Virus record (IMG/VR): IMGVR_UViG_3300032020_001000
Span: 19,862 to 83,861 of that record
Strand: one strand, 5' to 3'
Origin: a virus
DNA length: 64,000 bases
Position numbers and translations under genes: made by a program
Notes under the pieces: model-generated
Databases searched by the model: none
What the model was told of the DNA's origin: nothing
Seen by the model: the letters and a program-made list of their open reading frames with translations, nothing else
Shown: positions 1 to 64,000 of the stretch, piece by piece
Layout: every line of letters starts with the position of its first letter
Position numbering within the stretch: the stretch's first letter is position 1

Positions 1-1
1 G

Positions 2-106
2 TGGATCGAATGTGACACGATGCTGGATGCGGATGATGCCCGGCGGCTGACGATTGTGCAGATCCACCCACTGGTAGCCGAGGGCGGGATGGAGGGTAAG
101 GTATGA
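2..106 (+). CDS. C-terminal end of an unidentified protein (partial)
   Basis: An open frame enters from the left edge and stops at TGA 104-106, overlapping the ATG of the next gene in an ATGA junction. Only 34 residues are present, acidic in the middle and with no recognisable motif. The overlap indicates it belongs to the same operon as the SbcD-like gene. Function cannot be assigned. Confidence 0.6.
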   Translation, partial: WIECDTMLDADDARRLTIVQIHPLVAEGGMEGKV

Positions 107-1359
107 AGGTCATCTGTACGGGAGATTGGCATATCGGGGACGCCCGAACCTTGCGCGATGCCCAAGGACGCAACCAGCGCCTCATGGACTTTGCGCGATG
201 TGCCCGCTTCGTGATTGAGGACGGGATCGCGCGGGGCGCCGAACTGATCCTGCACGCTGGCGACATTTGGAATGGCCCACGCCCGACACCGCTAGAGACG
301 CGACTAGCCAAGGACGCATTCGATGTGGCGCTGGCGGCGGGCGTGCCTGTGCTCGCGATTGTGGGCAACCATGACATGCCGCGCTCGCCGGCGGAATATC
401 ATGCGCTCGACCATCTGCGCGACACCCCCGGGCTGACCATTGTTGACCGGCCCTGCCTATTAGGGTTTGCGCTTGGTGATGCTGAACCCATGCTGAGCCA
501 AGTGGCGGCCATCGAGGCATGGGAGGGCCCTGCCTTTGGCGCATTGTCGCTCCAGATCGCTTGCCTGCCTTGGCCCAACAAGTCGCTGCTGCTACAGGAT
601 GCCGACGTCCGCAAGCTCGGGCCGGGCGAGGTCAACCTGCTCGTGCGCGAGCGCATGATGGATGTCGCGCGCGCACTGGCCGGGCAGTTGCGGCCCGACG
701 TGCCCAGCATCCTGCTGGCCCACTGCAGCCTCGATGTGGCAGCGGCCGGGACGCAGGATCGGCTGATGATGCTCGGTGGCGACTGGACGCTGAATGCCGC
801 GGAGATCGCCGCGCTCGGTTTCACCTACGTCGCCCTCGGCCACATCCACAAGCCGCAGCAGATCGCAGGCAGTCTCTGGTACAGCGGCAGCCCCGAGGCC
901 TGCACATTCGGCGAGGAGGGCGAGGCCAAGCAGTACCTTCTCGTGGACATCGCGCCGGACGACCCCGAGGGCATCGAGATCGAGCAAGTCCCCACGCCGT
1001 ACCGCAACTTCATAACCATCGACGCGGCTGCGGGTTTCACGACATGCACTGAGGAGGTCGGCGGCGCCATCGTGCGGCTGCGCCTACCCGAGGCACAAAT
1101 GAATAACGCGAACACACTGCGCACGGCGCTACTTGGTGCAGGCGCGCTCGAGGTCAGCATCGAGATCGAGCGTGCCGAGTCGCAGCGGCGGGCAGGCGCG
1201 CTGGAGGTCTCGCACGGTATGGAGGTCGAGCCCGCGCTGCGGGCCTGGATCGCGCAGCGGCCCGACCTGGAGCCGCTTGCCGATGGCCTGGTGGCGGAGG
1301 GCCTTGCTATTGATCGCGGTCTGAGCGATCATCCTGAGCCGCGAGGAGCCGAGGCATGA
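103..1359 (+). CDS. sbcD: SbcD/Mre11-like metallophosphoesterase (exonuclease subunit)
   Basis: Predicted nuclease subunit of an SbcCD/gp46-gp47-type complex that processes DNA ends and hairpins during phage replication and recombination. The calcineurin-like phosphoesterase motifs are all present: GDWH at residues 7-10, HAGDIWN at 51-57, GNHD at 88-91, AHCS at 206-209 and GHIHK at 246-250, supplying the metal-binding Asp, His and Asn residues. At 418 residues it is a normal length for the family. The ATPase partner is encoded at 2518, separated by four small genes, which is common in phages. The start is the ATG overlapping the previous stop. The family call is firm; the exact substrate is inferred. 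Confidence 0.92.
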   Translation: MKVICTGDWHIGDARTLRDAQGRNQRLMDFARCARFVIEDGIARGAELILHAGDIWNGPRPTPLETRLAKDAFDVALAAGVPVLAIVGNHDMPRSPAEYHALDHLRDTPGLTIVDRPCLLGFALGDAEPMLSQVAAIEAWEGPAFGALSLQIACLPWPNKSLLLQDADVRKLGPGEVNLLVRERMMDVARALAGQLRPDVPSILLAHCSLDVAAAGTQDRLMMLGGDWTLNAAEIAALGFTYVALGHIHKPQQIAGSLWYSGSPEACTFGEEGEAKQYLLVDIAPDDPEGIEIEQVPTPYRNFITIDAAAGFTTCTEEVGGAIVRLRLPEAQMNNANTLRTALLGAGALEVSIEIERAESQRRAGALEVSHGMEVEPALRAWIAQRPDLEPLADGLVAEGLAIDRGLSDHPEPRGAEA

Positions 1360-1652
1360 CCGATCTCGAGTTCTTTATGCACCGCGTGCGAGACACCGGC
1401 CGTGGTCATAATATCGGCGAGCTACGGAAGGCCATCTATCGCATTGCCAGCACCGATGATGCACAGCAGTTTTTCCGTGGTGAGGAGATTGCGAGATCAA
1501 ACATCGGCTACCTATTGGGATACCTCAACGGCGAAGAGCGGCGGCGCAAGGCGGCTTTCTGGGTATCGGCCTGTGGTGTAAGGCATCCCATCTTTGGCTC
1601 ACAAGCTCACCGCCGGAGCGATGATTCCGGCCCGCCCGAGGTGGGCGGATGA
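1356..1652 (+). CDS. Small hypothetical protein
   Basis: A 98-residue protein whose ATG overlaps the SbcD-like stop (ATGA). The N-terminal 65 residues are helical and charged; the C-terminus is Gly/Pro/Ser-rich and probably disordered. No family recognised. Its place between the two SbcCD genes suggests co-transcription with the recombination module. Confidence 0.6.
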   Translation: MTDLEFFMHRVRDTGRGHNIGELRKAIYRIASTDDAQQFFRGEEIARSNIGYLLGYLNGEERRRKAAFWVSACGVRHPIFGSQAHRRSDDSGPPEVGG

Positions 1653-1954
1653 GTTCCTTCCTCGATGATGTGGGTTTGTTGATTGCAGAGACGACACAGT
1701 GTGCCGAGTGCGGCACAGACAGGCCGCCGCAGGCGTGGACATCAGGCGGCGCGATCCACATCAACTATGGCGGCGGTCGCGGGAAGTGGCTGCGGTTCTG
1801 GAATGGGAGCCTGGGATGGGAGGCGCTGCCCGACCCCGAGGGTCCGCGCGCCTGGTGCCCAGAGTGCAGGCGCAAGCGCGCAGCGCAACTGGACCGGACG
1901 CGCCAACGAGCGGTCGCGGAACGAATGCGAAGGGAGAGCGAGCCACATGGCTGA
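1649..1954 (+). CDS. Small zinc-ribbon-like hypothetical protein
   Basis: A 101-residue protein with two CxxC knuckles, CAEC near residue 17 and CPEC near 72, spaced as in a zinc ribbon; the segment between them is rich in Gly and Trp. The C-terminus is strongly basic (RKRAAQ followed by several Arg). Start and stop overlap both neighbours. It may bind nucleic acid or a protein partner, but no specific function can be given. Confidence 0.6.
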   Translation: MSSFLDDVGLLIAETTQCAECGTDRPPQAWTSGGAIHINYGGGRGKWLRFWNGSLGWEALPDPEGPRAWCPECRRKRAAQLDRTRQRAVAERMRRESEPHG

Positions 1955-2192
1955 GCGCACGATTCAGTGTTACATCCAGAGCATCGAGAATACTCTCCTC
2001 GAGGTTGGGGGCGCCCTGAACCTTGAGGACTGGAGTGGGGTCTGCCAGCTTCTGGAGGGCATCGAGGAGGACCTCGAGGCCGCTAGGCTCATCGCCGAGG
2101 GCCACGAGGAGGCGGGACAGCGAAAGGAGGGGGAAGGGCTTGATATTGAGCTGCCTTTGCGCGATGAATCATCACCAGGAGGCGCGGCATGA
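1947..2192 (+). CDS. Small acidic helical hypothetical protein
   Basis: The frame is open from further upstream, but the likely start is ATG 1947, which overlaps the previous stop and has GGGAGAG a few bases before it. The 81-residue product is acidic and mostly helical, with a Glu-rich middle. No family recognised. Confidence 0.55.
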   Translation: MAERTIQCYIQSIENTLLEVGGALNLEDWSGVCQLLEGIEEDLEAARLIAEGHEEAGQRKEGEGLDIELPLRDESSPGGAA

Positions 2193-2521
2193 GCGAACAC
2201 ACGCCCGGGCCGTGGCGCGTCGAACCGGGGCGGGAAACCCGCGTTGGGGCCGACATTGTGATTGTCTCTCGGAACGGATTGGTCGCAATCGCATGTACCA
2301 TCCATGAGGGGGCCGTCAACGCCGAGGCCAACGCTCGCCTGATCGCCGCCGCGCCGGAGATGCTGGCGGCGCTGGAGGCAGCCGAGGCACTGCTCAATGA
2401 GCACGAACATTGCCTGCGAGAGGACTGCACAAATCCAGGATGCGTAGTTTATCGTCAAGCGAGAGCCGCCATCGCCAAGGCGAGAGGCGGTGCAGAGGAC
2501 CCAGGAAAGGCAACGGGATGA
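2189..2521 (+). CDS. Conserved phage protein with HTPGPW N-terminus
   Basis: A 110-residue protein beginning with the MSEHTPGPW signature seen in a very common family of small phage proteins, followed by the family's NARLIAAAPEMLAALE segment at about residues 50-65. The role of this family is unknown. The last 40 residues add a Cys/His-containing stretch (C, C and C between 71 and 84) and a helical tail. Overlaps both neighbours by ATGA. Confidence 0.8.
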   Translation: MSEHTPGPWRVEPGRETRVGADIVIVSRNGLVAIACTIHEGAVNAEANARLIAAAPEMLAALEAAEALLNEHEHCLREDCTNPGCVVYRQARAAIAKARGGAEDPGKATG

Positions 2522-4947
2522 GACCGCTTAGTCTGAGGCTCGACAACTTCCAGAGCTATAGGGGCCCGCACGAGCTTGACCTGCACGGGATCAACCTCGC
2601 CATACTGAGCGGCCCCAACGGCGCGGGCAAGTCCTCGATCATCGATGCCATACGCTATGCCCTGTGGGGATATGCTCGCGCTGGCGCCGATAGCGTCGTC
2701 ACCGAGGGCGAGAACGTCGGGCGGGTGGAATTCGAGTTCGCGCTGGGGGCTGACCACTATCTGGTCAGCCGTCAGCGGAATCGCAAAGGGGGTGGCGGGA
2801 CAGCGCTGAGTTTCCAGAGCGTCATCGGCGACATCCTCCCACACGGGCGGCTCAACAACATAGTGCTCGATGGCAAAACGGTCGGGGAGACGCAGGCCAG
2901 CATCGAGCATGTCCTGCGCATGACCGATGATCTCTTCACCCAGACTGCCTGTGCCAACCAGGGGAATGCTGCCGCCTTCTCCCAGGCCCGGCCCGCCGAC
3001 CGCAAGCGCGTGCTTGGCGATATCCTCGACCTGGCGGCATGGGAGCGCCGGGCCGAGGCCGCGCGGCAGGCATCGCGGGAGGCGCAGGGTCGGATTGATC
3101 GGGCGAGCGCCGATATCCAGGCTGCCCAGACTGAGGCCGCAAAGCAGCCGGACATCGAGGCTCAGATCGCAACCAACGCCGAGCGCATCGCCTATGCCGA
3201 GCGCGACCAGCAAGGCATCCAGGCCGACCTAGCCACAGTGCAGGAGCAGCGGGTCGCCGCGATCGCACTGCGGGATGGCGCAGTGCGCAAGAGCGAGGAA
3301 CTGCAGGAGGCTCAGGGCCGGTGGCGGCTGATCGAGAGCCAGGTCAATGACCGTGCTGCGCGGCTGCGGAATCTCCAGCAGGTCACTGCTGACCGCGTCA
3401 ATGTCGAGCAGGCGCTGGCGCAGGCTATCGCAGCGGCGGAGCGCGCCGAGGAATTGGCGGACGCGCAGCGCCAGGCCCAAGAGATCGCGCATGAGGAAAA
3501 GCTAATTGTCGAACGAGCGGCCACCGCCAAGCGCGAGCATGAGGCAGAGATCGCCCGGGTCACCGAGGCACTCAGAGGTATCAAGCGGGACTATTCGCAC
3601 CAGGTGCAGGCGCTCGATACCGAGGTCGCGCACATCCGGGAGGTTCATCTCCATCGGGTCGCGCAACTCGACGACCAGCACGAGCGGCTCGCCAGGCAGG
3701 CGGAAGTGCTGGACGAGGTGCCGTGCGCCAACCCGGTTGACGAGGCCACGCGCCCTTCGTTCTTCGCCATCCGAGACAAATGCCCGCTGATCGCCCAGGC
3801 ACGCGAAGCCGTGGCGCAGATCGGCGCCGTGTACGCAGACCTTACGGCCGCCCGGGCAGCGGCTCCCTGGGCGGAGCGGCAGGCGGAGCTGGACGCCCTC
3901 CGCGGCCAGGCGAGCCAGATTGGGGCACCAGAGGCCGCCAGGCTCGCGCTGCTCGAGCGGGACGACCCACTGGCGCAGATCAGGGCCGACAGCGCCGCCC
4001 TGGCCGCCCGGCGCGCAGCGCTGGGCTACGTGGCGGGCACTTGGGAAGAGGCTCGTCGCGAGGCGGATAAGCGCCCGGCGCTTGAGATCCGCATGCGCGA
4101 GATCGAGGTCGCCGCGGCGCAGGCAGCGGAGCTGCAGGCTGCGCTGGATGAGGCGCGTCGGGCGGCAGCCGACCTGGGCGAGCGCGTCGCCCAAATCCAG
4201 TCGGAGATGCTCGACCCCGCCGCGATCCAGCGCAAGCTGAGCGATGTTGACGCGGAAATCCATCGCTGCGAGACAGCGCTGGTTGATCTGCGCACGACGA
4301 TCTCCCGCGCGCAAGCGCAGGCGGGTGCGCTGCACGAACGCCTCGAGGCGGCTCGCCGAGATGCCCGGCATGCAGACGAACTGCTGGAACTGCTGGAGAC
4401 GCTCGAGCGCCGGCGCCAACTGCTCGACCTGCTCGGCAACCCCCGTAGCGGCGCATTCTCACGGTCAGGCATCCCCGCACTCCTCATTGACCAGGCCGTG
4501 CCCGAGCTCGAGGCCGCGGCCAACGAGGTGCTGCGCGAGCTGAGCGATGGCCGGATGTCGGTGGCGCTGCACACGCAGCGCGAGACGCAGGCAAAGACTC
4601 TCAGCGAAACCCTCGAGATCATCGTCGCCGACGAGCGGGGAGAGCGGCCGTACGAGACGTTCTCCGGCGGCGAGGCAATGAGGGTTGACCTGGGCCTCCG
4701 CATTGGACTCTCGCGGCTGCTGGCAGCACGCGCGGGCGCGCGCTGCGAGATGCTGGTGATGGATGAGACCGCGGCCCCTCTCGATGCAGATGGCCGGCGC
4801 CTGTTCGTGCAGTGCCTGGGCCGGGTGGCGGAGCGCTTCGCATGCGTGCTGTGTATCAGCCACGTCGAGGAACTGAAGGACTTGTTCCCGGCGCAGATCG
4901 CTGTGAGCAAAGGCGATGGCGGCAGCCGCCTGGAGGTGTTGCGGTGA
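2518..4947 (+). CDS. sbcC: SbcC/Rad50-like SMC-family ATPase
   Basis: An 809-residue ATPase partner of the SbcD-like nuclease. It has a Walker A P-loop GPNGAGKSS near residues 32-40, a long coiled coil of roughly 500 residues, an ABC signature FSGGEAMR near 715, Walker B MLVMDET near 745 and a switch histidine in ISHVEEL near the end. At the coiled-coil apex the usual zinc-hook CxxC is not obvious; instead two Cys lie about 18 residues apart (C403 and C422), a looser arrangement. The chosen start, ATG 2518, overlaps the preceding TGA; the frame is open further upstream but that part shadows the HTPGPW gene. It should act with the 103-1359 product at DNA ends. Confidence 0.92.
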   Translation: MRPLSLRLDNFQSYRGPHELDLHGINLAILSGPNGAGKSSIIDAIRYALWGYARAGADSVVTEGENVGRVEFEFALGADHYLVSRQRNRKGGGGTALSFQSVIGDILPHGRLNNIVLDGKTVGETQASIEHVLRMTDDLFTQTACANQGNAAAFSQARPADRKRVLGDILDLAAWERRAEAARQASREAQGRIDRASADIQAAQTEAAKQPDIEAQIATNAERIAYAERDQQGIQADLATVQEQRVAAIALRDGAVRKSEELQEAQGRWRLIESQVNDRAARLRNLQQVTADRVNVEQALAQAIAAAERAEELADAQRQAQEIAHEEKLIVERAATAKREHEAEIARVTEALRGIKRDYSHQVQALDTEVAHIREVHLHRVAQLDDQHERLARQAEVLDEVPCANPVDEATRPSFFAIRDKCPLIAQAREAVAQIGAVYADLTAARAAAPWAERQAELDALRGQASQIGAPEAARLALLERDDPLAQIRADSAALAARRAALGYVAGTWEEARREADKRPALEIRMREIEVAAAQAAELQAALDEARRAAADLGERVAQIQSEMLDPAAIQRKLSDVDAEIHRCETALVDLRTTISRAQAQAGALHERLEAARRDARHADELLELLETLERRRQLLDLLGNPRSGAFSRSGIPALLIDQAVPELEAAANEVLRELSDGRMSVALHTQRETQAKTLSETLEIIVADERGERPYETFSGGEAMRVDLGLRIGLSRLLAARAGARCEMLVMDETAAPLDADGRRLFVQCLGRVAERFACVLCISHVEELKDLFPAQIAVSKGDGGSRLEVLR

Positions 4948-5171
4948 GGACGATCATTGGCATCGGCGGATGGTGGTTGGCGGGGTGGTGGGTGCTGGAC
5001 GGCCCACTGATGTGGCGGGTCGTGTGGATGGCGGTGGGATTCGCCATCATCCTGTGCATCGGCGGCTGGGAGGAGAATGCGAGCGTGCGCAGACGAGCCG
5101 CGCGATCCCTGCGCCGGAATGCGCACAAGGTCCTGGGCCAGGACATCAGCGTCAAGTTGGGCGGCGGGTAG
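4944..5171 (+). CDS. Small membrane protein
   Basis: The frame starts at GTG 4944, overlapping the SbcC-like stop. The 75-residue product has a Trp-rich hydrophobic N-terminal half (about residues 3-42) that could form one or two membrane segments, followed by a basic C-terminal tail with RRRAARSLRR. The inside-positive rule would place the tail in the cytoplasm. The last codons run into the 5' arm of the 99-nt structured element at 5159. No family recognised. Confidence 0.6.
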   Translation: MRTIIGIGGWWLAGWWVLDGPLMWRVVWMAVGFAIILCIGGWEENASVRRRAARSLRRNAHKVLGQDISVKLGGG

Positions 5172-5257
5172 TGTATGCGTTAGCGATTGGCGCATGCCTC
5201 CATCGGCGCCGGAAGACGCCGCCGGGCGAATACGGTGCCGATTGCTGCCCGCCGCCC
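5159..5257 (+). ncRNA. Candidate structured RNA element, copy 1 (99 nt)
   Basis: The element is closed by a perfect 10-bp clamp, GGGCGGCGGG at 5159-5168 with CCCGCCGCCC at 5248-5257. Inside are a hairpin ATGCG/CGCAT and a longer stem ATCGGCGCC with GGTGCCGAT that encloses a small CGCC/GGCG hairpin, giving a three-way-junction shape. A second copy with the same length and only five differences lies at 13108-13206. Both copies sit a few bases upstream of a small coiled-coil gene's ribosome site. No match to a known RNA family is claimed; it could be cis-regulatory, a processing site or a small RNA. Confidence 0.55.
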
Positions 5258-5285
5258 GCAATGAAAATCGAGAGGAGCCGACAGC

Positions 5286-5624
5286 ATGAAGATCGACATT
5301 AACAAACTGAGTCCCACCGAATTGAGCGACGTGGCCGAGGCCGCGCGTGAGCGGCTGGGCGCGGTGACCGAGGCGCAGAAGAACCTCGTCATAGCGAGGG
5401 AGGGTCTGCGGCGATCCATTGTGGAGAGGGATGGAGCCCGGGGCGATGTCCGCATCTACCGGGCGGAGATTGCGGAACTGGAGCAGATCATCAGCCCGAA
5501 GCGGCGACGCAAGGCGAAGGGGGCGCCGGATGAGGAGTGCGCCACGACGGTTGAGAGCGATGGCGCTGGCGCGGTTCCTGCGACAGTCGCGCCCAGATCG
5601 CGGAAGCAGCGGAGCCAGCCTTAA
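5286..5624 (+). CDS. Small coiled-coil protein with basic PKRRRKA motif
   Basis: A 112-residue protein with a strong ribosome site (GAGAGGAGC) before ATG 5286. Residues 5-70 form a likely coiled coil ending in PKRRRKAK, followed by a low-complexity tail. It is clearly paralogous to the 12604-12885 product, sharing the N-terminal (K/R)L(S/N)P-ELxx pattern, a central QxNLxxA...ERD segment and the terminal basic motif. The 99-nt RNA element lies directly upstream. Function unknown; the basic patch suggests nucleic acid contact. Confidence 0.65.
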   Translation: MKIDINKLSPTELSDVAEAARERLGAVTEAQKNLVIAREGLRRSIVERDGARGDVRIYRAEIAELEQIISPKRRRKAKGAPDEECATTVESDGAGAVPATVAPRSRKQRSQP

Positions 5625-5715
5625 CAGGGCGGCGGGCGTGATCTCGCCGCTTGACTTTTCTGCCGACCGGAGTGACAGATAACAGCCCGCGCTGCGGATG
5701 AAAGGAGTCGATGGG

Positions 5716-6012
5716 ATGCCAGCATTTATGGGCACGGTCAAGGGCACGAAGCTTGTCTACGTGGACGAGAAAGAGGAGGGGCAGATCATCAGTACCCATC
5801 CCGAGTGTATCGTCGGGCTGATCGCGCAGGACGAGAATCCACATGAGCTCGCGGACGCTCTCGGCGCGCTGCATGGCCGGCGCGTGCGCGTGCAGATCAC
5901 GCTGGAGCAGCCGGAGCTCTTCCCGGAGCGCGCCGCCGAGCAGACGGGAGCGCGGACCGCCGCGGAGATGGCAGAGCATGCAGCAGATCTGGAGCCGATG
6001 CAGGAGGAGTAG
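5716..6012 (+). CDS. Small acidic hypothetical protein
   Basis: ATG 5716 is preferred over ATG 5698 because AAAGGAG lies at an ideal distance before it. The 98-residue product has a beta-rich N-terminal half and an acidic helical C-terminus ending in a Glu-rich tail. No family recognised. It directly precedes the replication initiator-like gene. Confidence 0.6.
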   Translation: MPAFMGTVKGTKLVYVDEKEEGQIISTHPECIVGLIAQDENPHELADALGALHGRRVRVQITLEQPELFPERAAEQTGARTAAEMAEHAADLEPMQEE

Positions 6013-6035
6013 CAGCAACGGCAATGGAGGGCAGC

Positions 6036-6977
6036 GTGGCCGGTCGCACGATTTACAGCAGCATCTGGGATGAGCCCTGGTTTCACACATTCACTCCCGA
6101 CGCCAAGTTGCTGTTCCTCTATTTCGTCACCTCTCCGTTGGCGAACCCATCGGGAATCTACAGCATATTGCCGGGCCTCATCGCCGCGCACACGGGCTTG
6201 CGTGGCGTCCGCCTGGATCGCGCCCTAGATGGCATCACGGAGCGTTGCTGCTACGACCCCGACGATGGGGTGGTCTGGGTCAAGAACTTCCTGCGCGTCC
6301 AGGCCGGCGAAGTCAAGGCCGGATCGAAGTTCCTTATCTCGGCACTCAACCATGCCCTGCGCGGGCCGAAGCGGTTTTTGCGCGACTTTCTGGAGCACAA
6401 TCGGGACCTCCTCGGGGGGCTGCCAGCATACCCTACGGATACCCTATCGGTAGGGTATCGAGAGGGTATCGATACCCCCAAGAGAGAGGGACTAGTCCCT
6501 CCCCCTCTCTCAGGCTCAGGCTCAGTCCCTCCCTCAGGCTTAGTCACAGACCCAGGCTCAGAGGGAGGGAGGGGAGGCGCGAAACCGCTCCGCGTTTCCG
6601 CGCGGTCGCCCGAGCAAATCGCCGCCGACATCGAGGCCATCCTCGCAGCCACCGGATTCCGGGATAGTTACCAGGCCCTGGCAGATATACTGGCGGCCGA
6701 AAACAAGCGCGGGAAAGTGGCCGCTTCGCGGTTGCTCACAACCCTGCTGCAGCCGCTATGGCACGAGGAGCAGCAACGAGCCGGGGATGAGGCTGGTCGC
6801 ATCGCCTTCGAGTACGGGCTGCAGGCGGCGATACAAGCCGGCGCCCCAAACGTCAACTACGTCAAGCGCGCGACGGAAGGCGCGCTGAAGCGAGGAACCC
6901 GTGCAGAGACTCGGGCGGGTGTTGGAATCCGGCGCAGTGATGCCGGCCCCAGGGAGAAGGATTGGCATGAGGTCTGA
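6036..6977 (+). CDS. Replication initiator / replisome organiser-like protein
   Basis: The N-terminus reads TIYSSIWDEPWF, then TPDAKLLFLYF, PSGIY, VVWVKNFLRVQ and FLISALNHAL, the pattern of phage replication initiation and DnaD-like proteins whose N-terminal winged helix binds origin DNA. A Gly/Ser/Pro-rich linker at about residues 125-185 is encoded by the repeat-rich DNA at 6428-6575, after which a second helical domain follows. The next gene is a DnaC-like loader, the classical initiator-loader order. GTG 6036 fits the GGAGGG ribosome site; ATG 6024 is the alternative. As in lambda O, the origin may lie inside this gene. Confidence 0.72.
   Translation: MAGRTIYSSIWDEPWFHTFTPDAKLLFLYFVTSPLANPSGIYSILPGLIAAHTGLRGVRLDRALDGITERCCYDPDDGVVWVKNFLRVQAGEVKAGSKFLISALNHALRGPKRFLRDFLEHNRDLLGGLPAYPTDTLSVGYREGIDTPKREGLVPPPLSGSGSVPPSGLVTDPGSEGGRGGAKPLRVSARSPEQIAADIEAILAATGFRDSYQALADILAAENKRGKVAASRLLTTLLQPLWHEEQQRAGDEAGRIAFEYGLQAAIQAGAPNVNYVKRATEGALKRGTRAETRAGVGIRRSDAGPREKDWHEV
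6428..6575 (+). repeat. Iteron-like and inverted repeats within the initiator gene (candidate origin)
   Basis: Between 6428 and 6476 the motif ATACCC occurs three times and its complement GGGTAT twice, forming overlapping direct and inverted repeats. A perfect 14-bp palindrome AGGGACTAGTCCCT follows at 6487-6500, then several AGGCTCAG-like repeats and polypurine/polypyrimidine tracts up to about 6575. The protein encoded here is low-complexity linker, so the DNA rather than the protein is probably under selection. The position inside an initiator gene matches the lambda O/ori arrangement. Origin function is inferred. Confidence 0.6.
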
Positions 6978-7914
6978 CTTCGTTGCCGCCGATCCGAAAT
7001 GCCCGGCGTGTGGCGCGTCGGCGAAGCTGGTGCAGGACCCGGTGCTCGATGAGATCGCGGCATTCCTGGCTTGCGACTGCTATGGGCCAGGCGACTATCC
7101 ATTGGCCGAGGCGACGCCGCCCCCGCGGCCAGCCAGCGGGCCTTGCACTGACTGTGGCGCTGCGGAGACGCGGACCTGGGTTGCGGCTATCCGGCGTTGG
7201 CGCTATATGCGTGATTGCACGACCGAATGCGCCTGCGCCGCTTGCGAAGAGCGCAGGGACCGGGAGACACATGCTGCCGCCCAGGCCGAGATGGCCCAGC
7301 GACTGGTGGCCATATTGGACTGCGAGCGGCGCCTGCGGGCGGCCGGCATCCCCCGCGCCTACGGGCGCTGCGAGATCGCCACGTACCAGGCGCTCCCCGA
7401 GGTTGCGACAGCGAAGCAGCGGGTGATTGAGTTTGCGGGGCGTCTGAGTGATCACCTGAACGCCGGCCGCGGCCTCTGGTTCATCGGGCCGACCGGGACC
7501 GGCAAAACCCACTTGGCGGTGGCGGTGCTCAAGCTGGCGATTGATGCGGGCTGGGGTGGCCTCTACTGCTGGACGCGGGATTACCTGCGTGACTTGCGCG
7601 CGTCCTACGACGACCGCCAACTCGACCCGCTGCCCCGCCTCTTGGGGGCATCTGTTCTGCTGCTCGACGACGTGGGAGAGGCGCGCCTGGACCGCAACCC
7701 CGAGTGGGTGCGCGAGGCCCTGATTGATGTACTGGGTCACCGCCACATGGACCTGCGGCCAACATTGGTGACCAGCAACCGCAGTCGCCGAGAGCTGCGC
7801 GAGGACCTCGACGAGCGGATCACCAGTCGGCTGGCAGAGATGTGCGAAGTGGTGGTCCTGGAGGGTCCGGATTATCGGCTGCGCGAGGGCGCGGGAGACA
7901 GGAGTGCCGGGTGA
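6967..7914 (+). CDS. DnaC/IstB-like AAA+ helicase loader
   Basis: The start is ATG 6967, overlapping the end of the initiator gene; the frame is open upstream but only as shadow. The 315-residue product has a Cys-rich N-terminus with several knuckles (CPAC, CDC, CTDC, CACAAC) within residues 10-100, then an AAA+ domain with Walker A GPTGTGKTH near 174-182 and Walker B VLLLDDVG near 231, and a TSN sensor segment. This is the usual architecture of DnaC/IstB-type loaders that deliver replicative helicase to an origin. No helicase gene is seen in the window, so it may recruit the host enzyme. Confidence 0.85.
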   Translation: MRSDFVAADPKCPACGASAKLVQDPVLDEIAAFLACDCYGPGDYPLAEATPPPRPASGPCTDCGAAETRTWVAAIRRWRYMRDCTTECACAACEERRDRETHAAAQAEMAQRLVAILDCERRLRAAGIPRAYGRCEIATYQALPEVATAKQRVIEFAGRLSDHLNAGRGLWFIGPTGTGKTHLAVAVLKLAIDAGWGGLYCWTRDYLRDLRASYDDRQLDPLPRLLGASVLLLDDVGEARLDRNPEWVREALIDVLGHRHMDLRPTLVTSNRSRRELREDLDERITSRLAEMCEVVVLEGPDYRLREGAGDRSAG

Positions 7915-8243
7915 CTGAGGCAATGCCGACCCTGAGCCAGAAATGCGGGCTGTGTGGTCGGGCATTCGAGCAGGGCGAGGAGCGGCAGGGCGCCGGCGAC
8001 ATCGGGGCGCAGGCTATCAATGTCCGCTGCTCAGTGCCGGCGGCAATCTGCATCGTCGGCTGCGTGCTTCTCGCATTGCGCCATCCCGACAACGAGGGCC
8101 CATGCTCGATGCCAGCGCGCGTCTTTGCGCGAGGCCTAGCCGAGGCGATTATCCGGAGCGGTCTCATTCCGGTGCCACAGGCAGTGTACCAAGAATGGGC
8201 GCGGGAGCTGGGGATCGCTGGGCCGCAGCGAGGCAATGCATGA
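7911..8243 (+). CDS. Small Cys-containing hypothetical protein
   Basis: GTG 7911 overlaps the loader stop and is preceded by AGGAG at a good distance; ATG 7923 is the alternative. The 110-residue product begins with a CGLCGRAF knuckle near residue 13 and has two further Cys and a hydrophobic IVGCVLLAL segment. No family recognised. Confidence 0.6.
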   Translation: MTEAMPTLSQKCGLCGRAFEQGEERQGAGDIGAQAINVRCSVPAAICIVGCVLLALRHPDNEGPCSMPARVFARGLAEAIIRSGLIPVPQAVYQEWARELGIAGPQRGNA

Positions 8244-8554
8244 GCGACGGCGAGGAGATCATCGTCATCTGCCTGCCAACATCCTGCGGCGCGCCGCGCG
8301 CGCCCTCCGAGCGGCGCGAGTGCGCGAACTGCGGGCGGGCAATCTGGCTGCACACCGAGATGGTTCCTGTGGCCACGCGTTGTATCTGCATGGCCTGCGC
8401 CGCGCGGCTGCCCGTCCCGCCTGCCGTAGTGCATTCGGTAACGCGGAGTTACCTGCATTCGCGCCGATACTCCGATGCACTCATCGACCGCATCCTGGGC
8501 GCATTCAACCGAGCCATCGCGGAAGCGGGGCAACCGCCAGAAGGAAAGCCCTGA
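8240..8554 (+). CDS. Small zinc-knuckle hypothetical protein
   Basis: ATG 8240 overlaps the previous stop. The 104-residue product has CANC near residue 29 and CICMAC near 48, likely one zinc site, followed by a helical C-terminus with RRYSDALIDRIL. No family recognised. It is one of a run of Cys-rich small genes between 7.9 and 9.2 kb. Confidence 0.6.
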   Translation: MSDGEEIIVICLPTSCGAPRAPSERRECANCGRAIWLHTEMVPVATRCICMACAARLPVPPAVVHSVTRSYLHSRRYSDALIDRILGAFNRAIAEAGQPPEGKP

Positions 8555-8763
8555 TGCCCTGGAAGCGCCTGCGATGCAAAGGCTGCGGGGCGGTGCAGCG
8601 CATCTATCGCCGTCCCAGCCGGAACAAACCGGCCGGTCACATCAAGCACCTGTGGTACTACCAGTGCAAGGCGCGTATCCATCATGTCGAGCTGAGCCCG
8701 CACGAGGCAAATGACGGGCGCGTGGGGCCGCGACCTATCGGCGCAAAGATCGGAGGGAAGTGA
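8554..8763 (+). CDS. Small basic zinc-knuckle protein
   Basis: A 69-residue basic protein starting at ATG 8554 that overlaps the previous TGA by one base. It carries CKGC near residue 8 and a later C within WYYQCKARIHH, which with nearby His could complete a zinc site. No family recognised. Confidence 0.6.
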   Translation: MPWKRLRCKGCGAVQRIYRRPSRNKPAGHIKHLWYYQCKARIHHVELSPHEANDGRVGPRPIGAKIGGK

Positions 8764-9005
8764 TGGGAGCATTCGACGGATTCAAGGTCGGCAGCCGGTT
8801 GATCCTGACGCATGATGCGCGGGATTTTGCCGCCGCGGGCGATGAGGTCGAGGTGGTGGCCATGCTGCAGCCGGGCGATTGCGACGGCGCGATCCGGGTG
8901 CCCGACGATGGCATCCGGGTCAAGCGAGTGGGCGGCCGGATTAGCGAGCTCCACCCCGAGGAAATGGAGTTCGTCTGGGCCTGCGGCCGGCGGTATTTTG
9001 AGTGA
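8763..9005 (+). CDS. Small beta-rich hypothetical protein
   Basis: ATG 8763 is six bases after GGAGG and is preferred over GTG 8760. The 80-residue product is predicted to be mostly beta strand (alternating VEVVAML, IRVPDDG, IRVKRVGG) and acidic. No family recognised. Confidence 0.6.
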   Translation: MGAFDGFKVGSRLILTHDARDFAAAGDEVEVVAMLQPGDCDGAIRVPDDGIRVKRVGGRISELHPEEMEFVWACGRRYFE

Positions 9006-9018
9006 ATGGGGTGATGCC

Positions 9019-9225
9019 ATGAGCCGACGGATTCCGCCATGCAAGTTCTGCGGCCGCGATCTGCGCCGTCTCAAACCGCGTATGCTGGTGAGCGAGGGCG
9101 GCCGGGGCAAACAGAAGCACTGGGCACTGTGCGCCGATCCGGACTGCATGAGAAAGTTCCGCGAGGAGACCAGGCAGGGCTTGCACGCATTGAGCCGAGG
9201 CGAAGAGCCAGGAGCGAGCACATGA
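9019..9225 (+). CDS. Small zinc-knuckle hypothetical protein
   Basis: A 68-residue product with CKFC near residue 8 and CADPDC near 43, an arrangement like a small treble-clef or ribbon, in an otherwise basic protein. The stop overlaps the next ATG. No specific family recognised. Confidence 0.6.
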   Translation: MSRRIPPCKFCGRDLRRLKPRMLVSEGGRGKQKHWALCADPDCMRKFREETRQGLHALSRGEEPGAST

Positions 9226-9521
9226 CCACCTACCCCGAGCACGAAAAGATGCAGGCGGTGCAGGAGAAGAGCCAGGCGTGCGGCGAGTTCGTCGAGTGGT
9301 TTCAGCAGCGTGGGATTCATCTCGCCGAATACACAACTTTCACCCACACGTACAAGGCGCTCAACGGTCAGACACGTGAGATCAAGCGCGTGGAGCTGGC
9401 GCTCAGCCGGCGCTTGTTGCAAGACCTGCTTGCCGAGTTCTTCGGCATTGACCTCCAGCGCCTTGAAGCGGAAAAGCGCGCGATGCTGGCGGCGGCGCGG
9501 CTCGAGAGAGGAGGCGCTTGA
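9222..9521 (+). CDS. Small helical hypothetical protein
   Basis: A 99-residue protein starting in the ATGA overlap at 9222. It is amphipathic and helical, with a central HTYKALNGQTREIKRVELAL segment and a helical C-terminus. No family recognised. Confidence 0.6.
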   Translation: MTTYPEHEKMQAVQEKSQACGEFVEWFQQRGIHLAEYTTFTHTYKALNGQTREIKRVELALSRRLLQDLLAEFFGIDLQRLEAEKRAMLAAARLERGGA

Positions 9522-9790
9522 TGGCTCAGGAGATCCTGCGCGCAGCGATCATCCTCGCCATGTGCGACCTGGAATATCCGCTGCCTGCTGAGCGACCGTG
9601 GCAGAGTGAACATGCCCGTCAGGCATTGGCGACGGACCGCGAGCAGATCGACCTGGAGCGCCAGCAGTTCGGCATGAGCTTCGCCGACAGCACGGTCGGC
9701 GAGCTGATCGAATGGCTGCTCGCGGCGATCGGCGATGGGCGGGTGCGGCTTGTGGCGCGGGGGCAGAGTGATGGCGGCTACGGTCTATGA
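9521..9790 (+). CDS. Small hypothetical protein
   Basis: ATG 9521 has a strong upstream GAGAGGAGG; TTG 9518 is disfavoured. The 89-residue product is helical with one short hydrophobic patch (ELIEWLLAAI). No family recognised. A 16-codon mini-ORF (9771-9821) overlaps its end and leads into the next ATG; it may only couple translation. Confidence 0.55.
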   Translation: MAQEILRAAIILAMCDLEYPLPAERPWQSEHARQALATDREQIDLERQQFGMSFADSTVGELIEWLLAAIGDGRVRLVARGQSDGGYGL

Positions 9791-9820
9791 CCTCGAGATC
9801 TTCTTGGAGGGACCGAACTG

Positions 9821-10198
9821 ATGAGCAGCAATCCGACACTAGCGCAAGTAACACACCAACTGCGCCAAGCGCACGCCAGCTATGATGCCGTCGTGCTGCG
9901 CGAACGCATCATCTGGGAGCAAGCCCTCCGCCATGCCGAGACCGCCTATAACGCTGAACTCACCGCCCATGATGCCTTATACGCGCGCGCCATAGAGGCG
10001 GCCGCCGAACGAATGAGAGTCATTGTCAAGCCCACCTGGGAGCAATACCGCACCGCGATGCACGACGCGGATATGGATCTCCAGGCAGCCATTCGGAAGT
10101 TCGAAGAGACGGCAGCGAGCTTACGCGGCGAAAGAGAACGGAAGCCGAGCAAAGCCAAGGGCCAGATGGTTAGTAAAGACACAGAGGCAAAGTCATGA
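9821..10198 (+). CDS. Coiled-coil hypothetical protein
   Basis: A 125-residue protein, predicted almost entirely helical with heptad-like spacing, ending in a basic tail (ERERKPSKAKGQ). A GGAGGG sequence lies upstream. No family recognised. Confidence 0.6.
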   Translation: MSSNPTLAQVTHQLRQAHASYDAVVLRERIIWEQALRHAETAYNAELTAHDALYARAIEAAAERMRVIVKPTWEQYRTAMHDADMDLQAAIRKFEETAASLRGERERKPSKAKGQMVSKDTEAKS

Positions 10199-10217
10199 CG
10201 GCTAGCGTGCGCACGCG

Positions 10218-10466
10218 ATGACGACAAAGCAGCGGCTTGAGGAAGTCCTGCGGGCAGCCGGCCTGCATGAGATGGCCGCGAATGCGCTGCTCGGTGGCTA
10301 CGATGATTTCGAGACCACGAGTCCGACACCAATCCATGACCTGGTGCGGGATCTCAATGCTGCGGGCCGGCCCGATCTGGCGCAGCGGGCTATCAATGGG
10401 GAATGGGATGCAAGCCCCGATGAGGCGCGCGAATGGTTTAAACGCGAAGGCAGATATCTCCGATGA
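10218..10466 (+). CDS. Small hypothetical protein
   Basis: An 82-residue, mostly helical protein starting at ATG 10218. It contains the segment IHDLVRDLNAAGRPDLAQRAINGEWD, reminiscent of small phage proteins that occur near HTPGPW-type genes, but no firm family is claimed. About 70 bases separate it from the gene that leads into the nuclease/CRISPR unit. Confidence 0.6.
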   Translation: MTTKQRLEEVLRAAGLHEMAANALLGGYDDFETTSPTPIHDLVRDLNAAGRPDLAQRAINGEWDASPDEAREWFKREGRYLR

Positions 10467-10536
10467 TGTGGGCGGCGGGAGGCACAGGGCGTGGCGCGGC
10501 CGAGAACCGCCTGCGCCAGAGTCAGGAGGATTGGGG

Positions 10537-11031
10537 GTGCGAGGAATGAGTAGGAGGGACCAGGGACTGACGCCGGAGGAGTTGGAGCAGGCAGTTCATC
10601 ATGCGTTGCTGGCATTCAGCAACGAGCAGTTGGTGAGGGAACTGGAGCGGCGTTATGAGCACAATCACCCTCGCTACGCTCGATGGAAGCTACGACCTTC
10701 AGAGCTTGCGTTGGCGGCGCTGGACATGACTGGCGTGATCCGTAGCAAGACCCATGAATTGCTAAAGGCGGAGATGAAGCTGCTTAAGCTGACCAAAAAG
10801 GACATGCTCCAGCAAGCGGCGATAGCGGAAGCCCAGGCAGAGGTGGGGGGAGACATTATCGAACTGGTCAAGCAACGCGACAACGAGATGCCAGCGTGGG
10901 ACGGTTTACTCGCCGCCCTGAAGGAAAGACAAACGACGATCAGTCGGATAGTAGAGCGCTACAGATTGCCCGCGCGCGCGAGGACGGATGAGCTGGCAAG
11001 CACCGAAGAGGCAGAGGGCAGCGTCCATTAA
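10537..11031 (+). CDS. Helical protein upstream of the Cas12-like nuclease
   Basis: GTG 10537 lies seven bases after GGAGG; ATG 10546 is the alternative. The product is about 164 residues, helical and highly charged. An N-terminal HALLAFSNEQLVRELERR segment resembles the C-terminus of the 28784-29176 product (LLAFTDEQLMAEMERR), suggesting a shared small module. The C-terminal KERQTTISRIVERYRLP looks like a short helix-turn-helix. It ends 18 bases before the RuvC nuclease gene, so the two are probably co-transcribed; a role as an accessory factor is possible but unsupported by homology. Confidence 0.6.
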   Translation: MRGMSRRDQGLTPEELEQAVHHALLAFSNEQLVRELERRYEHNHPRYARWKLRPSELALAALDMTGVIRSKTHELLKAEMKLLKLTKKDMLQQAAIAEAQAEVGGDIIELVKQRDNEMPAWDGLLAALKERQTTISRIVERYRLPARARTDELASTEEAEGSVH

Positions 11032-11049
11032 GACTAGAGGGAAGTACCA

Positions 11050-12405
11050 ATGGCATTCCGGCGGGGAAAAGCGAAGGCCGAAGGACGGATAATTGGGATT
11101 CGCTTCAAGGTGAGCGACCCGAAGCCGGCCGACCTGGCGATGCTGAAGACGCTGGCAGCGCGCTGCCGCGAGTTGCGTTATCACCTCTTTGATTGGGCAG
11201 TCGCAAACGATGGTTCCGGGCCAGAGCACCTGCGCGCCATGTATTACGAGGCCGCCCGCTTGGCGCCCGATCTGTCGGCAGACATGAGAGGCACGATTGC
11301 CGGGGAAATACGCACGGCGATCAAGCAGTATCGCAAAGTGCAGCGCCAGGACCCGCTGGCGCGCCCCTTCGAGTTCAAGCGCGTCATCATTCCGGTCAAG
11401 GTCTCAAGCATCTATGAGTTGGCGCCAGAAGGGGCGAATGGTTATTGGCGGCTGCGTGTCGGACTATGGGCGAGGGGCGGCACTGAAGAAACCACGGCCA
11501 GTCTCCGTCTAGCCGCGGACACTAATCGCAACGGGGATGGCTATCAATTGGCGCACTACAATGCTGCGGTGGCCTGGGGACTGGAGGCAGGCTCCTCGCC
11601 GATAGGGGACGGTAAGATTGTGCTCCAACGCGGGAAGTGGCTCTACATTCAGGCCTTATCCTTGGCTCCGGTTATGGCGGTCGAGGGCCTGCGGGTTGCG
11701 GGGGTTGATGTGGGGCGCCATCATCTGGCAGTGGTGGCGATGCCCGAGAACGGAAAGACGGAGTTCGTGGGGCGTTACAATTGGGTGCGCGACTTGATCG
11801 CCGACCGCTGGCGGAAGACTCGTCTCTATCGTGCGGGCCTGCGGAAGCGCGCCAATGCCGAAAGCGATAGGGCGGCTGACAAGACAAAGACAATCTGTCA
11901 GCAGGTGGCGGCTCGCGTCGCGGATGTGCTCGTGCAGTGGGAGGCCACGCACGTGGCGATGGAAGACCTGACCGGCATGAGGGAGAGACTCGCGGAAAAG
12001 TTCGGCGAGGGCACCGAGGGAGCCGTCGTCAATGCGCGCTTCCCCTACTATAGATTGCAGGCGGCGATTGAGTATGCTTGCGGGAAGGTTGGGATTGCCA
12101 CCGTCAAGGTGGAGGCCAAATACAGTTCGCAGACGTGTTGGCGCTGCGGAGAAAGGGGCAAGCGGGATGGGCTAGAGTTTAGATGCGACGAGTGCGGCAA
12201 GGAGCATGCTGATGCAAATGCGGCCCGCGTGATAGCTCAGCGAGGTCGCGAAGAGGTGATGGCACAGATGGATCAAGCAAGGCCAGCGGTTCCGGCTGCT
12301 GGACCCCGGGCGCCTGTACGCCCGCACGCCGACGAAGCACAGGAGAGGCGGGAATCCTGTGCCGGTCTCGGCAATTGGCCGGAGAAAAATGAGGCTACGG
12401 TCTAG
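11050..12405 (+). CDS. Compact TnpB/Cas12-like RuvC nuclease (putative type V effector)
   Basis: A 451-residue RNA-guided nuclease candidate. The split RuvC site is intact: GVDVGRHHLAVVAM with D220 (RuvC-I), VAMEDLTG with E305 (RuvC-II) and HADANAARV with D388 (RuvC-III). A four-Cys zinc ribbon, TCWRC (C363, C366) and CDEC (C379, C382), sits between RuvC-II and III as in TnpB and Cas12 proteins. The first 219 residues would form the guide/target recognition lobe. A GAGGGAAG ribosome site precedes ATG 11050. The stop codon TAG 12403-12405 lies inside the first repeat of a CRISPR array. No cas1/cas2 and no transposon ends or TnpA are nearby, favouring a hypercompact phage Cas12 over an IS605 TnpB. 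The subtype is not assignable by eye. Confidence 0.85.
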   Translation: MAFRRGKAKAEGRIIGIRFKVSDPKPADLAMLKTLAARCRELRYHLFDWAVANDGSGPEHLRAMYYEAARLAPDLSADMRGTIAGEIRTAIKQYRKVQRQDPLARPFEFKRVIIPVKVSSIYELAPEGANGYWRLRVGLWARGGTEETTASLRLAADTNRNGDGYQLAHYNAAVAWGLEAGSSPIGDGKIVLQRGKWLYIQALSLAPVMAVEGLRVAGVDVGRHHLAVVAMPENGKTEFVGRYNWVRDLIADRWRKTRLYRAGLRKRANAESDRAADKTKTICQQVAARVADVLVQWEATHVAMEDLTGMRERLAEKFGEGTEGAVVNARFPYYRLQAAIEYACGKVGIATVKVEAKYSSQTCWRCGERGKRDGLEFRCDECGKEHADANAARVIAQRGREEVMAQMDQARPAVPAAGPRAPVRPHADEAQERRESCAGLGNWPEKNEATV

Positions 12406-12566
12406 TGGGGCGCGCATTCACGGCCAACTACAGGCAGGCGGCCCCTGTGCGCTCGTGCCCCTGGGGTGTAGTGGGGCGCGCATTCACGGCCAACTACAGG
12501 CGCTCGCTCGCATAGGACGCGTTCTCAACCGCTGTAGTGGGGCGCGCATTCACGGCCAACTACAGG
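12401..12566 (+). CRISPR. CRISPR mini-array, three repeats and two spacers
   Basis: Three copies of a 34-nt repeat occupy 12401-12434, 12467-12500 and 12533-12566; copies 2 and 3 are identical and copy 1 differs at one base (C for G at position 2). The period is exactly 66 bp, giving two unrelated 32-nt spacers at 12435-12466 and 12501-12532. The repeat begins TGTAGTGGGG and ends GGCCAACTACAGG; its ends pair as TGTAGTGG with CCAACTACA (one bulged A), leaving a loop of about 15 nt. There is no leader: the array starts at the nuclease stop codon, so it is probably transcribed by read-through from that gene. Confidence 0.9.
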
Positions 12567-12603
12567 ACAGGGGAATAGGCAGACAGGAGAGGAGGATACG
12601 GTG

Positions 12604-12885
12604 ATGCGAGTTAACGTTGGCAGGCTTAACCCGGACGAGTTGGCGGCACTGGTGACGGCGGGCGAGCAGCGCCTCGAGGACATGCGGAGGGCGGCGTCGC
12701 GTCTGCCGGAAGCGCAGCGGAACCTCGAGGAGGCCCTCGGGGAGCGCGATCGTATCAGCGCGGAGATCCGCGCACTGCGCGCAGAGATCGAGGGGCTGCA
12801 GAATACGATCAAGCCGAAGCGGCGGCGCAAGGCGACGCCCGAGGCCGCCGCAGAGGCCCCGGATGATGCCATTGCCGCCGAATGA
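12604..12885 (+). CDS. Small coiled-coil protein with basic PKRRRKA motif (paralogue)
   Basis: ATG 12604 follows a strong GGAGG. The 93-residue product is paralogous to the 5286-5624 protein: the N-terminal RLNPDELAAL, central EAQRNLEEALGERD and terminal KPKRRRKA match in order and spacing. It is a predicted coiled coil with a basic end. It lies immediately after the CRISPR array; whether that is meaningful is unknown. Confidence 0.65.
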   Translation: MRVNVGRLNPDELAALVTAGEQRLEDMRRAASRLPEAQRNLEEALGERDRISAEIRALRAEIEGLQNTIKPKRRRKATPEAAAEAPDDAIAAE

Positions 12886-12907
12886 GCCCGTTCGGGGAGG
12901 GCAGAGC

Positions 12908-13102
12908 ATGGCATCGAGCGAGAAGGAGTGGCCGTCCGGCTACTGCGTGAGCGTGCCGCTGTACACGGCGGTGACGCGCGCGCTGATCCGCGACCGCGGA
13001 GATCGGCTCATAGACCAGGCGGGTCACAATGAGCTGATTCGCCTGCTGGCCGAGGTGCAAGAGTTCTTCGATGGACTGCCTCGCGCCGGGAGGGCAAGAT
13101 GA
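12908..13102 (+). CDS. Small hypothetical protein
   Basis: A 64-residue product from ATG 12908 with GGGAGGG upstream. It is mostly helical, with an ELIRLLAEVQEFF segment near the end. No family recognised. The second 99-nt structured element begins six bases after its stop. Confidence 0.55.
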   Translation: MASSEKEWPSGYCVSVPLYTAVTRALIRDRGDRLIDQAGHNELIRLLAEVQEFFDGLPRAGRAR

Positions 13103-13107
13103 ATGTT

Positions 13108-13206
13108 GGGCGGCGGGTAGTGTATGCGTTGGCGATTGGCGCATGCCTCCATCGGCGCCGGAAGAAGCCGCCGGGCGAGTACGGTGCCGCTTCCTGCCCG
13201 CCGCCC
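13108..13206 (+). ncRNA. Candidate structured RNA element, copy 2 (99 nt)
   Basis: Same length as the element at 5159-5257, with 94 of 99 positions identical. The 10-bp GC clamp (13108-13117 with 13197-13206), the ATGCG/CGCAT hairpin and the core of the CGGCGCC/GGTGCCG stem are unchanged; the differences fall mostly in loops or stem ends. It precedes the GTG-started gene at 13230. Conservation of unpaired segments as well as stems suggests a functional RNA, though recent duplication could also explain it. Confidence 0.55.
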
Positions 13207-13229
13207 CATGTCCGGGAAAGGAGTCAATC

Positions 13230-13430
13230 GTGAGTGAGCGCCACACGGAGTCTGAACTGCGGGGGATGATCACCGCCCGCCAGAACGAGATCGAGGAGAT
13301 CATGTACCGGTGCGAGCGGTCGGGGTTTCCCCAGGCCGCAGAAGAACTGCAGGATGCCATGGTTGACCTGACGGCGGCGAAGCATGCCCTGGTGCGCGAG
13401 GCGAAGGCGCGGGAGGTCCAGGGGGAATGA
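13230..13430 (+). CDS. Small helical hypothetical protein
   Basis: GTG 13230 is preceded by AAAGGAG at the right distance. The 66-residue product is an all-helical, charged protein with a single Cys. No family recognised. Its stop overlaps the ATG of the radical SAM gene. Confidence 0.6.
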   Translation: MSERHTESELRGMITARQNEIEEIMYRCERSGFPQAAEELQDAMVDLTAAKHALVREAKAREVQGE

Positions 13431-14425
13431 CCCGTCGCATCGGGCGCTTTCAGTCCAAGCCGGGCATAGTCTGCGCTGGGTTCTGGCGCTTGCCCTACAT
13501 TGCTGCATGCCCGCATCAGTGCGCCTACTGCTACCTCGCGGGGACATACTGGCGCGGCCTCCCGCGGGATTTGACCGAGGCCGATCTGCCGGAGATGCAG
13601 CATGAAGTAGAGCGCTGGATGGAACGCACACGCTGCGAGGTCTGCGATGGCAGCGGCGAGTGGTGTCGGGCCTGTGATGCGCCCAGTCATGGCCCGGTGC
13701 AGGATGATGCAACGGGGGGACCCTGTCCAGTCTGCAAGGGCACCGGCGGAGCGATCCTCAACGCCGGCGAGCTGTCTGATTCCTTCGCCCCGGCGATCTC
13801 GGCGGAGCTGAGCCTGCGTCTCATCGAGATGTTCCGGGCTCAGGATAGGCACACGCTGCTGCTGCTCACCAAGGCCCTGCCGCATAGAGTGCTTCGCAAG
13901 ACCGAGCCGACGCCGCAGGTAATCCTGAGCTTCTCGCTGGGCCAGCAGCGGTTCTGCGGCCAACCGCTTGCGGGGCGCGGCCCCACCGGCGAGGCTCTGA
14001 TTGCGGCGGCGGGGGAGCTGCGCGCGATGGGATGGCGGGTTCGGCTGCGGATCGATCCCATCATCGACCGCCAAGGCCCGGAGCAGATCGAGCGGCTGCT
14101 GGAGAAGACACCTGGGCCGTGGGAGCGGATCACGCTCGGCTCGTTGAGATTCACCGAGGCGACCCACCGCCTGATGGTTCTCGGCACGCCCCTGCAGCAT
14201 GCCTTGGCCGGGCACCTAGTAGCCCGGATGGAGCCGGACTTTGGCCACCATCCGTGGCGGCTGGGCACGCATGAGCGGGTGCGGCTCTACCGCGACATCC
14301 GGGAGCGCCTGGCCGGCTGCACGGATTCCTGGGCGCTGTGCAAGGAGACGCCTGACATCTGGCGCCTGACCTTTGGCGCGGACTGGCCCGGGCATGAGTC
14401 GGTGCGGTGTAACTGTACGCCGTAG
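13427..14425 (+). CDS. Spore photoproduct lyase-like radical SAM protein with zinc-binding insert
   Basis: A 332-residue radical SAM protein. The iron-sulfur motif CPHQCAYC (C28, C32, C35) lies in the context RFxSKPG...FWRLPY...CAYCYLAGTYW, as in spore photoproduct lyases, and LNAGELSDSFA near 112-122 matches the family's second signature. SPL enzymes reverse UV thymine lesions by radical chemistry. Unusually, a Cys-rich insert of DnaJ type (C70, C73, C80, C83, C100, C103, with CDGSG and CKGTG) sits between the two motifs. The TIM-barrel core continues to the C-terminus. Repair of DNA photoproducts or a related DNA modification is inferred; the substrate is unknown. Confidence 0.75.
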   Translation: MTRRIGRFQSKPGIVCAGFWRLPYIAACPHQCAYCYLAGTYWRGLPRDLTEADLPEMQHEVERWMERTRCEVCDGSGEWCRACDAPSHGPVQDDATGGPCPVCKGTGGAILNAGELSDSFAPAISAELSLRLIEMFRAQDRHTLLLLTKALPHRVLRKTEPTPQVILSFSLGQQRFCGQPLAGRGPTGEALIAAAGELRAMGWRVRLRIDPIIDRQGPEQIERLLEKTPGPWERITLGSLRFTEATHRLMVLGTPLQHALAGHLVARMEPDFGHHPWRLGTHERVRLYRDIRERLAGCTDSWALCKETPDIWRLTFGADWPGHESVRCNCTP

Positions 14426-14474
14426 GAAGCGGCCGACATCACCGCCATCCATGACAACACGAGGAGGCGACCGA

Positions 14475-16115
14475 GTGACCGACCAGACGGCTATTACCTA
14501 CGTCGAGGCGCGGAGCCTGCATGAGTCCGCGACCAACCCGCGCCGGCACTTCGACGAGCGCGGGCTCGAGGAGCTCGCGGCCAGCATCCGCGAGCAGGGC
14601 ATCATCAACGCGCTGCTGGTGCGCCCCATTCGTGACGACCGCGGCGAGCAGGTGATGGAGCGCGGGCCCAAGGATGATCGCAAGCCTCGGCCATCATACG
14701 AGGTGATCTGCGGCGCCCGCCGGCTGCGGGCCGCCCGGGCGGCGGGGCTGGAGTCCATCCCGATCGTGATCCGCGACCTCAACGACGCCCAGGCGCTGGA
14801 AACACAGGTCGTGGAGAACCTGCAGCGCGAGGACGTGCATCCCCTGGACGAGGCCCATGGTTTCCGCGCGCTCATGGAGAGCTGCCGCTACGACGTCACG
14901 GCGGTGGCAGCCAAGGTTGGGCGCTCGCAGTCCTACATCTACCAGCGCCTCAAACTGTGCGAACTCATCGAGCCGGTGCAGACCGCGCTGTGGGAGGAAA
15001 AGATCACCGCCGCCCATGCCATCCTGATCGCCCGCCTCCAGCCCCACGATCAGGCCGAGGCGCTGAAGCAGGCCACGCCCCGTTATCTCCAGGGCGACCA
15101 TGTCAGCGCCGCTCATCTCGACGACTGGATTAGAAGCAACATCCTGCTCGACCTGCACGCCGCGCCATTCGCCAAGGCGGATGCGCCGGACCTGGTGCCA
15201 TCCGCGAGCGTTTGCAAAGATTGCAAAAAGCGGACGGGGTACACGCCGGCGCTGTGGAGTGACCTGGCGAAGCGGGACCTGTGCGCCGACCGTGCCTGCT
15301 ACCACGCGAAGACCACCGCCCACGTCGAGCGCGCACTCGCGGCGGCGAAGACGAAGGGCGAGCGGCTGCTGCGGCTCAGCAGGCATTATGGGGCGACGGA
15401 TAAGGGCATCCTCTCGCGCAATGACTACTCCCAGCTAAAATCCGGCCTCAAGCATTGTGAAGCGGCGGGCAAGGGCATCATCGTCGGCGGCGAGGACGAC
15501 CTGGGGCAGATCATCACCGTGTGCCCGCGCTCCTCGAAGTGCAAAGAGCACTGGGGATCGAGTTCGTCGGCGCGCGCGCCGTCTGAGATCGCGGCGGAGA
15601 AGAAGCGCAAGGAGGCGAAGCGCGCCGCCCAGCGCGCGGGCCAACTGGTGCTCGAGCGGATCATGGAACGCGCGCGGGCGGAACCATTCGGCGCGCCGGC
15701 GATGCGGCTGCTTTATGCCGCCCAGACGCGGCACCTGGATCATAACGCGGCGAAACGCATGAGCGAGCAGCTCGGGCTGGAGCCGTCGAAGAACAACTGG
15801 GGCGGTACCGATTATCGAGGGGCAATCGTCAGCGTTTTCGATAATGAAGGGTCGCCCGAAAAGATCGCAACCGCGACCATCGAGTTGGCGCTGCAGGCGG
15901 AACTGGCAAGCGATCTCAACAACCACCAATTCGACGGCAAGTACGAGCACCTGCGGCAGCGCGGAAAAGACTGGGGCGTCAATGTCGCCGGCGCCGAGCG
16001 CCAGGTGGCGGCCGAGGAAAAGCAGCGCGCGGACGCGGCGGCCGCCCGGGCCAAGAAGCCGGCGCCCACCGGGAAGAAGCAAGCCAAGGCTAAGGGCAAG
16101 GCCGAGGGCAAATGA
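14475..16115 (+). CDS. ParB/RepB-like DNA-binding protein with zinc-knuckle domain
   Basis: GTG 14475, after GAGGAGG, starts a 546-residue protein. Residues 1-130 form a ParB nuclease/CTPase-like domain (SxxNPRRHFDE, then ICGARRLRAARAAG with the GxRR box, then VVENLQREDVHPLDEA), followed by the ParB helix-turn-helix (VAAKVGRSQSYIYQRLKL). A middle segment has CKDC and CADRACYHAK, a likely zinc site seen in longer ParB relatives, and the C-terminus is Ala/Lys-rich and disordered. No ParA is nearby, so plasmid-style partition is doubtful; regulation or DNA organisation is more likely. Overlaps the HerA-like gene. Confidence 0.82.
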   Translation: MTDQTAITYVEARSLHESATNPRRHFDERGLEELAASIREQGIINALLVRPIRDDRGEQVMERGPKDDRKPRPSYEVICGARRLRAARAAGLESIPIVIRDLNDAQALETQVVENLQREDVHPLDEAHGFRALMESCRYDVTAVAAKVGRSQSYIYQRLKLCELIEPVQTALWEEKITAAHAILIARLQPHDQAEALKQATPRYLQGDHVSAAHLDDWIRSNILLDLHAAPFAKADAPDLVPSASVCKDCKKRTGYTPALWSDLAKRDLCADRACYHAKTTAHVERALAAAKTKGERLLRLSRHYGATDKGILSRNDYSQLKSGLKHCEAAGKGIIVGGEDDLGQIITVCPRSSKCKEHWGSSSSARAPSEIAAEKKRKEAKRAAQRAGQLVLERIMERARAEPFGAPAMRLLYAAQTRHLDHNAAKRMSEQLGLEPSKNNWGGTDYRGAIVSVFDNEGSPEKIATATIELALQAELASDLNNHQFDGKYEHLRQRGKDWGVNVAGAERQVAAEEKQRADAAAARAKKPAPTGKKQAKAKGKAEGK

Positions 16116-17911
16116 GAAGCAGCCCGCGAATCGAGTTGGGCCGCACAGTCGAGGATGCCCGGCCATTCTATCTCGACATGGAGACCCTCCTTCCGACGCG
16201 CCTGCTGCTGCAGGCGACGAGCGGCGGGGGCAAGTCATGGGCACTCCGCCGCATCCTGGAACAATCCCACGGGAGCATTCAGCAGATCGTGATTGACCCC
16301 GAGGGCGAGTTCCCCAGCCTGCGCGAGAAGTATGACTATGTCCTGGTGGGCAAGGGCGGCGACATTGCGGCCGAGCCGCGGTTGGCAGAGATGCTGGCGC
16401 ATCGGCTGCTCGAGTTGGGCGTCAGCGCCGTCTGCGATCTCTACGAGATGCGCGCCCGCGAGCGGCCGCACTTTGTGAAGGTTTTCCTCGAGGGCTTGAT
16501 CAACGCACCGCGCAAACTTTGGCATCCGGTTCTGATCGTTGTCGATGAGGCACATGCGTACTGCCCTGAAAAGGCCGACTCCGAATCAACCGATGCAGTA
16601 TGCGACCTCTGCACGCGCGGACGCAAGCGCGGCTTCTGCGCGATCCTGGCAACGCAGCGACTGAGCAACCTGAACAAGCAGGCGGCCGCGCAATGCTTTA
16701 ACGTCATGGTCGGCCCGACCAGCCTGGACATTGATCGCAAGCGCGCGGTCGAGGCCCTGGGTCTGAGCGGCGCCGAGCAGAAGCGCGTCCAGAACCTGCT
16801 GATGACGCGCGAGCCGGGCGAGTTCTACTGCATCGGTCGGGCGATGTCCAAGTCGCTCGCGTTGGTGAAGGTCGGCGGCGTGCAGACACATCACCCGGAG
16901 ATCGCGCGGGGTGCTCGAGCGGTGCAAGGGCCTCCCCCACCCCCGGAACGGGTCAAGGCTATGCTGGCGAAGCTGGCCGACCTGCCGCGGGCCGCAGAAG
17001 AAGACATTCAAGAGCGCGCCGGTTTACAGCGCCGGGTGCGCGAGTTGACCGGCGAGTTGGCGGCGGCGAAGCGGGTGGCACCGGGGCGGATAGATGACAA
17101 GCAAGAATTGGAGCTGCGCGCCGAGGTGCGCGCGGCCAAGGGGGCGCTGGCCGGCGCGGAGGTTCTGCACCGGCAGCGGATTGCGGAGGCGCGCAAGGCC
17201 GGCGACGAACTCAAGGGCATACTGAGCCGCGTGGCAGATCTGGCGGCGAAAGCGGCTGCGATCACGTTGCCAGACCCCGCGGTGAGCCTGATCGAATGGG
17301 ACAAAGCCGCAGGCGGGGCAGGTGGGCCGCCGATCGTCGGGACGCAACCTCCAGAACCTAGCATGCGAAGGCTGGATGGACGCCGGCGAGTTCCCGGCCC
17401 CCCGCCCGCAGGCCTTGATACCGCAGAGCCGTTGCTGCGCGCCGGTGCGCTGCGGATGCTGCGCACCCTTGCGCAGCACCACCCGATGGTTATGACGCGC
17501 AGCCAGCTCGGCACGCTCAGCGGCTTCACCCCGAGCGGCGAGACATTCGGTACCTACCTCGGCGACCTGCGTCGTGGCGGGTACATCGCTCTGGAAGGCC
17601 GCGAAGTAGAGATTACCGAGGCCGGCCTTGAACGCGCGGGCCGCGTACCGCCCACGCCGACCACGCTCGATGAACGGCTCGATGTCTGGCGGGGGGCCCT
17701 CCGCGCCGGCGAGCGGAAGATGCTCGATATCCTGGTCGAAGTTTACCCCGATACCCTCAGTCGCCAGGACCTCGCGGAGCGCACGGGTTTCGAGGCCAGC
17801 GGCGGCACATTCGGCACCTACCTCGGCGTGCTGCGGCGCAACGGACTGATCGAGGTGCGCGGCCCGGAAGTGCGCGCATCAGACACGCTGTTCATGGGGG
17901 ACGGAGCATGA
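16112..17911 (+). CDS. HerA/FtsK-like ATPase with tandem C-terminal winged helices
   Basis: A 599-residue protein with P-loop ATSGGGKSWA near 35-44 and Walker B VLIVVDEAHAYC near 141-152, plus ATQRLSNLNK as in HerA-type DNA translocases (DUF87). After a coiled-coil segment (about 295-375) the C-terminus carries two similar winged-helix-like repeats, both containing a GTFGTYLG or ETFGTYLG core near 470 and 565. The next gene, overlapping by four bases, is a PD-(D/E)XK nuclease, recalling HerA-nuclease pairs in DNA end processing and in some defence systems. The function in this phage is inferred only. Confidence 0.8.
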   Translation: MRSSPRIELGRTVEDARPFYLDMETLLPTRLLLQATSGGGKSWALRRILEQSHGSIQQIVIDPEGEFPSLREKYDYVLVGKGGDIAAEPRLAEMLAHRLLELGVSAVCDLYEMRARERPHFVKVFLEGLINAPRKLWHPVLIVVDEAHAYCPEKADSESTDAVCDLCTRGRKRGFCAILATQRLSNLNKQAAAQCFNVMVGPTSLDIDRKRAVEALGLSGAEQKRVQNLLMTREPGEFYCIGRAMSKSLALVKVGGVQTHHPEIARGARAVQGPPPPPERVKAMLAKLADLPRAAEEDIQERAGLQRRVRELTGELAAAKRVAPGRIDDKQELELRAEVRAAKGALAGAEVLHRQRIAEARKAGDELKGILSRVADLAAKAAAITLPDPAVSLIEWDKAAGGAGGPPIVGTQPPEPSMRRLDGRRRVPGPPPAGLDTAEPLLRAGALRMLRTLAQHHPMVMTRSQLGTLSGFTPSGETFGTYLGDLRRGGYIALEGREVEITEAGLERAGRVPPTPTTLDERLDVWRGALRAGERKMLDILVEVYPDTLSRQDLAERTGFEASGGTFGTYLGVLRRNGLIEVRGPEVRASDTLFMGDGA

Positions 17912-18591
17912 GGTGCTGGCCGGAAAATGAAGAACAACTCGCCGCCCCTATCCTGCCGTGGCTGGAGCAGCAGCACTGGGACGTGTACCAGGAAGTTCAG
18001 ATCCTAGCCTACGAGAGTGTTGCCGACATCGTGGCAATCCAGGGGCCCCTCATCTGGGTCATCGAGGTAAAGCGCAGCCTCGGGTTCCGGGTATGCGAGC
18101 AGGCGATTCGATGGCAGCAGATAGCCCACCTCGTCTCGGTGGCGGTGCCGGCCACCGAGCGGGGCGGCCGCGGGCCATTCGTCACCCACATGCTCCATCA
18201 TATCGGCCTCGGAGTTATCACGGCGCGAGAGCATGGCAGTCCACACGAGTTGCTGTCGGCGCGTCTGTGTCGGCGCACCGTGCCGGTGCTGACCGCCCGC
18301 CTGCGCAAAGCCTGCACCGAGGAGCGCAAGCACTTCGCGCGGGCCGGCAATGCGGAAGGCTTGCGCTACACGCCTTTTAGCGCCACCTGTCGAGCCGTGC
18401 TGGACTATGCGACGAAGCATCCCGGTGCCACCCTCAAGGAGGTGGTGGAGGGGATTGACCATCACTACCGCAGCGACACGACGGCGCGATCCTGCCTGGC
18501 CCAGTGGATTCGGGCTGGCAAGGTGCGCGGAGTAGTGGCGCGGCACGAGGGCCGGCTAATGCGGGTCTATGTGGCCCAGGAGAACACGTGA
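17908..18591 (+). CDS. PD-(D/E)XK nuclease-like protein
   Basis: A 227-residue protein with the restriction-like core D40, E53 and K55 (VADIV, then VIEVKRS after 12 residues) preceded by an N-terminal helix with E9. The C-terminal 70 residues look like a winged helix (ATLKEVVEGIDHHY... ARSCLAQWIRAGKVRG) that could bind DNA. Its ATG overlaps the end of the HerA-like gene, so the two probably work together as translocase and nuclease. Specific family not known. Confidence 0.7.
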   Translation: MRCWPENEEQLAAPILPWLEQQHWDVYQEVQILAYESVADIVAIQGPLIWVIEVKRSLGFRVCEQAIRWQQIAHLVSVAVPATERGGRGPFVTHMLHHIGLGVITAREHGSPHELLSARLCRRTVPVLTARLRKACTEERKHFARAGNAEGLRYTPFSATCRAVLDYATKHPGATLKEVVEGIDHHYRSDTTARSCLAQWIRAGKVRGVVARHEGRLMRVYVAQENT

Positions 18592-18671
18592 TCGCTAATG
18601 ACCAGAGAGTGATGCGTTGCGGCAGCGGCTGGCCAACGGAAACCGGTAGATGCCTTCTGCGGGAGGGAGAC

Positions 18672-18794
18672 ATGTGTCGCAAGTGGCTGAGGATTGGTCG
18701 CCGCAGCAGCGATGGCGCGGTCTGCCTGCTGTCTCCAGGGGAGGTACGGGCGGTGCTGGCCTTCGCCGATGCCTACCGGAAAGGAGCGGACTAA
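18672..18794 (+). CDS. Very small hypothetical protein
   Basis: A 40-residue product from ATG 18672 just after GGGAGGGAGAC; the same leader occurs before ATG 19324. In-frame GTG 18588 or ATG 18612 would lengthen it. No motif beyond a basic N-terminus. Translation is likely but unproven. Confidence 0.45.
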   Translation: MCRKWLRIGRRSSDGAVCLLSPGEVRAVLAFADAYRKGAD

Positions 18795-19276
18795 TGCTGA
18801 CCCTGACGCCCCGACAGATGGAGGCGCTGCGTGCTATCCGCGATCTGACGCGGCGGCGCGGCCCCACCATCCGAGAGCTGGGGAGAGCGCTCGGATTGTT
18901 GTCCACATGCACCACCTGGCGGCATGTGGATCGGCTCGTGGATAAGGGGATGGTGTGCAAAGGGGAGAGGGAGAACCGCGGCATCGAGCTGACGGCAGCA
19001 GGGATGGCTGAGCTGAATCCGGCCCCAGCCCCGGCAGTAGACGGCAACTTGTCGGTAGCAAGTTGCGGCGAGATGACGGCGGTCATGCGGATGCAGCGCT
19101 GGGATGGTTGGCGGATCGACCGCCTGGGAGACGTTGCCGTCAACGGCCCCGGCATCGGGTTTATCCCCGTGTATGCGACCGAGGAAGAGGCGCTGCGCGA
19201 TTTCCCGGACGGGCCGTTTGCGCGGATGCGCCTGTGCGAGAGTGATGGCGCGGCAGCAGAGGACTGTGCGGACTGA
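18794..19276 (+). CDS. LexA-like winged-helix protein lacking the peptidase domain
   Basis: A 160-residue protein from ATG 18794 (AAGGAG upstream). Residues 1-75 match the LexA DNA-binding domain: LTPRQMEALRAIRDLTRRRG, TIRELGRALGLLST, then HVDRLVDKGMV and a GIELT strand. The C-terminal half is not the S24 autoprotease; no Ser/Lys dyad context is seen. It could be a transcription regulator that is not cleaved by RecA. Target sites are unknown. Confidence 0.7.
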   Translation: MLTLTPRQMEALRAIRDLTRRRGPTIRELGRALGLLSTCTTWRHVDRLVDKGMVCKGERENRGIELTAAGMAELNPAPAPAVDGNLSVASCGEMTAVMRMQRWDGWRIDRLGDVAVNGPGIGFIPVYATEEEALRDFPDGPFARMRLCESDGAAAEDCAD

Positions 19277-19323
19277 GGGGCGGGGCATTCTCGCCCTAGA
19301 AAGTGTTCCTGAGGGAGGGAGAC

Positions 19324-20001
19324 ATGCCGAAAAGAAAGGCAGCAAAAGGCGAGGTGGATGCGCGGGCATGGGCCTTACCGCAGAACTTCGTGCTCCACCG
19401 CAACCCGCGCAAGACATTGCGGGTGCGGATTATCGGCAAAGGGCCGCTCCTGGAGCAGAACCCGGCGCGAATGCGGGATGCGCATATCAAAACGAAAGAG
19501 CAGACGGGGCAGACCAAGAAGCGCCAGGCTTGGGATGCTGAGGCCGAATGCAAGGCCCATGTCCACCGACTGATGGATGGACGGCCGGGCGTACCCTGCA
19601 TTGCGCTCAAGAAGGCGATGGCCGCGACTGTTAGCGGGAAGGGCCAAGAGTGGTATGGGCGCCGAAAGGAACTCTACAGCGCCTTCTGGATTCGGGGCGA
19701 AGCCAATCAGGAGCAGGGCGGCATGGAATTGTTGCCCATTATCTCGCCCAACGGTGACTACGTGGTGGATCGTTCCTGGGTGCGCAACAGTGGCATCGGC
19801 CGCCCCATTGACGTGCGAGCCAGGCCGCGATGGGACAAGTGGGCGCTCGACGTAGAGATCGAGTTCAAGACTAGCGCCGGACTGACGGAGCAGACCCTGC
19901 TCGATATGCTCGATGAGGCTGGAGACCGGGGGATCGTCTCCCGCCGGCAGGAGAACAGCGGAGAGAACTATGGCACCTTCGAGGTGGCGGTGGAGGCATA
20001 A
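19324..20001 (+). CDS. Conserved phage protein of unknown function
   Basis: A 225-residue protein with GGGAGGGAGAC before ATG 19324. The order VRIIGKGPLLEQNP, GVPCIALKKAM, RARPRWDKWALDV, LLDMLDEAGDRGIVSRR and YGTFEV corresponds to a widespread siphophage family that I recognise by pattern but whose biochemical role is not known to me. It sits near recombination genes. Family assignment is from memory of the pattern, not from a search. Confidence 0.6.
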   Translation: MPKRKAAKGEVDARAWALPQNFVLHRNPRKTLRVRIIGKGPLLEQNPARMRDAHIKTKEQTGQTKKRQAWDAEAECKAHVHRLMDGRPGVPCIALKKAMAATVSGKGQEWYGRRKELYSAFWIRGEANQEQGGMELLPIISPNGDYVVDRSWVRNSGIGRPIDVRARPRWDKWALDVEIEFKTSAGLTEQTLLDMLDEAGDRGIVSRRQENSGENYGTFEVAVEA

Positions 20002-20006
20002 ACAGC

Positions 20007-20531
20007 ATGGTCAGGGAGAGCGGGGCGCAACTCGAAATCGGGGTTCGGCCAGGCTTCCATCTCAGCCAGGAGCAGGCCGAGCGATATGGGGCGCGGCTCT
20101 ACGAACTGATCCGGACGAAGCGCGGCATTCCCATCTCCGCCCGTGAGATCGTCGAAGCTGCCCGTTCATCGAGATCGGCGCTCCATGACTGGTTCACTTG
20201 GGACGACGGCGAGGCCGCCGAGCGTTGGCGCGAGGAGCAGGCCCGCAACTTGGCGCGGGCCATCCAGATCAACATCGTGGTCGAAGGCGGTGGCCCGCCT
20301 GTACCCGTGCGCGCCTTTGTCTATGTTGAGGACCGCGATGCCGAGGGCGAGCAGGCAGGCTATGTGCCACTGGCGGAGGCGCTCGGCGATGAGGCCCGGT
20401 ATGCCTATATCCTGGAGCGCGCATACCGGGAATATCGGGCACTTGCAATGAAACATCGGCACCTCAAGGAACTCAGCCGACTCTTCCCGGCGCGGGAGAT
20501 GGCGCGTTGGGATAAGCGGTTTCGAGGATAA
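20007..20531 (+). CDS. Conserved phage protein (SALHDWFTWDD family)
   Basis: A 174-residue protein starting five bases after the previous stop. It contains REIVEAARSSRSALHDWFTWDD followed, in the next segment, by AAERWREEQARNLARAI, VPVRAFVYV and a C-terminal AYREYRAL helix. This layout is common in phage proteins of unknown function found near replication or recombination genes. The SxLHDxFxWDD motif suggests a helix-turn-helix-like start. Confidence 0.6.
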   Translation: MVRESGAQLEIGVRPGFHLSQEQAERYGARLYELIRTKRGIPISAREIVEAARSSRSALHDWFTWDDGEAAERWREEQARNLARAIQINIVVEGGGPPVPVRAFVYVEDRDAEGEQAGYVPLAEALGDEARYAYILERAYREYRALAMKHRHLKELSRLFPAREMARWDKRFRG

Positions 20532-20532
20532 G

Positions 20533-20762
20533 ATGCAGGAGAGCATGAGGCCAGGTGGAGCTGGGCCGGGCGCAGTCCGGCATGGCACGGTAGGGTTCCA
20601 AATTGCACGAGAGTATGCAGTTAGGCTGGGCGAGGCCAGGACTGGCACAGCCCAGTGCGGCAAGGTTCTGAATTGCAGGAGAGCATAGGGAGCGGCGTGG
20701 CCGGGCGGGGACTGATACGGCATGGATCAGTGAGCTAAGGTTTCCGAATTCCAGGAGAGCAT
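20533..20762 (+). repeat. Degenerate tandem repeat array of about 70-bp units
   Basis: The motif CAGGAGAGCAT recurs at 20536, 20606 (as CACGAGAGTAT), 20676 and 20752, each but the first preceded by AATTGCA or AATTCCA. Between them are runs of G-rich pentamers such as GGCAC, GGCGA and GGCCA. Spacings are 70, 70 and 76 bp. No convincing protein is encoded; each unit ends like a ribosome site followed by ATG or ATA. The array lies directly upstream of the RuvC-like gene. Regulation, a recombination hot spot or leftover duplication are all possible. Confidence 0.6.
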
Positions 20763-20814
20763 GAGGCTTGGCTTGGCACGGCGAGGCAAGGCGAGGTCGA
20801 GTAAGGATTGCCGC

Positions 20815-21306
20815 ATGAGAATCATGGGTATTGACCTCGGCAATCCGGGCGCGCTGGCCATCCTGAGCGATGATCAGCCCGGCAAGCCGCGGGTCGTGGC
20901 AACCGCCTCCTGGGGGCACACGACCGGCCTGCACCTCCAGGAGATGATCCTTGCCCTGGGACGCGAGCACGGCGTGGAGCTGGTGGCGACCGAGCGACCA
21001 GGGAGCTGGGGCAGGCGATCGGTGGGAATGTCGCAGCGGGGCAAGCAGGAGGTGGTGCGGGCGGCCTGCCAGGCGCTGCGAGTACACCTTGTGGATTACC
21101 AACCACGGACGATCCGGGCGGCGCTCGGAGTCAGGGCTCAGGCCGCGGAGGGGAAACGGCAGGTCGGGCGCTGTGTTAAACTGCTGGTCAAGATTGACAG
21201 CGACAATGAGCATGTGCTCGACGCCTGCGCTCTGGCCCTGGTAGCGCTGAACCGGGAGGGGTCGCGGCGGAGGATGCTCGCCGCAAAGGTACGGAGCCAA
21301 TTATGA
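20815..21306 (+). CDS. RuvC-like Holliday junction resolvase
   Basis: A 163-residue RNase H-fold nuclease: MGIDLGNPGALAIL carries the first Asp, LVATERP the Glu, and NEHVLDACALAL the His/Asp pair of the last motif. This is the size of phage and bacterial RuvC proteins that cleave four-way junctions. ATG 20815 is chosen; in-frame ATG 20761 within the repeat array would add a basic 18-residue leader and cannot be excluded. Acts in recombination or debranching before packaging. Confidence 0.75.
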   Translation: MRIMGIDLGNPGALAILSDDQPGKPRVVATASWGHTTGLHLQEMILALGREHGVELVATERPGSWGRRSVGMSQRGKQEVVRAACQALRVHLVDYQPRTIRAALGVRAQAAEGKRQVGRCVKLLVKIDSDNEHVLDACALALVALNREGSRRRMLAAKVRSQL

Positions 21307-22193
21307 TCGATCCATCCTCGATGCGACTGTGGCTGCCGCACGTTGAGCGGCTGGGGATTCCAAGTCCGCGCACGATTCTCGTGGTGGAGCCGGAGCCCGG
21401 ATTCCTGGATCGCCTTCTCTTGGCGGCAATCGATGCAGTGGAGGGCGGCGGCGAACCTCTGGATGCCCGGGCCGCAGAGTTCGTGGGCGACGTTACGAAG
21501 GCTGTGGATGGCGTGGGCTATCCAGCATTCCTACGCACGGACCTCTGCAGCGGGAAGCATCAGTGGAGGGACACCTGCTTCGTCGCGGCGCCAGGGCACG
21601 TCTACTCGCATGTGCTGGCCCTGATTGAGTTCGGGATGAACGCTGATATGCTGGGGCTGCAGCATACAGCGATCGCCGCGCGCCAGTACCTCTACCTTGA
21701 CGCCCCATTCGCCGCCTACCGCGGGTTACCGATTGCGGCGGAGCGCCGATATTTCGTGCGCGAGGGCCGGGTGCTGTGTCACCATCCATACTGGGAACGC
21801 GAGGCAGTGGCGGCAGGCTATCCGTGGTGCGCCGAATGGGAACGGCACCTGGAGCGTCTCAACCGGGAGGAGGACGACGAGGTTGCCACGCTCACCGGAT
21901 TCGCGGCGGCAGTAGGGGGAGCGCTTGGCGGCTTCTGGAGCATCGACTTCGCGCGCGATGCGGGGGGCAAGTGGTGGTTGATCGATATGGCGGTGGGCGG
22001 AGAGTCCTGGCATCCCAGAGGCCCATGTCCAGAGGTTACAGTATGCGCCATATGCAGCGGCGTCATCGACGAGGAATATCCATCGAGGCACGCAGGATGC
22101 GCGGCCGCTGGCCGACGACCGAAGGCCGCTGCTGCTGATGATGCTGATGATGATGCTGATGATGATGCTGATGATACGGAGCCGCGCAAGTGA
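21303..22193 (+). CDS. ATP-grasp-like protein with acidic tail
   Basis: A 296-residue protein whose segments RTDLCSGKHQWRDTC, VLALIEFGMNADMLGL, AERRYFVREGRVLCHHPYW and FWSIDFARD...WWLIDMAVGGESWH match phage proteins commonly annotated as ATP-grasp domain proteins. Such enzymes join a carboxylate to an amine or thiol using ATP; the substrate here is unknown. A C-terminal CAIC...HAGC knuckle and an Asp/Ala tail encoded by GAT/GCT microsatellite DNA (22128-22175) are additions. Overlaps both neighbours. Confidence 0.7.
   Translation: MIDPSSMRLWLPHVERLGIPSPRTILVVEPEPGFLDRLLLAAIDAVEGGGEPLDARAAEFVGDVTKAVDGVGYPAFLRTDLCSGKHQWRDTCFVAAPGHVYSHVLALIEFGMNADMLGLQHTAIAARQYLYLDAPFAAYRGLPIAAERRYFVREGRVLCHHPYWEREAVAAGYPWCAEWERHLERLNREEDDEVATLTGFAAAVGGALGGFWSIDFARDAGGKWWLIDMAVGGESWHPRGPCPEVTVCAICSGVIDEEYPSRHAGCAAAGRRPKAAAADDADDDADDDADDTEPRK
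22128..22175 (+). repeat. GAT/GCT trinucleotide microsatellite
   Basis: A run of GCT and GAT triplets in a loose 12-bp pattern (GATGATGCT) encodes the (A)DDADDDADDDADD tail of the ATP-grasp-like protein. Such tracts can change length by slippage without shifting the frame. Confidence 0.85.
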
Positions 22194-22426
22194 CGGTGGC
22201 CACGGACGGAGTGCACCTGGTGGCAGACGACCTGGACGAGCTGCACGCTTTCGCCCGGCGCGTGGGATTGCGGCGCGAATGGTTCCAGGATGGGCCGCGC
22301 CCGCACTACGATCTGACAACGCATCGGGCGCTCGAGCGGGCGCTGCATGCGGGCGCGAAGCGCGTGTCGCGGCGAGCCGCTGTGAGGCTCGCGAGGGAGG
22401 CGGCTGATGCCCTGGCGCGGATTTGA
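22190..22426 (+). CDS. DUF4031-like small protein
   Basis: GTG 22190 overlaps the previous stop. The 78-residue product has HLVADDLDELHAFARRVGLRR, WFQDGPRPHYDLT and a following AL..GAKRVSRR segment, as in DUF4031 proteins of bacteria and phages, but the usual N-terminal YVDD strand is missing or altered. Function of the family is unknown. The end overlaps the methyltransferase gene by 20 bases. Confidence 0.65.
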   Translation: MTVATDGVHLVADDLDELHAFARRVGLRREWFQDGPRPHYDLTTHRALERALHAGAKRVSRRAAVRLAREAADALARI

Positions 22427-23468
22427 GGCCCTGCCCCCATACTTTGGCGGGAAGCGAAAGCTCTGCCCGCGCATCTTCCGTGAGATCTCGCGGGCGCTGC
22501 CGCAAGGGCGGTGGGGTTCGGCGCGCCTGGTGGACCCTTTCCTGGGCGGCGGCGCCGTGGGACTGTATGCGAAGGCGAGGGGCTTCGCCGTGCAGTGCTC
22601 GGATATCGCCGAGCGCAGCGCGCTGATCGGGCGCGCGCTCATCGCCAACGATTCGGTGAGGATCGAGCACGAGGATATTGCGCGTCTGTTCGTGCCGCAG
22701 GATGATGCTGGCGACCATATGCAGACGCATGCCGCGCCCGACAACATGACGCCCGAGGCGGCGCGGTTCCTCGACAACGCATGGACGGCGGCGGCGCGAT
22801 TCGCGGACGATACAAAGCGCGCCTTGGCCCGCCTGCTGCTGGTGAAGTATCTATTCTCGCTGCGGCCGATGGCGCAGTTCTCCAGCCCGAATGCTTTCAA
22901 CCGGCCGTTCGTCGAGGGCCGGTTCGATGATATCAAGGCGATCTACAAGGATGCAATAGCGGCGAATGCCGCGCACCCATCCGTAGCGCTCGAGCGCCTG
23001 CGCGGCAGGATCAACGCTGCGGTGTTCCGGGGAGCACAGGCATGCTCGGTGTGGCAGGGCGATGCACGCGAGGCCGTGGCGATGGCGCCGGGCGCTGTCG
23101 CAGGACAGCGCGGCGCGGACGCGCTCTACCTCGATCCGCCATACGCCGGCACGCTCTCCTACGAGAAGGAGTACTCCTTGCTGGATCACTGGCTCGGAGA
23201 CACGCTGGAGCCGAGTCCCTACTCGACCGATCGTGGCCTGGCGGAGTTCGGGCAGTTCCTGGGCGCCTGCGAGAGCCACCGGCTGTGGGTGATTTCCTAT
23301 GGCAATGCCGTGGCATCGCTCGAGCAGGTGCGGGCAGTGATCGAGCGGTACCGGCCCACGCGCGCCGTCGAACTGGCGTATGCGCATCTGGGTGCCGTGG
23401 CCACGGCGGAGAAAAGCGCACGCAATCGAGAGTTCATAATCCTGGCGGGAGAAGGAGTGGAGGCATGA
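22407..23468 (+). CDS. D12-class DNA N6-adenine methyltransferase
   Basis: A 353-residue Dam-like enzyme: PPYFGGKRKL at the N-terminus (SAM contact), DPFLGGGAVGLYA (motif I) and LYLDPPYAGT with D243-P-P-Y (motif IV), in alpha-class order. It would methylate adenine in a short DNA sequence, protecting phage DNA or regulating genes. No cognate endonuclease is adjacent. ATG 22407 overlaps the previous gene by 20 bases. Confidence 0.88.
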   Translation: MPWRGFEALPPYFGGKRKLCPRIFREISRALPQGRWGSARLVDPFLGGGAVGLYAKARGFAVQCSDIAERSALIGRALIANDSVRIEHEDIARLFVPQDDAGDHMQTHAAPDNMTPEAARFLDNAWTAAARFADDTKRALARLLLVKYLFSLRPMAQFSSPNAFNRPFVEGRFDDIKAIYKDAIAANAAHPSVALERLRGRINAAVFRGAQACSVWQGDAREAVAMAPGAVAGQRGADALYLDPPYAGTLSYEKEYSLLDHWLGDTLEPSPYSTDRGLAEFGQFLGACESHRLWVISYGNAVASLEQVRAVIERYRPTRAVELAYAHLGAVATAEKSARNREFIILAGEGVEA

Positions 23469-23485
23469 TCAGTGGAGGCATGATC
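23456..23485 (+). repeat. 15-bp perfect tandem duplication carrying ribosome site and start
   Basis: AGTGGAGGCATGATC occurs twice in a row (23456-23470 and 23471-23485). Each copy holds GGAGG-like sequence and an in-frame ATG, so the downstream gene has two equivalent starts. Confidence 0.9.
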
Positions 23486-24052
23486 AATTGGCATGCGGTG
23501 CTGGCGCTGGGACCGCAGGACCGGCCCGAACTGCTGACGTTTCAGGGGCGGCCCATTGTGTATAATCCGGCGAGCGCGGAGGACAGCGAGATCATGGGTC
23601 CCTTGCTCGACCGCGGCCTGGTGTGGGTGGGAGAAAGTATCATCGGCATCCGGGCGAGCGAATGGGCGCGACGCGACCGGCATGCAGGGGATGCCGCGCC
23701 CGAGCCGATCGATAGGCGCGGTGAATACCTGGCGGAGGCGGAGGTTCGCGCAGAGGCAGCCGTGAAGCGGGCGATAGACCAGCGGTATGATCAGCGGCCG
23801 CTCTCATGGTACGCGGCAGCGCGGCCGCTTCCCGCCGATCCGTTCCGGGCGCTATCGCTCTTCCAGTTCGAGGGCCGCCCCATATTGTTTGCCGACAGTC
23901 ATGTGCGCGAGCAGGAGATGCTCGCGCAGCTGCAGGGAGGATGGACGCCCATCCGCTGGGGCTATTTCCCCCTGGCTCTGCCCGGGACCCAGTGGGATAC
24001 GCTGGTGCGGGGCGGCGGCGTATCCTGGTCACGGAGGCGCGAGGATGGATGA
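23465..24052 (+). CDS. Hypothetical protein with internal duplication
   Basis: A 195-residue protein from ATG 23465 (or the duplicated ATG 23480). Two halves look related: LLTFQGRPIVYNPASAEDSEI near 22-42 and LFQFEGRPILFADSHVREQEM near 135-155, both followed by a short Gly-Trp strand. No family recognised. The overlap with the methyltransferase stop suggests one operon. Confidence 0.6.
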   Translation: MISGGMINWHAVLALGPQDRPELLTFQGRPIVYNPASAEDSEIMGPLLDRGLVWVGESIIGIRASEWARRDRHAGDAAPEPIDRRGEYLAEAEVRAEAAVKRAIDQRYDQRPLSWYAAARPLPADPFRALSLFQFEGRPILFADSHVREQEMLAQLQGGWTPIRWGYFPLALPGTQWDTLVRGGGVSWSRRREDG

Positions 24053-24374
24053 GATCGAGCAGATCGCACAGCTGGTGGGGGAACTGGAGGCTGCGCTGGC
24101 GATCGAGCAGGAGGCGGGCTGCGACCTGGCGCGATGGGGCGAATGGTCGCACCACTGGAATCGCCGGCGCCAGGCGCTGCTCAATGCCGTATTGGAGTGC
24201 CGCGACACGAGCCTGCCGCATCGCCGGGCGCTCCTGGCCTGTGTGCACCTATTTGACGCCTGGCAGCGCATTCACTACAGGATCACCCAGCACAAGCCCC
24301 CAGATGTGCTTGGCCTCGAGGAGGTCAAGCGGCGGCTGCGGGAAGCGGCGGAGGCAAAAGCGAGGAGTATATGA
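24045..24374 (+). CDS. Small helical hypothetical protein
   Basis: ATG 24045 follows GGAGG-like sequence and overlaps the previous stop. The 109-residue product is helical with many Trp and His in the middle (WGEWSHHWNRRR). No family recognised. Confidence 0.6.
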   Translation: MDEIEQIAQLVGELEAALAIEQEAGCDLARWGEWSHHWNRRRQALLNAVLECRDTSLPHRRALLACVHLFDAWQRIHYRITQHKPPDVLGLEEVKRRLREAAEAKARSI

Positions 24375-24619
24375 GGATGACCAATTTCTTTTGCCCAAAG
24401 TGCAAGGAGGCATTTTCGGACGAGAACAAGGCGAAATCGCATCGGTGTGATATTGCGAGGTTATGTACCCTCGACCTAGCGCCCTTTACCGAAAGACAAA
24501 TGCAGATGGATGGACGTCAGCGGCGCGGAGCAGTCGAGCTTGCATTTTGGCGAGGGCATCAAGCGGGCCAGGAAGATGAGGCGCGGCGCCATCGGAAATC
24601 GGCCCGCAAGCCGCGGTGA
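24371..24619 (+). CDS. Small zinc-finger-like protein
   Basis: An 82-residue product with FFCPKCKEAF near residue 7 and HRC near 24, a CxxC...HxC arrangement resembling a single zinc finger; the rest is helical and ends in basic residues. It overlaps the previous gene. Probable nucleic-acid-binding protein, unproven. Confidence 0.6.
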   Translation: MRMTNFFCPKCKEAFSDENKAKSHRCDIARLCTLDLAPFTERQMQMDGRQRRGAVELAFWRGHQAGQEDEARRHRKSARKPR

Positions 24620-24623
24620 ATGT

Positions 24624-24760
24624 GGGGCGGCGGTACGCTGACGAGCTTACGCGAGGGAGGCCACCCGAACGGGCGACATCCCTACTGGGGACGCCAGACT
24701 CTGAGGCGTGGAGTGGAGTGGCCGCACGGCATACTGGCACCGAACCTTGCCCGCCGCCCC
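24624..24760 (+). ncRNA. Candidate structured RNA with GC clamp (137 nt)
   Basis: The segment is closed by GGGGCGGCGG (24624-24633) and CCGCCGCCCC (24751-24760), the same type of clamp as the 99-nt elements. Inside, GGCCAC pairs with GTGGCC, enclosing small hairpins CCCG/CGGG and CGCC/GGCG. The flank AATGTGGGGCGGCGG resembles AATGTTGGGCGGCGG at copy 2. The interior sequence is otherwise different, so it is a possible distant relative. The region 24620-24857 has no convincing gene; a 69-codon ORF here is GC-clamp derived. Confidence 0.4.
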
Positions 24761-24857
24761 CGCGGATGACTGATCCCGCCAGGCAGACCGGGCTTGACTG
24801 CGGTCGAGATATGAGCAATGAATGACAACCGGGAACAGGACGACTAGAGGAGGAGCG

Positions 24858-25799
24858 ATGTTCATGAAGTGGAGAGCAATCTATTCGCATGCCGCCGATC
24901 TCGACGGCCTGGTGGCCGGGCTGCACCTCGAGTTCCTGACCGGGGCGCCGCTGCACTTCCTCGATTATGGGCAGGAGGACCGGATTGCCGCGGCCCCCTG
25001 CATCATCGCCGACCTCAACCTGGCGAACGACCACCCGGCCCTCGCCGATGAACGCAACCTCATCATCGACCACCACGCCGACCGGCGCGGCCCGGTCAAG
25101 GCGGAAGTTATTTACCGCGAGGGCGAGTGTGCGGCATTGATGGTCGTCAATGCCGGCGGGAAACTTGGGCGGCGCGACCGCGGCGCGCTACACCCCTACT
25201 CGGCGCGCGCTATGTTGGCCTGGGCGAAGCTGGCGCAGGCCGCGGACTACATGCTCACCGACGCGAAGGATTATCGCTATGCGCGTGACCTAACCAGTTT
25301 CATGCGCATCGTGGGCGTCGAGACGGCGCGCACCTATCTGCAGGGCGGCAGTAATGGACTGACGATGTGGCCGTACAATCCGACGCTGGCACATGTGCGT
25401 TGCGCTGCGGCGATTGCCGGTGCGGTTAATGCGCGCGAGCGCGAGCGGGGCAGGGCGGCAGCGCAGCAGAGCCTGAGCGTCTATAGAGTCGGCAGCCTGG
25501 GCGAAATGGGCGAGCCGGATGTGGTAGTCGAGTGCATGATGGGTGTGCTTCCCTGCGGCAGCGTCTCGGAGATCGCGGGCGACTTGAGCGAGCGCCTCGG
25601 CAAGCCGGTGGCGCTTGTGCTGTTGGGGACAGCGGGCAACGAGGCGGGCACAATTCAGGTGGGCATCCGGGGAGAGGGAGCGCGAGAGATCGCACAGCGC
25701 TTCGGTGGCGGCGGGCATCCGACAGCGGCGGGCTGGACGGTGAAGTGGCGGGACGTGGGGAGCGCGATCACAGCGGCAGCGACAGAGCGGGAGGCATGA
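24858..25799 (+). CDS. DHH-family phosphoesterase
   Basis: A 313-residue protein starting at ATG 24858 after AGAGGAGGAG. It has the DHH motifs HAADLDG near 10-16, a central Asp in IIADLN, IIDHHAD near 71-77, and the DHHA1 signature GGGGHPTAAG near 287-296. Family members degrade short RNA or cyclic dinucleotides (NrnA, GdpP) or DNA (RecJ). The length and DHHA1 box fit an NrnA-like nano-RNase or cyclic nucleotide phosphodiesterase, conceivably countering host nucleotide-signalling defence; that last point is inference. Confidence 0.82.
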   Translation: MFMKWRAIYSHAADLDGLVAGLHLEFLTGAPLHFLDYGQEDRIAAAPCIIADLNLANDHPALADERNLIIDHHADRRGPVKAEVIYREGECAALMVVNAGGKLGRRDRGALHPYSARAMLAWAKLAQAADYMLTDAKDYRYARDLTSFMRIVGVETARTYLQGGSNGLTMWPYNPTLAHVRCAAAIAGAVNARERERGRAAAQQSLSVYRVGSLGEMGEPDVVVECMMGVLPCGSVSEIAGDLSERLGKPVALVLLGTAGNEAGTIQVGIRGEGAREIAQRFGGGGHPTAAGWTVKWRDVGSAITAAATEREA

Positions 25800-25841
25800 G
25801 GAAAAGGCGAAGGGGGAGCAACCAGGCCCGGGAGGCCAACG

Positions 25842-26126
25842 ATGGGGACATTGATCGTCAAGCAGCCTAACGGCAAACTCGCGCTGTTCTCGACCGTCGT
25901 GGATCAGTTCGTGCTGATGGATGCCAGCCGTGAGGATGTGGTCGCAAAGTTCAGCCGGGATGCCATCACGCGAGTCCAGAAGCGAGTGGCGCAAGCGATG
26001 CTGGACCCGCTTGGCGAAGTGAGTTGGGAGCAGGCATTGGGTGACATCGAGGTCCGGCATGGCAGGCGCGCGGCGGAAAAGGAGCGGCGCCACGGCATGA
26101 TGCCGGTTTCCGAGGGCAGCCGATGA
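25842..26126 (+). CDS. Small hypothetical protein
   Basis: A 94-residue protein from ATG 25842 with a beta-rich start (GTLIVKQPNGKLALFST) and a basic helical C-terminus. No family recognised. Its stop overlaps the DUF5662-like gene. Confidence 0.6.
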   Translation: MGTLIVKQPNGKLALFSTVVDQFVLMDASREDVVAKFSRDAITRVQKRVAQAMLDPLGEVSWEQALGDIEVRHGRRAAEKERRHGMMPVSEGSR

Positions 26127-26614
26127 CCAAGCATCTACGCTATGCCTGGTATGTGCTGCGGCACAAGTGGTTCGTGCTCATCGAGTGCTGCCGGCGGGGG
26201 ATGTGGTGGCGGGCCTTCACGCATGATCTCTCCAAGTTCTCTGCCGCCGAGTGGTTCCCCTATGCCGAGCACTTCTACGGCCAGCCGCGCGCCGAGCAGC
26301 GGGATGCCACCGGGTACTACAAGCCGTACGACACCGGCGATCTCGCGTTCGACCGCGCGTGGCTGCACCATCAACATGCGAATGACCATCACTGGCAGTG
26401 GTGGATATTGCCCTGCGACGAGGAGGGGACGCGGGTGTTGGAGATGAGTGAGGGCGCCCGTCTGGAGATGCTATGCGACTGGATCGGCGCCGGCCGCGCG
26501 CAGGGCACCCTGGATATCTGCGCCTGGTATGAGAAGAACCGGCAGAAGATGCAACTGCACCCACAGACTCGACTGTGGTTGGAGCAACAAATGCGCCAGA
26601 ACGGGGGAAGATGA
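26123..26614 (+). CDS. DUF5662-like HD-domain protein
   Basis: A 163-residue protein with HDLSKF near 35-40, WFPYAEHFYG, WLHHQHANDHHWQWW near 81-95, EMLCDWIGAGRAQG and a final LHPQTRLWLE, the ordered signature of DUF5662 proteins in phages and bacteria. The many His and the HD pair suggest a metal-dependent phosphohydrolase. Substrate unknown. Confidence 0.75.
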   Translation: MTKHLRYAWYVLRHKWFVLIECCRRGMWWRAFTHDLSKFSAAEWFPYAEHFYGQPRAEQRDATGYYKPYDTGDLAFDRAWLHHQHANDHHWQWWILPCDEEGTRVLEMSEGARLEMLCDWIGAGRAQGTLDICAWYEKNRQKMQLHPQTRLWLEQQMRQNGGR

Positions 26615-26721
26615 GAGCGAGGAAAAGGAGAGGGGGCCCCTACCCATTCATCGAGCGCGGTACGCCGCCGGCATCGCCGCGGCTGCTGGTTCTCCCGCAA
26701 GATGCCCTGACGATACCGTGA
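26611..26721 (+). CDS. Possible very small basic protein
   Basis: A 36-codon frame starting in an ATGA overlap with the previous gene, with CGGGGGAAG just before ATG. The product is basic, then Pro-rich. The only support is its junction and ribosome site; it may be chance. Confidence 0.35.
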   Translation: MRARKRRGGPYPFIERGTPPASPRLLVLPQDALTIP

Positions 26722-26755
26722 CGAAATAGCGTGACGCACTCAGCGAGGCTAAGCC

Positions 26756-27478
26756 ATGCAGATGATCCCGCGCAACCGCATCCGTGAGAACCCCTGGAAC
26801 CCCAATGCCTTCGACCCCGAGAACTATGCGAAGCTGGTCGAAAGCATCCGGGAGAAGGGCTTCCTCGAGCCGCTGAAGGTGATGATCGATCCCGCCTCCG
26901 CAATGGCGCGGGGCGGCGATGGCAATCTGGACGACGTCGAGTACCTGCTCATCGATGGTTACCATCGCTGGATGGCGGCCGGAGACCTCGGCATCGATGG
27001 AGTGCCCTGCGATGTGTGGGACATCACCATCGAGGAGGCCAAGATCCGCGGCCTGCAGTTGAACTATCTGCGCGGGCAGCCGGTGCCGCAGCGCCTGGCG
27101 GGGCTCGTGCACGAGCTCAATGCGGCATACTCGATGGAGGACCTCGCTGGCATGCTGCCGTGGTCGGTGTCGGAGCTCGAGGACTCGATGGAGCTGCTGC
27201 GGTTGCCGGCGGACCTCGAGAGGCAGATGCGCGCCGCCGCCGCGGCGCAAGAAGCAGTGGCGCCGGTGCCGGTGACCGTGGTGCTGCTGGGCGCGGAGCA
27301 CGAGACATTCCAACGGGCGATGGCGGCGGCGAAGGCGGCGCTGGGCCGGAGCGCCCGGCGCGGGCAATGCCTGGCCGAGATCTGCGGGCGCTACCTAGAG
27401 GCGGCGGGACTGAGCGACTTTGAGGGGCCGCCTGCGCAGGCCGAGGCAGAGGAGGACGCGGCACATGCGCCAGGATGA
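26756..27478 (+). CDS. ParB-like nuclease-domain protein
   Basis: A 240-residue protein. The N-terminus reads IPRNRIRENPWNPN, then LVESIREKGFLEPLKV and LLIDGYHRWMAAGDLG, matching the ParB/Srx fold with its GxHR box. A short helical region follows (VHELNAAYSMEDLAGMLPWS) in the position of the helix-turn-helix. It is one of three ParB-fold proteins in the window. Likely a regulator or nuclease-like factor, not a partition protein. Confidence 0.8.
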   Translation: MQMIPRNRIRENPWNPNAFDPENYAKLVESIREKGFLEPLKVMIDPASAMARGGDGNLDDVEYLLIDGYHRWMAAGDLGIDGVPCDVWDITIEEAKIRGLQLNYLRGQPVPQRLAGLVHELNAAYSMEDLAGMLPWSVSELEDSMELLRLPADLERQMRAAAAAQEAVAPVPVTVVLLGAEHETFQRAMAAAKAALGRSARRGQCLAEICGRYLEAAGLSDFEGPPAQAEAEEDAAHAPG

Positions 27479-27854
27479 TATCGAGAAACGGCGCGAGAGG
27501 GCCGAGCATGCGCGGCAGCAGATTGCCCGCTTCCTGGCTGACCTGCGGGGAGCCATCGAGCGGCGCATAGCCGATTTGCATCGGTATGTCCGCCTCGCCG
27601 AGATAGTGGCGCTGATCGCGGAGCAGGCATGCCGGCATCCCGGGCAGCCCATTGATCTGACTGCGGAATTGGCGCCGCAGATCAGAACGTTTGCCATGTG
27701 GGCTCGGCAGAAAGCGGTGCAGGAACTCCATGAGTGGGAGACGGAGGCTAGGCGGCAAGGCCTATCATCTGCAGATATCAATCCCATGGCGGCATGGGAT
27801 AAGCCGCCCGCTGCGGCTGAGGCGGAAGCGGAGACCGGCGAGGGCGCGGGCTGA
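27465..27854 (+). CDS. Helical hypothetical protein
   Basis: ATG 27465 overlaps the previous gene by 14 bases and follows GGAGG. The 129-residue product is helical, charged and ends in an Ala/Glu-rich tail. No family recognised. Confidence 0.6.
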   Translation: MRQDDIEKRRERAEHARQQIARFLADLRGAIERRIADLHRYVRLAEIVALIAEQACRHPGQPIDLTAELAPQIRTFAMWARQKAVQELHEWETEARRQGLSSADINPMAAWDKPPAAAEAEAETGEGAG

Positions 27855-28211
27855 CGCGGCGAGCCGGGAGAGTGAGTGGCAGGGCATGGGGACGGCAGCG
27901 CGCGCTGCCGTTTCGCATTGATGGGTCGGGGTCCGGGTCCGGTGGCCCAGAGGCCAGCAGCGCGCACCAGGGCAGCCGTGTGGGGCACTGGGGATGGGAA
28001 TGGTGGGCAGCCAGGGGCAGGGCGGCGGGCGGGACACACGGGGGCATGTGGGGGCAGTTTCTGGGGCATGGAGCGCACGTCCGTTCGCTGTTTGAGGTCG
28101 AAAAGAAATCTGGCCCCAGGGCCCCGGGGCGGTTGACTTTGGCCGCCGGTGTGGTAACATCGGACTGTCAGACGCAGGCAAGCAGGGGCACAGCCCCGGA
28201 AGGGAACGGAG
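27855..28211 (+). other. Intergenic region with GGGGCA motif cluster
   Basis: This 357-base stretch has no convincing gene. Five GGGGCA motifs lie between 27982 and 28068; the same motif appears twice at 32349-32375 and three times at 34114-34140 inside the terminase small-subunit gene. A promoter-like pair follows at 28133-28160. The cluster could be a protein-binding or packaging-related site, but nothing here proves it. Confidence 0.5.
28133..28160 (+). promoter_or_regulatory. Sigma70-like promoter
   Basis: TTGACT (28133-28138), 16-base spacer, TAACAT (28155-28160). It sits at the end of a gene-free region and would start a transcript for the small genes from 28212 onward. Confidence 0.6.
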
Positions 28212-28514
28212 ATGACGGAGAAGACACGGATCGAGAAGCTGGAGAACCCGCAGGACCTGCTGACGCTGCTGAAGCTGCCGCGCACCTTCGAGTGGGACGG
28301 GAGCACCTGGGAGCATGGCAGCTCGAGCGCCGAGAGCATGGCGGCGATGCTCGGTCTGCACGGACCCGAGAGAGTATACGCGCCGACCATCGAGTGGATG
28401 GCGCACGACAAGGATGCGCACGGGAACTTCACTCGCCATCAGCGGATTCAGATGGTGTTCGAGGTTGACGGCACGACCATCAGCGCCGACCGCGTGGAGG
28501 TGATGAAGTACTGA
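28212..28514 (+). CDS. Small hypothetical protein
   Basis: A 100-residue protein starting at ATG 28212, with AAGGGAACGGAG upstream. It is the first gene after the 28133 promoter. Mixed alpha/beta composition with FEWDGSTWEHG and a final beta-rich IQMVFEVDGTTISADRVEV. No family recognised. Confidence 0.6.
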   Translation: MTEKTRIEKLENPQDLLTLLKLPRTFEWDGSTWEHGSSSAESMAAMLGLHGPERVYAPTIEWMAHDKDAHGNFTRHQRIQMVFEVDGTTISADRVEVMKY

Positions 28515-28583
28515 GCGAAACGGGGCTGCGGCCCCGTCCGCCGGGGATGGCCGCCCGGCGCTGAAGAGCCAGGCCAGAGAGGA

Positions 28584-28784
28584 ATGGAGATGAGAAGCGG
28601 ATGCACCTGCGAGGGCAGAGCGAGGATAGACTGCCCGGAGCATGGGCCAGCTGAGAATCAGCGGCGGCTGGAGTGCGCCAAGCGCGAGCTGGAACTGCTG
28701 ATGGAGAAGCGGCGGCAGGGCAAGCGCCTGACCCTGGCCGCGCGGCGGCAGACGCACGCCGAGGCTTGGAGCAAGAGGGTCTGA
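28584..28784 (+). CDS. Small Cys-containing basic protein
   Basis: A 66-residue product from ATG 28584 (or 28590), with GAGAGGA upstream. It starts with CTC and CPEH (possible zinc ligands C8, C10, C18, H21) and ends in a long basic helix. No family recognised. Confidence 0.55.
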   Translation: MEMRSGCTCEGRARIDCPEHGPAENQRRLECAKRELELLMEKRRQGKRLTLAARRQTHAEAWSKRV

Positions 28785-29176
28785 TGATGAGAGTCGCGAT
28801 TAAGTACTCGCCCTACAATGGGCGGCGCTACGGGAAGCCCTGGATTGGCATCATCAGCGGCTGGCCAGTGGGAGGCAAGCCGGAGCTGGAGTGGGGGGGA
28901 TACGTCGGCGACGCCGGCGGGGGAGAGGCGGAGGTGGATGCTGCGGTGGGGGACGTCAGCCGCAGCGGACAGAAAGACCAGCGAGGGACTCGCTCCCTCA
29001 GCAGCTGGCATATCGTGGGCAGCGATGGGGAGCTGGTACAGGTCGGCCCCGTCGAGGCGCGAGAGGCCTGGGACAAGCGCCAGGCGGAGATGGCGCAGGG
29101 AGCGGACAACCCGTTACTGGCATTCACCGACGAGCAGTTGATGGCGGAGATGGAGCGGCGGGAACTGAGCGCGTAG
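28784..29176 (+). CDS. Hypothetical protein
   Basis: A 130-residue protein from ATG 28784, overlapping the previous TGA by one base. The N-terminus is beta-rich with Gly (YSPYNGRRYGKPWIGIISGW); the C-terminus LLAFTDEQLMAEMERR resembles the start of the 10537-11031 product. No family recognised. Confidence 0.6.
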   Translation: MMRVAIKYSPYNGRRYGKPWIGIISGWPVGGKPELEWGGYVGDAGGGEAEVDAAVGDVSRSGQKDQRGTRSLSSWHIVGSDGELVQVGPVEAREAWDKRQAEMAQGADNPLLAFTDEQLMAEMERRELSA

Positions 29177-29207
29177 GGCCCGGCAAGGGCAGAAAGGAAC
29201 AGAGCAG

Positions 29208-29420
29208 ATGAGGGACATTCTGCGAGTGATGAAGCTGGGCGATGGTGATGATGAAATTGGCATCACCATCGGGACGGGCGCGGTCTACCGCGTCGAGATG
29301 GACTGGTCAGGCAGCGAGGTCAACGTGACGGCCTACGATGAGCGCGACCAGAAACTGCCGCACGGGCACCTGGCCGCGCGACTGACACTGGCGCTCATAG
29401 ACCTGGGAATCGTGCCGTGA
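29208..29420 (+). CDS. Small hypothetical protein
   Basis: A 70-residue product with GAAAGGA upstream of ATG 29208. The composition is beta-rich and acidic. No family recognised. Its end overlaps the next gene. Confidence 0.55.
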   Translation: MRDILRVMKLGDGDDEIGITIGTGAVYRVEMDWSGSEVNVTAYDERDQKLPHGHLAARLTLALIDLGIVP

Positions 29421-29671
29421 ACATCGTGGCGCACTATACCCGCAAGCTCGGCGCCCCCGGGGCCGGCATCTACCGCTGCGGATACTGGGATACCAATTCG
29501 GGGACGACCCACGCGGCGAAGGACGGATACACGCTGTGCGGCCACCCCGTCCGCGGCGCCGAGCGGGGCTGGGAGGACCTGGGGCTGAGGCATACCGGAC
29601 TGCCGCTCGACGACGGCCGCAACGGGGTAGGATGCAAAGGCTGTCTGCGCGCGGCGCGGAGGGCGCGATGA
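29417..29671 (+). CDS. Small Cys/His-containing hypothetical protein
   Basis: GTG 29417 overlaps the previous TGA. The 84-residue product has YRCGYW, LCGHP and CKGC, a possible zinc site using C21, C42, H44 and the late CxxC. No family recognised. Confidence 0.55.
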   Translation: MNIVAHYTRKLGAPGAGIYRCGYWDTNSGTTHAAKDGYTLCGHPVRGAERGWEDLGLRHTGLPLDDGRNGVGCKGCLRAARRAR

Positions 29672-29871
29672 GAGTGACCATCTACGTGAACCCATTGGGA
29701 TACTTCACCGCCGGGCCTGTGCTGCGTCGGCCAGTGACGCCGGGGACCTGGCGCCCACTGCTAACGTGGAAGCACCGGCGCCACCGCGGGGAGCCTGCCG
29801 CAGCCATCCGCCGGATGTACGGGGAGTTGCTCATGCGGATGAAGCAGAGCAGAGAGGAGAGAGGGTCATGA
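29668..29871 (+). CDS. Small basic hypothetical protein
   Basis: A 67-residue basic product starting in an ATGA overlap at 29668. A Trp-Arg-rich middle (TWKHRRHRGEP) is followed by a helix. No family recognised. Confidence 0.55.
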   Translation: MRVTIYVNPLGYFTAGPVLRRPVTPGTWRPLLTWKHRRHRGEPAAAIRRMYGELLMRMKQSREERGS

Positions 29872-30146
29872 GCGAAGCCAAGGTGAGTCTGCTGGAGGGG
29901 ATGCAGTGTCCGGGCTGCGGGTTTGAGGCTGGCGATGAGGGGGAGCACCTGCATATCGAGGTCACACTGGTCGCGGACGTGTTTCCGAGCGGCGTGAGCT
30001 TCGAGGGCAGCGAGGAGGGTGCGCGCTGGGAGGATCAGGACTACTGCCAGTGCTGCGAGTGCGGGCATGAGGGGACGGTAGGGGAGTTCCTCGCGGCCGG
30101 AGCAGCGGGGGAAGGAGCTAAGGACGGCAGCGGGACACCTGCCTGA
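29868..30146 (+). CDS. Small zinc-ribbon-like protein
   Basis: ATG 29868 follows GAGAGGAGAGAGGG. The 92-residue acidic product has CPGC near residue 14 and CQCCEC near 62, consistent with a zinc ribbon. No family recognised. Confidence 0.6.
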   Translation: MSEAKVSLLEGMQCPGCGFEAGDEGEHLHIEVTLVADVFPSGVSFEGSEEGARWEDQDYCQCCECGHEGTVGEFLAAGAAGEGAKDGSGTPA

Positions 30147-30334
30147 GCCAGGCAGATCGACAGAGCGCGGTCGACGCGCTCGTGGCCGAGGGACTGGCCT
30201 ACCGCGACGCCTCGGCGTTCGTCGACTTCATGTTCGGCACAGTCGCCGTGATCCGCGACTGCGAGCCGGACGAGCACCTGGACGAGGAGCTGCGGCGGAG
30301 ACTGACCATGATGGCCGAGGAGGCGTGGCGATGA
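30143..30334 (+). CDS. Small gene without an ATG start (63 codons)
   Basis: A protein-like frame ends at TGA 30332-30334, overlapping the next ATG. It reads SAVDALVAEGLAYRDASAFV, then DFMFGTVAVI and an acidic helical end. No ATG is available upstream; CTG 30143, overlapping the previous stop, or GTG 30182 are the candidates. The tidy overlaps on both sides argue that it is translated. Start uncertain. Confidence 0.45.
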   Translation: MSQADRQSAVDALVAEGLAYRDASAFVDFMFGTVAVIRDCEPDEHLDEELRRRLTMMAEEAWR

Positions 30335-30747
30335 CCAATGAGTCGGATCGAATCAGTGCGTGGGTGCCGCAGGAGATCATTGCGGCGCTGACGGCGCGCG
30401 GCATTCTGAGCGAGGCGCTGCGCGAGGTGCTGGCGCGATACTTCGCGCTGCTCGAGGCAGCGCGGGCGGACCTGCGGGAGCGATTCGCGGCGGCCGAACT
30501 CGGCCTGCTCGTGGACATCTGCCAGGGCACGCTGTGGGAGGCGCACACCCTGTGCATGGTGGGGCAGCAGGCGGCAGACGCCGAGGATGCGCACTACGAG
30601 AGATGGGGACTGGAGCGCAGGGACCTGCTGAAAAAGATGCGGGGGCTCAATCTCCTGCAGCGCGCAGCCCTGGTCGATGCCATCGAGCGCTACTGGCGGG
30701 CGTCCGCAACTGGCATGCGGATCAGCCATGAGGGGATATTGGGCTGA
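30331..30747 (+). CDS. Conserved phage hypothetical protein
   Basis: A 138-residue protein from ATG 30331. It begins DRISAWVPQEIIAALTARGI with a following REVLARYFALL, then FAAAELGLLVDICQGTLWE, LEKR-type spacing and a final LLQRAALVDAIERYW. This order occurs in phage proteins of unknown function, possibly with a ribbon-helix-helix start. GTG 30325 is an alternative start. Confidence 0.6.
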   Translation: MTNESDRISAWVPQEIIAALTARGILSEALREVLARYFALLEAARADLRERFAAAELGLLVDICQGTLWEAHTLCMVGQQAADAEDAHYERWGLERRDLLKKMRGLNLLQRAALVDAIERYWRASATGMRISHEGILG

Positions 30748-30989
30748 CGAGACAGCATGTGCGGCGCCGGCGATGTGGGCGGCGAGAAGGGCACGGGCCT
30801 CTGGCGCGCGCCATAGATTCGCCGGCGCTGGCGCTGCGGCCGGCGAAGCGAGAGCGGCAAGGCAGCGAGGGCTGCTCAAATAGATTGCAGGAAGGAGAAA
30901 GCGCGCCAAGCATCGGCGTGAGAAAGGGCGAGGAGGGCAGGAAGATGGTCAAGGCAAAGTGGCTGGTTAAGGACAGGAGGTTTGTTCCG
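30748..30989 (+). other. Gene-free stretch before the first exported-protein gene
   Basis: About 242 bases without a convincing gene; the frame of the following protein is open but reads as basic low-complexity sequence. It includes the first 26-nt leader repeat at 30871-30896. No clear promoter was seen. Confidence 0.5.
30871..30896 (+). repeat. 26-nt leader repeat, copy 1
   Basis: GCTGCTCAAATAGATTGCAG followed by GAAGGA. It recurs with two mismatches at 31753-31778. Copy 1 lies about 94 bases before the ATG of an exported protein gene. Confidence 0.8.
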
Positions 30990-31751
30990 ATGAAGTGGCT
31001 GCGCGTCCTAGGCATCATCGCATTAGTCATGTACCTCACGCCGCCAGCGGCGGCCGTGGACTGGGTGGGAACACTGCCCGAGGCGGTGGCGGCCCTGAAG
31101 CCACCTCCGCCGGCAGAACTGCCGGTGGCCGTGCTGCCTGTCTGGGCGCCAAGCCCGCGCGTCGCCGCCCTGGCCCGGGCCTGCATCCTGCTCAATCTTG
31201 AACGCAGGGGCTTCGCCCTGGCTCCATCCGGCAAACTCCGGCCTTCTGCCGAGACGCGCGATCGCGCCCCCCAGGCGCCCAGCCCCGAGTCCGTGGCGAT
31301 CCATGCCGCGAAGGTGGACATCCTGGTCAAGGTGGCCCGCGCCCGCGACCCGACCGCGCGCCTGGAGCGCGAGGATGCGCTGGGCCTTGGGGAGAGAGCG
31401 AAGGCGCGATGGGTCATATTCGGCGAAGTGGAAAACCTCAATACCGCGATTCACAAGCGGATATTGTTCACTCGCAAGGTCGGCTCTATTGACATGCGCC
31501 TATCGCTGCTGGACGTTCCGACCGGGGAGGTTGTCTACTGGGCGTATATCCGCGACACGGGCACTGGCGGAGTCGGGTTCTGGATGGCGCCAGCCCAGGA
31601 GATCGAGCGACACCTGCTGACCCGCACCATCAACCGCATCATGGACGACATAGCGAAGGCGCTTCCGCCCCACAAAGTGGGCAGCGAGGTCACCGAGGCC
31701 CAAGTGCAGCGCCTGGCTGAAACCATAGGGTTCGAGTTGGTGATGGAGTAG
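30990..31751 (+). CDS. Exported protein with signal peptide, unknown function
   Basis: ATG 30990 is chosen because AGGAGG precedes it and the product then begins with a clean signal peptide: MKWLR, a hydrophobic core GIIALVMYLT, and a PPAAA cleavage site near residue 22. ATG 30945 would add 15 residues. The 253-residue protein continues with VAVLPVWAPS and later RWVIFGEVENLN, SIDMRLSLLDVPTGEVVYW and a helical end, a layout like periplasmic CsgG/lipoprotein-associated folds. Phage-encoded secreted proteins are usually morons that alter the infected host; that role is inference. Confidence 0.65.
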   Translation: MKWLRVLGIIALVMYLTPPAAAVDWVGTLPEAVAALKPPPPAELPVAVLPVWAPSPRVAALARACILLNLERRGFALAPSGKLRPSAETRDRAPQAPSPESVAIHAAKVDILVKVARARDPTARLEREDALGLGERAKARWVIFGEVENLNTAIHKRILFTRKVGSIDMRLSLLDVPTGEVVYWAYIRDTGTGGVGFWMAPAQEIERHLLTRTINRIMDDIAKALPPHKVGSEVTEAQVQRLAETIGFELVME

Positions 31752-31752
31752 C

Positions 31753-31778
31753 GCTGCTCAAATACATTGCAGGAGGGA
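31753..31778 (+). repeat. 26-nt leader repeat, copy 2
   Basis: GCTGCTCAAATACATTGCAG followed by GAGGGA, 24 of 26 bases identical to 30871-30896. It begins just after one exported-protein gene and carries the ribosome site of the next. Confidence 0.8.
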
Positions 31779-31784
31779 TTGACC

Positions 31785-32318
31785 ATGAGATGGGTAGTCG
31801 TTGTGGCGGTGCTGTTGCTGATAGCAGGAATTGGCTGGAGCGCAGGCGATGAAGCAGGACGCGACCTTTCGGTGGCAGTCCTTTACGGTCAGGGCTCCAG
31901 CGGCGGTGATGCAGCGTTTGGTATGGAACTGATCGGGGGTCGCGGCGCAGATTGGGATGGAGTGGCGCTGTGGCTTTCGGGCAAGCCCTTCCAGGGAGAG
32001 GATGTGATTGACACATCCATTCCGCATGGCGACTATCGCGTCCGCGAGGAGCACGGATCGATTGGGCTGCAGTACCTGCATGGATCGGGAACTCCGCGCG
32101 CGCTGGCCATCGTCGGTGTCGGCTTCATCATGGATGAGACCCGCTACATTCAAGTTTCCAACGTCACGGGCTGGGAGTGGGCCGGCGGATCTGATACGCA
32201 TTACGAGGTGACCGCACAGGTCGGCGGCCGCCTGCAGCTTGCGCCCGGGCTCAGCTTGCGCGCGGGCTATGATAGCCATTACCGCGCCTTTGGCGGCCTG
32301 GCCTTTCAATCGCGGTAG
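31785..32318 (+). CDS. Exported beta-rich protein, possible outer-membrane barrel
   Basis: A 177-residue product from ATG 31785 (GGAGGGA upstream). It starts with MRWVVVVAVLLLIAGIGWSA, a typical signal peptide, then alternating strands rich in Gly and aromatic residues, ending with LQLAPGLSLRAGYDSHYRAF and a short final strand. This resembles small OmpA/OmpX-type barrels, though the last residue is not the usual Phe. It may modify the host surface, for instance to block superinfection; that is inference. Confidence 0.6.
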   Translation: MRWVVVVAVLLLIAGIGWSAGDEAGRDLSVAVLYGQGSSGGDAAFGMELIGGRGADWDGVALWLSGKPFQGEDVIDTSIPHGDYRVREEHGSIGLQYLHGSGTPRALAIVGVGFIMDETRYIQVSNVTGWEWAGGSDTHYEVTAQVGGRLQLAPGLSLRAGYDSHYRAFGGLAFQSR

Positions 32319-32408
32319 GGGCTATAACGACACCAGGCAGGGGAGACCGGGGCACACGCGGGCAGCTGCGGGGCAACCGCAAGGGCTGTGTGTGGACCCG
32401 CCCTCGTG

Positions 32409-32455
32409 TGGTATAATCGAGACGGGCCGCCTGCGGGAAAACTGTGGGCGGCCCG
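32409..32455 (+). promoter_or_regulatory. Extended -10 promoter followed by a 5' hairpin
   Basis: TGGTATAAT (32409-32417) is a perfect -10 box with TGn extension; the -35 region is weak. Directly after the expected start, CGGGCCGCC (32423-32431) pairs with GGCGGCCCG (32447-32455). The hairpin lacks a T run, so it is more likely a 5' UTR stabiliser or attenuator than a terminator. It would drive the methyltransferase and packaging genes. Confidence 0.65.
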
Positions 32456-32481
32456 GCTTGTGGCCCTGCCTGGAGAGTGCA

Positions 32482-33948
32482 TTGACTGAACCGACCGACT
32501 GGTTGCGCCTGCCGCTCGAGCGGCTGCTGGCGAATCCGCGCAACTACCGCAGGCATCCCGAGGCGCAGATCGCGGCGCTCCGCGCCAACCTCAGTCGTCA
32601 TGGGCAGCAGAAGCCCGTGGTGATCCGCTCGGACGACACGATCCTGGCCGGCCACGCGCTGGTGGAGGCGGCGCGGCAGTCGGGCTGGAGCGAGATCGGC
32701 ATACGCGTCTACGACGGCACCGCCCCCGACGCATTCCTGGTCGACGATAACGAGTCGGTGCGCCTGGCAGAGGATGATGACCAGGCACTCGCCGGGCTGC
32801 TGCGAGAGCGCATGGAGGCGGGGACGCTGGACTCCACGGGCTGGGGAGAGGATGAGGTGCGGGCGCTGCTCGAGCGCATCGAGGCGGAGCAGCACCAGGT
32901 GCAGGGCGAAGATCCGGGGCCGGGGGAGGCGCCGGCGGAGCCGGTAACGCGCCCGGGCGACTTATGGCTGCTGGGCGAGCACCGGCTGCTGTGCGGTGAC
33001 TGCATGGTCGAGGGCGACATCGACCGCCTCATGGCCGGCGAGAAGGCCGGGTGCTGCGTGACGTCGCCGCCCTACGCCATGCAGCGAGAATCGACGTACG
33101 GCGGCACCCCCGCCTCCGATTATCCCGCCTGGTTCCGGCGCGTGGCAGCCCAGGTGTGGAGCGCGCTCGATGAGGCCGGCAGTTTCTTTCTGAACCTCAA
33201 AGAACACGTCGAGGATGGCCAGCGCAGCCTCTACGTCATGCGTACGGTGATCGCTCTCGTCGAGGCGGGTTGGCGCTACGTGGATCAGCTGATCTGGGTG
33301 AAGCCCGGGCTGCCGGGCGAGCACTACCCGCGCTTGAAGAATGACTTCGAGCCGATTCATTTCTTCGCGCGGCAGGACGCCGTCAACTGGCAAGTGCGGG
33401 TTGTGGACATGAACCGCGACTGGCTGGCGGAGACCGACTTCAACCTGGCGGAGATGTATGAGGACATCTTCCAGTTCTCCAAGCAGTTCCGGATCAGGTT
33501 CCGACCGCGCGCAGTGGGGCACCGAAGCACGGGCGTTCCTGAGTATCAAGGGCCCGGCGGCTCCTACGGCCCCAGCGGGAACATCAGCCTGAACGATGAT
33601 GTGCGAGTCTCAGGCATCGCGCGCCCGGGCAACGTGCAGCATTTTGGACTAAATCGTGAATCCTTCGATCATCCGGCGGTGTTCCCGGTGGCGCTGCCGG
33701 CCTTCTTCATGCGCTTGACCACCGAGGAAGGCGGGCTGACCTTCGAACCCTTCTCCGGCGCGGGCACGACCATCATCGCCGCGGAGCAGAACCAGCGCCG
33801 ATGCGTCGCCGTGGAACTGGTGCCGGCCTACTGCGACGTCGCTATCGAGCGCTGGCAGCGCATGACCGGACGCCCAGTGTCCCATGCGGAGACAGGCAGA
33901 ACCTTCGCCGAGTACACTCAGGAGCGTGCTCAGGGCGGCGCAGAGTGA
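32482..33948 (+). CDS. ParB-domain / DNA methyltransferase fusion
   Basis: TTG 32482, with GGAGAG just before it, starts a 488-residue protein. Residues 1-100 are ParB-like (LLANPRNYRRHP, LRANLSRHGQQKPVVI, ILAGHALVEAARQ, VDDNESVRLAE). Then comes a beta-class amino-methyltransferase: SPPYAMQ near 195 (motif IV) and FEPFSGAGTTIIAAEQ near 432 followed by RRCVAVEL (motif I). ParB-methyltransferase fusions often stand next to terminase genes in phages. It should modify adenine or cytosine amino groups; specificity unknown. The frame is open upstream to 32239 but overlaps the promoter. Confidence 0.85.
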   Translation: MTEPTDWLRLPLERLLANPRNYRRHPEAQIAALRANLSRHGQQKPVVIRSDDTILAGHALVEAARQSGWSEIGIRVYDGTAPDAFLVDDNESVRLAEDDDQALAGLLRERMEAGTLDSTGWGEDEVRALLERIEAEQHQVQGEDPGPGEAPAEPVTRPGDLWLLGEHRLLCGDCMVEGDIDRLMAGEKAGCCVTSPPYAMQRESTYGGTPASDYPAWFRRVAAQVWSALDEAGSFFLNLKEHVEDGQRSLYVMRTVIALVEAGWRYVDQLIWVKPGLPGEHYPRLKNDFEPIHFFARQDAVNWQVRVVDMNRDWLAETDFNLAEMYEDIFQFSKQFRIRFRPRAVGHRSTGVPEYQGPGGSYGPSGNISLNDDVRVSGIARPGNVQHFGLNRESFDHPAVFPVALPAFFMRLTTEEGGLTFEPFSGAGTTIIAAEQNQRRCVAVELVPAYCDVAIERWQRMTGRPVSHAETGRTFAEYTQERAQGGAE

Positions 33949-33994
33949 CACAGATCGGGACAGTCATCGCGCGCGCGCGCGAGGCGGCAGACGC

Positions 33995-34768
33995 ATGAGC
34001 GCCGATCGGCAACCGCTGCAGCCGGCCGGGAATGGGGCAGACGGGAGCCCCGGCGGGGAGCAACGTGGAGGGACGGGACCAGATCACCAGCCGCCGGGCA
34101 ATGTAGGCACACAGGGGCACACAGGGGCAACTCCGGGGCAACCTGGGCGGCGACGGCGCGGCGGTGGGGCCCGGGCGGAGCGGATCGCTATCCTCGAGGA
34201 GCGGCGTACGCGGGTGTGGATGCTGGCACTCGTCCGCAAGCTCAGCGTCCGCGAGATCGCCCAGGTCGTGGGCGTTGGGAAGAGCACGGTCGACCGGGAT
34301 CTGCTGACGGTCCGCAGGCGCACACATGCAGTGATACGCGCGACCGGCCGCATGGAGCAAGCCGTCCTGCAGATGGCGGCGCAGATTATCGAGACCTGCG
34401 ACGCGGTGGCGCGGCAGGCCTGGGCCGACCTGATGGAGGCGCCAAAGGGCTCGTCGACGCGGGCGCGGTTCCTGCGGATCATCCTGGGAGCCGTCGCAGA
34501 GCAGGTCAAGTTGCTGCAATCCCTCGGGGTAATGAAGCGGGTACCGGAGGAGGTGGTGATCGGTGGATTCGAGCTTGAGCAGCGTCTCCAGCGACTCAGC
34601 GACGAGGATGCGGCCGCAGCTATCGCGCTCCTCGATCAAATCTGTCCCCCTATTGAGGGAGCCACTGGCGGCAATGGTGGCCGCGCGCAGCGACCCGCGA
34701 GCGTGGATCGAGAGCCACCTTTGGATACGCGACAAGCGCCGCCGCCTGATACCACTGCACCTGAATGA
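33995..34768 (+). CDS. Terminase small subunit
   Basis: A 257-residue protein just upstream of the large terminase. After a Gly/Pro-rich N-terminus (about 55 residues) it has a basic segment and a helix-turn-helix (LSVREIAQVVGVGKSTVDRD near 92-111), then an oligomerisation-type helical region. This suits the DNA-recognition subunit of the packaging motor. Three GGGGCA motifs at 34114-34140 in its N-terminal coding DNA may belong to a packaging site. Its last 95 bases or so overlap the large subunit. Confidence 0.75.
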   Translation: MSADRQPLQPAGNGADGSPGGEQRGGTGPDHQPPGNVGTQGHTGATPGQPGRRRRGGGARAERIAILEERRTRVWMLALVRKLSVREIAQVVGVGKSTVDRDLLTVRRRTHAVIRATGRMEQAVLQMAAQIIETCDAVARQAWADLMEAPKGSSTRARFLRIILGAVAEQVKLLQSLGVMKRVPEEVVIGGFELEQRLQRLSDEDAAAAIALLDQICPPIEGATGGNGGRAQRPASVDREPPLDTRQAPPPDTTAPE

Positions 34769-36263
34769 GTGCCAGGCCGATTACCATGCCCACGCGACGC
34801 AGTGGGACGTGATCCTCAAGGCGCGGCAGATCGGGTTCACCACGCTCATCTGCGCCCGCTACTTCGCTGACTGCCTGCTGCGGCGCAATACCGTGTCGGT
34901 CATCGTGGCGCATGATGCCGACTCGGCGGAGAAGATCTTCCGCATCGTGCAGCTCTACTGGGAGCGGCTACCGGCGTGGCTGCACGTGATGGCGGGCAAG
35001 CCGCGCTTCTCCAACCGCCGCGAGTTCTTCTGGCCGCAGATCAACAGCCAGTTCTATGTCGGCACCGCCGGCGCCCTGACCTTTGGACGCGGCCAGACCA
35101 TCAACAACCTGCACTGCAGCGAGTTCGCGTTCTGGCCCAAGCCCGAGGAGGCGCTGGTTGCCCTCAGCGAGGCAGTGCCTGCGGATGGGCGGATGGTGAT
35201 CGAGAGCACGGCCAACGGCATGGGCAATTACTTCCACCGCCTGTGGCGGGCGGCGATGGATCAGGAGAACCGCTTTACGCCGCACTGGTATCGGTGGTTT
35301 GACTCCAGCGAGTATGCAGCGGCGCCGACCGCCGCCGAGGAAGCGGCATGGGCCGCACAACTGGTTTCGGCGGACGCTGGCCAGCTCGGGGCGAGGGATG
35401 GGGTAGCTGGCCTCAGCCAGGATGAACTGCGCCTCATTCGCGGCCACGGGCTGTCCTTTGCACAGATCAAGTGGCGGCGGGAGAAGGTGCGCGACCTCGG
35501 CCAGCGCTTCAGGCAGGAATACCCCGAGAATGACCTGGACTGCTTCCTGGCGAGCACGCGCGGGGTGTTCGAGCCGGATGCGCTGGAGCGAGCGGTGGCG
35601 CGGATCGCCGCCGAGCCGCGGGCGCAGCGCCTTGATATCCTGCGCGGCAAGGACAGCCAGATCGCGGTCGCGCCGGCAACGCTGCTGGTATGGGAGGAGC
35701 CGGTCGCGGAGCGCATCTACGTGATCGGCGCCGACGTTGGCGAGGGGCTTGCTGGCGGCGATGCATCCGCGGCCTGCGTGCTGGACCGCAACAGCGGGGC
35801 GCAGGCGGCAGAGCTGCACGGACGGGTGGCGCCCGACCGCTTCGCGCAGCAACTGAACCTCCTGGGCCGCTGGTATAACCGGGCGCTGCTGGCGGTGGAG
35901 CGCAACAACCACGGGCACTCGACGCTCAACACGCTACGCAATGTCCTGCGCTACCCGCGCCTCTACTACCACGTGCGCTACGATGCGATGAGGCAGGCTA
36001 CTCCTATGCTGGGCTGGCCGACCGACCAGGCGACGAAGCCGATCCTGGTGGACGATATGGCGGCAGCGATATCGCAGGATGCGTTAATCATGCGCTCATC
36101 CGGGCTGGCGGACGAATGCCGGACGTTCGTGGTTCACAATGATGGATCGCAGGGGGCGGAGGTCGGCCAGTTTGATGATCGGGTGATTGCTGCGGGTATT
36201 GCATGGCAGGCGCGCAAGCGGATGGTGCCGCGGCCCATTGCCAAGCGGCCAGAGGGATGGTGA
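34674..36263 (+). CDS. terL: Terminase large subunit
   Basis: Packaging ATPase-nuclease of 529 residues. The ATPase shows a Walker A variant LKARQIGFTT near 50, Walker B GRMVIESTANG near 176 and the coupling region after it; the RNase H-like nuclease shows GADVGEGLAGGD near 353, LLAVERNNHG near 408 and DDRVIAAGIAWQ near 505 with acidic metal ligands. ATG 34674 after GAGGGAG is preferred; ATG 34563 would add a Ser-rich stretch that looks like a shadow of the small subunit. Confidence 0.9.
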   Translation: MVAARSDPRAWIESHLWIRDKRRRLIPLHLNECQADYHAHATQWDVILKARQIGFTTLICARYFADCLLRRNTVSVIVAHDADSAEKIFRIVQLYWERLPAWLHVMAGKPRFSNRREFFWPQINSQFYVGTAGALTFGRGQTINNLHCSEFAFWPKPEEALVALSEAVPADGRMVIESTANGMGNYFHRLWRAAMDQENRFTPHWYRWFDSSEYAAAPTAAEEAAWAAQLVSADAGQLGARDGVAGLSQDELRLIRGHGLSFAQIKWRREKVRDLGQRFRQEYPENDLDCFLASTRGVFEPDALERAVARIAAEPRAQRLDILRGKDSQIAVAPATLLVWEEPVAERIYVIGADVGEGLAGGDASAACVLDRNSGAQAAELHGRVAPDRFAQQLNLLGRWYNRALLAVERNNHGHSTLNTLRNVLRYPRLYYHVRYDAMRQATPMLGWPTDQATKPILVDDMAAAISQDALIMRSSGLADECRTFVVHNDGSQGAEVGQFDDRVIAAGIAWQARKRMVPRPIAKRPEGW

Positions 36264-36484
36264 TGGGGGCTCAGCGCCACTGGGATAATCTGGTGGCGGC
36301 CGTCTATGCCTATGGCCAGCAGGTAGGCGGCTTCGGATCGGTGACCGTGCGCATCGGTTTTCACGAGGGCCTGCCCGTGCAACTGGATGTCCTGAATCGC
36401 GAGGAGCGGTGCCGGCTGGATGGCGGCGGCATCGTGTTGACACCGAAGCCCGGCCCGGTTACACTGCCTACAGATAACCAGTAG
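36263..36484 (+). CDS. Small hypothetical protein
   Basis: ATG 36263 sits six bases after AGAGGG and overlaps the terminase stop; ATG 36257 is an alternative. The 73-residue product is beta-rich (FGSVTVRIGF, LPVQLDVLN). The promoter at 36437 lies within its last codons. Confidence 0.55.
   Translation: MGAQRHWDNLVAAVYAYGQQVGGFGSVTVRIGFHEGLPVQLDVLNREERCRLDGGGIVLTPKPGPVTLPTDNQ
36437..36465 (+). promoter_or_regulatory. Sigma70 promoter
   Basis: TTGACA (36437-36442), 17-base spacer, TACACT (36460-36465). The -35 is a perfect consensus. Transcription would begin near 36472 and meet a strong terminator 75-80 bases later. Confidence 0.8.
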
Positions 36485-36551
36485 CACCCGCCGACATCTC
36501 GCAGATTAGGCGGCCTCGATTCCCGATGGTCATCGGGCGAGGCCGCCTTTT
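36472..36551 (+). ncRNA. Short leader or small RNA with terminator (unit A)
   Basis: A promoter and an intrinsic terminator delimit an 80-nt transcript before the portal gene. It contains GATAACC...TAG and ATCTCGCAGATTAGGCGG, also found in unit B (43106-43232). CCGCC near 36489 can pair with the GGCGG that forms the 5' arm of the terminator, so an alternative, terminator-breaking fold is possible. It may be an attenuator controlling the late genes or a trans-acting small RNA. Confidence 0.65.
36509..36551 (+). terminator. Rho-independent terminator
   Basis: GGCGGCCTCG (36509-36518) pairs with CGAGGCCGCC (36538-36547); inside, CCCGAT pairs with ATCGGG around a GGTC loop. TTTT follows at 36548-36551. 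It lies just before the portal ribosome site. Confidence 0.88.
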
Positions 36552-36567
36552 GCATTAGGAGGAGAGC

Positions 36568-37932
36568 ATGGCCATTGATTTCCGCGTCTACCCGCCCGAG
36601 CGAGAGAAAACGCGCATCGAAGGGTACGTCCGCTACGAGAAGCTGTTTCTGGGGCAGCACCGGGAATTGTATGCGGCGCGGCCGGGCCGATACCAGCTAG
36701 CTCGCTACATCGCGGTCAACATGCCGGGCATGATCTCGCGGCTATGTGCCGACCTGCTGTTTGGCGAGCAGCCCGACTTCACAGCCACTGAGGATGCGAC
36801 GCAGGAGGCGCTGGATGATCTGGTACAGCGCAACAACCTGCACACCCTCAACTATGAGTCCGCCTTGGCGAACTCCTTCCGCGGCGACGCGGTGTACAAG
36901 GTGCGCTGGGGCAAGCGCACCCCGCAGGCGGAGCTACCGGAGGCCATCATCGAGGAGGTGCCGCCCGCCATCTACTTCCCTGAGATCGATGAGGACGATG
37001 TGAGGAGAGTGAGGAGGGTGACCCTGGCTTGGCTCAAGATCGATCCGGCCAACCCTCAGTTGCGCTACCTGCGGATGGAGGAGCATGAACCCGGCGTGGT
37101 CCGGAATCGGCTGCTGCGCTTCGCCGACAGAGGGGCGACGCAGGAGGAGATGCCGCTCACGATCTTCTCGGCCTATGAGGGACTCGAGCCTGAGGTGGCA
37201 ACGGGGCTGAGTGTGATCCCAATCTTCCACATCCCGAACTTCGTGTATGGGAGCCGCTTCTGGGGGATCAGCGACTACGAGGGGTTGGAGACCCTGTTCG
37301 AGGCGCTCAATGACCGGGTGACGCAGTGCGACGATGTGCTCAGCAAGCACGTGGCGCCGAAGCTGGTGGTGCCGCCGCGCTTCGTCGACGAGGAGGGGAA
37401 GGTCAAACTGGGCGAGCTGGAGGTCGTGCAGCTCGACCCCGGAGAGCCGGCGCCGACCTACGTCACGTGGGATGCGCACCTGACCGCAGCGATGGCACAC
37501 TTGGACCGCTTGATGGACTTCATCTTCATCATCTCCGAGACAGCGCCTGCCGCGTTCGGGCTGGACAAATATGGCGTGGCCGAGTCGGGCAGGGCATTGC
37601 GGCTGCGCCTGCTGCGTACGCTCGCCAAGGTCAATCGCAAGCGGTTGTACTATGATCGCGCCCTGAAAGCGGCCCTGCTATGCGCGCAGCAGCTCGAGGT
37701 GGTGCACGGCGGCGCGTCCTATGAACCCCAGGAGCCCGTCATTGGCTGGGCGGACGGCCTGCCGGAGGACATGTTCGAGCTGGTGCAGATGGAGGCCCAG
37801 CGGCTGACGGCCGGCAACACGAGCCTCGAGTCCAGCATCCGCCGCCTGGATGGCCCCGATGCGGTCGAGGCTGAGATGGAGAGGATCGCCGAGGACCTGG
37901 GGCAGGCGACGACGCTGACGGGGCAGGGATAA
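36568..37932 (+). CDS. Portal protein
   Basis: A 454-residue protein with AGGAGGAG before ATG 36568. It follows the terminase and precedes the MuF-type head gene. Features such as ARYIAVNMPGMISRLCADLLFGEQ near 47-70, AVYKVRWG, FVYGSRFWGISDYEGLETLFEALNDR (clip/stem region) and SETAPAAFGLDKYGVAESGRAL with a downstream RLLRTLAKVNRKR helix match SPP1 gp6-type portals. The dodecamer forms the DNA channel at the capsid vertex. Confidence 0.88.
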   Translation: MAIDFRVYPPEREKTRIEGYVRYEKLFLGQHRELYAARPGRYQLARYIAVNMPGMISRLCADLLFGEQPDFTATEDATQEALDDLVQRNNLHTLNYESALANSFRGDAVYKVRWGKRTPQAELPEAIIEEVPPAIYFPEIDEDDVRRVRRVTLAWLKIDPANPQLRYLRMEEHEPGVVRNRLLRFADRGATQEEMPLTIFSAYEGLEPEVATGLSVIPIFHIPNFVYGSRFWGISDYEGLETLFEALNDRVTQCDDVLSKHVAPKLVVPPRFVDEEGKVKLGELEVVQLDPGEPAPTYVTWDAHLTAAMAHLDRLMDFIFIISETAPAAFGLDKYGVAESGRALRLRLLRTLAKVNRKRLYYDRALKAALLCAQQLEVVHGGASYEPQEPVIGWADGLPEDMFELVQMEAQRLTAGNTSLESSIRRLDGPDAVEAEMERIAEDLGQATTLTGQG

Positions 37933-37950
37933 CATCCCAGGGGTGCGACG

Positions 37951-38493
37951 GTGTCGCGCTGTGGGTGGATACGGGCGGTCGGCTACGAGGAGTATGAGTG
38001 CGGGATCACCGGCGTGTCTGTGGTTGCCGAGTGCGCGAACGCGGCGCGATGCATTCCGCGCATGGCGCGCATGTACGTGCGGGGAATGCTGCCCGCTTTC
38101 GACCGACTAGATGAGGAGACGAGGGAAGCGATCATGCAGGTGGCCAAGGAGTTCGGTGGGCTTGGCGGAGCATCGGTCAAGGGGATGAGCGAGGGCGAGC
38201 TGACGGCACTCATGGAACAGGTGCGCTCCGAGCGTCAGGCGCGGGCGAGGGGCAAACGGCAACTGCCTGCCTACAACAAACGCCTCCGGCGCCTGGTCGA
38301 GCGGCGCCACCAGATCGATGAGCAGATCAAGGCGGTGCAGGCCGCGATCGTGGCTATTGAGGAGGGGAGGGGAGAGCCGGAGGCCCCGCGCCGGCGGAAC
38401 CTCAGCGAGCAGGGTAGGCGCCGCATCGCCGAGGCGGCTCGCCAGCGGGCCGTTCGTCAGCGGGCTGCTCGCGAGGAGAGCAAGCCCAAGTGA
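37951..38493 (+). CDS. Coiled-coil hypothetical protein with basic C-terminus
   Basis: GTG 37951 starts a 180-residue protein. The middle (about 90-140) is a charged coiled coil and the end is rich in Arg (LSEQGRRRIAEAARQRAVRQ), similar to small DNA-binding repeats. No family recognised. It lies between portal and head genes. Confidence 0.6.
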   Translation: MSRCGWIRAVGYEEYECGITGVSVVAECANAARCIPRMARMYVRGMLPAFDRLDEETREAIMQVAKEFGGLGGASVKGMSEGELTALMEQVRSERQARARGKRQLPAYNKRLRRLVERRHQIDEQIKAVQAAIVAIEEGRGEPEAPRRRNLSEQGRRRIAEAARQRAVRQRAAREESKPK

Positions 38494-38768
38494 CGCTGTT
38501 CCACTCCCGCATCTATGGCGCGATGAACAAGCGCCGGCGCAAGCAGCTCGGACTGGCCAGGCATCGCCGCGAGGCGGTGTGGCGACTCATGGCCGCAGAG
38601 GAGGCTGGGCTGGCCGCAACTGCGCGCTTCCGTCTGGCACCGTGGTGGCGTCGGGTTCTGCACCGGCTGCTGTGGCTGGCTGGGAGGCTATGGTCAGGCC
38701 GGCGATCAGCAGATCGAGCCAGGCTATCGAGAACCGCCAGAGCAGCGCCACGGCGTTCTGGGCGGTGA
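38490..38768 (+). CDS. Small basic protein, possibly membrane-associated
   Basis: GTG 38490 overlaps the previous stop; ATG 38523 is an alternative. The 92-residue product is very basic with a Trp/Leu-rich patch (WWRRVLHRLLWLAGRLW). The second half overlaps a minus-strand frame (38587-38868) with a better ribosome site, so only one of them may be real at the 3' end. Confidence 0.45.
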   Translation: MTLFHSRIYGAMNKRRRKQLGLARHRREAVWRLMAAEEAGLAATARFRLAPWWRRVLHRLLWLAGRLWSGRRSADRARLSRTARAAPRRSGR

Positions 38769-38868
38769 GGGCGGCAGTGCCGTGCCCACTGTCGATAGTT
38801 GCGGCGGCGCTTCGAAACGCCGCCATACCCTGTTGGCGCAGCGCAGCCACATCGGCATCACTGATCAT
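38587..38868 (-). CDS. Possible antisense small protein
   Basis: A 93-codon minus-strand frame begins ATG 38868 exactly six bases after GGAGG on that strand. It reads MISDADVAALRQQGMAAF and has a hydrophobic stretch (FSIAWLDLLIAGLTIA). It would be convergent with 38490-38768. Evidence is the ribosome site and composition only. Confidence 0.35.
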   Translation of the reverse strand: MISDADVAALRQQGMAAFRSAAATIDSGHGTAALTAQNAVALLWRFSIAWLDLLIAGLTIASQPATAAGAEPDATTVPDGSAQLRPAQPPLRP

Positions 38869-38895
38869 GGCCAACCTCCGTGCCGATAAGATTCG

Positions 38896-41800
38896 ATGCA
38901 GGCGGGCGCGATGCCTGCACTGATCGGGCGTCGCAAGGTTGATGATTTCCGCCGCGCGTTCGGCGGGCCGCTGGATTCCCTGGCTGCCGTCTATCGCCGG
39001 GGAATGGCGGATGCGATGGAAGTCCTCAGCAATGCCGCCTCTACCCTCGCGCAGCGCCGCTATGCCCTATCCCACCTGCGTCAATACAACGTTGTGCTGA
39101 GCAATCTCCGGGATGAGACCGCGGCCTGGGCGCAACTCCACATGCCGGCCTCATACCGCCTCGGCATGGAGTTCGCGGATGATGGCATCCGCAGCGTGCG
39201 TCGCGCCGGCATCAACCTCGGAAAGCCGCAGTATGAAGTCTTCAGCCAGGTGCATCGGCAGGCAGCCGAAAGTGCCACTACGGAGTTGCTGCGGACGACC
39301 GATTTCGCAATCGCGCAGATCGGCCGGCGGGTGGATGATGTGTTCCGCCGGGTCGGCATGGAGGAGGTCACGAAGGGCATCGTCGAGGGGGCGACGCGGC
39401 TGGATGTCAGCAAGGCGATCAAGGAGCGATTGATTGATGAGGGCCGGCCATTCTTCCTGGACCGCGCCGGCCGCAAGTGGGACCTCGACCGCTACAGCGA
39501 GATGGTCGCCCGCACCACGACGCGCGAGGCGGCGACGACGGGGACGATCAACCGGCTGAGCGAACACAATATCTGGCTGGCGCAGGTGTCGGCGCACAAC
39601 GCGGGAGATTTCTGTCTTTACTATGAGAATGTCATCGTCTTCATCGGCGACGATCCGAATCCTACACCCTACCCACCGATCAGCGCCATCGAGGGCGGCC
39701 CGCCTTTCCACCCGCAGTGCCTCATTCGCGGCAGCCGGGTCCTGACATCGAGCGGGTGGCGGGCAATCGAGTGCATTCGGCGCGGCGACCTGGTGATGAC
39801 ACACCGCGGCCGTTGGCGACGAGTGACGGCGATGATGCAGCGTGAGTACGAAGGGGAACTCGTGCAACTCGGCGCGCTCCGTGTGACACCTGAGCACCCA
39901 GTATTGACTCAACACGGATGGGTGACTGCGGGCAGTTTATCCGGTGCCGAGAAGGTGGCGATCCTGCAAGCAAGCGACGACCGCATCGGCGGTCAATTCG
40001 GGCCGCTTGCGGTAGCGAATCCGAACGACCTCATAGCCCAAGGCGCGAACAGCGGCATCGCGGGATTCACGCTTGGCAACGCGTTTCGGCTCGCGCCAGT
40101 GGTCGATCTCGATGGTCATATTGCTGCCGTGGCCAGGGAAGAAGAAGTCTGCGATGTAGCGCCCGATGGGATGCTGGAAAGAATATTCGATGCCGGCTGC
40201 GGTGAGCGCGGCACAGACCGCGGATTCGTGGGGATGCGGTTTGCGGCGATAGGAGCCAGCTCGCGTGATCGACATTTTGCGCGCGAGAGTTTCGTCGCGG
40301 CTGGGGTTACCGGGCCCGCGCATGCGACTCCGATTGCGAGTGAACGCGGGACCGTTAGGGTCAGTGATGCTGTCTCGCTTCGCCCCGCCCCTGGGGCGGG
40401 TCTGGATGCCGTAGCGGGGGAACCAGATACGCAGCAACTGTGTGGCATCGCGGCCGATCTCTACTCCCAGCTGCTTCAGCGTGGTGCCTTCGGCATATCG
40501 GCGGCGAAGAAACTGCTTCAGCGGTTCGCCCACTGCTTGTCCGAGGCGCTTTTCAGTGATGCGGCGCCGAAGCTCCTCCCGGCAACCGAAGGAGCAAGTC
40601 GGGCTGCCCAAAACCCGGTCGCGGCGGGAGACGCTCAGAGTGAAGGGCTGGTGACAAACAGGACAGCTAGTCATCGCGACCCCATTATACCATTGCCCAG
40701 ACGTGCTTGCAACTACAGCGGCGTTGTCTACAACCTCTCGGTCGCGGAGGACGAGAGTTATATCGCCGAAAGGATCGTCGTCCACAACTGTGTCCATGTC
40801 CTCACCCCCTTCGTCGAGCGCCTGGCAACTGAGGCGGAGAAGCAGGCGGGCAAGATCGATGCCGACCTGCTCAACAAGTCGCCGGCGGAACTGCAGCGCC
40901 GGTTCCGCGCAGAGTTCCCCGAGCGCGCCCGGGCGGAGGGGAAACGGCTGCGGGAGCAGGCGGCGCGGGGGCGTGGGGCGATCATGCGGCGCGCAGAGAG
41001 AAGGGCACTAGCGGGGCCACCACCGATGAAGGTGCCGGCCCTCCGCGAGATGCCGGTTGGCACCGTGCTGCGGCGCACCTACAAAGGCCGCGAGTATGTC
41101 GCCGAGGTACTGCACGACGGCAGGATCATGTGTAATGGCCAAGTTTATCGGTCGCTCACCGAACTCGCGAAGAATATCACGGGCCAAACCGCGATCAGCG
41201 GACCGCGGTTCTTCGGAGTGGCCGAGCGCGGGAAGCGGGGAGTGGCCATCGCCCCCACCCCCACCCGAGCAGCCCCCGGCGAGGTTGCCGCACCACGTCC
41301 GCCGCGCCTGCCGCCGCGCGACGAGTTGCAGATGGCGAGGTACATCGCCGATGACCTTGCAACGTTGATGGACACGAAGGTAGGATGGAATGGCAAGCTC
41401 ACGATAGAAAAGATACCCGACGCTGTCGGGCTGAAGCAGTGGAATTGTTCTATTGTCCTGGATCAGGCGACCCGCGAGCGTCTAACGGAACTTATGCAGT
41501 TGAATGCAGAGTCCTGGGCGCATAAGTATGAATGGCACCGGCGGCAGATAGCGGACGCATTCCAAACGCTCGTGCACGAAATGACGCATGCTGCTGGGCC
41601 ACAGGGATCATGCACCCAATTCGATTTTGTAACGGCCGCGCAGCGGTGGATCGAGGAGGCGGTGACAAGCGCAGCGTCTGAGCGCATGGCGCCAGTGCTG
41701 TTCAAGCAGATCATGGGGTTTGAAGCCGGGCTAGCGCCAGAGGCTTTTGGACCCGCCTCATATGCATCCTATCAGCAGGCATTGGCGAAGGCGCTGGGCG

Positions 41801-42717
41801 GACCGCAATATGGCCGCACGCTGAAAGAGCCAATGCGGGGCATCGCCACCGACCTGCAACTCGACCTAGCTTACAAGACGCCCCGCAAGGATCGACTGTT
41901 CCGAGTGGCCACGGAAATGAGCAAGGCCGTCAAGGGACAGATGACCGCTGTGGAGATTGAGGCGGCGCTGGAGGCCGGCGCCGACCAGGCAGTGAGGGCG
42001 ACGTATGCGAGCGCTCGGGCAGCCGGCGCCCGCGCCCGGGCGGCAGGCAAGGCGGCTGGCGCTCGCGCGCCGGCGATAACGAGGGCTCCAGCGGCGGCGC
42101 GGGCCCTGGAAATCGGGGTAGAACCTGGTGCCGCACGTGCTGCCCCACGAGGCGCGGCCATTATCGAGAAGCCAATCAAAGCGAAGGTGGGTGCAGTGCG
42201 GATAACTGCCAGCGCGGGGATCAGAACCGAGGGGTGGGATGGTGTAGTCGCCATCGCCCGCGGGATACCGTCTGGCCACATGAAGGGCGTCAAGGGAATT
42301 GACCTGCTGGCAGAGGTCGGGCCATTGGCGAGGGCCGGTAAGGCGTCGGGTAACGTGGTCGGCACCTGGTACATGCAGCGGATCACGATGTATGACCTCG
42401 GTACGCGCGGCGTGGCGAAGAAAACGGGCGCGCACTTCGCGCACGAAGTGGGGCATAACTTGGCGATGCGCGCCGAACTGAAGGGATTGTTGGGGCGGGA
42501 CAAAGTGGCCAGGGCATGGAACGAGCTGCATGATATCTGGAAGAAAGAGGATGGCGTGAGTCCATATGCGCGGGCCTGGTGGAAGCGGGGTAAGGGCAAA
42601 GTGTCGGAGACGATAGCCGAGATGTACCGCCTGCGCATGACGCAGCCCGCAGCCTATAGGCGGCTGCCGGAGGCCCTGCGGAAGCCCTTTGAGGTGATCT
42701 ACAATGGCCTCGCCTGA
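38896..42717 (+). CDS. MuF-type minor head protein with intein and two HExxH domains
   Basis: A 1273-residue precursor. Residues 1-274 are a MuF/SPP1 gp7-like head morphogenesis domain ending at PPFHPQ. An intein follows (275-631) and the extein resumes with CVHVLTPF, so splicing restores the family's HPxCxH motif. Next is a DUF2924-like domain (VGTVLRRTYKGREYVAEVL, then YRSLTELAKNITG, GPRFFGV; about 685-750). Two zincin-like motifs follow: LVHEMTHAAG (H894, E895, H898) with later EEA, and FAHEVGHNL (H1183, E1184, H1187) with ETIAE near 1239. An Ala-rich linker separates them. MuF proteins with C-terminal enzyme or toxin domains are thought to be injected with DNA; that role here is inferred. 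Confidence 0.82.
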   Translation: MQAGAMPALIGRRKVDDFRRAFGGPLDSLAAVYRRGMADAMEVLSNAASTLAQRRYALSHLRQYNVVLSNLRDETAAWAQLHMPASYRLGMEFADDGIRSVRRAGINLGKPQYEVFSQVHRQAAESATTELLRTTDFAIAQIGRRVDDVFRRVGMEEVTKGIVEGATRLDVSKAIKERLIDEGRPFFLDRAGRKWDLDRYSEMVARTTTREAATTGTINRLSEHNIWLAQVSAHNAGDFCLYYENVIVFIGDDPNPTPYPPISAIEGGPPFHPQCLIRGSRVLTSSGWRAIECIRRGDLVMTHRGRWRRVTAMMQREYEGELVQLGALRVTPEHPVLTQHGWVTAGSLSGAEKVAILQASDDRIGGQFGPLAVANPNDLIAQGANSGIAGFTLGNAFRLAPVVDLDGHIAAVAREEEVCDVAPDGMLERIFDAGCGERGTDRGFVGMRFAAIGASSRDRHFARESFVAAGVTGPAHATPIASERGTVRVSDAVSLRPAPGAGLDAVAGEPDTQQLCGIAADLYSQLLQRGAFGISAAKKLLQRFAHCLSEALFSDAAPKLLPATEGASRAAQNPVAAGDAQSEGLVTNRTASHRDPIIPLPRRACNYSGVVYNLSVAEDESYIAERIVVHNCVHVLTPFVERLATEAEKQAGKIDADLLNKSPAELQRRFRAEFPERARAEGKRLREQAARGRGAIMRRAERRALAGPPPMKVPALREMPVGTVLRRTYKGREYVAEVLHDGRIMCNGQVYRSLTELAKNITGQTAISGPRFFGVAERGKRGVAIAPTPTRAAPGEVAAPRPPRLPPRDELQMARYIADDLATLMDTKVGWNGKLTIEKIPDAVGLKQWNCSIVLDQATRERLTELMQLNAESWAHKYEWHRRQIADAFQTLVHEMTHAAGPQGSCTQFDFVTAAQRWIEEAVTSAASERMAPVLFKQIMGFEAGLAPEAFGPASYASYQQALAKALGGPQYGRTLKEPMRGIATDLQLDLAYKTPRKDRLFRVATEMSKAVKGQMTAVEIEAALEAGADQAVRATYASARAAGARARAAGKAAGARAPAITRAPAAARALEIGVEPGAARAAPRGAAIIEKPIKAKVGAVRITASAGIRTEGWDGVVAIARGIPSGHMKGVKGIDLLAEVGPLARAGKASGNVVGTWYMQRITMYDLGTRGVAKKTGAHFAHEVGHNLAMRAELKGLLGRDKVARAWNELHDIWKKEDGVSPYARAWWKRGKGKVSETIAEMYRLRMTQPAAYRRLPEALRKPFEVIYNGLA
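39937..40674 (-). CDS. Vsr-like homing endonuclease encoded antisense inside the intein
   Basis: A 245-residue protein on the minus strand. It has a Cys4 knuckle (C4, C7, C27, C31), a helix-turn-helix-like segment (AEGTTLKQLGVEIGRDATQL, 61-80), a basic linker and a Vsr/EDxHD-type nuclease with E150, D166 (YIADFFFP), E179, D181-H182 (IEIDHW) and D196. Relatives of this fold are homing endonucleases such as I-Bth0305I. ATG 40674 lies just after a sigma70-like promoter on the same strand, giving a nearly leaderless mRNA. Its codons are in register with the intein frame on the other strand. Confidence 0.8.
   Translation of the reverse strand: MTSCPVCHQPFTLSVSRRDRVLGSPTCSFGCREELRRRITEKRLGQAVGEPLKQFLRRRYAEGTTLKQLGVEIGRDATQLLRIWFPRYGIQTRPRGGAKRDSITDPNGPAFTRNRSRMRGPGNPSRDETLARKMSITRAGSYRRKPHPHESAVCAALTAAGIEYSFQHPIGRYIADFFFPGHGSNMTIEIDHWREPKRVAKRESRDAAVRALGYEVVRIRYRKRPELTADAVVACLQDRHLLGTG
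40684..40712 (-). promoter_or_regulatory. Minus-strand promoter for the nested endonuclease
   Basis: Reading the minus strand: TTGCAA (40712-40707), 17-base spacer, perfect TATAAT (40689-40684). The expected start site is about three bases before ATG 40674, implying a leaderless message. Confidence 0.6.
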
Positions 42718-42889
42718 GACAGAGGAGATTATCGTCTACGCGGATGATGAGGGCAACGAGGTGCCGCCGGAGAAAGCGACACTGGCGGAGCGCCGACTGT
42801 ACCGGGATGGGCGGTTGGTGGAGCGCGCGCAGATCCGGATCACCCATGTCGAGGGCAAGCCGACAAGCCGCGCGGGGACAGCGGCATGA
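42704..42889 (+). CDS. Small acidic hypothetical protein
   Basis: A 61-residue product whose ATG overlaps the end of the MuF gene. The N-terminus is acidic and beta-rich (ETEEIIVYADDEGNEV). No family recognised. Confidence 0.55.
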   Translation: MASPETEEIIVYADDEGNEVPPEKATLAERRLYRDGRLVERAQIRITHVEGKPTSRAGTAA

Positions 42890-43074
42890 GAGAGGAGTTC
42901 ATCCACGCAGCGCACGATGCCATCACCACGGCCCTTACCCCCCAAGCCGCCCGCCGCCAACTGAAACACTACCTACGGCTGGCCAGAGACGAGGACGAGC
43001 GCACCCAGATCGAGCGGTACGAGGAGATGCTCCACATGTGGGAGACTATTCCCCGGAGGGTTCGGGGGGATTGA
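42886..43074 (+). CDS. Small helical hypothetical protein
   Basis: A 62-residue helical, charged product starting in an ATGA overlap. No family recognised. Its last codons run into the 43071 promoter. Confidence 0.55.
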   Translation: MREEFIHAAHDAITTALTPQAARRQLKHYLRLARDEDERTQIERYEEMLHMWETIPRRVRGD

Positions 43075-43099
43075 CAGCACGCCCCGCGCGGGCTATACT
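43071..43099 (+). promoter_or_regulatory. Strong sigma70 promoter
   Basis: TTGACA (43071-43076), 17-base spacer, TATACT (43094-43099): 11 of 12 consensus bases. It begins unit B. Confidence 0.88.
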
Positions 43100-43105
43100 C
43101 GATGC

Positions 43106-43232
43106 AGAGTAGGAGCCGGGCCAGGACCGGCCCTGCGCCGATAACCGAATAGAGTAACCTGCCGTCATCACGCAGATTAGGCGGGCTTCCCTGAGTGCCG
43201 AGAGATCGGGATTCGGGGGAGCCCGCTTTTTT
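43106..43232 (+). ncRNA. Leader or small RNA with terminator (unit B)
   Basis: A strong promoter and a terminator delimit a transcript of about 127 nt. It opens with a GGGCC/GGCCC hairpin and then contains GATAACC...TAG and ATCACGCAGATTAGGCGG, matching unit A at 36472. CTGCC near 43160 can pair with GGCGG at the base of the terminator; compared with CCGCC in unit A this keeps pairing through a G-U. A shared regulatory RNA is therefore likely. Confidence 0.68.
43181..43232 (+). terminator. Rho-independent terminator
   Basis: GCGGGCT (43181-43187) pairs with AGCCCGC (43220-43226), extended by CCC/GGG, with an inner CCGA-GAGA-TCGG hairpin. TTTTTT follows at 43227-43232. Confidence 0.9.
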
Positions 43233-43261
43233 CGTGCCCGGGAGGAGAGCGGGCGCGCCCG

Positions 43262-43525
43262 ATGCCATCCGAACTGGGCGAGGTAGTGCTCCACGTGAGG
43301 GTCAGCGACCCGCATGGGTTGCTCGACGAGATCAAGCGGTTCGGGAATGCGATGGGCGCGCTGAGCAAGGCGCTCAACGCCGGCTGCCGCCAGCAACAGG
43401 CGGTTGCCCGGGTGGAGCGCGCGCTCGAATCACTGGCCGCCAAAGTGCAGACGGCCCTCGGCGCCGAGCAGCGCGCCGCCGACTCCGGGTGCCCCGGAAG
43501 GTGTGCCGGCATCGCTGCGAACTGA
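43262..43525 (+). CDS. Small helical hypothetical protein
   Basis: An 87-residue product from ATG 43262, first gene after terminator B. Amphipathic helices and three late Cys. No family recognised. Confidence 0.55.
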   Translation: MPSELGEVVLHVRVSDPHGLLDEIKRFGNAMGALSKALNAGCRQQQAVARVERALESLAAKVQTALGAEQRAADSGCPGRCAGIAAN

Positions 43526-43534
43526 GGCAGAGAC

Positions 43535-43792
43535 ATGGCAGTCGTAGTGACCAAGTTGGATGGCCTGATGATCGCCAAGGATGCGCGGACCCGCAGGTTT
43601 GGGGTGGTGGCCCCACCGCCCAGTTGCTTCACCAAGGGATTCAGCATCCTCGAGTTCGATGCCAACGGCGAGGTCGGAGTGATTGGCTGGGCGAGCACGC
43701 AGGTAGAGGCGCGGGCATTCGTGCAGGGTTTTGACCACGGAGTGCGGCGCGCCGATGAGACGAGGGACGCCGATGCTCCTGATCGACAATGA
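43535..43792 (+). CDS. Small hypothetical protein
   Basis: An 85-residue, beta-rich product from ATG 43535. It has a single Cys and the segment GFSILEFDANGEVGVIGWAS. No family recognised. Confidence 0.55.
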   Translation: MAVVVTKLDGLMIAKDARTRRFGVVAPPPSCFTKGFSILEFDANGEVGVIGWASTQVEARAFVQGFDHGVRRADETRDADAPDRQ

Positions 43793-44114
43793 GCGGGTCA
43801 GTGATCTCCCCTGGCATGATGATCGCGCGGCGGATATGAGCGAGGCGCTGGACGGCGCCGATGCGGGCGTGATGGCCGAGGCATATGCCTACGTAGGGGC
43901 AGATGGGAATCCCGTGGGCCTCCACCACGAGGTGCGCGACGATGTGCTGATTATCAACCGCCAGGGCGTGTGGCGAGCGGTGGGGGGCATAGATTTCCCC
44001 TCCGCCCCCGATGGGACGCCAGCACCGGAGATCCCGCTTGCGCTGAGATGCGAAGCACGAGACCACCTGCGGCAGCATATGCGGACAATGGACAACGTGC
44101 CAATCGGCGAGTGA
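43773..44114 (+). CDS. Head-region conserved protein, PHHE-like family (copy 1)
   Basis: A 113-residue product from ATG 43773 that overlaps the previous gene. Features VMAEAYAYVG, LHHEVRDDVLIINRQGVW and a final ARDHLRQHM match the 44305 product in order, so they are divergent paralogues. Proteins with this A-Y-V...HHE...HLxxHY layout are common between portal and capsid genes; their role is not known to me. Confidence 0.6.
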   Translation: MLLIDNERVSDLPWHDDRAADMSEALDGADAGVMAEAYAYVGADGNPVGLHHEVRDDVLIINRQGVWRAVGGIDFPSAPDGTPAPEIPLALRCEARDHLRQHMRTMDNVPIGE

Positions 44115-44118
44115 TCCC

Positions 44119-44301
44119 ATGCCTGTGCGCAAAGTGGCTGGCGGATGGCGGTGGGGACGCCACGGCAAGGTCTATCCGACGAAAGAGCAGGCCGAGGAGC
44201 AGGGCCGGGCCGCATATGCTAGCGGGTACGGCGAGCGCAAGCCGACCCGGAGACGGAAACCGACGCGGCGGTTCCGGGTTGGCAGGCGACCGGGGAGGTG
44301 A
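44119..44301 (+). CDS. Small basic phage protein (MPVRKVxGGWRWG family)
   Basis: A 60-residue basic protein with MPVRKVAGGWRWGRHGKVY, then YPTKEQAEEQGRAAYASGY and an Arg-rich tail. This short family is frequent in phage head-gene regions; function unknown. Confidence 0.75.
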   Translation: MPVRKVAGGWRWGRHGKVYPTKEQAEEQGRAAYASGYGERKPTRRRKPTRRFRVGRRPGR

Positions 44302-44304
44302 GGC

Positions 44305-44676
44305 ATGGCGATTAAGATTGACAACACCGAGATCTCGGATGGTGCTTGGGGGGACGTGGACAAGACGGCGCTGGCTCGCAAGCTGGCGGCCGCGCACGAA
44401 GAGGGCGTGGCCGGAGCGGATGCAGCCATCCGCGAGTGTTTCGCCTATGTCCCGGACCTTGATAACCGTTCGGAGTGGGGTGGCCCGCACCACGAGTTGA
44501 AAGATGACATGCTCGTGGTCAACCGCGCGGGCGTGCATGCGCTGGCAGGCGTGCTGGCGGGGGCCCGGGGCGGCGTCAAGTGGCCGCGCGCCGCGCGCGT
44601 GGCGGCGGGCGCACACGTGCGCAAGCACTACCGCGCACTCGAGGAGGAGCCGCCGGAAGGCCTGAGTGGGGACTAA
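44305..44676 (+). CDS. Head-region conserved protein, PHHE-like family (copy 2)
   Basis: A 123-residue protein with IKIDNTEISDGAWGDVDKTAL, IRECFAYVPD, WGGPHHELKDDMLVVNRAG, a VLAGARGGVKWP segment and HVRKHYRAL. It matches phage proteins placed just upstream of scaffold or capsid genes, sometimes fused to prohead proteases, so a role in capsid maturation is possible. Paralogue at 43773. Confidence 0.65.
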   Translation: MAIKIDNTEISDGAWGDVDKTALARKLAAAHEEGVAGADAAIRECFAYVPDLDNRSEWGGPHHELKDDMLVVNRAGVHALAGVLAGARGGVKWPRAARVAAGAHVRKHYRALEEEPPEGLSGD

Positions 44677-44694
44677 CCTGCCCGCGCGGGCAGG
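44677..44694 (+). other. 18-bp perfect palindrome after a stop codon
   Basis: CCTGCCCGCGCGGGCAGG follows the stop of 44305-44676 immediately. It can form a hairpin but has no T run. It may be a protein-binding or RNA-processing site. The remaining bases to 44791 hold no gene. Confidence 0.6.
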
Positions 44695-44791
44695 AGCCAT
44701 ACATCCGCTAGCCGGGGCGATGCGGTTTGACCATGAGTCGGGCCGCAACCGGCAGACCCGCCGCGGGGCGTAAAACCGGAGGGAGATCATT

Positions 44792-45613
44792 ATGGCCGAG
44801 ACGACCGAGACCAAGAAGACTGAGGACGAAGAGGGCAAGCCTGGCGCCGGTGGCACCACGCAAGGCGGCGCTGTGGAAGCACAGCGCGGCGAGGGCGGGC
44901 AGAAGACCGACCAGCCCGCTGCCGGTGATGCCGCCAAGCCCCCAGCGAGCGCAACCGACCAACAGGCGCCCAAGGGTCAGGAAACCGAGAAGCCCAAAGA
45001 GACGCAACCGCCGGCGACACAGGCGAAGGGCATCGAGGTTAAGTTGACTCAGACGCAGGTGGACCGGCTGGTCAAGGATGGCGTCCTGGAGTTGGGCGCG
45101 GAGCAATATACCGGCGCGGTGCAGGAACGCATGGCGACGCTGACCACGCGCGCGAAAACCGCGGAGCGACAATTGAAAGCGATCGCCGACGCCCAGGAAG
45201 AGGTCGACCGCAAAGCGCTCGTGGAGCAGGAGAAGTACAAGGAGCTCTACGAGAAGGAGCGCAAGGCGCGCGAGAAAGGGGAGGCCGCCCGCAAGGACGA
45301 CGCCATCCGCGCGCGCTTCCTGCTCGCCGCCCAGACCAAGGGGATCGTGGACCCCGACGTCGCCTGGGTCATCGCCAAGGGTCTGCCGGCCTTCAAGGCC
45401 GTGGAGGCCGACGATGAAGGCGCAATCGCGGGTCTGGACGAGGTCGTCGAGGCGCTGATCAGCGCCAAGCCATATCTGATCTCCCAGCAGGCGCCGAAGC
45501 CGCAGACCGTTGGGGCGGTGAGTAATCCGGCTCAGCAAGTGCCGGTGCCGCCCAAGAATCTCGCCGAGGCTGGGGATGCCCTGGAGCGGGCTCTACGCAC
45601 CGGCGTCACTTAG
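44792..45613 (+). CDS. Capsid scaffolding protein
   Basis: A 273-residue protein directly before the major capsid gene, with GGAGGGAG upstream. The N-terminal 75 residues are low-complexity and charged; residues 110-175 form a coiled coil (YTGAVQERMATLTTRAKTAE, then QEEVDRKALVEQEKYKELYE), and a helical C-terminus follows. This is the common scaffold architecture; it would be lost from mature capsids. Confidence 0.78.
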   Translation: MAETTETKKTEDEEGKPGAGGTTQGGAVEAQRGEGGQKTDQPAAGDAAKPPASATDQQAPKGQETEKPKETQPPATQAKGIEVKLTQTQVDRLVKDGVLELGAEQYTGAVQERMATLTTRAKTAERQLKAIADAQEEVDRKALVEQEKYKELYEKERKAREKGEAARKDDAIRARFLLAAQTKGIVDPDVAWVIAKGLPAFKAVEADDEGAIAGLDEVVEALISAKPYLISQQAPKPQTVGAVSNPAQQVPVPPKNLAEAGDALERALRTGVT

Positions 45614-45635
45614 TCGCGGCAGCGAGGAGTAACAG

Positions 45636-46547
45636 ATGCCCGCAACGATGACTACGCTGGCCGATCTGATCGTCCAGCTGTACAAAGGGCCATGGGTAGA
45701 GGCCCTGTTCACGAACACCTTCCTGCTCACCCGCATCCAGCGCAAGCAAGGGGTGGGTGACGGCATCCGCTGGCCGGTGCGTTACGCCGGCAACGCCTCC
45801 GCTGGCTCCTACGCCGAGGCCGACAGCGCGCTCGGAAGCGGGAACCAGGGGTTCAAGAAAGCCTACCTCGCCTGGAAGCTCAACAAGGTCGAGGTGGAGG
45901 TATCCGGCCTGGCGCAGGCCGTCGGTGATGCTGGCGGCATGATCGTGCCCGCGCTGCGCACCGAGCTTGATCTGGGCCTGGCAGACCTGCGGGGCAACAT
46001 CAACACGCAACTGATGGGCGATGGGACCGGCAACTCGAACAAGGATATCACCGGCCTGCTGGCCGCGATCTCCGATGCCGGCACCACCTATGCCGGCATC
46101 GACCGCGCTTCCTTCACCTGGTGGAAAGCATACGTCAACGCCAACGGCGGCACCCCGCGGAACGTGAGCGAGGCGCTGATCCGCACTGTCAAGTCGACGG
46201 TGGAGGGGCGAGGAGGCCGCGTGACCGCGATCTACACTGGCTCCGCCCAGTGGTACAAGTATGGCGACTTGCTGCGCAGCGAGCGACGCCAGCAGACCCC
46301 AGGCACCCTGACCGGCGGATACCAGACCCTCGACTTCGAGGGGGCCCCCATGATCAAGGTGCCCGGATATCCGGCCGGCCGCATGGATTTCGTGGACGAG
46401 GAATTGCTTGAGTACGACGTCCTCACCGACTTTGCCGCGAAGCCCATGGCGAAGGTCAAGGACTCCGACCAGATCTGGATCACCCACTACAGCCAGCTGG
46501 TCTGCCGGAATCCCTACCGCATGGGCAGCCTGCAAGACCTGGCCTAG
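45636..46547 (+). CDS. Major capsid protein (HK97 fold)
   Basis: A 303-residue protein following the scaffold gene. It contains a long beta region (GIRWPVRYAGNASAGSYAEAD), LAWKLNKVEVEVSGLAQAV, TELDLGLADLRGNINTQLMGDG (spine-helix-like) and a later ILDSxx-type P-domain segment. Location, size and composition fit an HK97-fold shell protein of a siphovirus. Confidence 0.82.
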   Translation: MPATMTTLADLIVQLYKGPWVEALFTNTFLLTRIQRKQGVGDGIRWPVRYAGNASAGSYAEADSALGSGNQGFKKAYLAWKLNKVEVEVSGLAQAVGDAGGMIVPALRTELDLGLADLRGNINTQLMGDGTGNSNKDITGLLAAISDAGTTYAGIDRASFTWWKAYVNANGGTPRNVSEALIRTVKSTVEGRGGRVTAIYTGSAQWYKYGDLLRSERRQQTPGTLTGGYQTLDFEGAPMIKVPGYPAGRMDFVDEELLEYDVLTDFAAKPMAKVKDSDQIWITHYSQLVCRNPYRMGSLQDLA

Positions 46548-46588
46548 TCGGCTGGCTGGCCGATCGGCTTAGAAGGAGGAGAATCACC

Positions 46589-47323
46589 ATGCCAATCGAC
46601 GAGGCAACAAAGGCGAGGCTGAACACCCTCACCTGTCCCAACCTCACGGACGTGGCGCTGGGCACCATCGTCCAGGACCTGCAGAATGGCATCGTCGCCG
46701 GCCACGTGGACAATGTCGGCATCGAGATCGGGGCCGGCAACACGGTGCAGCTCAAGAATGGCGGCGTGGCCATCGCGAAGATCGCAGATGACGCGGTGAC
46801 GAAGGCCAAGGTGGCGGCTGACGTGGCCGGCGCCGGGCTGGGTCAGAATGTCGACGGCTCCCTCGAAGCGAAGGTCGATGCCTCGACCATTGAGATCGCC
46901 ACCGATACTCTGCAGGTCAAGGCCGGCGGCATTGCGCCAGCGCATCTGGCAGCCGACATTGCCCTGACCATTCGCCATCGGGTGACCGTCGCCGAGGTGA
47001 ACGCCGGCCACACTCTGGTCACCCCACCGACTGGCCGCGCACTCCGCCTGGTGGATGTGGCACTGATCGCGATCGGCGGCGGCGCCGCCGGCGCGACCAC
47101 GGTGGACATCCTGGACGGCGCGACCAAGCTGTTGGCGGCGGCCGTGGCCGGGCTCACTCAGTCGGCTCTCCTGCGTGCAGGGGCGACCAATGCCGCCATC
47201 CTCGCGGATGGGGCTTCGTTTGTCGCGCTCGCTGCCAATGCCCCAATTACCATCGGCAAGACCGGGGGCGACCTTTCGGGCTGCACCAACATCGACGTGA
47301 TCCTGACCTACAGCCTCACCTAA
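46589..47323 (+). CDS. Capsid decoration / head fibre-like protein
   Basis: A 244-residue protein after the capsid gene, with AGAAGGAGGAG upstream. Its middle has repeat-like segments (GGVAIAKIADDAVTKAKVAA, GGIAPAHLAADIA) typical of fibrous phage proteins, followed by a beta-rich C-terminal domain. Position suggests a capsid decoration or head fibre protein; no sequence-level family is firm. Confidence 0.6.
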   Translation: MPIDEATKARLNTLTCPNLTDVALGTIVQDLQNGIVAGHVDNVGIEIGAGNTVQLKNGGVAIAKIADDAVTKAKVAADVAGAGLGQNVDGSLEAKVDASTIEIATDTLQVKAGGIAPAHLAADIALTIRHRVTVAEVNAGHTLVTPPTGRALRLVDVALIAIGGGAAGATTVDILDGATKLLAAAVAGLTQSALLRAGATNAAILADGASFVALAANAPITIGKTGGDLSGCTNIDVILTYSLT

Positions 47324-47346
47324 TCGGAGGGCGGAGGATGTAGGCG

Positions 47347-47447
47347 GCGCTGTGCATGCACAGCGCGGGGTCTGGATCGCGATCGGCACATACGCGCGAT
47401 TCGGGGCCGGCCCTGATCTCGATCAAGGTAAGCCGCGGGCCGGCCCC
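47347..47447 (+). other. Two strong inverted repeats between head genes
   Basis: GCGCTGTGCATGCACAGCGC (47347-47366) is a perfect 20-bp palindrome. It is followed by GGGGCCGGCCC (47403-47413) pairing with GGGCCGGCCCC (47437-47447). The stretch 47324-47472 holds no gene. No T run follows, so this may be an operator, an RNA structure or a weak terminator. Confidence 0.6.
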
Positions 47448-47472
47448 CCAAATACAGCCACAGGAGGCTGAG

Positions 47473-47856
47473 ATGCGCAGAGAGACTGATGGTGAGGTCC
47501 GAGATGCGGCCGCGACAGAGGACACAGAGGCGACAGCGCAGTCACAGGCAGCACCACCCCAACTGGAGCAGATCCCGCCGGGACATCCAGTAACGCAGCC
47601 ACCCGCGCCGGCGGGACCCGGGAGCCGCCCGTTGACGGCGATGATGGCTCTGCCCGAGCCGCAGCGGACCGACGAGATGGAGCAGGCCGTCCAGGCCGGG
47701 AGAGCCTATACCATCCGCAGCACGACTGGCGATCTGGTCCGAGTGAGCTATGGCCAGCACGTGCTCGAGGTGCCACCCGAGGGCCGGCAGTTCATGGCGC
47801 CGCATGCCATCCATCTGCTGTGGGTGGCGCCCGACCGGGTGGAGGAAGTGGGCTAG
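47473..47856 (+). CDS. Hypothetical head-region protein
   Basis: A 127-residue protein from ATG 47473 (GGAGG upstream). The first 60 residues are low-complexity, rich in Ala, Gln and Pro; the last 60 are beta-rich (YTIRSTTGDLVRVSYGQHVL). No family recognised. Confidence 0.55.
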   Translation: MRRETDGEVRDAAATEDTEATAQSQAAPPQLEQIPPGHPVTQPPAPAGPGSRPLTAMMALPEPQRTDEMEQAVQAGRAYTIRSTTGDLVRVSYGQHVLEVPPEGRQFMAPHAIHLLWVAPDRVEEVG

Positions 47857-48456
47857 GTGCCGACTGATCCCATTGAGGCAGAGGTTGGTGGAGCGAGCAG
47901 CAACTCCTACGTGACGTTGGAGGAGGCGGCAGCCTATTTCGCGGCGGGGCTCAACGCCGATGCGTGGGATGCCGCCACCAAGACGAACCAGGAGAAGGCG
48001 CTGCTAACCGCATGCCGGCGCATCGAGGCCTGCCGCATTTCCATCAACCGGCCGCGCTACGAGTATGCCTCCTATGGCGGGCTAGACTACGATCCGCTGG
48101 CGCCATATCAGGCGACGCAGCGGTTGAGCTTTCCCCGCCAGCGCGACCGGGATATGGCCGGCGCCTACATCATCCCGCAAGCCGCGCGGGATGCCCAGTG
48201 CGAGGAGGCGATCGCTCTGCTGGAGCTCGGAAATCAGGATGCGCGTCGGGCGGCGCTGCGGGCTGAGGGAGTGCGTTCGTTCTCCGTTGACGGGCTGAGC
48301 GAGACATACGTCGACGTCGAGCCCGCTAACAGTGGACTGTCCAGTCCAGAGGCGCGAGAGATGATCGCTCCCTACTTGCGGCGCGGCGCCATGATTGCCA
48401 CCAGCGACAGCCCGCAGGGGGAATGGACGCCGGGCACTCGGGGTGGCGCGGGGTGA
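47857..48456 (+). CDS. Head-tail connector (adaptor) protein
   Basis: GTG 47857 starts directly after the previous stop. The 199-residue protein reads SNSYVTLEEAAAYFAAGLNADAW, ALLTACRRIEACRI, QRLSFPRQRDRDM and QCEEAIALLELGN, the pattern of proteins often annotated DnaT-like or gp6-like head-tail adaptors. They join the portal ring to the tail. Confidence 0.75.
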   Translation: MPTDPIEAEVGGASSNSYVTLEEAAAYFAAGLNADAWDAATKTNQEKALLTACRRIEACRISINRPRYEYASYGGLDYDPLAPYQATQRLSFPRQRDRDMAGAYIIPQAARDAQCEEAIALLELGNQDARRAALRAEGVRSFSVDGLSETYVDVEPANSGLSSPEAREMIAPYLRRGAMIATSDSPQGEWTPGTRGGAG

Positions 48457-48758
48457 TCAACGATTACCTGGCACAGGATATCTGGCGCAAATCGAGGACG
48501 GGCGTTGACAGTTATGGCCAAGCGACCTTTGGCGCGGTAGTTCAGACGACCGGTCGCTGGTTGGAGAAGCGACGGCTGGTGCGCAACGCCGAGGGCGAGC
48601 AGGTGATCTCGGAAGTCACTGTGACCCTGGGACCTGAGGAAACCTTGGCGGTGGGTGATCAACTCTCCGCTGATGGCGCGGCTTACCTGGATGTCATCGC
48701 TGCCTCCGTCTCTCGTGGGTTGGGCGGCGAGGCGGAGCTGAAGCGGGCCTATCTGTAG
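48453..48758 (+). CDS. Head closure / stopper-like protein
   Basis: GTG 48453 overlaps the previous TGA; ATG 48423 is an alternative. The 101-residue product has DIWRKSRTGVDSYGQATFG near the start and a beta-rich remainder, the size and position of head closure proteins of siphoviruses. Assignment rests mainly on gene order. Confidence 0.55.
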   Translation: MINDYLAQDIWRKSRTGVDSYGQATFGAVVQTTGRWLEKRRLVRNAEGEQVISEVTVTLGPEETLAVGDQLSADGAAYLDVIAASVSRGLGGEAELKRAYL

Positions 48759-48777
48759 GCCCAGGGAGGACGAGGAG

Positions 48778-48963
48778 ATGAATTGGGGATTGACGCTGAC
48801 GAAGGGCCTGGTGATCGGATGCCTGGCCGCGATTGGCGTGGTGGCCGCCGACATCCAGACCATAGCCCCCTGGTGGGCAGGTCTGGCAGCGCTGGCCGTG
48901 GAGGCCATCCGCGATGTGATCAAGACCCGCTTCGGATCATTCGCGGTCTCAGAATCAGAATGA
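48778..48963 (+). CDS. Small two-segment membrane protein
   Basis: A 61-residue product with a GGACGAGGAG leader. Two hydrophobic stretches (LVIGCLAAIGVVAA and WWAGLAALAVEAI) could span the membrane. Its size resembles small holins, but it sits among connector genes and no lysis partner is seen, so that reading is weak. Confidence 0.55.
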   Translation: MNWGLTLTKGLVIGCLAAIGVVAADIQTIAPWWAGLAALAVEAIRDVIKTRFGSFAVSESE

Positions 48964-49445
48964 TGAAAGTCAGCATGAGGCTGCGTGGGCTCGAGGAAAC
49001 CTTGCGCGCGATCGGCGTGGGCGGCACGCTCTGGCGGCATGTGATGACGCACGCCACGCAGGGCATGATCGAAAACACCGAGGACCTGCTCGGTCGCGCC
49101 ATGCGCGATGCCCCACTAGACGAGGGAACGCTGCGAGGCAGCGGAAACGCCGCGGTCTACATTCAGGGCAAGGCTGTGGCTCGGAGTGGATTCGCCGAAG
49201 TGGGCGATGAAGCTATCGGCCCTGAGATTCGCCAGATCATTGAGGGCGGCGGCGGCCATAACATCGTTGGCGTGGTGGGATTTAACACGCCATATGCATT
49301 GGCGCAGCACGAGCGCCTGGACTATCAGCATCCGAAGGGGGGCAAGGCCAAGTACCTCGAGGATAACCTGAAAGAGCATGAACGCCAATATCAGGGGAAT
49401 CTCGACAAGCACGTGGCCAAGGCACTGCTCAGATGGCATTACTGA
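48963..49445 (+). CDS. HK97 gp10-like tail completion protein
   Basis: A 160-residue protein starting in an overlap at 48963. It has a helix followed by DLLGRAMRDAPLDEGTLRGS, the family's (A)P-x-D-x-G-x-L-R-x-S motif, then FNTPYALAQHERLDYQHPKG near 120-139 and KYLEDNL, as in HK97 gp10-type proteins. It helps join the tail to the connector. Confidence 0.8.
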   Translation: MKVSMRLRGLEETLRAIGVGGTLWRHVMTHATQGMIENTEDLLGRAMRDAPLDEGTLRGSGNAAVYIQGKAVARSGFAEVGDEAIGPEIRQIIEGGGGHNIVGVVGFNTPYALAQHERLDYQHPKGGKAKYLEDNLKEHERQYQGNLDKHVAKALLRWHY

Positions 49446-49831
49446 TCGACGAGCTAGCGCAGTGGCTGGAGGAGATGGAGCAAGGACTGGTTGGGCAGAC
49501 CATCTTCAAGGTGCGACGCCCCCCAGCGCCGGTTGAGTGCATTAGCCTCCATGCAACAGGAGGCTATGCGCCTGACCGTTACACCGAACGCGAGCATCCG
49601 ACGATTATGCTGCAGACCCGCGCGGCATCGCCGGATGGCGCGCTGCAGATGGCCTATCAGCTATTTGCGCTGCTACACCGGAGGCAAGGGGTGGATCTGG
49701 GCGATCTGCACGCGCTGACGATAGAGGCGGCAGGCAGCCCTGGCTACATTGGCACCGAGCAGGCTGCGAATCAGGTGACACATCTGGCGTCGCTGAATAT
49801 CAGGTTCGACCTGCGACAGCCATCCAGTTGA
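49433..49831 (+). CDS. Minor capsid / tail terminator-like protein
   Basis: A 132-residue protein overlapping the gp10-like gene. It has LIDELAQWLEEM, then a beta-rich centre and LQMAYQLFALLHRRQG, matching phage minor capsid or tail terminator proteins in the same position. It would cap the head-proximal end of the tail tube. Confidence 0.7.
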   Translation: MALLIDELAQWLEEMEQGLVGQTIFKVRRPPAPVECISLHATGGYAPDRYTEREHPTIMLQTRAASPDGALQMAYQLFALLHRRQGVDLGDLHALTIEAAGSPGYIGTEQAANQVTHLASLNIRFDLRQPSS

Positions 49832-49844
49832 GAAAGGAACGAGC

Positions 49845-50984
49845 ATGCCGGCGACAATCGCGAGCGTTGACCCGACCCATGCAAAAGCCGGGGACGCGGG
49901 CATCACCATCATCGGCACGGGGTTCGCGGATGACCCGACCCTGAGCACCGTGTGGTTCCGGCTGCACGGCGAGCAGGCCTGGCTGGATGTGGCGCCAGCC
50001 CGCGTCACTTATGTGTCCGCGACCGAGATCAGCTTCGCCATCGATGCAGCCAACACCGATGGATGGACAGTCGGTGTGCAGGATATTGGGGTCGGCGATT
50101 TCGGGGACACGGAGCCTGACGCCTACCTGGCATCCGCCCTGCTGTACTACGAGGAGGAAGACATGGCAACGACCATCACAGACGTGTACCCAAGCGACGC
50201 GAAAGCCGGGGACGCGGGCATCAGCATCATCGGCACGGGATTTCTGGAGGCGCCGAGCAAATCGGTCGTCCTGTTTCGCGCGCCAGCGGCCGAGACCTGG
50301 GAACTGGTGGCGCCGGCCCGCGTGACCTATGTGTCGGCGACCAAGCTGACCATCGCGATCGATGTGGCCAACACCGATGGATGGAACCTTGGCCTGAACG
50401 ACGTGGGCGTAGCCGATTACACCGAGAGCGTGCCCGATGCCTACCTGGAGGGGGCACTGTTTTTCTACGTCCCCGCCGCGTTCTCGCCTGACGATGTGAT
50501 GAAGGGCGCGCCCGACGCTCTGTACATCGAGGGCCGATTCATGGGCCACACCCACGGCGGACTGACGCTTGCGCACGGGGTCGACACCTCAGAGGTCGAG
50601 GTTGACCAGTCATTGATGCCGCTGCGCATCCTGAAGGCTGGCGAGACATTCGGAGTATCCGTGCCGCTGGCCGAAGTGACGCTCGAGAACATCCGGGCGC
50701 TCTGGGGCATCTCGGCTGCCATCGAGGAATTGGACGCTGACCGCCGCCGGCTGACTTTCGGCGGGGATACCGAGATAGCCGAGGTCCCTGTGATGATCGT
50801 GGTGCCGGCCGGCGCTGGCAAGAAGTGGGCCATCACATTGTACCGCTGCGCCGTGACGAGTCCTGGAGATCTGGTCTGGTCGCGCGATGATCAGGTAGAT
50901 CTGCCGCTCACAATTCAGGTGATGGCGGATACCAGTCGGCCCGCCGGCGACCAAGTCGGCCGCTTCGAAGAGTACGCGGTGTAG
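49845..50984 (+). CDS. Tail tube-like protein with two IPT/TIG Ig-like repeats
   Basis: A 379-residue protein. The first 205 residues are two clear repeats: DPTHAKAGDAGITIIGTGF ... ARVTYVSATEISFAID and YPSDAKAGDAGISIIGTGF ... ARVTYVSATKLTIAID, each about 105 residues and resembling IPT/TIG Ig-like folds. The last 170 residues look like a tail-tube domain (DALYIEGRFMG near 222, SEVEVDQSLMPLRIL, VTLENIRALWG, and a strand-rich end) and are paralogous to the next protein's C-terminal half. Likely builds the siphophage tube with surface-exposed Ig domains. Confidence 0.68.
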   Translation: MPATIASVDPTHAKAGDAGITIIGTGFADDPTLSTVWFRLHGEQAWLDVAPARVTYVSATEISFAIDAANTDGWTVGVQDIGVGDFGDTEPDAYLASALLYYEEEDMATTITDVYPSDAKAGDAGISIIGTGFLEAPSKSVVLFRAPAAETWELVAPARVTYVSATKLTIAIDVANTDGWNLGLNDVGVADYTESVPDAYLEGALFFYVPAAFSPDDVMKGAPDALYIEGRFMGHTHGGLTLAHGVDTSEVEVDQSLMPLRILKAGETFGVSVPLAEVTLENIRALWGISAAIEELDADRRRLTFGGDTEIAEVPVMIVVPAGAGKKWAITLYRCAVTSPGDLVWSRDDQVDLPLTIQVMADTSRPAGDQVGRFEEYAV

Positions 50985-51074
50985 CGCGGGGGTGTCCTTG
51001 CGGGCCGGGGGCGCGCCGGCACAGGCGGCCGCTCACGCAGCCGAGATGCGGCCCCGGCCCCGGGGAACGCGACA

Positions 51075-52271
51075 ATGCGACTGTACCTGCGCGATATCGC
51101 CAGCGAGCTCGTTACCGCGCCTGCCGCCAGCGCCACCGAGGATGAGGATGAGGGGCACGCGGGGGATGCGCGCCTGGTCTGCCTCACCTCGTCACGCAGC
51201 AAGGGCGCAGCCGCCGTTCCGGCCGATGCGGTCTGCGCGGCACATCCCGGCGGCGCGCTCGACATGCTGCGTATCTTCCTGTCGCCGGCGCTGGCGGGGC
51301 AGACGTTGGAGGCAGGCGAGCAGTTCACCCTGGCGGGCAGCTTCGATTCGTGCTTCGGTGAGGGCCAGGGCGGCGGCGAGTACGAAGAGGTCTACCTACG
51401 CGTCTTCGCCTACCTATGGCGGCCCGGCCTGGGGTACGTCTGCTCGCTGTTCGGCAACGGGACGAGCCGCAGCGGCATCAATGACCCCAACCCGCAGTGG
51501 GTGGAGCCGTTCGGCCCGACCTGGCAGATAGTCGCGCTGCCTGTGCTCACGGCCGATGTTGAAGTAAGCTTGCGGGACCGCATCGTCGTTGAGGTGTGGT
51601 TTGAGCGCACCGTTACGACCACGACCCAGGCGCGCTTCGCCTTCAATGGGACTAAGGACGACTACGCGGATGGCGAGAATACGCAAGGGACTTCCGCCGG
51701 ATCGTATATCGCGTTCTCGACGGATCTGGCGTTCGCGCCGCTAGGCATCGATCCCGACAATCTCCTGGTTGGCGCGCGCGAACTGCTGGTCGATGGGCTG
51801 AATGTGGGTGCGGTCGTCGGCGGCACGCGGCTGGAGATTCTCGAGCAGGCGGTCGAGCAGCAGCCGGACATGCAGATATCGCCCGAGCGGGTGGACGTGA
51901 TCGGTCGCCGCCTCGTGCTGGTCTGCCAGATGGAGGAGCCCACCATCGAGAACCTGTGCCTGGCATGGGGGCTGCCAGCGGAAGCGGTGGAGATCGACGG
52001 AGATGCCGTGCGGCTGGCCGTTGGCGCGCAGACCGAGCGGCGTGCGCACGAAGTAGTGGTCCGGGGGAATGCGCCCGGCGAGGATTATACGCGCACGATC
52101 AGGCTGCGGCGGGCGACGATCATCGCGCCATCCGGCCATTTCTATTCGCGCCAGGATGCTACCACGTTTGCAGTGCGCTTCCTGGCGCTGGCGGAGCCGG
52201 GGGCCGCGGAACAAATCTTTGTGGAGGTATGGGATGAGCCAGGTCGATTCGAGTTCGAACTCCGGGGGTGA
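51075..52271 (+). CDS. Second tail tube-like protein with a different N-terminal domain
   Basis: A 398-residue protein. Its C-terminal part (ELLVDGLNVGAVVGG near 236, VEQQPDMQISPERVDVIG, PTIENLCLAWGL, TRTIRLRRATIIAPSG) matches the tail-tube part of the 49845 product in order. The N-terminal 225 residues are instead a beta-rich, jelly-roll-like domain without recognised family. Two tube-like proteins in series may alternate or be used at different tail positions. ATG 51075 chosen. Confidence 0.6.
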   Translation: MRLYLRDIASELVTAPAASATEDEDEGHAGDARLVCLTSSRSKGAAAVPADAVCAAHPGGALDMLRIFLSPALAGQTLEAGEQFTLAGSFDSCFGEGQGGGEYEEVYLRVFAYLWRPGLGYVCSLFGNGTSRSGINDPNPQWVEPFGPTWQIVALPVLTADVEVSLRDRIVVEVWFERTVTTTTQARFAFNGTKDDYADGENTQGTSAGSYIAFSTDLAFAPLGIDPDNLLVGARELLVDGLNVGAVVGGTRLEILEQAVEQQPDMQISPERVDVIGRRLVLVCQMEEPTIENLCLAWGLPAEAVEIDGDAVRLAVGAQTERRAHEVVVRGNAPGEDYTRTIRLRRATIIAPSGHFYSRQDATTFAVRFLALAEPGAAEQIFVEVWDEPGRFEFELRG

Positions 52272-52791
52272 GAGAGACGAGGCAGCGCTAGACCTCGAGG
52301 TGCTGATGGCCCGCGGCGAGCGCCTGCAGATCGGGCGTCGCACACTGACCATATGCCCCGCCGTGCTGGGGGTTTGGGCCGAACTGGCCGCGCGCTGGGA
52401 GACCGTAGTCACCGGCTGGCTGCGCACGGAGTTTGCCACGCTGGTTCAGGCGGCAATGCAATCGCCGGATATGTTAGAGGCGGCGCTGCCATCCATCGGG
52501 AGGGCGATCAGCCAGGCGCTGGTGTCGGCCCCGGCACAGGCAGCGGACCTGTTTGAGCTGGTCGCCCGGGCAGAGGACGGCACCCCGGTTCCGGCGGACT
52601 GGTTTCTGCGCAATGCGGCGCCGCAAGATGTGATGAGCATGATCGAGATTATCGCGCGTGTCAACCGGTTCGACGATTTTTTCGAGCGAGGAAGGGCCCT
52701 GCCCGGGATGGTGGGCGTTGGGCGGATCTTTGCGATGCCATCCTCAGCGAGTATGGCGGCTACACCCACGAGTCCGTCATCTGGCGCATGA
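52234..52791 (+). CDS. Tail assembly chaperone G-like protein
   Basis: A 185-residue product from ATG 52234, overlapping the previous gene. Mostly helical, with RLQIGRRTLTICPAVLGVW near 30 and a conserved middle; it precedes the tape measure gene as G-type chaperones do. A TTTTTTC slippery site at 52677-52683 lets some ribosomes shift to the next frame, giving a longer GT-like protein. Confidence 0.78.
   Translation: MSQVDSSSNSGGERDEAALDLEVLMARGERLQIGRRTLTICPAVLGVWAELAARWETVVTGWLRTEFATLVQAAMQSPDMLEAALPSIGRAISQALVSAPAQAADLFELVARAEDGTPVPADWFLRNAAPQDVMSMIEIIARVNRFDDFFERGRALPGMVGVGRIFAMPSSASMAATPTSPSSGA
52677..52683 (+). other. -1 ribosomal frameshift site
   Basis: The heptamer T TTT TTC stands in the correct register (codons TTT and TTC of the G frame). 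After a -1 shift, reading continues from CGA at 52683 through DAILSEYGGYTHESVIW to the end of the T frame at 53018. This arrangement is standard for G/GT tail chaperones. Confidence 0.85.
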
Positions 52792-53018
52792 CGCCGATGC
52801 AGATCGAGTTGCTGGTGGGTGCAATCGGCCGGCGGAGGCGGCGCGAAACTCACGAGCAGGCGGTCCTTCTGCGGATGGCGCAGGTGGATGGCAGAGCATT
52901 CGCGCGATTCCTGCGGCAACTCGATCCCGATCATGCGCCTGGTCGGGTGCGGGACATGACCGCAGAGCAGTGGCAAGCCATGGGAGTGAAGATTCGGAGA
53001 GCACCGAGCGATGACTGA
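52683..53018 (+). CDS. T-like extension of the tail chaperone (made by -1 frameshift)
   Basis: In the -1 frame, 111 residues follow the slippery site, giving a fusion of about 261 residues with the G-like protein. The segment LSEYGGYTHESVIWRMTPMQ is typical of T domains. The frame also has an internal ATG at 52788, but upstream coding sense shows it is mainly reached by frameshift. The extended form would bridge tape measure and tube. Confidence 0.78.
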   Translation, partial: RARKGPARDGGRWADLCDAILSEYGGYTHESVIWRMTPMQIELLVGAIGRRRRRETHEQAVLLRMAQVDGRAFARFLRQLDPDHAPGRVRDMTAEQWQAMGVKIRRAPSDD

Positions 53019-56000
53019 AGTCGGGCGAGTAGAAGTTGCGATCGTAGGCAATGTGCAGGGGCTGGCCGCCTCCTTGAAGACAGTTCAGGGCAAGCTGCTG
53101 GCATTTGGGGGATGGGTGCGGCAGCGTGAGGGCGAGCTGCGGCAGTTAGGGATGATCGCCATGGCCGCCGGCGGGGCGATCAGCGCCGCCATGATTATTG
53201 CGGTACGGGGTGCCACCGAGTTCGAAGCCGAGATGCGCAACGTCAACTCGATCCTCAAAGCGAGCGACACCGCTTTGCGCGACCTCGGGAAATCGGCGCT
53301 AAATCTTGCCGGTAAGACCGGCCAGGCGCCAGCAGTGCTTGCCCGTGGCCTCTACGACATTGCATCCTCCGGCTTCGAAGGCGCGGCGGCCCTCAAAGTG
53401 CTGGAGGCCTCGGCAGTGGCTGCCACCGCCGGAATCAGCGACACCGCCACCGCCAGCCGAGCGATCACCGCCGTGCTCAATGCCTATGGCCTGAGCGCGG
53501 AGAAGGCGACCTGGGTCTCCGACATCCTGTTCAAGACCGTCGAGCGCGGCGTCATTACGTTCCCCGAGCTCGCACAGCAGATCGGCGATGTGATCTCGAC
53601 CGCCGCGCAGGCGAAGATTCCCTTGGAGGAGGTGGGCGCGGCAATCGCCACGCTGACCAGGGCCGGCGTGCAGCCGGCCGAAGCGGTGACCTCGCTCAAC
53701 CAGGTATTGCTGAGCTTCATCCGCCCCAGCGACGAGGCGAAGAAACTCGCCAAAGCCCTGGGCATCGAGCTGAGCGCGACCGCGCTCGCCAGCACAGGGC
53801 TGTCGGGCGTGATGGCAGACCTGGGGCAGGCGCTCGGCACGACGGTTACCGAGTTGGATGCTGCGACGGCGGCGGGCAAGAGCGAGGCCGAGGTCATGGA
53901 GGAGGTGGCCCGCAACGCCGGCACCACCACCGAGCGACTCGCTGAACTGTTCCCCAATGTGCGCGCCTTGCGTGGCGCTCTGGTGCTAGCTGCCGGGGGC
54001 GGGCGCGCCTTCGCTGGCGACGTGACACTCATGGCCAATGCCACCGGCGCCGCTGCCGCCGCGTTCGAGGAGCAGAGCAAAGCGTTTGCGCGAGTATGGG
54101 ATAAACTGAAGGCGAGCCTGCAGGCCCTGGCCATCGAGGTAGGCGATACGTTCCTGCCGATGCTTACCAAATCTACTGCCTCGCTGCGCGATCATGTTCA
54201 GGCGCTACGCGAATGGCGCGAGGGACATGTAGGCGTCAGCGGAGCGATTACGAAAGTGATCGCCGCGATCGGAGCATTCCTGTTCGGCGCAGGCGGCATT
54301 ACGATGCTGCTGATTTGGCTGGCGCGCGCCAAGGAAGCCTTCACGGCGTTGGGTATAGCCGCCTCGACGGCGGGCACGATAATCGCGACCATCAAATTCG
54401 GTGCGGTGGCCGCCGCCGTCTGGTTGCTTATCTATGCCATCCAGCAACTGCGCAAAGATTTCGACCAGTCGGCCCAGGCAGCTCGTGGAGCCGAGCAGGC
54501 ATACATCGACGCGTTCGAGGCGGGCCGCCTAAAGAAGCCGCCGCCAAAAGTCGGAAAGCTTACGCTTGCCGAAGAGAGCCTACTGCCGTTTGCGCGCGTC
54601 ACCCCCAAACGGATGCGCAGCGAAGCGCAGCAGCGGCTTATCGAGAAGGCCGATCGCATCATCGCGCAGCGCAAGGCTCTCGAAGAGTTCCGGCCAGAAC
54701 TTGCGCCGGGATATAAGCCTCCTCCAGGGCCGCCAAAGATACCACCAGCGCCGCCCACACGACGGCCACCGGCACCGGGCGAGGGCAAGGGCGCGGCCGA
54801 AAAGCCTCCCACGCGCGAAGAGGCCGCACAGGCATGGCTCGAGCGCGTCCGCCTCGAAATTGCGGCTGCCGATGCAATCGCAGAGCAGGTCAAGTGGGAG
54901 CGGACGCTTCAGGATACGCTGGCCCGTATCGCTGCCGACGAAAAGTTCTCGCTGGAATTCCGGCTCCGCGCGCAGGGCGAACTGAAGGACATGCGCGAGG
55001 AGGATGCGCGCCGCCAAAAGGAGTTCGCCGAGGGGATGACCGCGGCGTTCGCGCAGATGTGGGAAAATGCGATTCAGACCGATGAGCGGCGCCGCCAAAC
55101 CCTGGGAGAGTTGTTGGCGCAGCAATATGAAATCGCCGCGACAGACGAGATGCGCACGAAGGCCGCAGCGGCCCTGAAGGGCTATCTGGCCGATGAGTTG
55201 CGCCTGGCCGAGGCTGTTGCAGCGCGCACCGCCGAGGGCGACCAGGAACACAGCCTCGCTCTGCTGCGGATATACGACATCAAGAACCAGATCGTCGCTT
55301 TGACCAGCGCCGAATACGAGCGGACGCACCAAATCGTGCAGAACTGGGATGCGGTGCTGGCCAAGCTGGGCAATCTGCGCGATGCCCTGATTGGCGCACA
55401 AAGGGCAGTGGCGGCGGAGGGATCGCTTGCCGCCAGCATGATCGGCGCCCGCAAGCCGCAAGCGCCGACGACGGAAGTCCAGATCAAGCCCAGCGCTTAC
55501 GGCCTGACGACCGAGCCGACAGCGGAAGACGTGGCGATGCGCGAGCGCCTGCTCACGGTGCAATATGAGCTGGCGCAGGGGACGGAACGCGAGGCGAGAG
55601 CGCGGGCCGAGCTGATTGGCCATTTGCAGGGGCAGTTGGCTTATTGGGAGCGCATGGAGGGATACAGCCGGACGGAGGGTGAGCGCGCCGAGGCCCTCGA
55701 ACGGCAAGTGGAGATTCGGCGCCGGCTCGAGAGCATGCAGGTGCGTGAGGTCTCGCTCTGGGACCGCTTGAAAGCGACGGCACAGGCAGCGCTCGATAGC
55801 ATCCGCCAGGGCTTTGAGGACTCGCTTTTCCAGATCATCAGGTATGGCGGGAACCTCAAGGATTTCTGGCAGAGCCTTTGGGACACATTCCTGAAGCTTG
55901 CCATCCATGCGCTCGTGCAATGGGTGATCGAGGAATGGGCCGCGGCGGCGAAGGTGAGGGCGGCAAGGGCATCTGCTGGTGGCGCTGGAGGCGGTGGCAA

Positions 56001-56355
56001 GAAAGAGTGGTGGGAATACATTCCTGACATTCTCCCCTTCCTGCAGCGCGGCGGCTCGGTTCGCAAAGGCCAACCAACAGTTGTCGGTGAGCGGAGGCGG
56101 GAACTCTTCGTCCCCGAAACGGCCGGCTACATCCTGCCGGATGCGCAGGCTGCTTTCCAGCGGTTCGCCGAGATAGCGCTCGCCGGGGCGGGGGCTCTTG
56201 GGGGCAACGTGGGCGGAGGCGTCACCATAGGGCCGGGCGCTGTCGTCATCAACGCCCAGACGCTCGACGAGCGCACCGTGCGCGATGCGGGTGCACTGCT
56301 CGCCGACGAGGTAAACCGGCGACTGGGCTGGACCGACCGGCGGGCAGGAGTCTGA
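53011..56355 (+). CDS. Tape measure protein
   Basis: The longest tail gene: 1114 residues after the chaperones. An N-terminal region with FEAEMRNVNSILKASDTAL, LARGLYDIASSGFEG and FPELAQQIGDVISTAAQAKI is the TP901-like tape measure domain. Hydrophobic segments (about 400-480, including FLFGAGGITMLLIWLA) precede long helical regions and a Gly-rich end. Its length sets tail length; at about 1.5 angstroms per residue this would be a tail of around 150 nm. Assembled with the G/GT chaperones. Confidence 0.92.
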   Translation: MTEVGRVEVAIVGNVQGLAASLKTVQGKLLAFGGWVRQREGELRQLGMIAMAAGGAISAAMIIAVRGATEFEAEMRNVNSILKASDTALRDLGKSALNLAGKTGQAPAVLARGLYDIASSGFEGAAALKVLEASAVAATAGISDTATASRAITAVLNAYGLSAEKATWVSDILFKTVERGVITFPELAQQIGDVISTAAQAKIPLEEVGAAIATLTRAGVQPAEAVTSLNQVLLSFIRPSDEAKKLAKALGIELSATALASTGLSGVMADLGQALGTTVTELDAATAAGKSEAEVMEEVARNAGTTTERLAELFPNVRALRGALVLAAGGGRAFAGDVTLMANATGAAAAAFEEQSKAFARVWDKLKASLQALAIEVGDTFLPMLTKSTASLRDHVQALREWREGHVGVSGAITKVIAAIGAFLFGAGGITMLLIWLARAKEAFTALGIAASTAGTIIATIKFGAVAAAVWLLIYAIQQLRKDFDQSAQAARGAEQAYIDAFEAGRLKKPPPKVGKLTLAEESLLPFARVTPKRMRSEAQQRLIEKADRIIAQRKALEEFRPELAPGYKPPPGPPKIPPAPPTRRPPAPGEGKGAAEKPPTREEAAQAWLERVRLEIAAADAIAEQVKWERTLQDTLARIAADEKFSLEFRLRAQGELKDMREEDARRQKEFAEGMTAAFAQMWENAIQTDERRRQTLGELLAQQYEIAATDEMRTKAAAALKGYLADELRLAEAVAARTAEGDQEHSLALLRIYDIKNQIVALTSAEYERTHQIVQNWDAVLAKLGNLRDALIGAQRAVAAEGSLAASMIGARKPQAPTTEVQIKPSAYGLTTEPTAEDVAMRERLLTVQYELAQGTEREARARAELIGHLQGQLAYWERMEGYSRTEGERAEALERQVEIRRRLESMQVREVSLWDRLKATAQAALDSIRQGFEDSLFQIIRYGGNLKDFWQSLWDTFLKLAIHALVQWVIEEWAAAAKVRAARASAGGAGGGGKKEWWEYIPDILPFLQRGGSVRKGQPTVVGERRRELFVPETAGYILPDAQAAFQRFAEIALAGAGALGGNVGGGVTIGPGAVVINAQTLDERTVRDAGALLADEVNRRLGWTDRRAGV

Positions 56356-56415
56356 GGGCGGCTAGCATGACTCTCGGTTCCTATGCTCTACCGATTGATG
56401 GAAAGGAAGATTCCA

Positions 56416-56967
56416 ATGAGAAAGACGATTCACGGTCATGCTGATGTGCGGTGTTTTGACAAGGATGGGAAACTCAAGTGGGAAGAGCTGGGCATCCATA
56501 ATGTCTGGCACGATGAGGGAGAGCAGTACCTCCTCAGCCTGGCCTTTGCCACGGCCTATTCGGGCTATGGGTCACCCACGGTCGCCACGATGTATATCGG
56601 CCTCGACAGCCGAGCCTCGCTGGCTGAGGGCGACACGCTGGCGACGATCAACGGCATTGAGCCGAACGTAGCCTACGGATATGCTCGTCTGGGTTGCGTG
56701 ACCAGCGGTACTGGAGTAGCGGGGCAGGACTTCGTACTTTCGCAGCCAGTGGCTGCTTGGCAGGCGCTGACCAAGGAAGTCACATTCCTGGCGGCGGGCG
56801 GCGCGTGGGCGCAGATGAAGAACTGTTTCCTCTGCACGCACCTGACTGCCGTTACTTCCGCGCAGGGCCAGCGGCTGATAATGTCGTTGGCGCTCTCACA
56901 GCCGCGCACGTTGGCCGATGGCGAGAGCGTCAAAGTGAGCATGTACGTCCAGATCAGCGAGCCCTAG
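56416..56967 (+). CDS. Minor tail protein, unknown family
   Basis: A 183-residue protein; ATG 56416 follows AAGGAAG and is preferred over ATG 56383. It is beta-rich with HNVWHDEGEQYLLSLAFATA near the start, as in small phage tail or baseplate proteins. It sits just downstream of the tape measure. Confidence 0.6.
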   Translation: MRKTIHGHADVRCFDKDGKLKWEELGIHNVWHDEGEQYLLSLAFATAYSGYGSPTVATMYIGLDSRASLAEGDTLATINGIEPNVAYGYARLGCVTSGTGVAGQDFVLSQPVAAWQALTKEVTFLAAGGAWAQMKNCFLCTHLTAVTSAQGQRLIMSLALSQPRTLADGESVKVSMYVQISEP

Positions 56968-56984
56968 TAGTCTGGTAATCGAGC

Positions 56985-58838
56985 ATGGCACTAGCTTACG
57001 GCACATACGGGCAAGTCAAGGCCGCGACCAACCCAGTCACGTTGTCCTTCACCTGCCCCGCCAACACGCGGGTGCTGGTGGTAGGTCTTGCGGTCGGCAG
57101 CGTTACCGCCAGGGGTGGCGGGAACCCCACTTACAATGCCCTGCCGATGACGCAGGCCTATGCGCGCCAACAGGCGGCGACCGAGGTGGCGGCGGAGATG
57201 TGGTATATCATCAACCCGCCCACCGGCGCTGCCTACAACATCAGCGTGCCGAACAGCGGTGTACTCAGCGTCAGGATCATCGCCTCGGCCTACACCAGCA
57301 CGGTTGCGAGCAGTGCGGCCCTCGATGTTGCGAATGGCCAGGTGGGGACGGTTCTCAACCCATCTACCGCCGTTACGACCACCAAAAACGGGGATGCCAT
57401 CGTTGACATTATGGCGAACTCGCTAAACACCGTCGAGACTGGCCGTAACAATACCCTGTTGTATTGCCTTGACGAGGGCACGTGGAACTCCTCGGCGCAG
57501 TATGAACTCCAGGCAGCATATGGAACCACGACCTTCAGCCACACCATCGCTGCGGCGAACTGGGGTCATATCGTTGCTTCGTTCAAGGAAGTGACAATCT
57601 ACGATGAGACTAATCGCAGCCAGGCGCTGCTACTCACACAGGCGCGAACCGACCGCCAGACTTACAGAGAGGCAGCCCGCAGCCAGGTGGTCCTGCTGGC
57701 GCAGGCCCGCAGCGATTGGCAGGCCTACCGCGAGGTCAACCGCAGTCAGGTGGTATTGCTCGCCCAGGCGCGAACTGACCGACAGACTTACCAAGAAGCC
57801 AGTCGTGCGCAGACGCTCCTGCTGCTTCAGGGCCGCACAGACGGGATTATCTATGGCGAACTGAATCGCGCTCAGGTCATGCTCGTCGCGCAAGGGCTCG
57901 CGGATCGCCAAAGCTATGCTGAGGTCGCGCGGGGGCAGGCAATCCTTCTCGGTCAGGTTGTGACCGACAAGCAGGACTACCGAGAGACGGATCGTGGCCA
58001 AGCGCTGATGTTGGCTCACGGCCAGAGCGCGTGGCAGACCTACGCCGAAGTTGGTCGCGCCCAGGCGCTCGCGTTCCTTCAAGGCGAGGCGGATCGCCAG
58101 GCATACAGCGAACTTGCCCGCGGGCAAATCGTCAGACTTACGCAGGGAAGCGCCACCTTCCAAACCTACGCCGAGGTGAATCGGCCGCAGGGTCTCCTCA
58201 TCGTCCAGGGCGCGACCGATGAATATATTCCGCTGGCCGTAGTCTATGACGAGACCGGACTGGCCCAGGCGCTGCTCCTGGTGCAGGCTCGCACGGATAA
58301 GCAGAATTATCGCGAGGTCAATCGCAGCCAGCCATTGGACTTGTCGCACGGTGCCGGCGATTGGCAGTCCTACCACGAGTTGAATCGCGCATCCGTTCTG
58401 ATACTGGTACATGACCGTATGGATCGCCAAGTCTATGTTGACCGAGAGTGCGGTCAATCCCTGTTGCTCGCACACGGGCAGACGGATCGCCAGACGTACA
58501 GTGAACTCTTGCGCGAGCAGGTTGTGGTCCTGGTCCTCGGCGCAACCGATGAATACCTGCCGATAGGGGAATATGACGAGACCGGCCTGGTTCAGATGCT
58601 TTTGCTTCAGCATGGCGGAAGCGATCTCCAGCATTACAGCGAGGTTGACCTGTCGCAGATTCTCATGCTTCTGCATGGGGCTAGCGTTGTCTATCTGCGG
58701 GCCGCAGGCGCGCTTCCTATACTCATCGCCGCAGACCTGTCGCATGGCGCGCTATTCACTGCGGAACTGATCCCGTCCCCCCAACAACTAGACGGCCGGC
58801 TCTCCGAAGGCGCGCCCGAGGACGCCGAATTCGTTTGA
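56985..58838 (+). CDS. Tail protein with seventeen tandem 21-residue repeats
   Basis: A 617-residue protein. Residues 1-205 form a beta-rich domain (CPANTRVLVVGLAVGSV, TYNALPMTQAYAR). From residue 206 (nt 57600) a repeat of 21 residues recurs about 17 times with pattern Y-x-E-x-x-R-x-Q-x-(hydrophobic)4-x-Q-(G/A)-x-x-D-x-Q-x; repeats 10, 15 and 17 have short insertions. A non-repetitive tail closes it. The regular strand-turn pattern suggests a solenoid or fibre shaft. No family recognised. Confidence 0.72.
   Translation: MALAYGTYGQVKAATNPVTLSFTCPANTRVLVVGLAVGSVTARGGGNPTYNALPMTQAYARQQAATEVAAEMWYIINPPTGAAYNISVPNSGVLSVRIIASAYTSTVASSAALDVANGQVGTVLNPSTAVTTTKNGDAIVDIMANSLNTVETGRNNTLLYCLDEGTWNSSAQYELQAAYGTTTFSHTIAAANWGHIVASFKEVTIYDETNRSQALLLTQARTDRQTYREAARSQVVLLAQARSDWQAYREVNRSQVVLLAQARTDRQTYQEASRAQTLLLLQGRTDGIIYGELNRAQVMLVAQGLADRQSYAEVARGQAILLGQVVTDKQDYRETDRGQALMLAHGQSAWQTYAEVGRAQALAFLQGEADRQAYSELARGQIVRLTQGSATFQTYAEVNRPQGLLIVQGATDEYIPLAVVYDETGLAQALLLVQARTDKQNYREVNRSQPLDLSHGAGDWQSYHELNRASVLILVHDRMDRQVYVDRECGQSLLLAHGQTDRQTYSELLREQVVVLVLGATDEYLPIGEYDETGLVQMLLLQHGGSDLQHYSEVDLSQILMLLHGASVVYLRAAGALPILIAADLSHGALFTAELIPSPQQLDGRLSEGAPEDAEFV
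57600..58713 (+). repeat. 63-bp tandem repeat region (about 17 units)
   Basis: DNA encoding the 21-residue repeats. Copies 1-3 are most alike (CGCAGCCAGG, GCGAACCGACCGCCAG and similar), later copies diverge, suggesting older expansion. Unequal exchange could change the shaft length. Confidence 0.8.
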
Positions 58839-58865
58839 TAGGATTGATCTCATAGGATTGATCTC
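58838..58865 (+). repeat. 14-bp perfect tandem duplication before a start codon
   Basis: ATAGGATTGATCTC occurs twice without a gap, overlapping the previous stop codon region and ending at ATG 58866. Each copy holds a weak AGGA ribosome site. Confidence 0.9.
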
Positions 58866-59174
58866 ATGGCAAACATCCTCTACGTCGGAGATTATGGGTT
58901 TCCGATACCGGGGCCGGCCCGACTGATCCTGGACGATGCGCCATATGACCCCGCCGGCGATTCCGTGACCTTCATCTATCACAAGCCCGACCGTAGCATG
59001 GTCTCGGTTACTCCGGCGATTGAGGGCACGATTGCGAGTTATGCGCCCGAGGAAGGGTTTATAAATCAAGCTGGCCCGTGGAAACTACGCATCGTCGTCA
59101 TCACGCCACCCGATCCTCCGCTGCCAGTCCGACGATGCATGGCTCTAATCCGATTCAGGGTGCTCGCGGGATGA
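58866..59174 (+). CDS. Small beta-rich tail/baseplate protein
   Basis: A 102-residue protein with an Ig-like strand pattern (DAPYDPAGDSVTFIYHKPD, APEEGFINQAGPWKLRIVVI), reminiscent of BppU N-terminal or related baseplate domains that end in a strand after a Gly-x-Trp. Assignment is by composition and position. Confidence 0.6.
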   Translation: MANILYVGDYGFPIPGPARLILDDAPYDPAGDSVTFIYHKPDRSMVSVTPAIEGTIASYAPEEGFINQAGPWKLRIVVITPPDPPLPVRRCMALIRFRVLAG

Positions 59175-59198
59175 TTCACCACTGCAAGGAACAGCTAC

Positions 59199-59558
59199 AT
59201 GGCTAACATGGTTCTCGGCTCCTATACCTTTGAGCTCGACCCGGCGCGGGTGACCGGGCTTGATGCGGATTCGCTGCTCAAGTCCAAGGTCACGGCGGCG
59301 CTGGATACGCTCACCGCGCAGGTGCTCTTCCAATGGGCGGGGGTGGCCGCCGGCCAGGAGATCGTGTTGGAGTGGGAACGCATGGACACGGCGATGTGGG
59401 AGGAGCTCCAGGCGATGGCCGAAGCGGTGAATACCTACACCTTTGACCCGCAGATCGGCGGGCCGAACTTCACCGTCGCCGTAATATTCCTGGAGGCGCA
59501 GGGCCGCGACCCCGGCGGCATGTCGCGGGTACGGCTGACGCTGAATGTGAGGGCATGA
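59199..59558 (+). CDS. Small tail protein near the hub
   Basis: A 119-residue protein, beta-rich with a middle helix (AMWEELQAMAEAV). It precedes the tail-hub gene and ends four bases into a GTG start. It may connect tube and hub; no family recognised. Confidence 0.6.
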   Translation: MANMVLGSYTFELDPARVTGLDADSLLKSKVTAALDTLTAQVLFQWAGVAAGQEIVLEWERMDTAMWEELQAMAEAVNTYTFDPQIGGPNFTVAVIFLEAQGRDPGGMSRVRLTLNVRA

Positions 59559-61061
59559 GTGCCTCGTAACCTTCCCCAGAACTACCTCGATACGCTGGCG
59601 GCGACCTCGCTGGAGAGGTGGCCGAGCTGCAAGGTGGAGGTCTACTTCGGCGGCGACTGGCAGGACATCAGCGCCTTCGTCGCCGGCGTGTCCGTGACGC
59701 ACACGATGGAGCAGCGCGGCGGGGAGGCGCGGGTGCGCGTTGCCGACCCCAACCTCGACTACCAGCGGTTCCTGGGCGATGTTGACTTCTGGAGCGCGGG
59801 CAGCGCGGACTCGCCGCTGCGCGAGGGGCACCGGATTCGCATCTCCATCACCAACGCGCCAGCATCACTCATCCAGGTCTTCCAGGGCTACATCCGCGAG
59901 ACCTCGGAGACCATCGAGCGCGGCGCGGCGCGCGTCATCGAGCTTGGCTGCGTTGACGCCGGCTGGAAGGCCTACGAGCAGGAGATCACGATGGGAGCGC
60001 GGGTCTATACAGACCCCGCCTACGGCGACGCGGTGACCCGTCAGGTCAACACCATCATCCGCGCAATCCTCAAGCACCCCAACGTGGGCTTCGCCGACGA
60101 GGACATCATCCTCGTAGACGATGGCGCCTACGCCCTGCTGGAGTGGAAGCCGAGCACCTTCACGCCGACGCAGGCCATCGGCAACCTGTTGGACTGCATC
60201 GGCGCGCGGCTGCGCTTCGACCATGCGGGCAAGGCGGTCTCCTGCCTATGGAATCCAGTGGGCGCTCCCGCCTGGACATACGGCAGCCTGAGCGAGCAGA
60301 ACCTCATCGCGTCGTTCGAGATCCGCTCGCGGCCGCCGCGCGAGCTGGCAAACAGGGTGACGGCCATAGGGCGCAAGTGGGGTACCGGCGCGGACGTGAT
60401 CGAGGAGGTATGCATCGGAACCTTCATGTGCCAATATCAGGGATGGGACTACGGGCCGCGAGAGCGCAACCTCTACCTGTTTGCCCCAAAAGACAACCGC
60501 CTACCGGATGACTACATCGAATTGTATACGGACGTGCGTTGCGAACAGGTAGGCGGGCATGTAGAGGATTCCACTGGCGCCTATTACATCGGGGTCTATG
60601 GCGGCATGCCTCCGCCCCGAGCCGGTCTCGTACATATCGGCTGGCAGGGTCAATGTTATTACCCCGAGGACTATGTGGATGTCAGGGCTTGGGGCAAACC
60701 GATACAGCCAACTGCGGGTGCCTTTACCGCGACCAAGACCGTCTCACAGCTCTCCGCGCACGGCTATATCGGCGAGGTCACCGTCGAGAACGACCTGTTC
60801 AAGGACAACGCCGCCTGCGAGGCCGCCGCGACGCGCGCCGCGACGTGGCTCATGAACGAGATGTTCCCTTGCTCGCTGACCGTGCCGTGCAATTTGTGCC
60901 ACGAGCCGGGCGACAAGATTCGGGTGTACCTGCCGAAGGGCAGCACCGCCGACGACTACGTGGACTTCATCCTGGTAACGCACCGCATCGAGTACGAGCG
61001 CGGCAAGCCCAATGTCTCGGTGCTGGAACTGGTGCCCGACTTCGCGCCGACGATAACCTGA
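59559..61061 (+). CDS. Tail hub / baseplate protein
   Basis: GTG 59559 starts a 500-residue protein directly after the previous stop. It begins with a beta-rich domain containing FVAGVSVTHTMEQRGGEARV and LREGHRIRISI, VFQGYIRETSET, then later domains and a final FILVTHRIEYERGKPNVSVLELVP, a layout like gp27/gpD-type hub proteins. It would form the trimeric or hexameric ring at the tail tip. Confidence 0.72.
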   Translation: MPRNLPQNYLDTLAATSLERWPSCKVEVYFGGDWQDISAFVAGVSVTHTMEQRGGEARVRVADPNLDYQRFLGDVDFWSAGSADSPLREGHRIRISITNAPASLIQVFQGYIRETSETIERGAARVIELGCVDAGWKAYEQEITMGARVYTDPAYGDAVTRQVNTIIRAILKHPNVGFADEDIILVDDGAYALLEWKPSTFTPTQAIGNLLDCIGARLRFDHAGKAVSCLWNPVGAPAWTYGSLSEQNLIASFEIRSRPPRELANRVTAIGRKWGTGADVIEEVCIGTFMCQYQGWDYGPRERNLYLFAPKDNRLPDDYIELYTDVRCEQVGGHVEDSTGAYYIGVYGGMPPPRAGLVHIGWQGQCYYPEDYVDVRAWGKPIQPTAGAFTATKTVSQLSAHGYIGEVTVENDLFKDNAACEAAATRAATWLMNEMFPCSLTVPCNLCHEPGDKIRVYLPKGSTADDYVDFILVTHRIEYERGKPNVSVLELVPDFAPTIT

Positions 61062-61062
61062 A

Positions 61063-63726
61063 ATGCTACCTTCCCGCGATGACTTCTGGATAGAGCGTGT
61101 CCGCCGCGAGCGGCAATACCACCGCTCCACCTTCGCGGCCGTCGTGACGCTCATCCACGACGACGGCACGGTGGATGTGCGCATGGTGGCGAGTGGCGGC
61201 GCCGCGTTCTACCGCGTACCAATTTTGGGCCAACTGACGGTGAGCGTTGGCAGCATCGTGACCGTGCAGCGCATCGGCGACTATCGCGGCAACAACTACC
61301 AGGTAACCGGCCATCTGGCCTCTAGCGCGCCGCCAGGCGGTGGATATGACCCCACCATTCCTGCCGCAACAAGCGAGGAGGTCGTCGCGGCGCGGGACTC
61401 CGAGGTATATGGCGCGCACGACACCCTCGACGAGCGCCTCGAGGCCGGAGATGATGCCGGCCTGGGCGACGGCAAGGTGAAGGCGGTGCACCTGGCGCCG
61501 GGAACCTTCCCGCGCGTCCACGACCCGCGCAGCCTGGTGCCGGACGGCGCCTTCGAGGTTGTGCAGGACGCCGCGCTGGCCTGGTGGATGGGATCTTATG
61601 GTCCCGCCACCATCGCCCGCGTCGCTGGCGATGGGACGGCCGGCGGGGCCTGCCTGGAGTTCTCGGCGCGCACGGAGGCCAATACCGCGGCCGGTATCTA
61701 TGTGCGATTCCGGACGCACAGCACCAACGCCGCCCTCGCCCCGCTTGATGAGGGAGGGATATTCGCGGTTGGGATAAGTGCCAAGCGCGTGGGGGCGGCG
61801 GATGGCAACGTCATCGGCCTGGTCATCGAGTGCTACGACCGCGATCTCGCACTCCTGGGCACCCTTACGCCGATAACTTTCGCCCCGCCAACCGACGCGT
61901 GGCTGAGGCAGGCCCCCATATTCATCGGGCCCGATCAGGATTACACCTGGCCAGCCGGCACGCGTTATATCCGCGTGCAAGTGCGTGACACCTCTAGCGG
62001 CATGGGCGCAGTCAACCGCGTGGACATGGTGGTGGTGCGGCGGGGGATACAGATCGCCGACATCGCCGACTTCGAGGGCGGCGGGGGCGACCATGCTGCG
62101 CTGAGCAACCTCGATTTCCCCTCCGCCGGGCACACCGGCAACCTGGGGATCACTAAGGCCGACCCGGAAGTGCGGCTCACCGACACCGGCGATTCCGAAT
62201 ACACGCGCGTCACCCGCGCCGACACCGACGCCCTCGCGGCGCGCTACAACCGCGTCTATAAGCCGGGGGCGGCGGGGTACGCGATAGACCTCGACGGCGC
62301 GCAGGACTACATCACTCTCGGCACGGATGCCGCCTTCAATCTCACCGGCGACCACAGCATCGAGATGTGGGTGAAAACGTCGTCGGCGGCCAGAAGGGGG
62401 CTTTTTCATAGGCTTGAAAACGGCGGGGCATATCCGGGTTATAACTTCGAGTTGGGCGGTTTTGCCGGCGCGGCGGGCCAGTTGGCCTACTACAATGGCA
62501 ACACGGGCTGGAAGTACGGCACTTCTACCAACGTCATCAACAACGGCAGTTGGCACCATATCGTGATCGTGGTTGACGCCGATGTGGGCGGCACGTTCTA
62601 CAAGGATGGAGTGGCCGATGGCGACTGGGCTGACACCACTTCGGGGCCTCCCAGCGCCGGTGCAATCGCTGCTGAAATCGGCAGGTCTTATGCGGGCGGC
62701 AACTTCTTCCTCGGCGCGTTGGACGAAGTGCGCGTTTACAGCAAGGCACTGAGCGCAGGCGAGGTCACGGCGCACTACAACGCTGGCGCGGGGCAGTACG
62801 GTGCGCCAGAAGCGAACCTGGTGGCTGGCTGGCACCTCGACGAGGGCAGCGGCGTCACGGTCGCGGACTACAGCGGCAACGCCCACACGGGGACGCTGAA
62901 GCCGACCGGCAACGAGCCGGGCTTCGTCGCGGGCAAGTTCAATATCCCCGGCGGGGAAACCGAAGTCACCGTCTGGCAGTCGCAGGACGGCGTTGACCCA
63001 AACGAGAAGGGGATTCAGCGTTTCGGTGATCCAGACGGCAGGACGGAGCTTAGGGGCGTGCTCGAAATACAGCAGCGGCTGACGCCTGCGAACCCCGCTA
63101 GCGGCAAGCGGCGGCTGTTTGTGGACAGCGCGGACGGCAAGCTCAGGGTGCTGACCTCCTCCGGCAAGAATATCAGCCTCGAAGAGCGTGCGGGCTTCCG
63201 CGTCATAGACGCCAAGAACCTGCTGCCGGACGGCGCTTTCGAGGTAGACGATGATGCCGACGGCGTGCCCGACTGGTGGACTTGGCCCGCTTCGAGCGGC
63301 GGTACGCGGACACTCATCACAACTGATAGCGTATCCGGCCGGCAGTGCGTGCAGTTCGACCGCACCGTAGCCAGTGTGGGGATTGATATGTACGCACAGG
63401 CGAACCGCGGCCTCGTTGATGGCAGGTACATCCCGATCAACCGGGCGTTCACCTACTCGGTCGCCATCTGGATGAGAGCCGTCTGGGCGCAAGCGCAAAA
63501 TGTAATCCAGGTCTGGGTCTATCAGGCTGACCGCAGCGGCGGGTACCTGACGGCCACTATGGTCATAAACATCACGCCCGATGTCGACTGGGTACAACAG
63601 GTCGCCACCATCGGCCCTGCGGCCTGGCACGCCGACGCCGTGTATGCCTATATCCTGGTGCGGGACGCAAGCACCAGCGTGGCCGCGGTGACCCGCGTAG
63701 ACTGCGTGCGGTTCTGGCTGCCGTGA
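61063..63726 (+). CDS. Tail tip / receptor-binding protein with LamG-like domain
   Basis: An 887-residue protein. Residues 20-90 are an OB-fold-like start (STFAAVVTLIHDDGTVDVRM, VGSIVTVQRIG). Two related carbohydrate-binding-like domains begin with RSLVPDGAFEV (about 156) and KNLLPDGAFEV (about 722). Between them is a LamG-like jelly roll (DYITLGTDAAFNLTGDHSIE, NGSWHHIVIVV, LGALDEVRVYSKALS), followed, rather than preceded, by the usual VAGWHLDEGSGVTVADYSGN segment. Such domains bind surface glycans, so this is the best receptor-binding candidate in the window. Confidence 0.72.
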   Translation: MLPSRDDFWIERVRRERQYHRSTFAAVVTLIHDDGTVDVRMVASGGAAFYRVPILGQLTVSVGSIVTVQRIGDYRGNNYQVTGHLASSAPPGGGYDPTIPAATSEEVVAARDSEVYGAHDTLDERLEAGDDAGLGDGKVKAVHLAPGTFPRVHDPRSLVPDGAFEVVQDAALAWWMGSYGPATIARVAGDGTAGGACLEFSARTEANTAAGIYVRFRTHSTNAALAPLDEGGIFAVGISAKRVGAADGNVIGLVIECYDRDLALLGTLTPITFAPPTDAWLRQAPIFIGPDQDYTWPAGTRYIRVQVRDTSSGMGAVNRVDMVVVRRGIQIADIADFEGGGGDHAALSNLDFPSAGHTGNLGITKADPEVRLTDTGDSEYTRVTRADTDALAARYNRVYKPGAAGYAIDLDGAQDYITLGTDAAFNLTGDHSIEMWVKTSSAARRGLFHRLENGGAYPGYNFELGGFAGAAGQLAYYNGNTGWKYGTSTNVINNGSWHHIVIVVDADVGGTFYKDGVADGDWADTTSGPPSAGAIAAEIGRSYAGGNFFLGALDEVRVYSKALSAGEVTAHYNAGAGQYGAPEANLVAGWHLDEGSGVTVADYSGNAHTGTLKPTGNEPGFVAGKFNIPGGETEVTVWQSQDGVDPNEKGIQRFGDPDGRTELRGVLEIQQRLTPANPASGKRRLFVDSADGKLRVLTSSGKNISLEERAGFRVIDAKNLLPDGAFEVDDDADGVPDWWTWPASSGGTRTLITTDSVSGRQCVQFDRTVASVGIDMYAQANRGLVDGRYIPINRAFTYSVAIWMRAVWAQAQNVIQVWVYQADRSGGYLTATMVINITPDVDWVQQVATIGPAAWHADAVYAYILVRDASTSVAAVTRVDCVRFWLP

Positions 63727-63765
63727 GATAGGGAGTAGGAAGTAGGGAGCAGGGAGTAGGGAGGA
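63726..63765 (+). repeat. GGGAGTA short tandem repeat
   Basis: Five irregular copies of a heptamer near AGGGAGTAG or AGGGAGCAG run through the space between two genes and supply the ribosome site of the next one. Similar heptamer repeats occur in diverse bacterial genomes. Confidence 0.8.
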
Positions 63766-63772
63766 ATCATAC

Positions 63773-64000
63773 ATGGCTCTGACCGAGCAGGAAAAGCAGG
63801 CGCTCTACAGCCGGTTCAGCCGTCTGACCGGCCTTGACATCGCATACATTCTGGTCGAGGCCAACGAGGCGGGGCTGATTGACGATGCCCGTGTGCGCGG
63901 GTTCGCGCAGCGGGTGTGGCGGGCTTTCTGCAATCAGCGCAAGGCGATCATCGCCGCGCAGATAGCGGAGTTGCAAGCGGAGAAGGACACGCTAGAATGA
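63773..64000 (+). CDS. Small helical hypothetical protein
   Basis: A 75-residue protein that ends exactly at the last base of the window. Helical, with ALYSRFSRLTGLDIAYILVE and a coiled-coil end. No family recognised. It is complete. Confidence 0.6.
   Translation: MALTEQEKQALYSRFSRLTGLDIAYILVEANEAGLIDDARVRGFAQRVWRAFCNQRKAIIAAQIAELQAEKDTLE

Follow-up and report, generated by a model that had tools for sequence, protein, structure and literature searches.

The window, by which we mean the whole stretch of 64,000 nucleotides analysed here, runs from base 19862 to the end, base 83861, of a virus record of 83861 bases and carries a cassette of three adjacent genes directly downstream of a tape-measure gene. 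The middle gene (56985..58838, plus strand) encodes a protein of 617 residues, with coordinates, strand and length in agreement with an earlier sequence-only reading of this DNA. The features of the region are as follows.

45636-46547: SU10-like capsid protein, upstream (profile searches)
49845-50984: tail tube-like protein, upstream (profile searches)
53011-56355: tape-measure protein, upstream of the cassette (PF10145, E 4.7e-30, and many PHROG tape-measure families)
56383..56967, plus strand: cassette gene 1, 194 residues as listed, Gp80-like (podophage GP4 fibre I; PF23140)
56985..57599, plus strand: N-terminal domain of the repeat protein, residues 1-205, presumed anchor (phrog_2106 match; 78% identity in the relative)
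57600..58229, plus strand: repeat block 1, units 1-10, residues 206-415 (unit segmentation)
58230..58244, plus strand: linker 1, residues 416-420, between GATDEY and YDET (counterpart break after unit 16 of the relative)
58245..58559, plus strand: repeat block 2, units 11-15, residues 421-525 (unit segmentation)
58560..58571, plus strand: linker 2, residues 526-529, between GATDEYL and YDET (counterpart break after unit 20 of the relative)
58572..58697, plus strand: repeat block 3, units 16-17, residues 530-571 (unit segmentation)
58698..58838, plus strand: C-terminal tail, residues 572-617, and stop codon (open reading frame)
58866..59174, plus strand: cassette gene 3, 102 residues, BppU_N-like (34% identical homologue in the related record)

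Downstream of the cassette follow genes for a 119-residue protein, a 500-residue tail-like protein (phrog_1887, E 3.4e-4) and an 887-residue protein with a laminin-G domain. The last of these, a putative tail protein at 61063-63726 whose concanavalin/laminin-G domain matches PF13385 with E 2.4e-27, is a second candidate for binding the host surface. An ARAGORN call of tRNA-Gly at 60090-60184 (minus strand) lies inside the 500-residue tail gene and is probably false. Just 5' of the start of gene 3, a perfect 14-bp tandem duplication (ATAGGATTGATCTC x2, 58838-58867) doubles an AGGA ribosome-binding-like site.

Seventeen units of 21 residues fill residues 206-571 of the repeat protein, exactly as the sequence-only reading had claimed together with the pattern Y-x-E-x-x-R-x-Q...D-x-Q; the segmentation and the self-similarity of the array at lag 21 both bear this out. 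BLOSUM62 self-similarity reaches 1.34 at lag 21 and 1.14 at lag 42, and a chance origin of the repeats is excluded because the best value among 500 shuffles over all lags from 5 to 69 was -0.21. The consensus unit is Y-x-E-x-x-R-x-Q-x-L-L-L-x-Q-G-x-T-D-x-Q-x, with Y1 present in all 17 units, E3 and Q8 in 16, L12 and D18 in 14, R6 and Q20 in 13, and L10 and G15 in 11; position 14 holds Q in ten units and H in six. Beyond what had been described before, two short linkers, one behind unit 10 and one behind unit 15, split the array into blocks of 10, 5 and 2 units (starting at residues 206, 227, 248, 269, 290, 311, 332, 353, 374 and 395; 421, 442, 463, 484 and 505; and 530 and 551), and residues 1-205 form a separate, non-repetitive domain. 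All three blocks start with YDET units and the first two end in GATDEY plus a short linker; R6 is absent from the unit directly after a linker in this array and in that of the relative described below.

At the DNA level, TRF detected no tandem repeat within the array, and a nucleotide repeat search found copies spaced 63 nt apart with about 60-77% nucleotide identity. Mean unit-to-unit identity is 41% for amino acids and 52% for nucleotides, and identical residues share the same codon at a frequency of 0.449 compared to 0.480 expected from codon usage. This low identity, with codons mixed as codon usage predicts, indicates that the array is old and held by protein-level selection, and the lack of a TRF array together with the randomised codons rules out a recent DNA-level tandem expansion.

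Across all scans we found a single relative of the repeat protein, in record IMGVR_UViG_3300035660_000007 (G035, 64840 bases; contigs L040, L041 and L048 are this one record). The related protein has 713 residues, and its array is periodic at lag 20 with secondary peaks at 10 and 30 residues. A manual segmentation that took 15 weak HMM matches as its guide divides it into 23 units. Of these, 14 have 20 residues, 4 have 21 and the remaining 5 differ from both in length; as in the window, two linkers interrupt the array, here leaving blocks of 16, 4 and 3. The residue missing from the 20-residue units falls between E3 and R6. The suggestion that repeat number would vary among relatives is thus supported, with 17 compared to 23 units and a period of 21 compared to mostly 20, but since there is only one relative this variation rests on two arrays.

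The N-terminal domains of the two proteins are 78% identical at a third-codon-position identity of 57%, which indicates strong purifying selection on this domain. With 42 of 78 fourfold sites identical, synonymous sites are near saturation; this rules out a recent transfer of the domain, and we therefore call the cassette relocated rather than recently moved. Residues 2-197 align weakly with the C-terminal half of the minor tail protein family phrog_2106 (E 3.5e-4), in which nothing resembles the repeats, and the whole protein of the relative instead matches phrog_20828 (E 0.022). Unit identity is 41% within the window array, 32% within that of the relative and 27% between the two; these comparisons and the conservation and hydropathy profiles below include all 17 window units and the 18 of 23 units of the relative that are 20 or 21 residues long, omitting five of 19, 22 and 24 residues. 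Units are therefore closer to their own array than to the other one, which implies that the arrays were either rewritten after the phages parted or drifted fast, alternatives that two sequences cannot separate. Judged from these sequences, the repeat rod appears to be the fast-changing part of the protein, with the anchor kept and the array longer and of shifted period in the relative.

The cassette has the same order in both phages: a Gp80-like gene, the repeat protein and a BppU_N-like gene, all adjacent. Gene 1 is 66% identical to its counterpart (L040:7436-7978) and, like that counterpart, probably starts at the later ATG, at 56416 (183 residues). Its match to PF23140 stays under the cut-off of 27 bits in the window (E 0.0023, 18.7 bits) and exceeds it in the relative (E 6.3e-9, 36.7 bits), and the latter protein also matches the head protein family phrog_240 (E 1.8e-5). 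The likeness to Gp80 concerns gene 1 only and not the repeat protein; the accessible text of PMC11654681, PMC12796354 and PMC9698820 contains no description of gp80 of GP4. For gene 3, the homologue in the related record scores just below the cut-off of 23.1 bits for PF10651 (BppU_N; E 2.4e-4, 21.3 bits), and a Pfam scan of the window protein gave no PF10651 entry. Like the N-terminal domain of the baseplate upper protein BppU it is small, but it lacks the long C-terminal part. PDB profile searches with genes 1 and 3 yielded no useful match, nor did either gene match anything in the phage collection.

In the window the cassette is flanked by the tape-measure gene on one side and the next tail gene on the other, whereas its G035 counterpart (19190-22199) is embedded in the head genes, some 18 kb away from the tail genes and preceded by genes that we take, from sequence and position, to encode capsid and head-closure-like proteins. 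The G035 homologues of the tape measure and of the 119-, 500- and 887-residue proteins are found at 40634-49303, where the tape-measure gene (40634-43822) is followed directly by the 119-residue homologue (starting at about 43833; 34% identity over 108 residues), so that the interval occupied by the cassette in the window phage is empty in G035. Among ten contigs found with related tape measures we inspected six, and none carries the cassette downstream of that gene; in each, the position immediately 3' of the tape measure is taken by another gene, which is linked to the 119-residue gene only via G035 (26%, E 3e-5). A profile search of 35 related records, many of them fragments, recovered the cassette protein only in the relative's own record. 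Other proteins common to both phages are far more diverged, with 26% identity for the tape measure and 24% for the 500-residue protein. The designation of the repeat protein as a tail protein is tentative: the labels of its neighbours mix tail and head, and the cassette of the relative lies among head genes.

The repeats matched no family in Pfam, PHROGs, NCBIfam profiles or PDB sequences apart from sub-threshold, chance-like hits (in Pfam Exostosin, UQCC3, MC_hydratase and Gastrin, which we took as chance). Contig scans rely on short peptide patterns that diverged arrays could escape; within this scope, the whole protein, the repeat alignment and the 500-residue gene had no match among viral contigs, the N-terminal domain, a second repeat alignment and the gene 1 alignment matched only the L040 record there, and both repeat alignments had no match among genome contigs. 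A tblastn search of phages and plasmids returned one chance-like match, in Shewanella phage SXP01 (E 0.5, 30% over 66 residues). Our literature search on phage fibre repeats and curli-like phage repeats found no matching phage repeat either and brought up only work on a bacterial amyloid (PMC12822426). The earlier impression of an unrecognised family therefore stands, with a match to a known phage fibre repeat family having been looked for and not found. The repeat is unnamed in the libraries and collections that we searched.

Conservation along the unit alternates from residue to residue in both arrays. In the window its lag-1 autocorrelation is -0.77 (0 of 10,000 shuffles were as low) and its lag-2 value +0.48 (P 0.006), and in the relative the sign is negative at odd and positive at even lags up to 7, with a spectral peak at 2.0 (P 0.0006). 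The window spectrum peaks at 2.4 and is not significant in the 1.95-2.3 band (P 0.12); in our opinion the odd unit length of 21 shifts the phase once in every unit and so weakens the band, which makes the lag test the fairer one. A helix signal (3.4-3.8 band) is absent from conservation (P 0.76 in the window, 0.58 in the relative) and from hydropathy (P 0.99 and 0.89), and as the relative has negative values at lags 3 and 7, its positive lag 4 belongs to the even-lag pattern. Hydropathy has no significant period-2 signal. Positions 8, 10, 12, 14 and 18, 20, 1, 3, predicted to face inward, are conserved in the window and likewise in the relative (P 0.012), where the P value serves as the only check because the positions had been picked on the window. 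The alternation in both arrays points to two 7-residue beta-strands per unit, and a layout with strands at 8-14 and 18-3 joined by turns of 3 and 4 residues (3 and 3 in the relative) fits it. Glycine gathers at one predicted turn (position 15, in 11 of 17 window units), and the one-residue length difference between the arrays falls in the other, between E3 and R6. Tests for stacking and cross-strand contacts (solenoid and meander pairing) were null.

The sequence-only reading had proposed a solenoid shaft whose variable length could set host range or tail-tip geometry, with structure prediction as a check. AlphaFold2 on the full-length protein as a single sequence was unusable (pLDDT 33.9), and on five repeats with seven in-register rows it returned one continuous helix over residues 2-104 (pLDDT 83.6, pTM 0.37; mean pLDDT of the five models 83.6, 81.9, 60.3, 55.5 and 45.8). 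A solenoid-type beta shaft fits the alternating conservation, but the only usable model is a long helix. Shallow alignments of helix-prone composition are known to yield such models, and we discount this one because the alignment is of that type, helical periodicity is absent and a 20-residue unit breaks heptads; as a model, it nonetheless remains a point against a beta rod.

We give about even chances to the explanation that the 617-residue protein is the rod of a portable three-gene adsorption module on the virion surface, composed of an anchor and stacked beta-strand repeats whose number would set its length. The N-terminal domain would anchor the protein either to the particle itself or to its Gp80-like neighbour, and each unit would fold into a pair of short beta-strands with tight turns between them, strand A being Q8-x-L10-x-L12-x-Q14 and strand B D18-x-Q20-x-Y1-x-E3, with the conserved side chains facing in and stacking unit on unit into a stiff rod that the two linkers would cut into three segments. 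Beta-solenoids usually rise by 0.48 nm per coil; if the rod were one, with this rise per unit, it would measure about 8 nm with 17 units and about 11 nm with the 23 units of the relative. An adsorption module is suggested by the gene 1 relative passing PF23140, by the gene 3 relative coming near BppU_N and by a minor tail family being nearest to the N-terminal domain. Since unit number and unit length change while the anchor is kept, the rod may set the reach or spacing of the module.

The same alternating conservation and tight turns would suit a trimeric beta shaft of the type known from classic phage fibres and spikes, in which three intertwined chains form an antiparallel meander or a triple beta-helix; each 10-11-residue half-unit would then be one strand, and the conserved face of the three chains would lie in the core. 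The secondary peaks at 10 and 30 residues in the relative and the exchange of Q and H at inward position 14 agree with such a shaft, as does the hydrophobicity of both faces of strand A: a lone solenoid could do without it, and the hydrophobic outer face would suit chain-chain packing. However, no known fibre-repeat profile matches and the meander pairing test was as null as the solenoid test, and we consider a trimeric shaft rather unlikely. A helical rod, with 21 residues as three heptads and perhaps a coiled-coil stalk, would accord with the AlphaFold2 helix and with a helix-prone composition in which A, L, Q, R and E abound, but neither array has an alpha-period signal in hydropathy or conservation, the 20-residue unit of the relative is no multiple of a heptad, its array contains 10 prolines and 27 glycines among 467 residues, and the prediction has a low pTM and a mean pLDDT no higher than 60.3 in three of its five models. 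We rejected a coiled coil on the periodicity, the 20-residue unit, the proline and glycine content and the pTM, and regard a helical rod in general as improbable.

A further alternative concerns location and overlaps with these readings of the fold: the cassette might encode a head-attached fibre or decoration module whose site after the tape measure is an accident of insertion. Its position in G035, with a head-closure-like gene on one side and further early morphogenesis genes on the other, and the phrog_240 match of the gene 1 relative would fit this, while the BppU_N-like gene 3, the minor-tail-like N-terminal domain and the tail position of the cassette in the window argue against it. We regard a head module as a realistic possibility, if somewhat short of an even chance.

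According to the accessible part of PMC10192328, curlin units of about 23 residues carry the motif N-$-hydrophobic-$-hydrophobic-$-Q twice with X-G-X-X arcs, and CsgA homologues have 4-62 repeat units. The phage repeats resemble curlin (CsgA/CsgB, PF07012) in their two 7-residue motifs per unit, in which every second residue would point inward, and in a motif A of the form x-$-hydrophobic-$-hydrophobic-$-Q, a Gln ladder, short arcs and a variable unit number. They differ in a unit of 20-21 residues, in motifs that run Q..Q (A) and D..E (B) where curlin has N..Q in both, and in the hydrophobic outward face of strand A. PF07012 had no match at E<=10 in either phage record (as a control, it matched in 3 of 14 genomes, once over the cut-off) and was absent from Pfam scans of the repeats, and hhalign of the phage repeats against the E. 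coli CsgA repeats gave a probability of 0.1% with one aligned column. As a yardstick, the five CsgA repeats themselves have a lag-1 value of -0.23 (P 0.23), so that the alternation test is no curlin detector. It would be a long shot that the array is a curli-type beta-arch solenoid with stacked Gln/Asp/Glu/Arg ladders, acting as an evolvable surface ruler in a module that moves between head and tail clusters, with the array rewritten whole (from 21 to 20 residues) and the anchor frozen. If the fold were curlin-like, a phage would have reached that architecture without the curlin sequence family, and with open-edged ends of that kind rods could even dock end to end.

If the reading as a beta-stranded adsorption rod is right, the locus would present a phage surface rod built on a repeat fold not described before, and an unusually clean natural experiment in which one conserved anchor carries arrays of 17 or 23 units (10/5/2 or 16/4/3) of 21 or 20 residues, and would thereby let one ask whether repeat number tunes phage fibre length.

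Two other repeat proteins came to light in related contigs. In five of the six inspected tape-measure-related contigs (all except L031), a gene of 80 residues downstream of the tape measure (L035:8918-9157; also L032:7188, L037:8710, L038:9884 and L039:14330) encodes about five units of 14-15 residues with the consensus [LV]TDx[LV]xLxVxVxxx; this is a further repeat protein, shorter and similarly placed. A capsid-related contig encodes a pentapeptide-repeat-like protein (L012:667-1926; FQGxAxF, periods 11/22).
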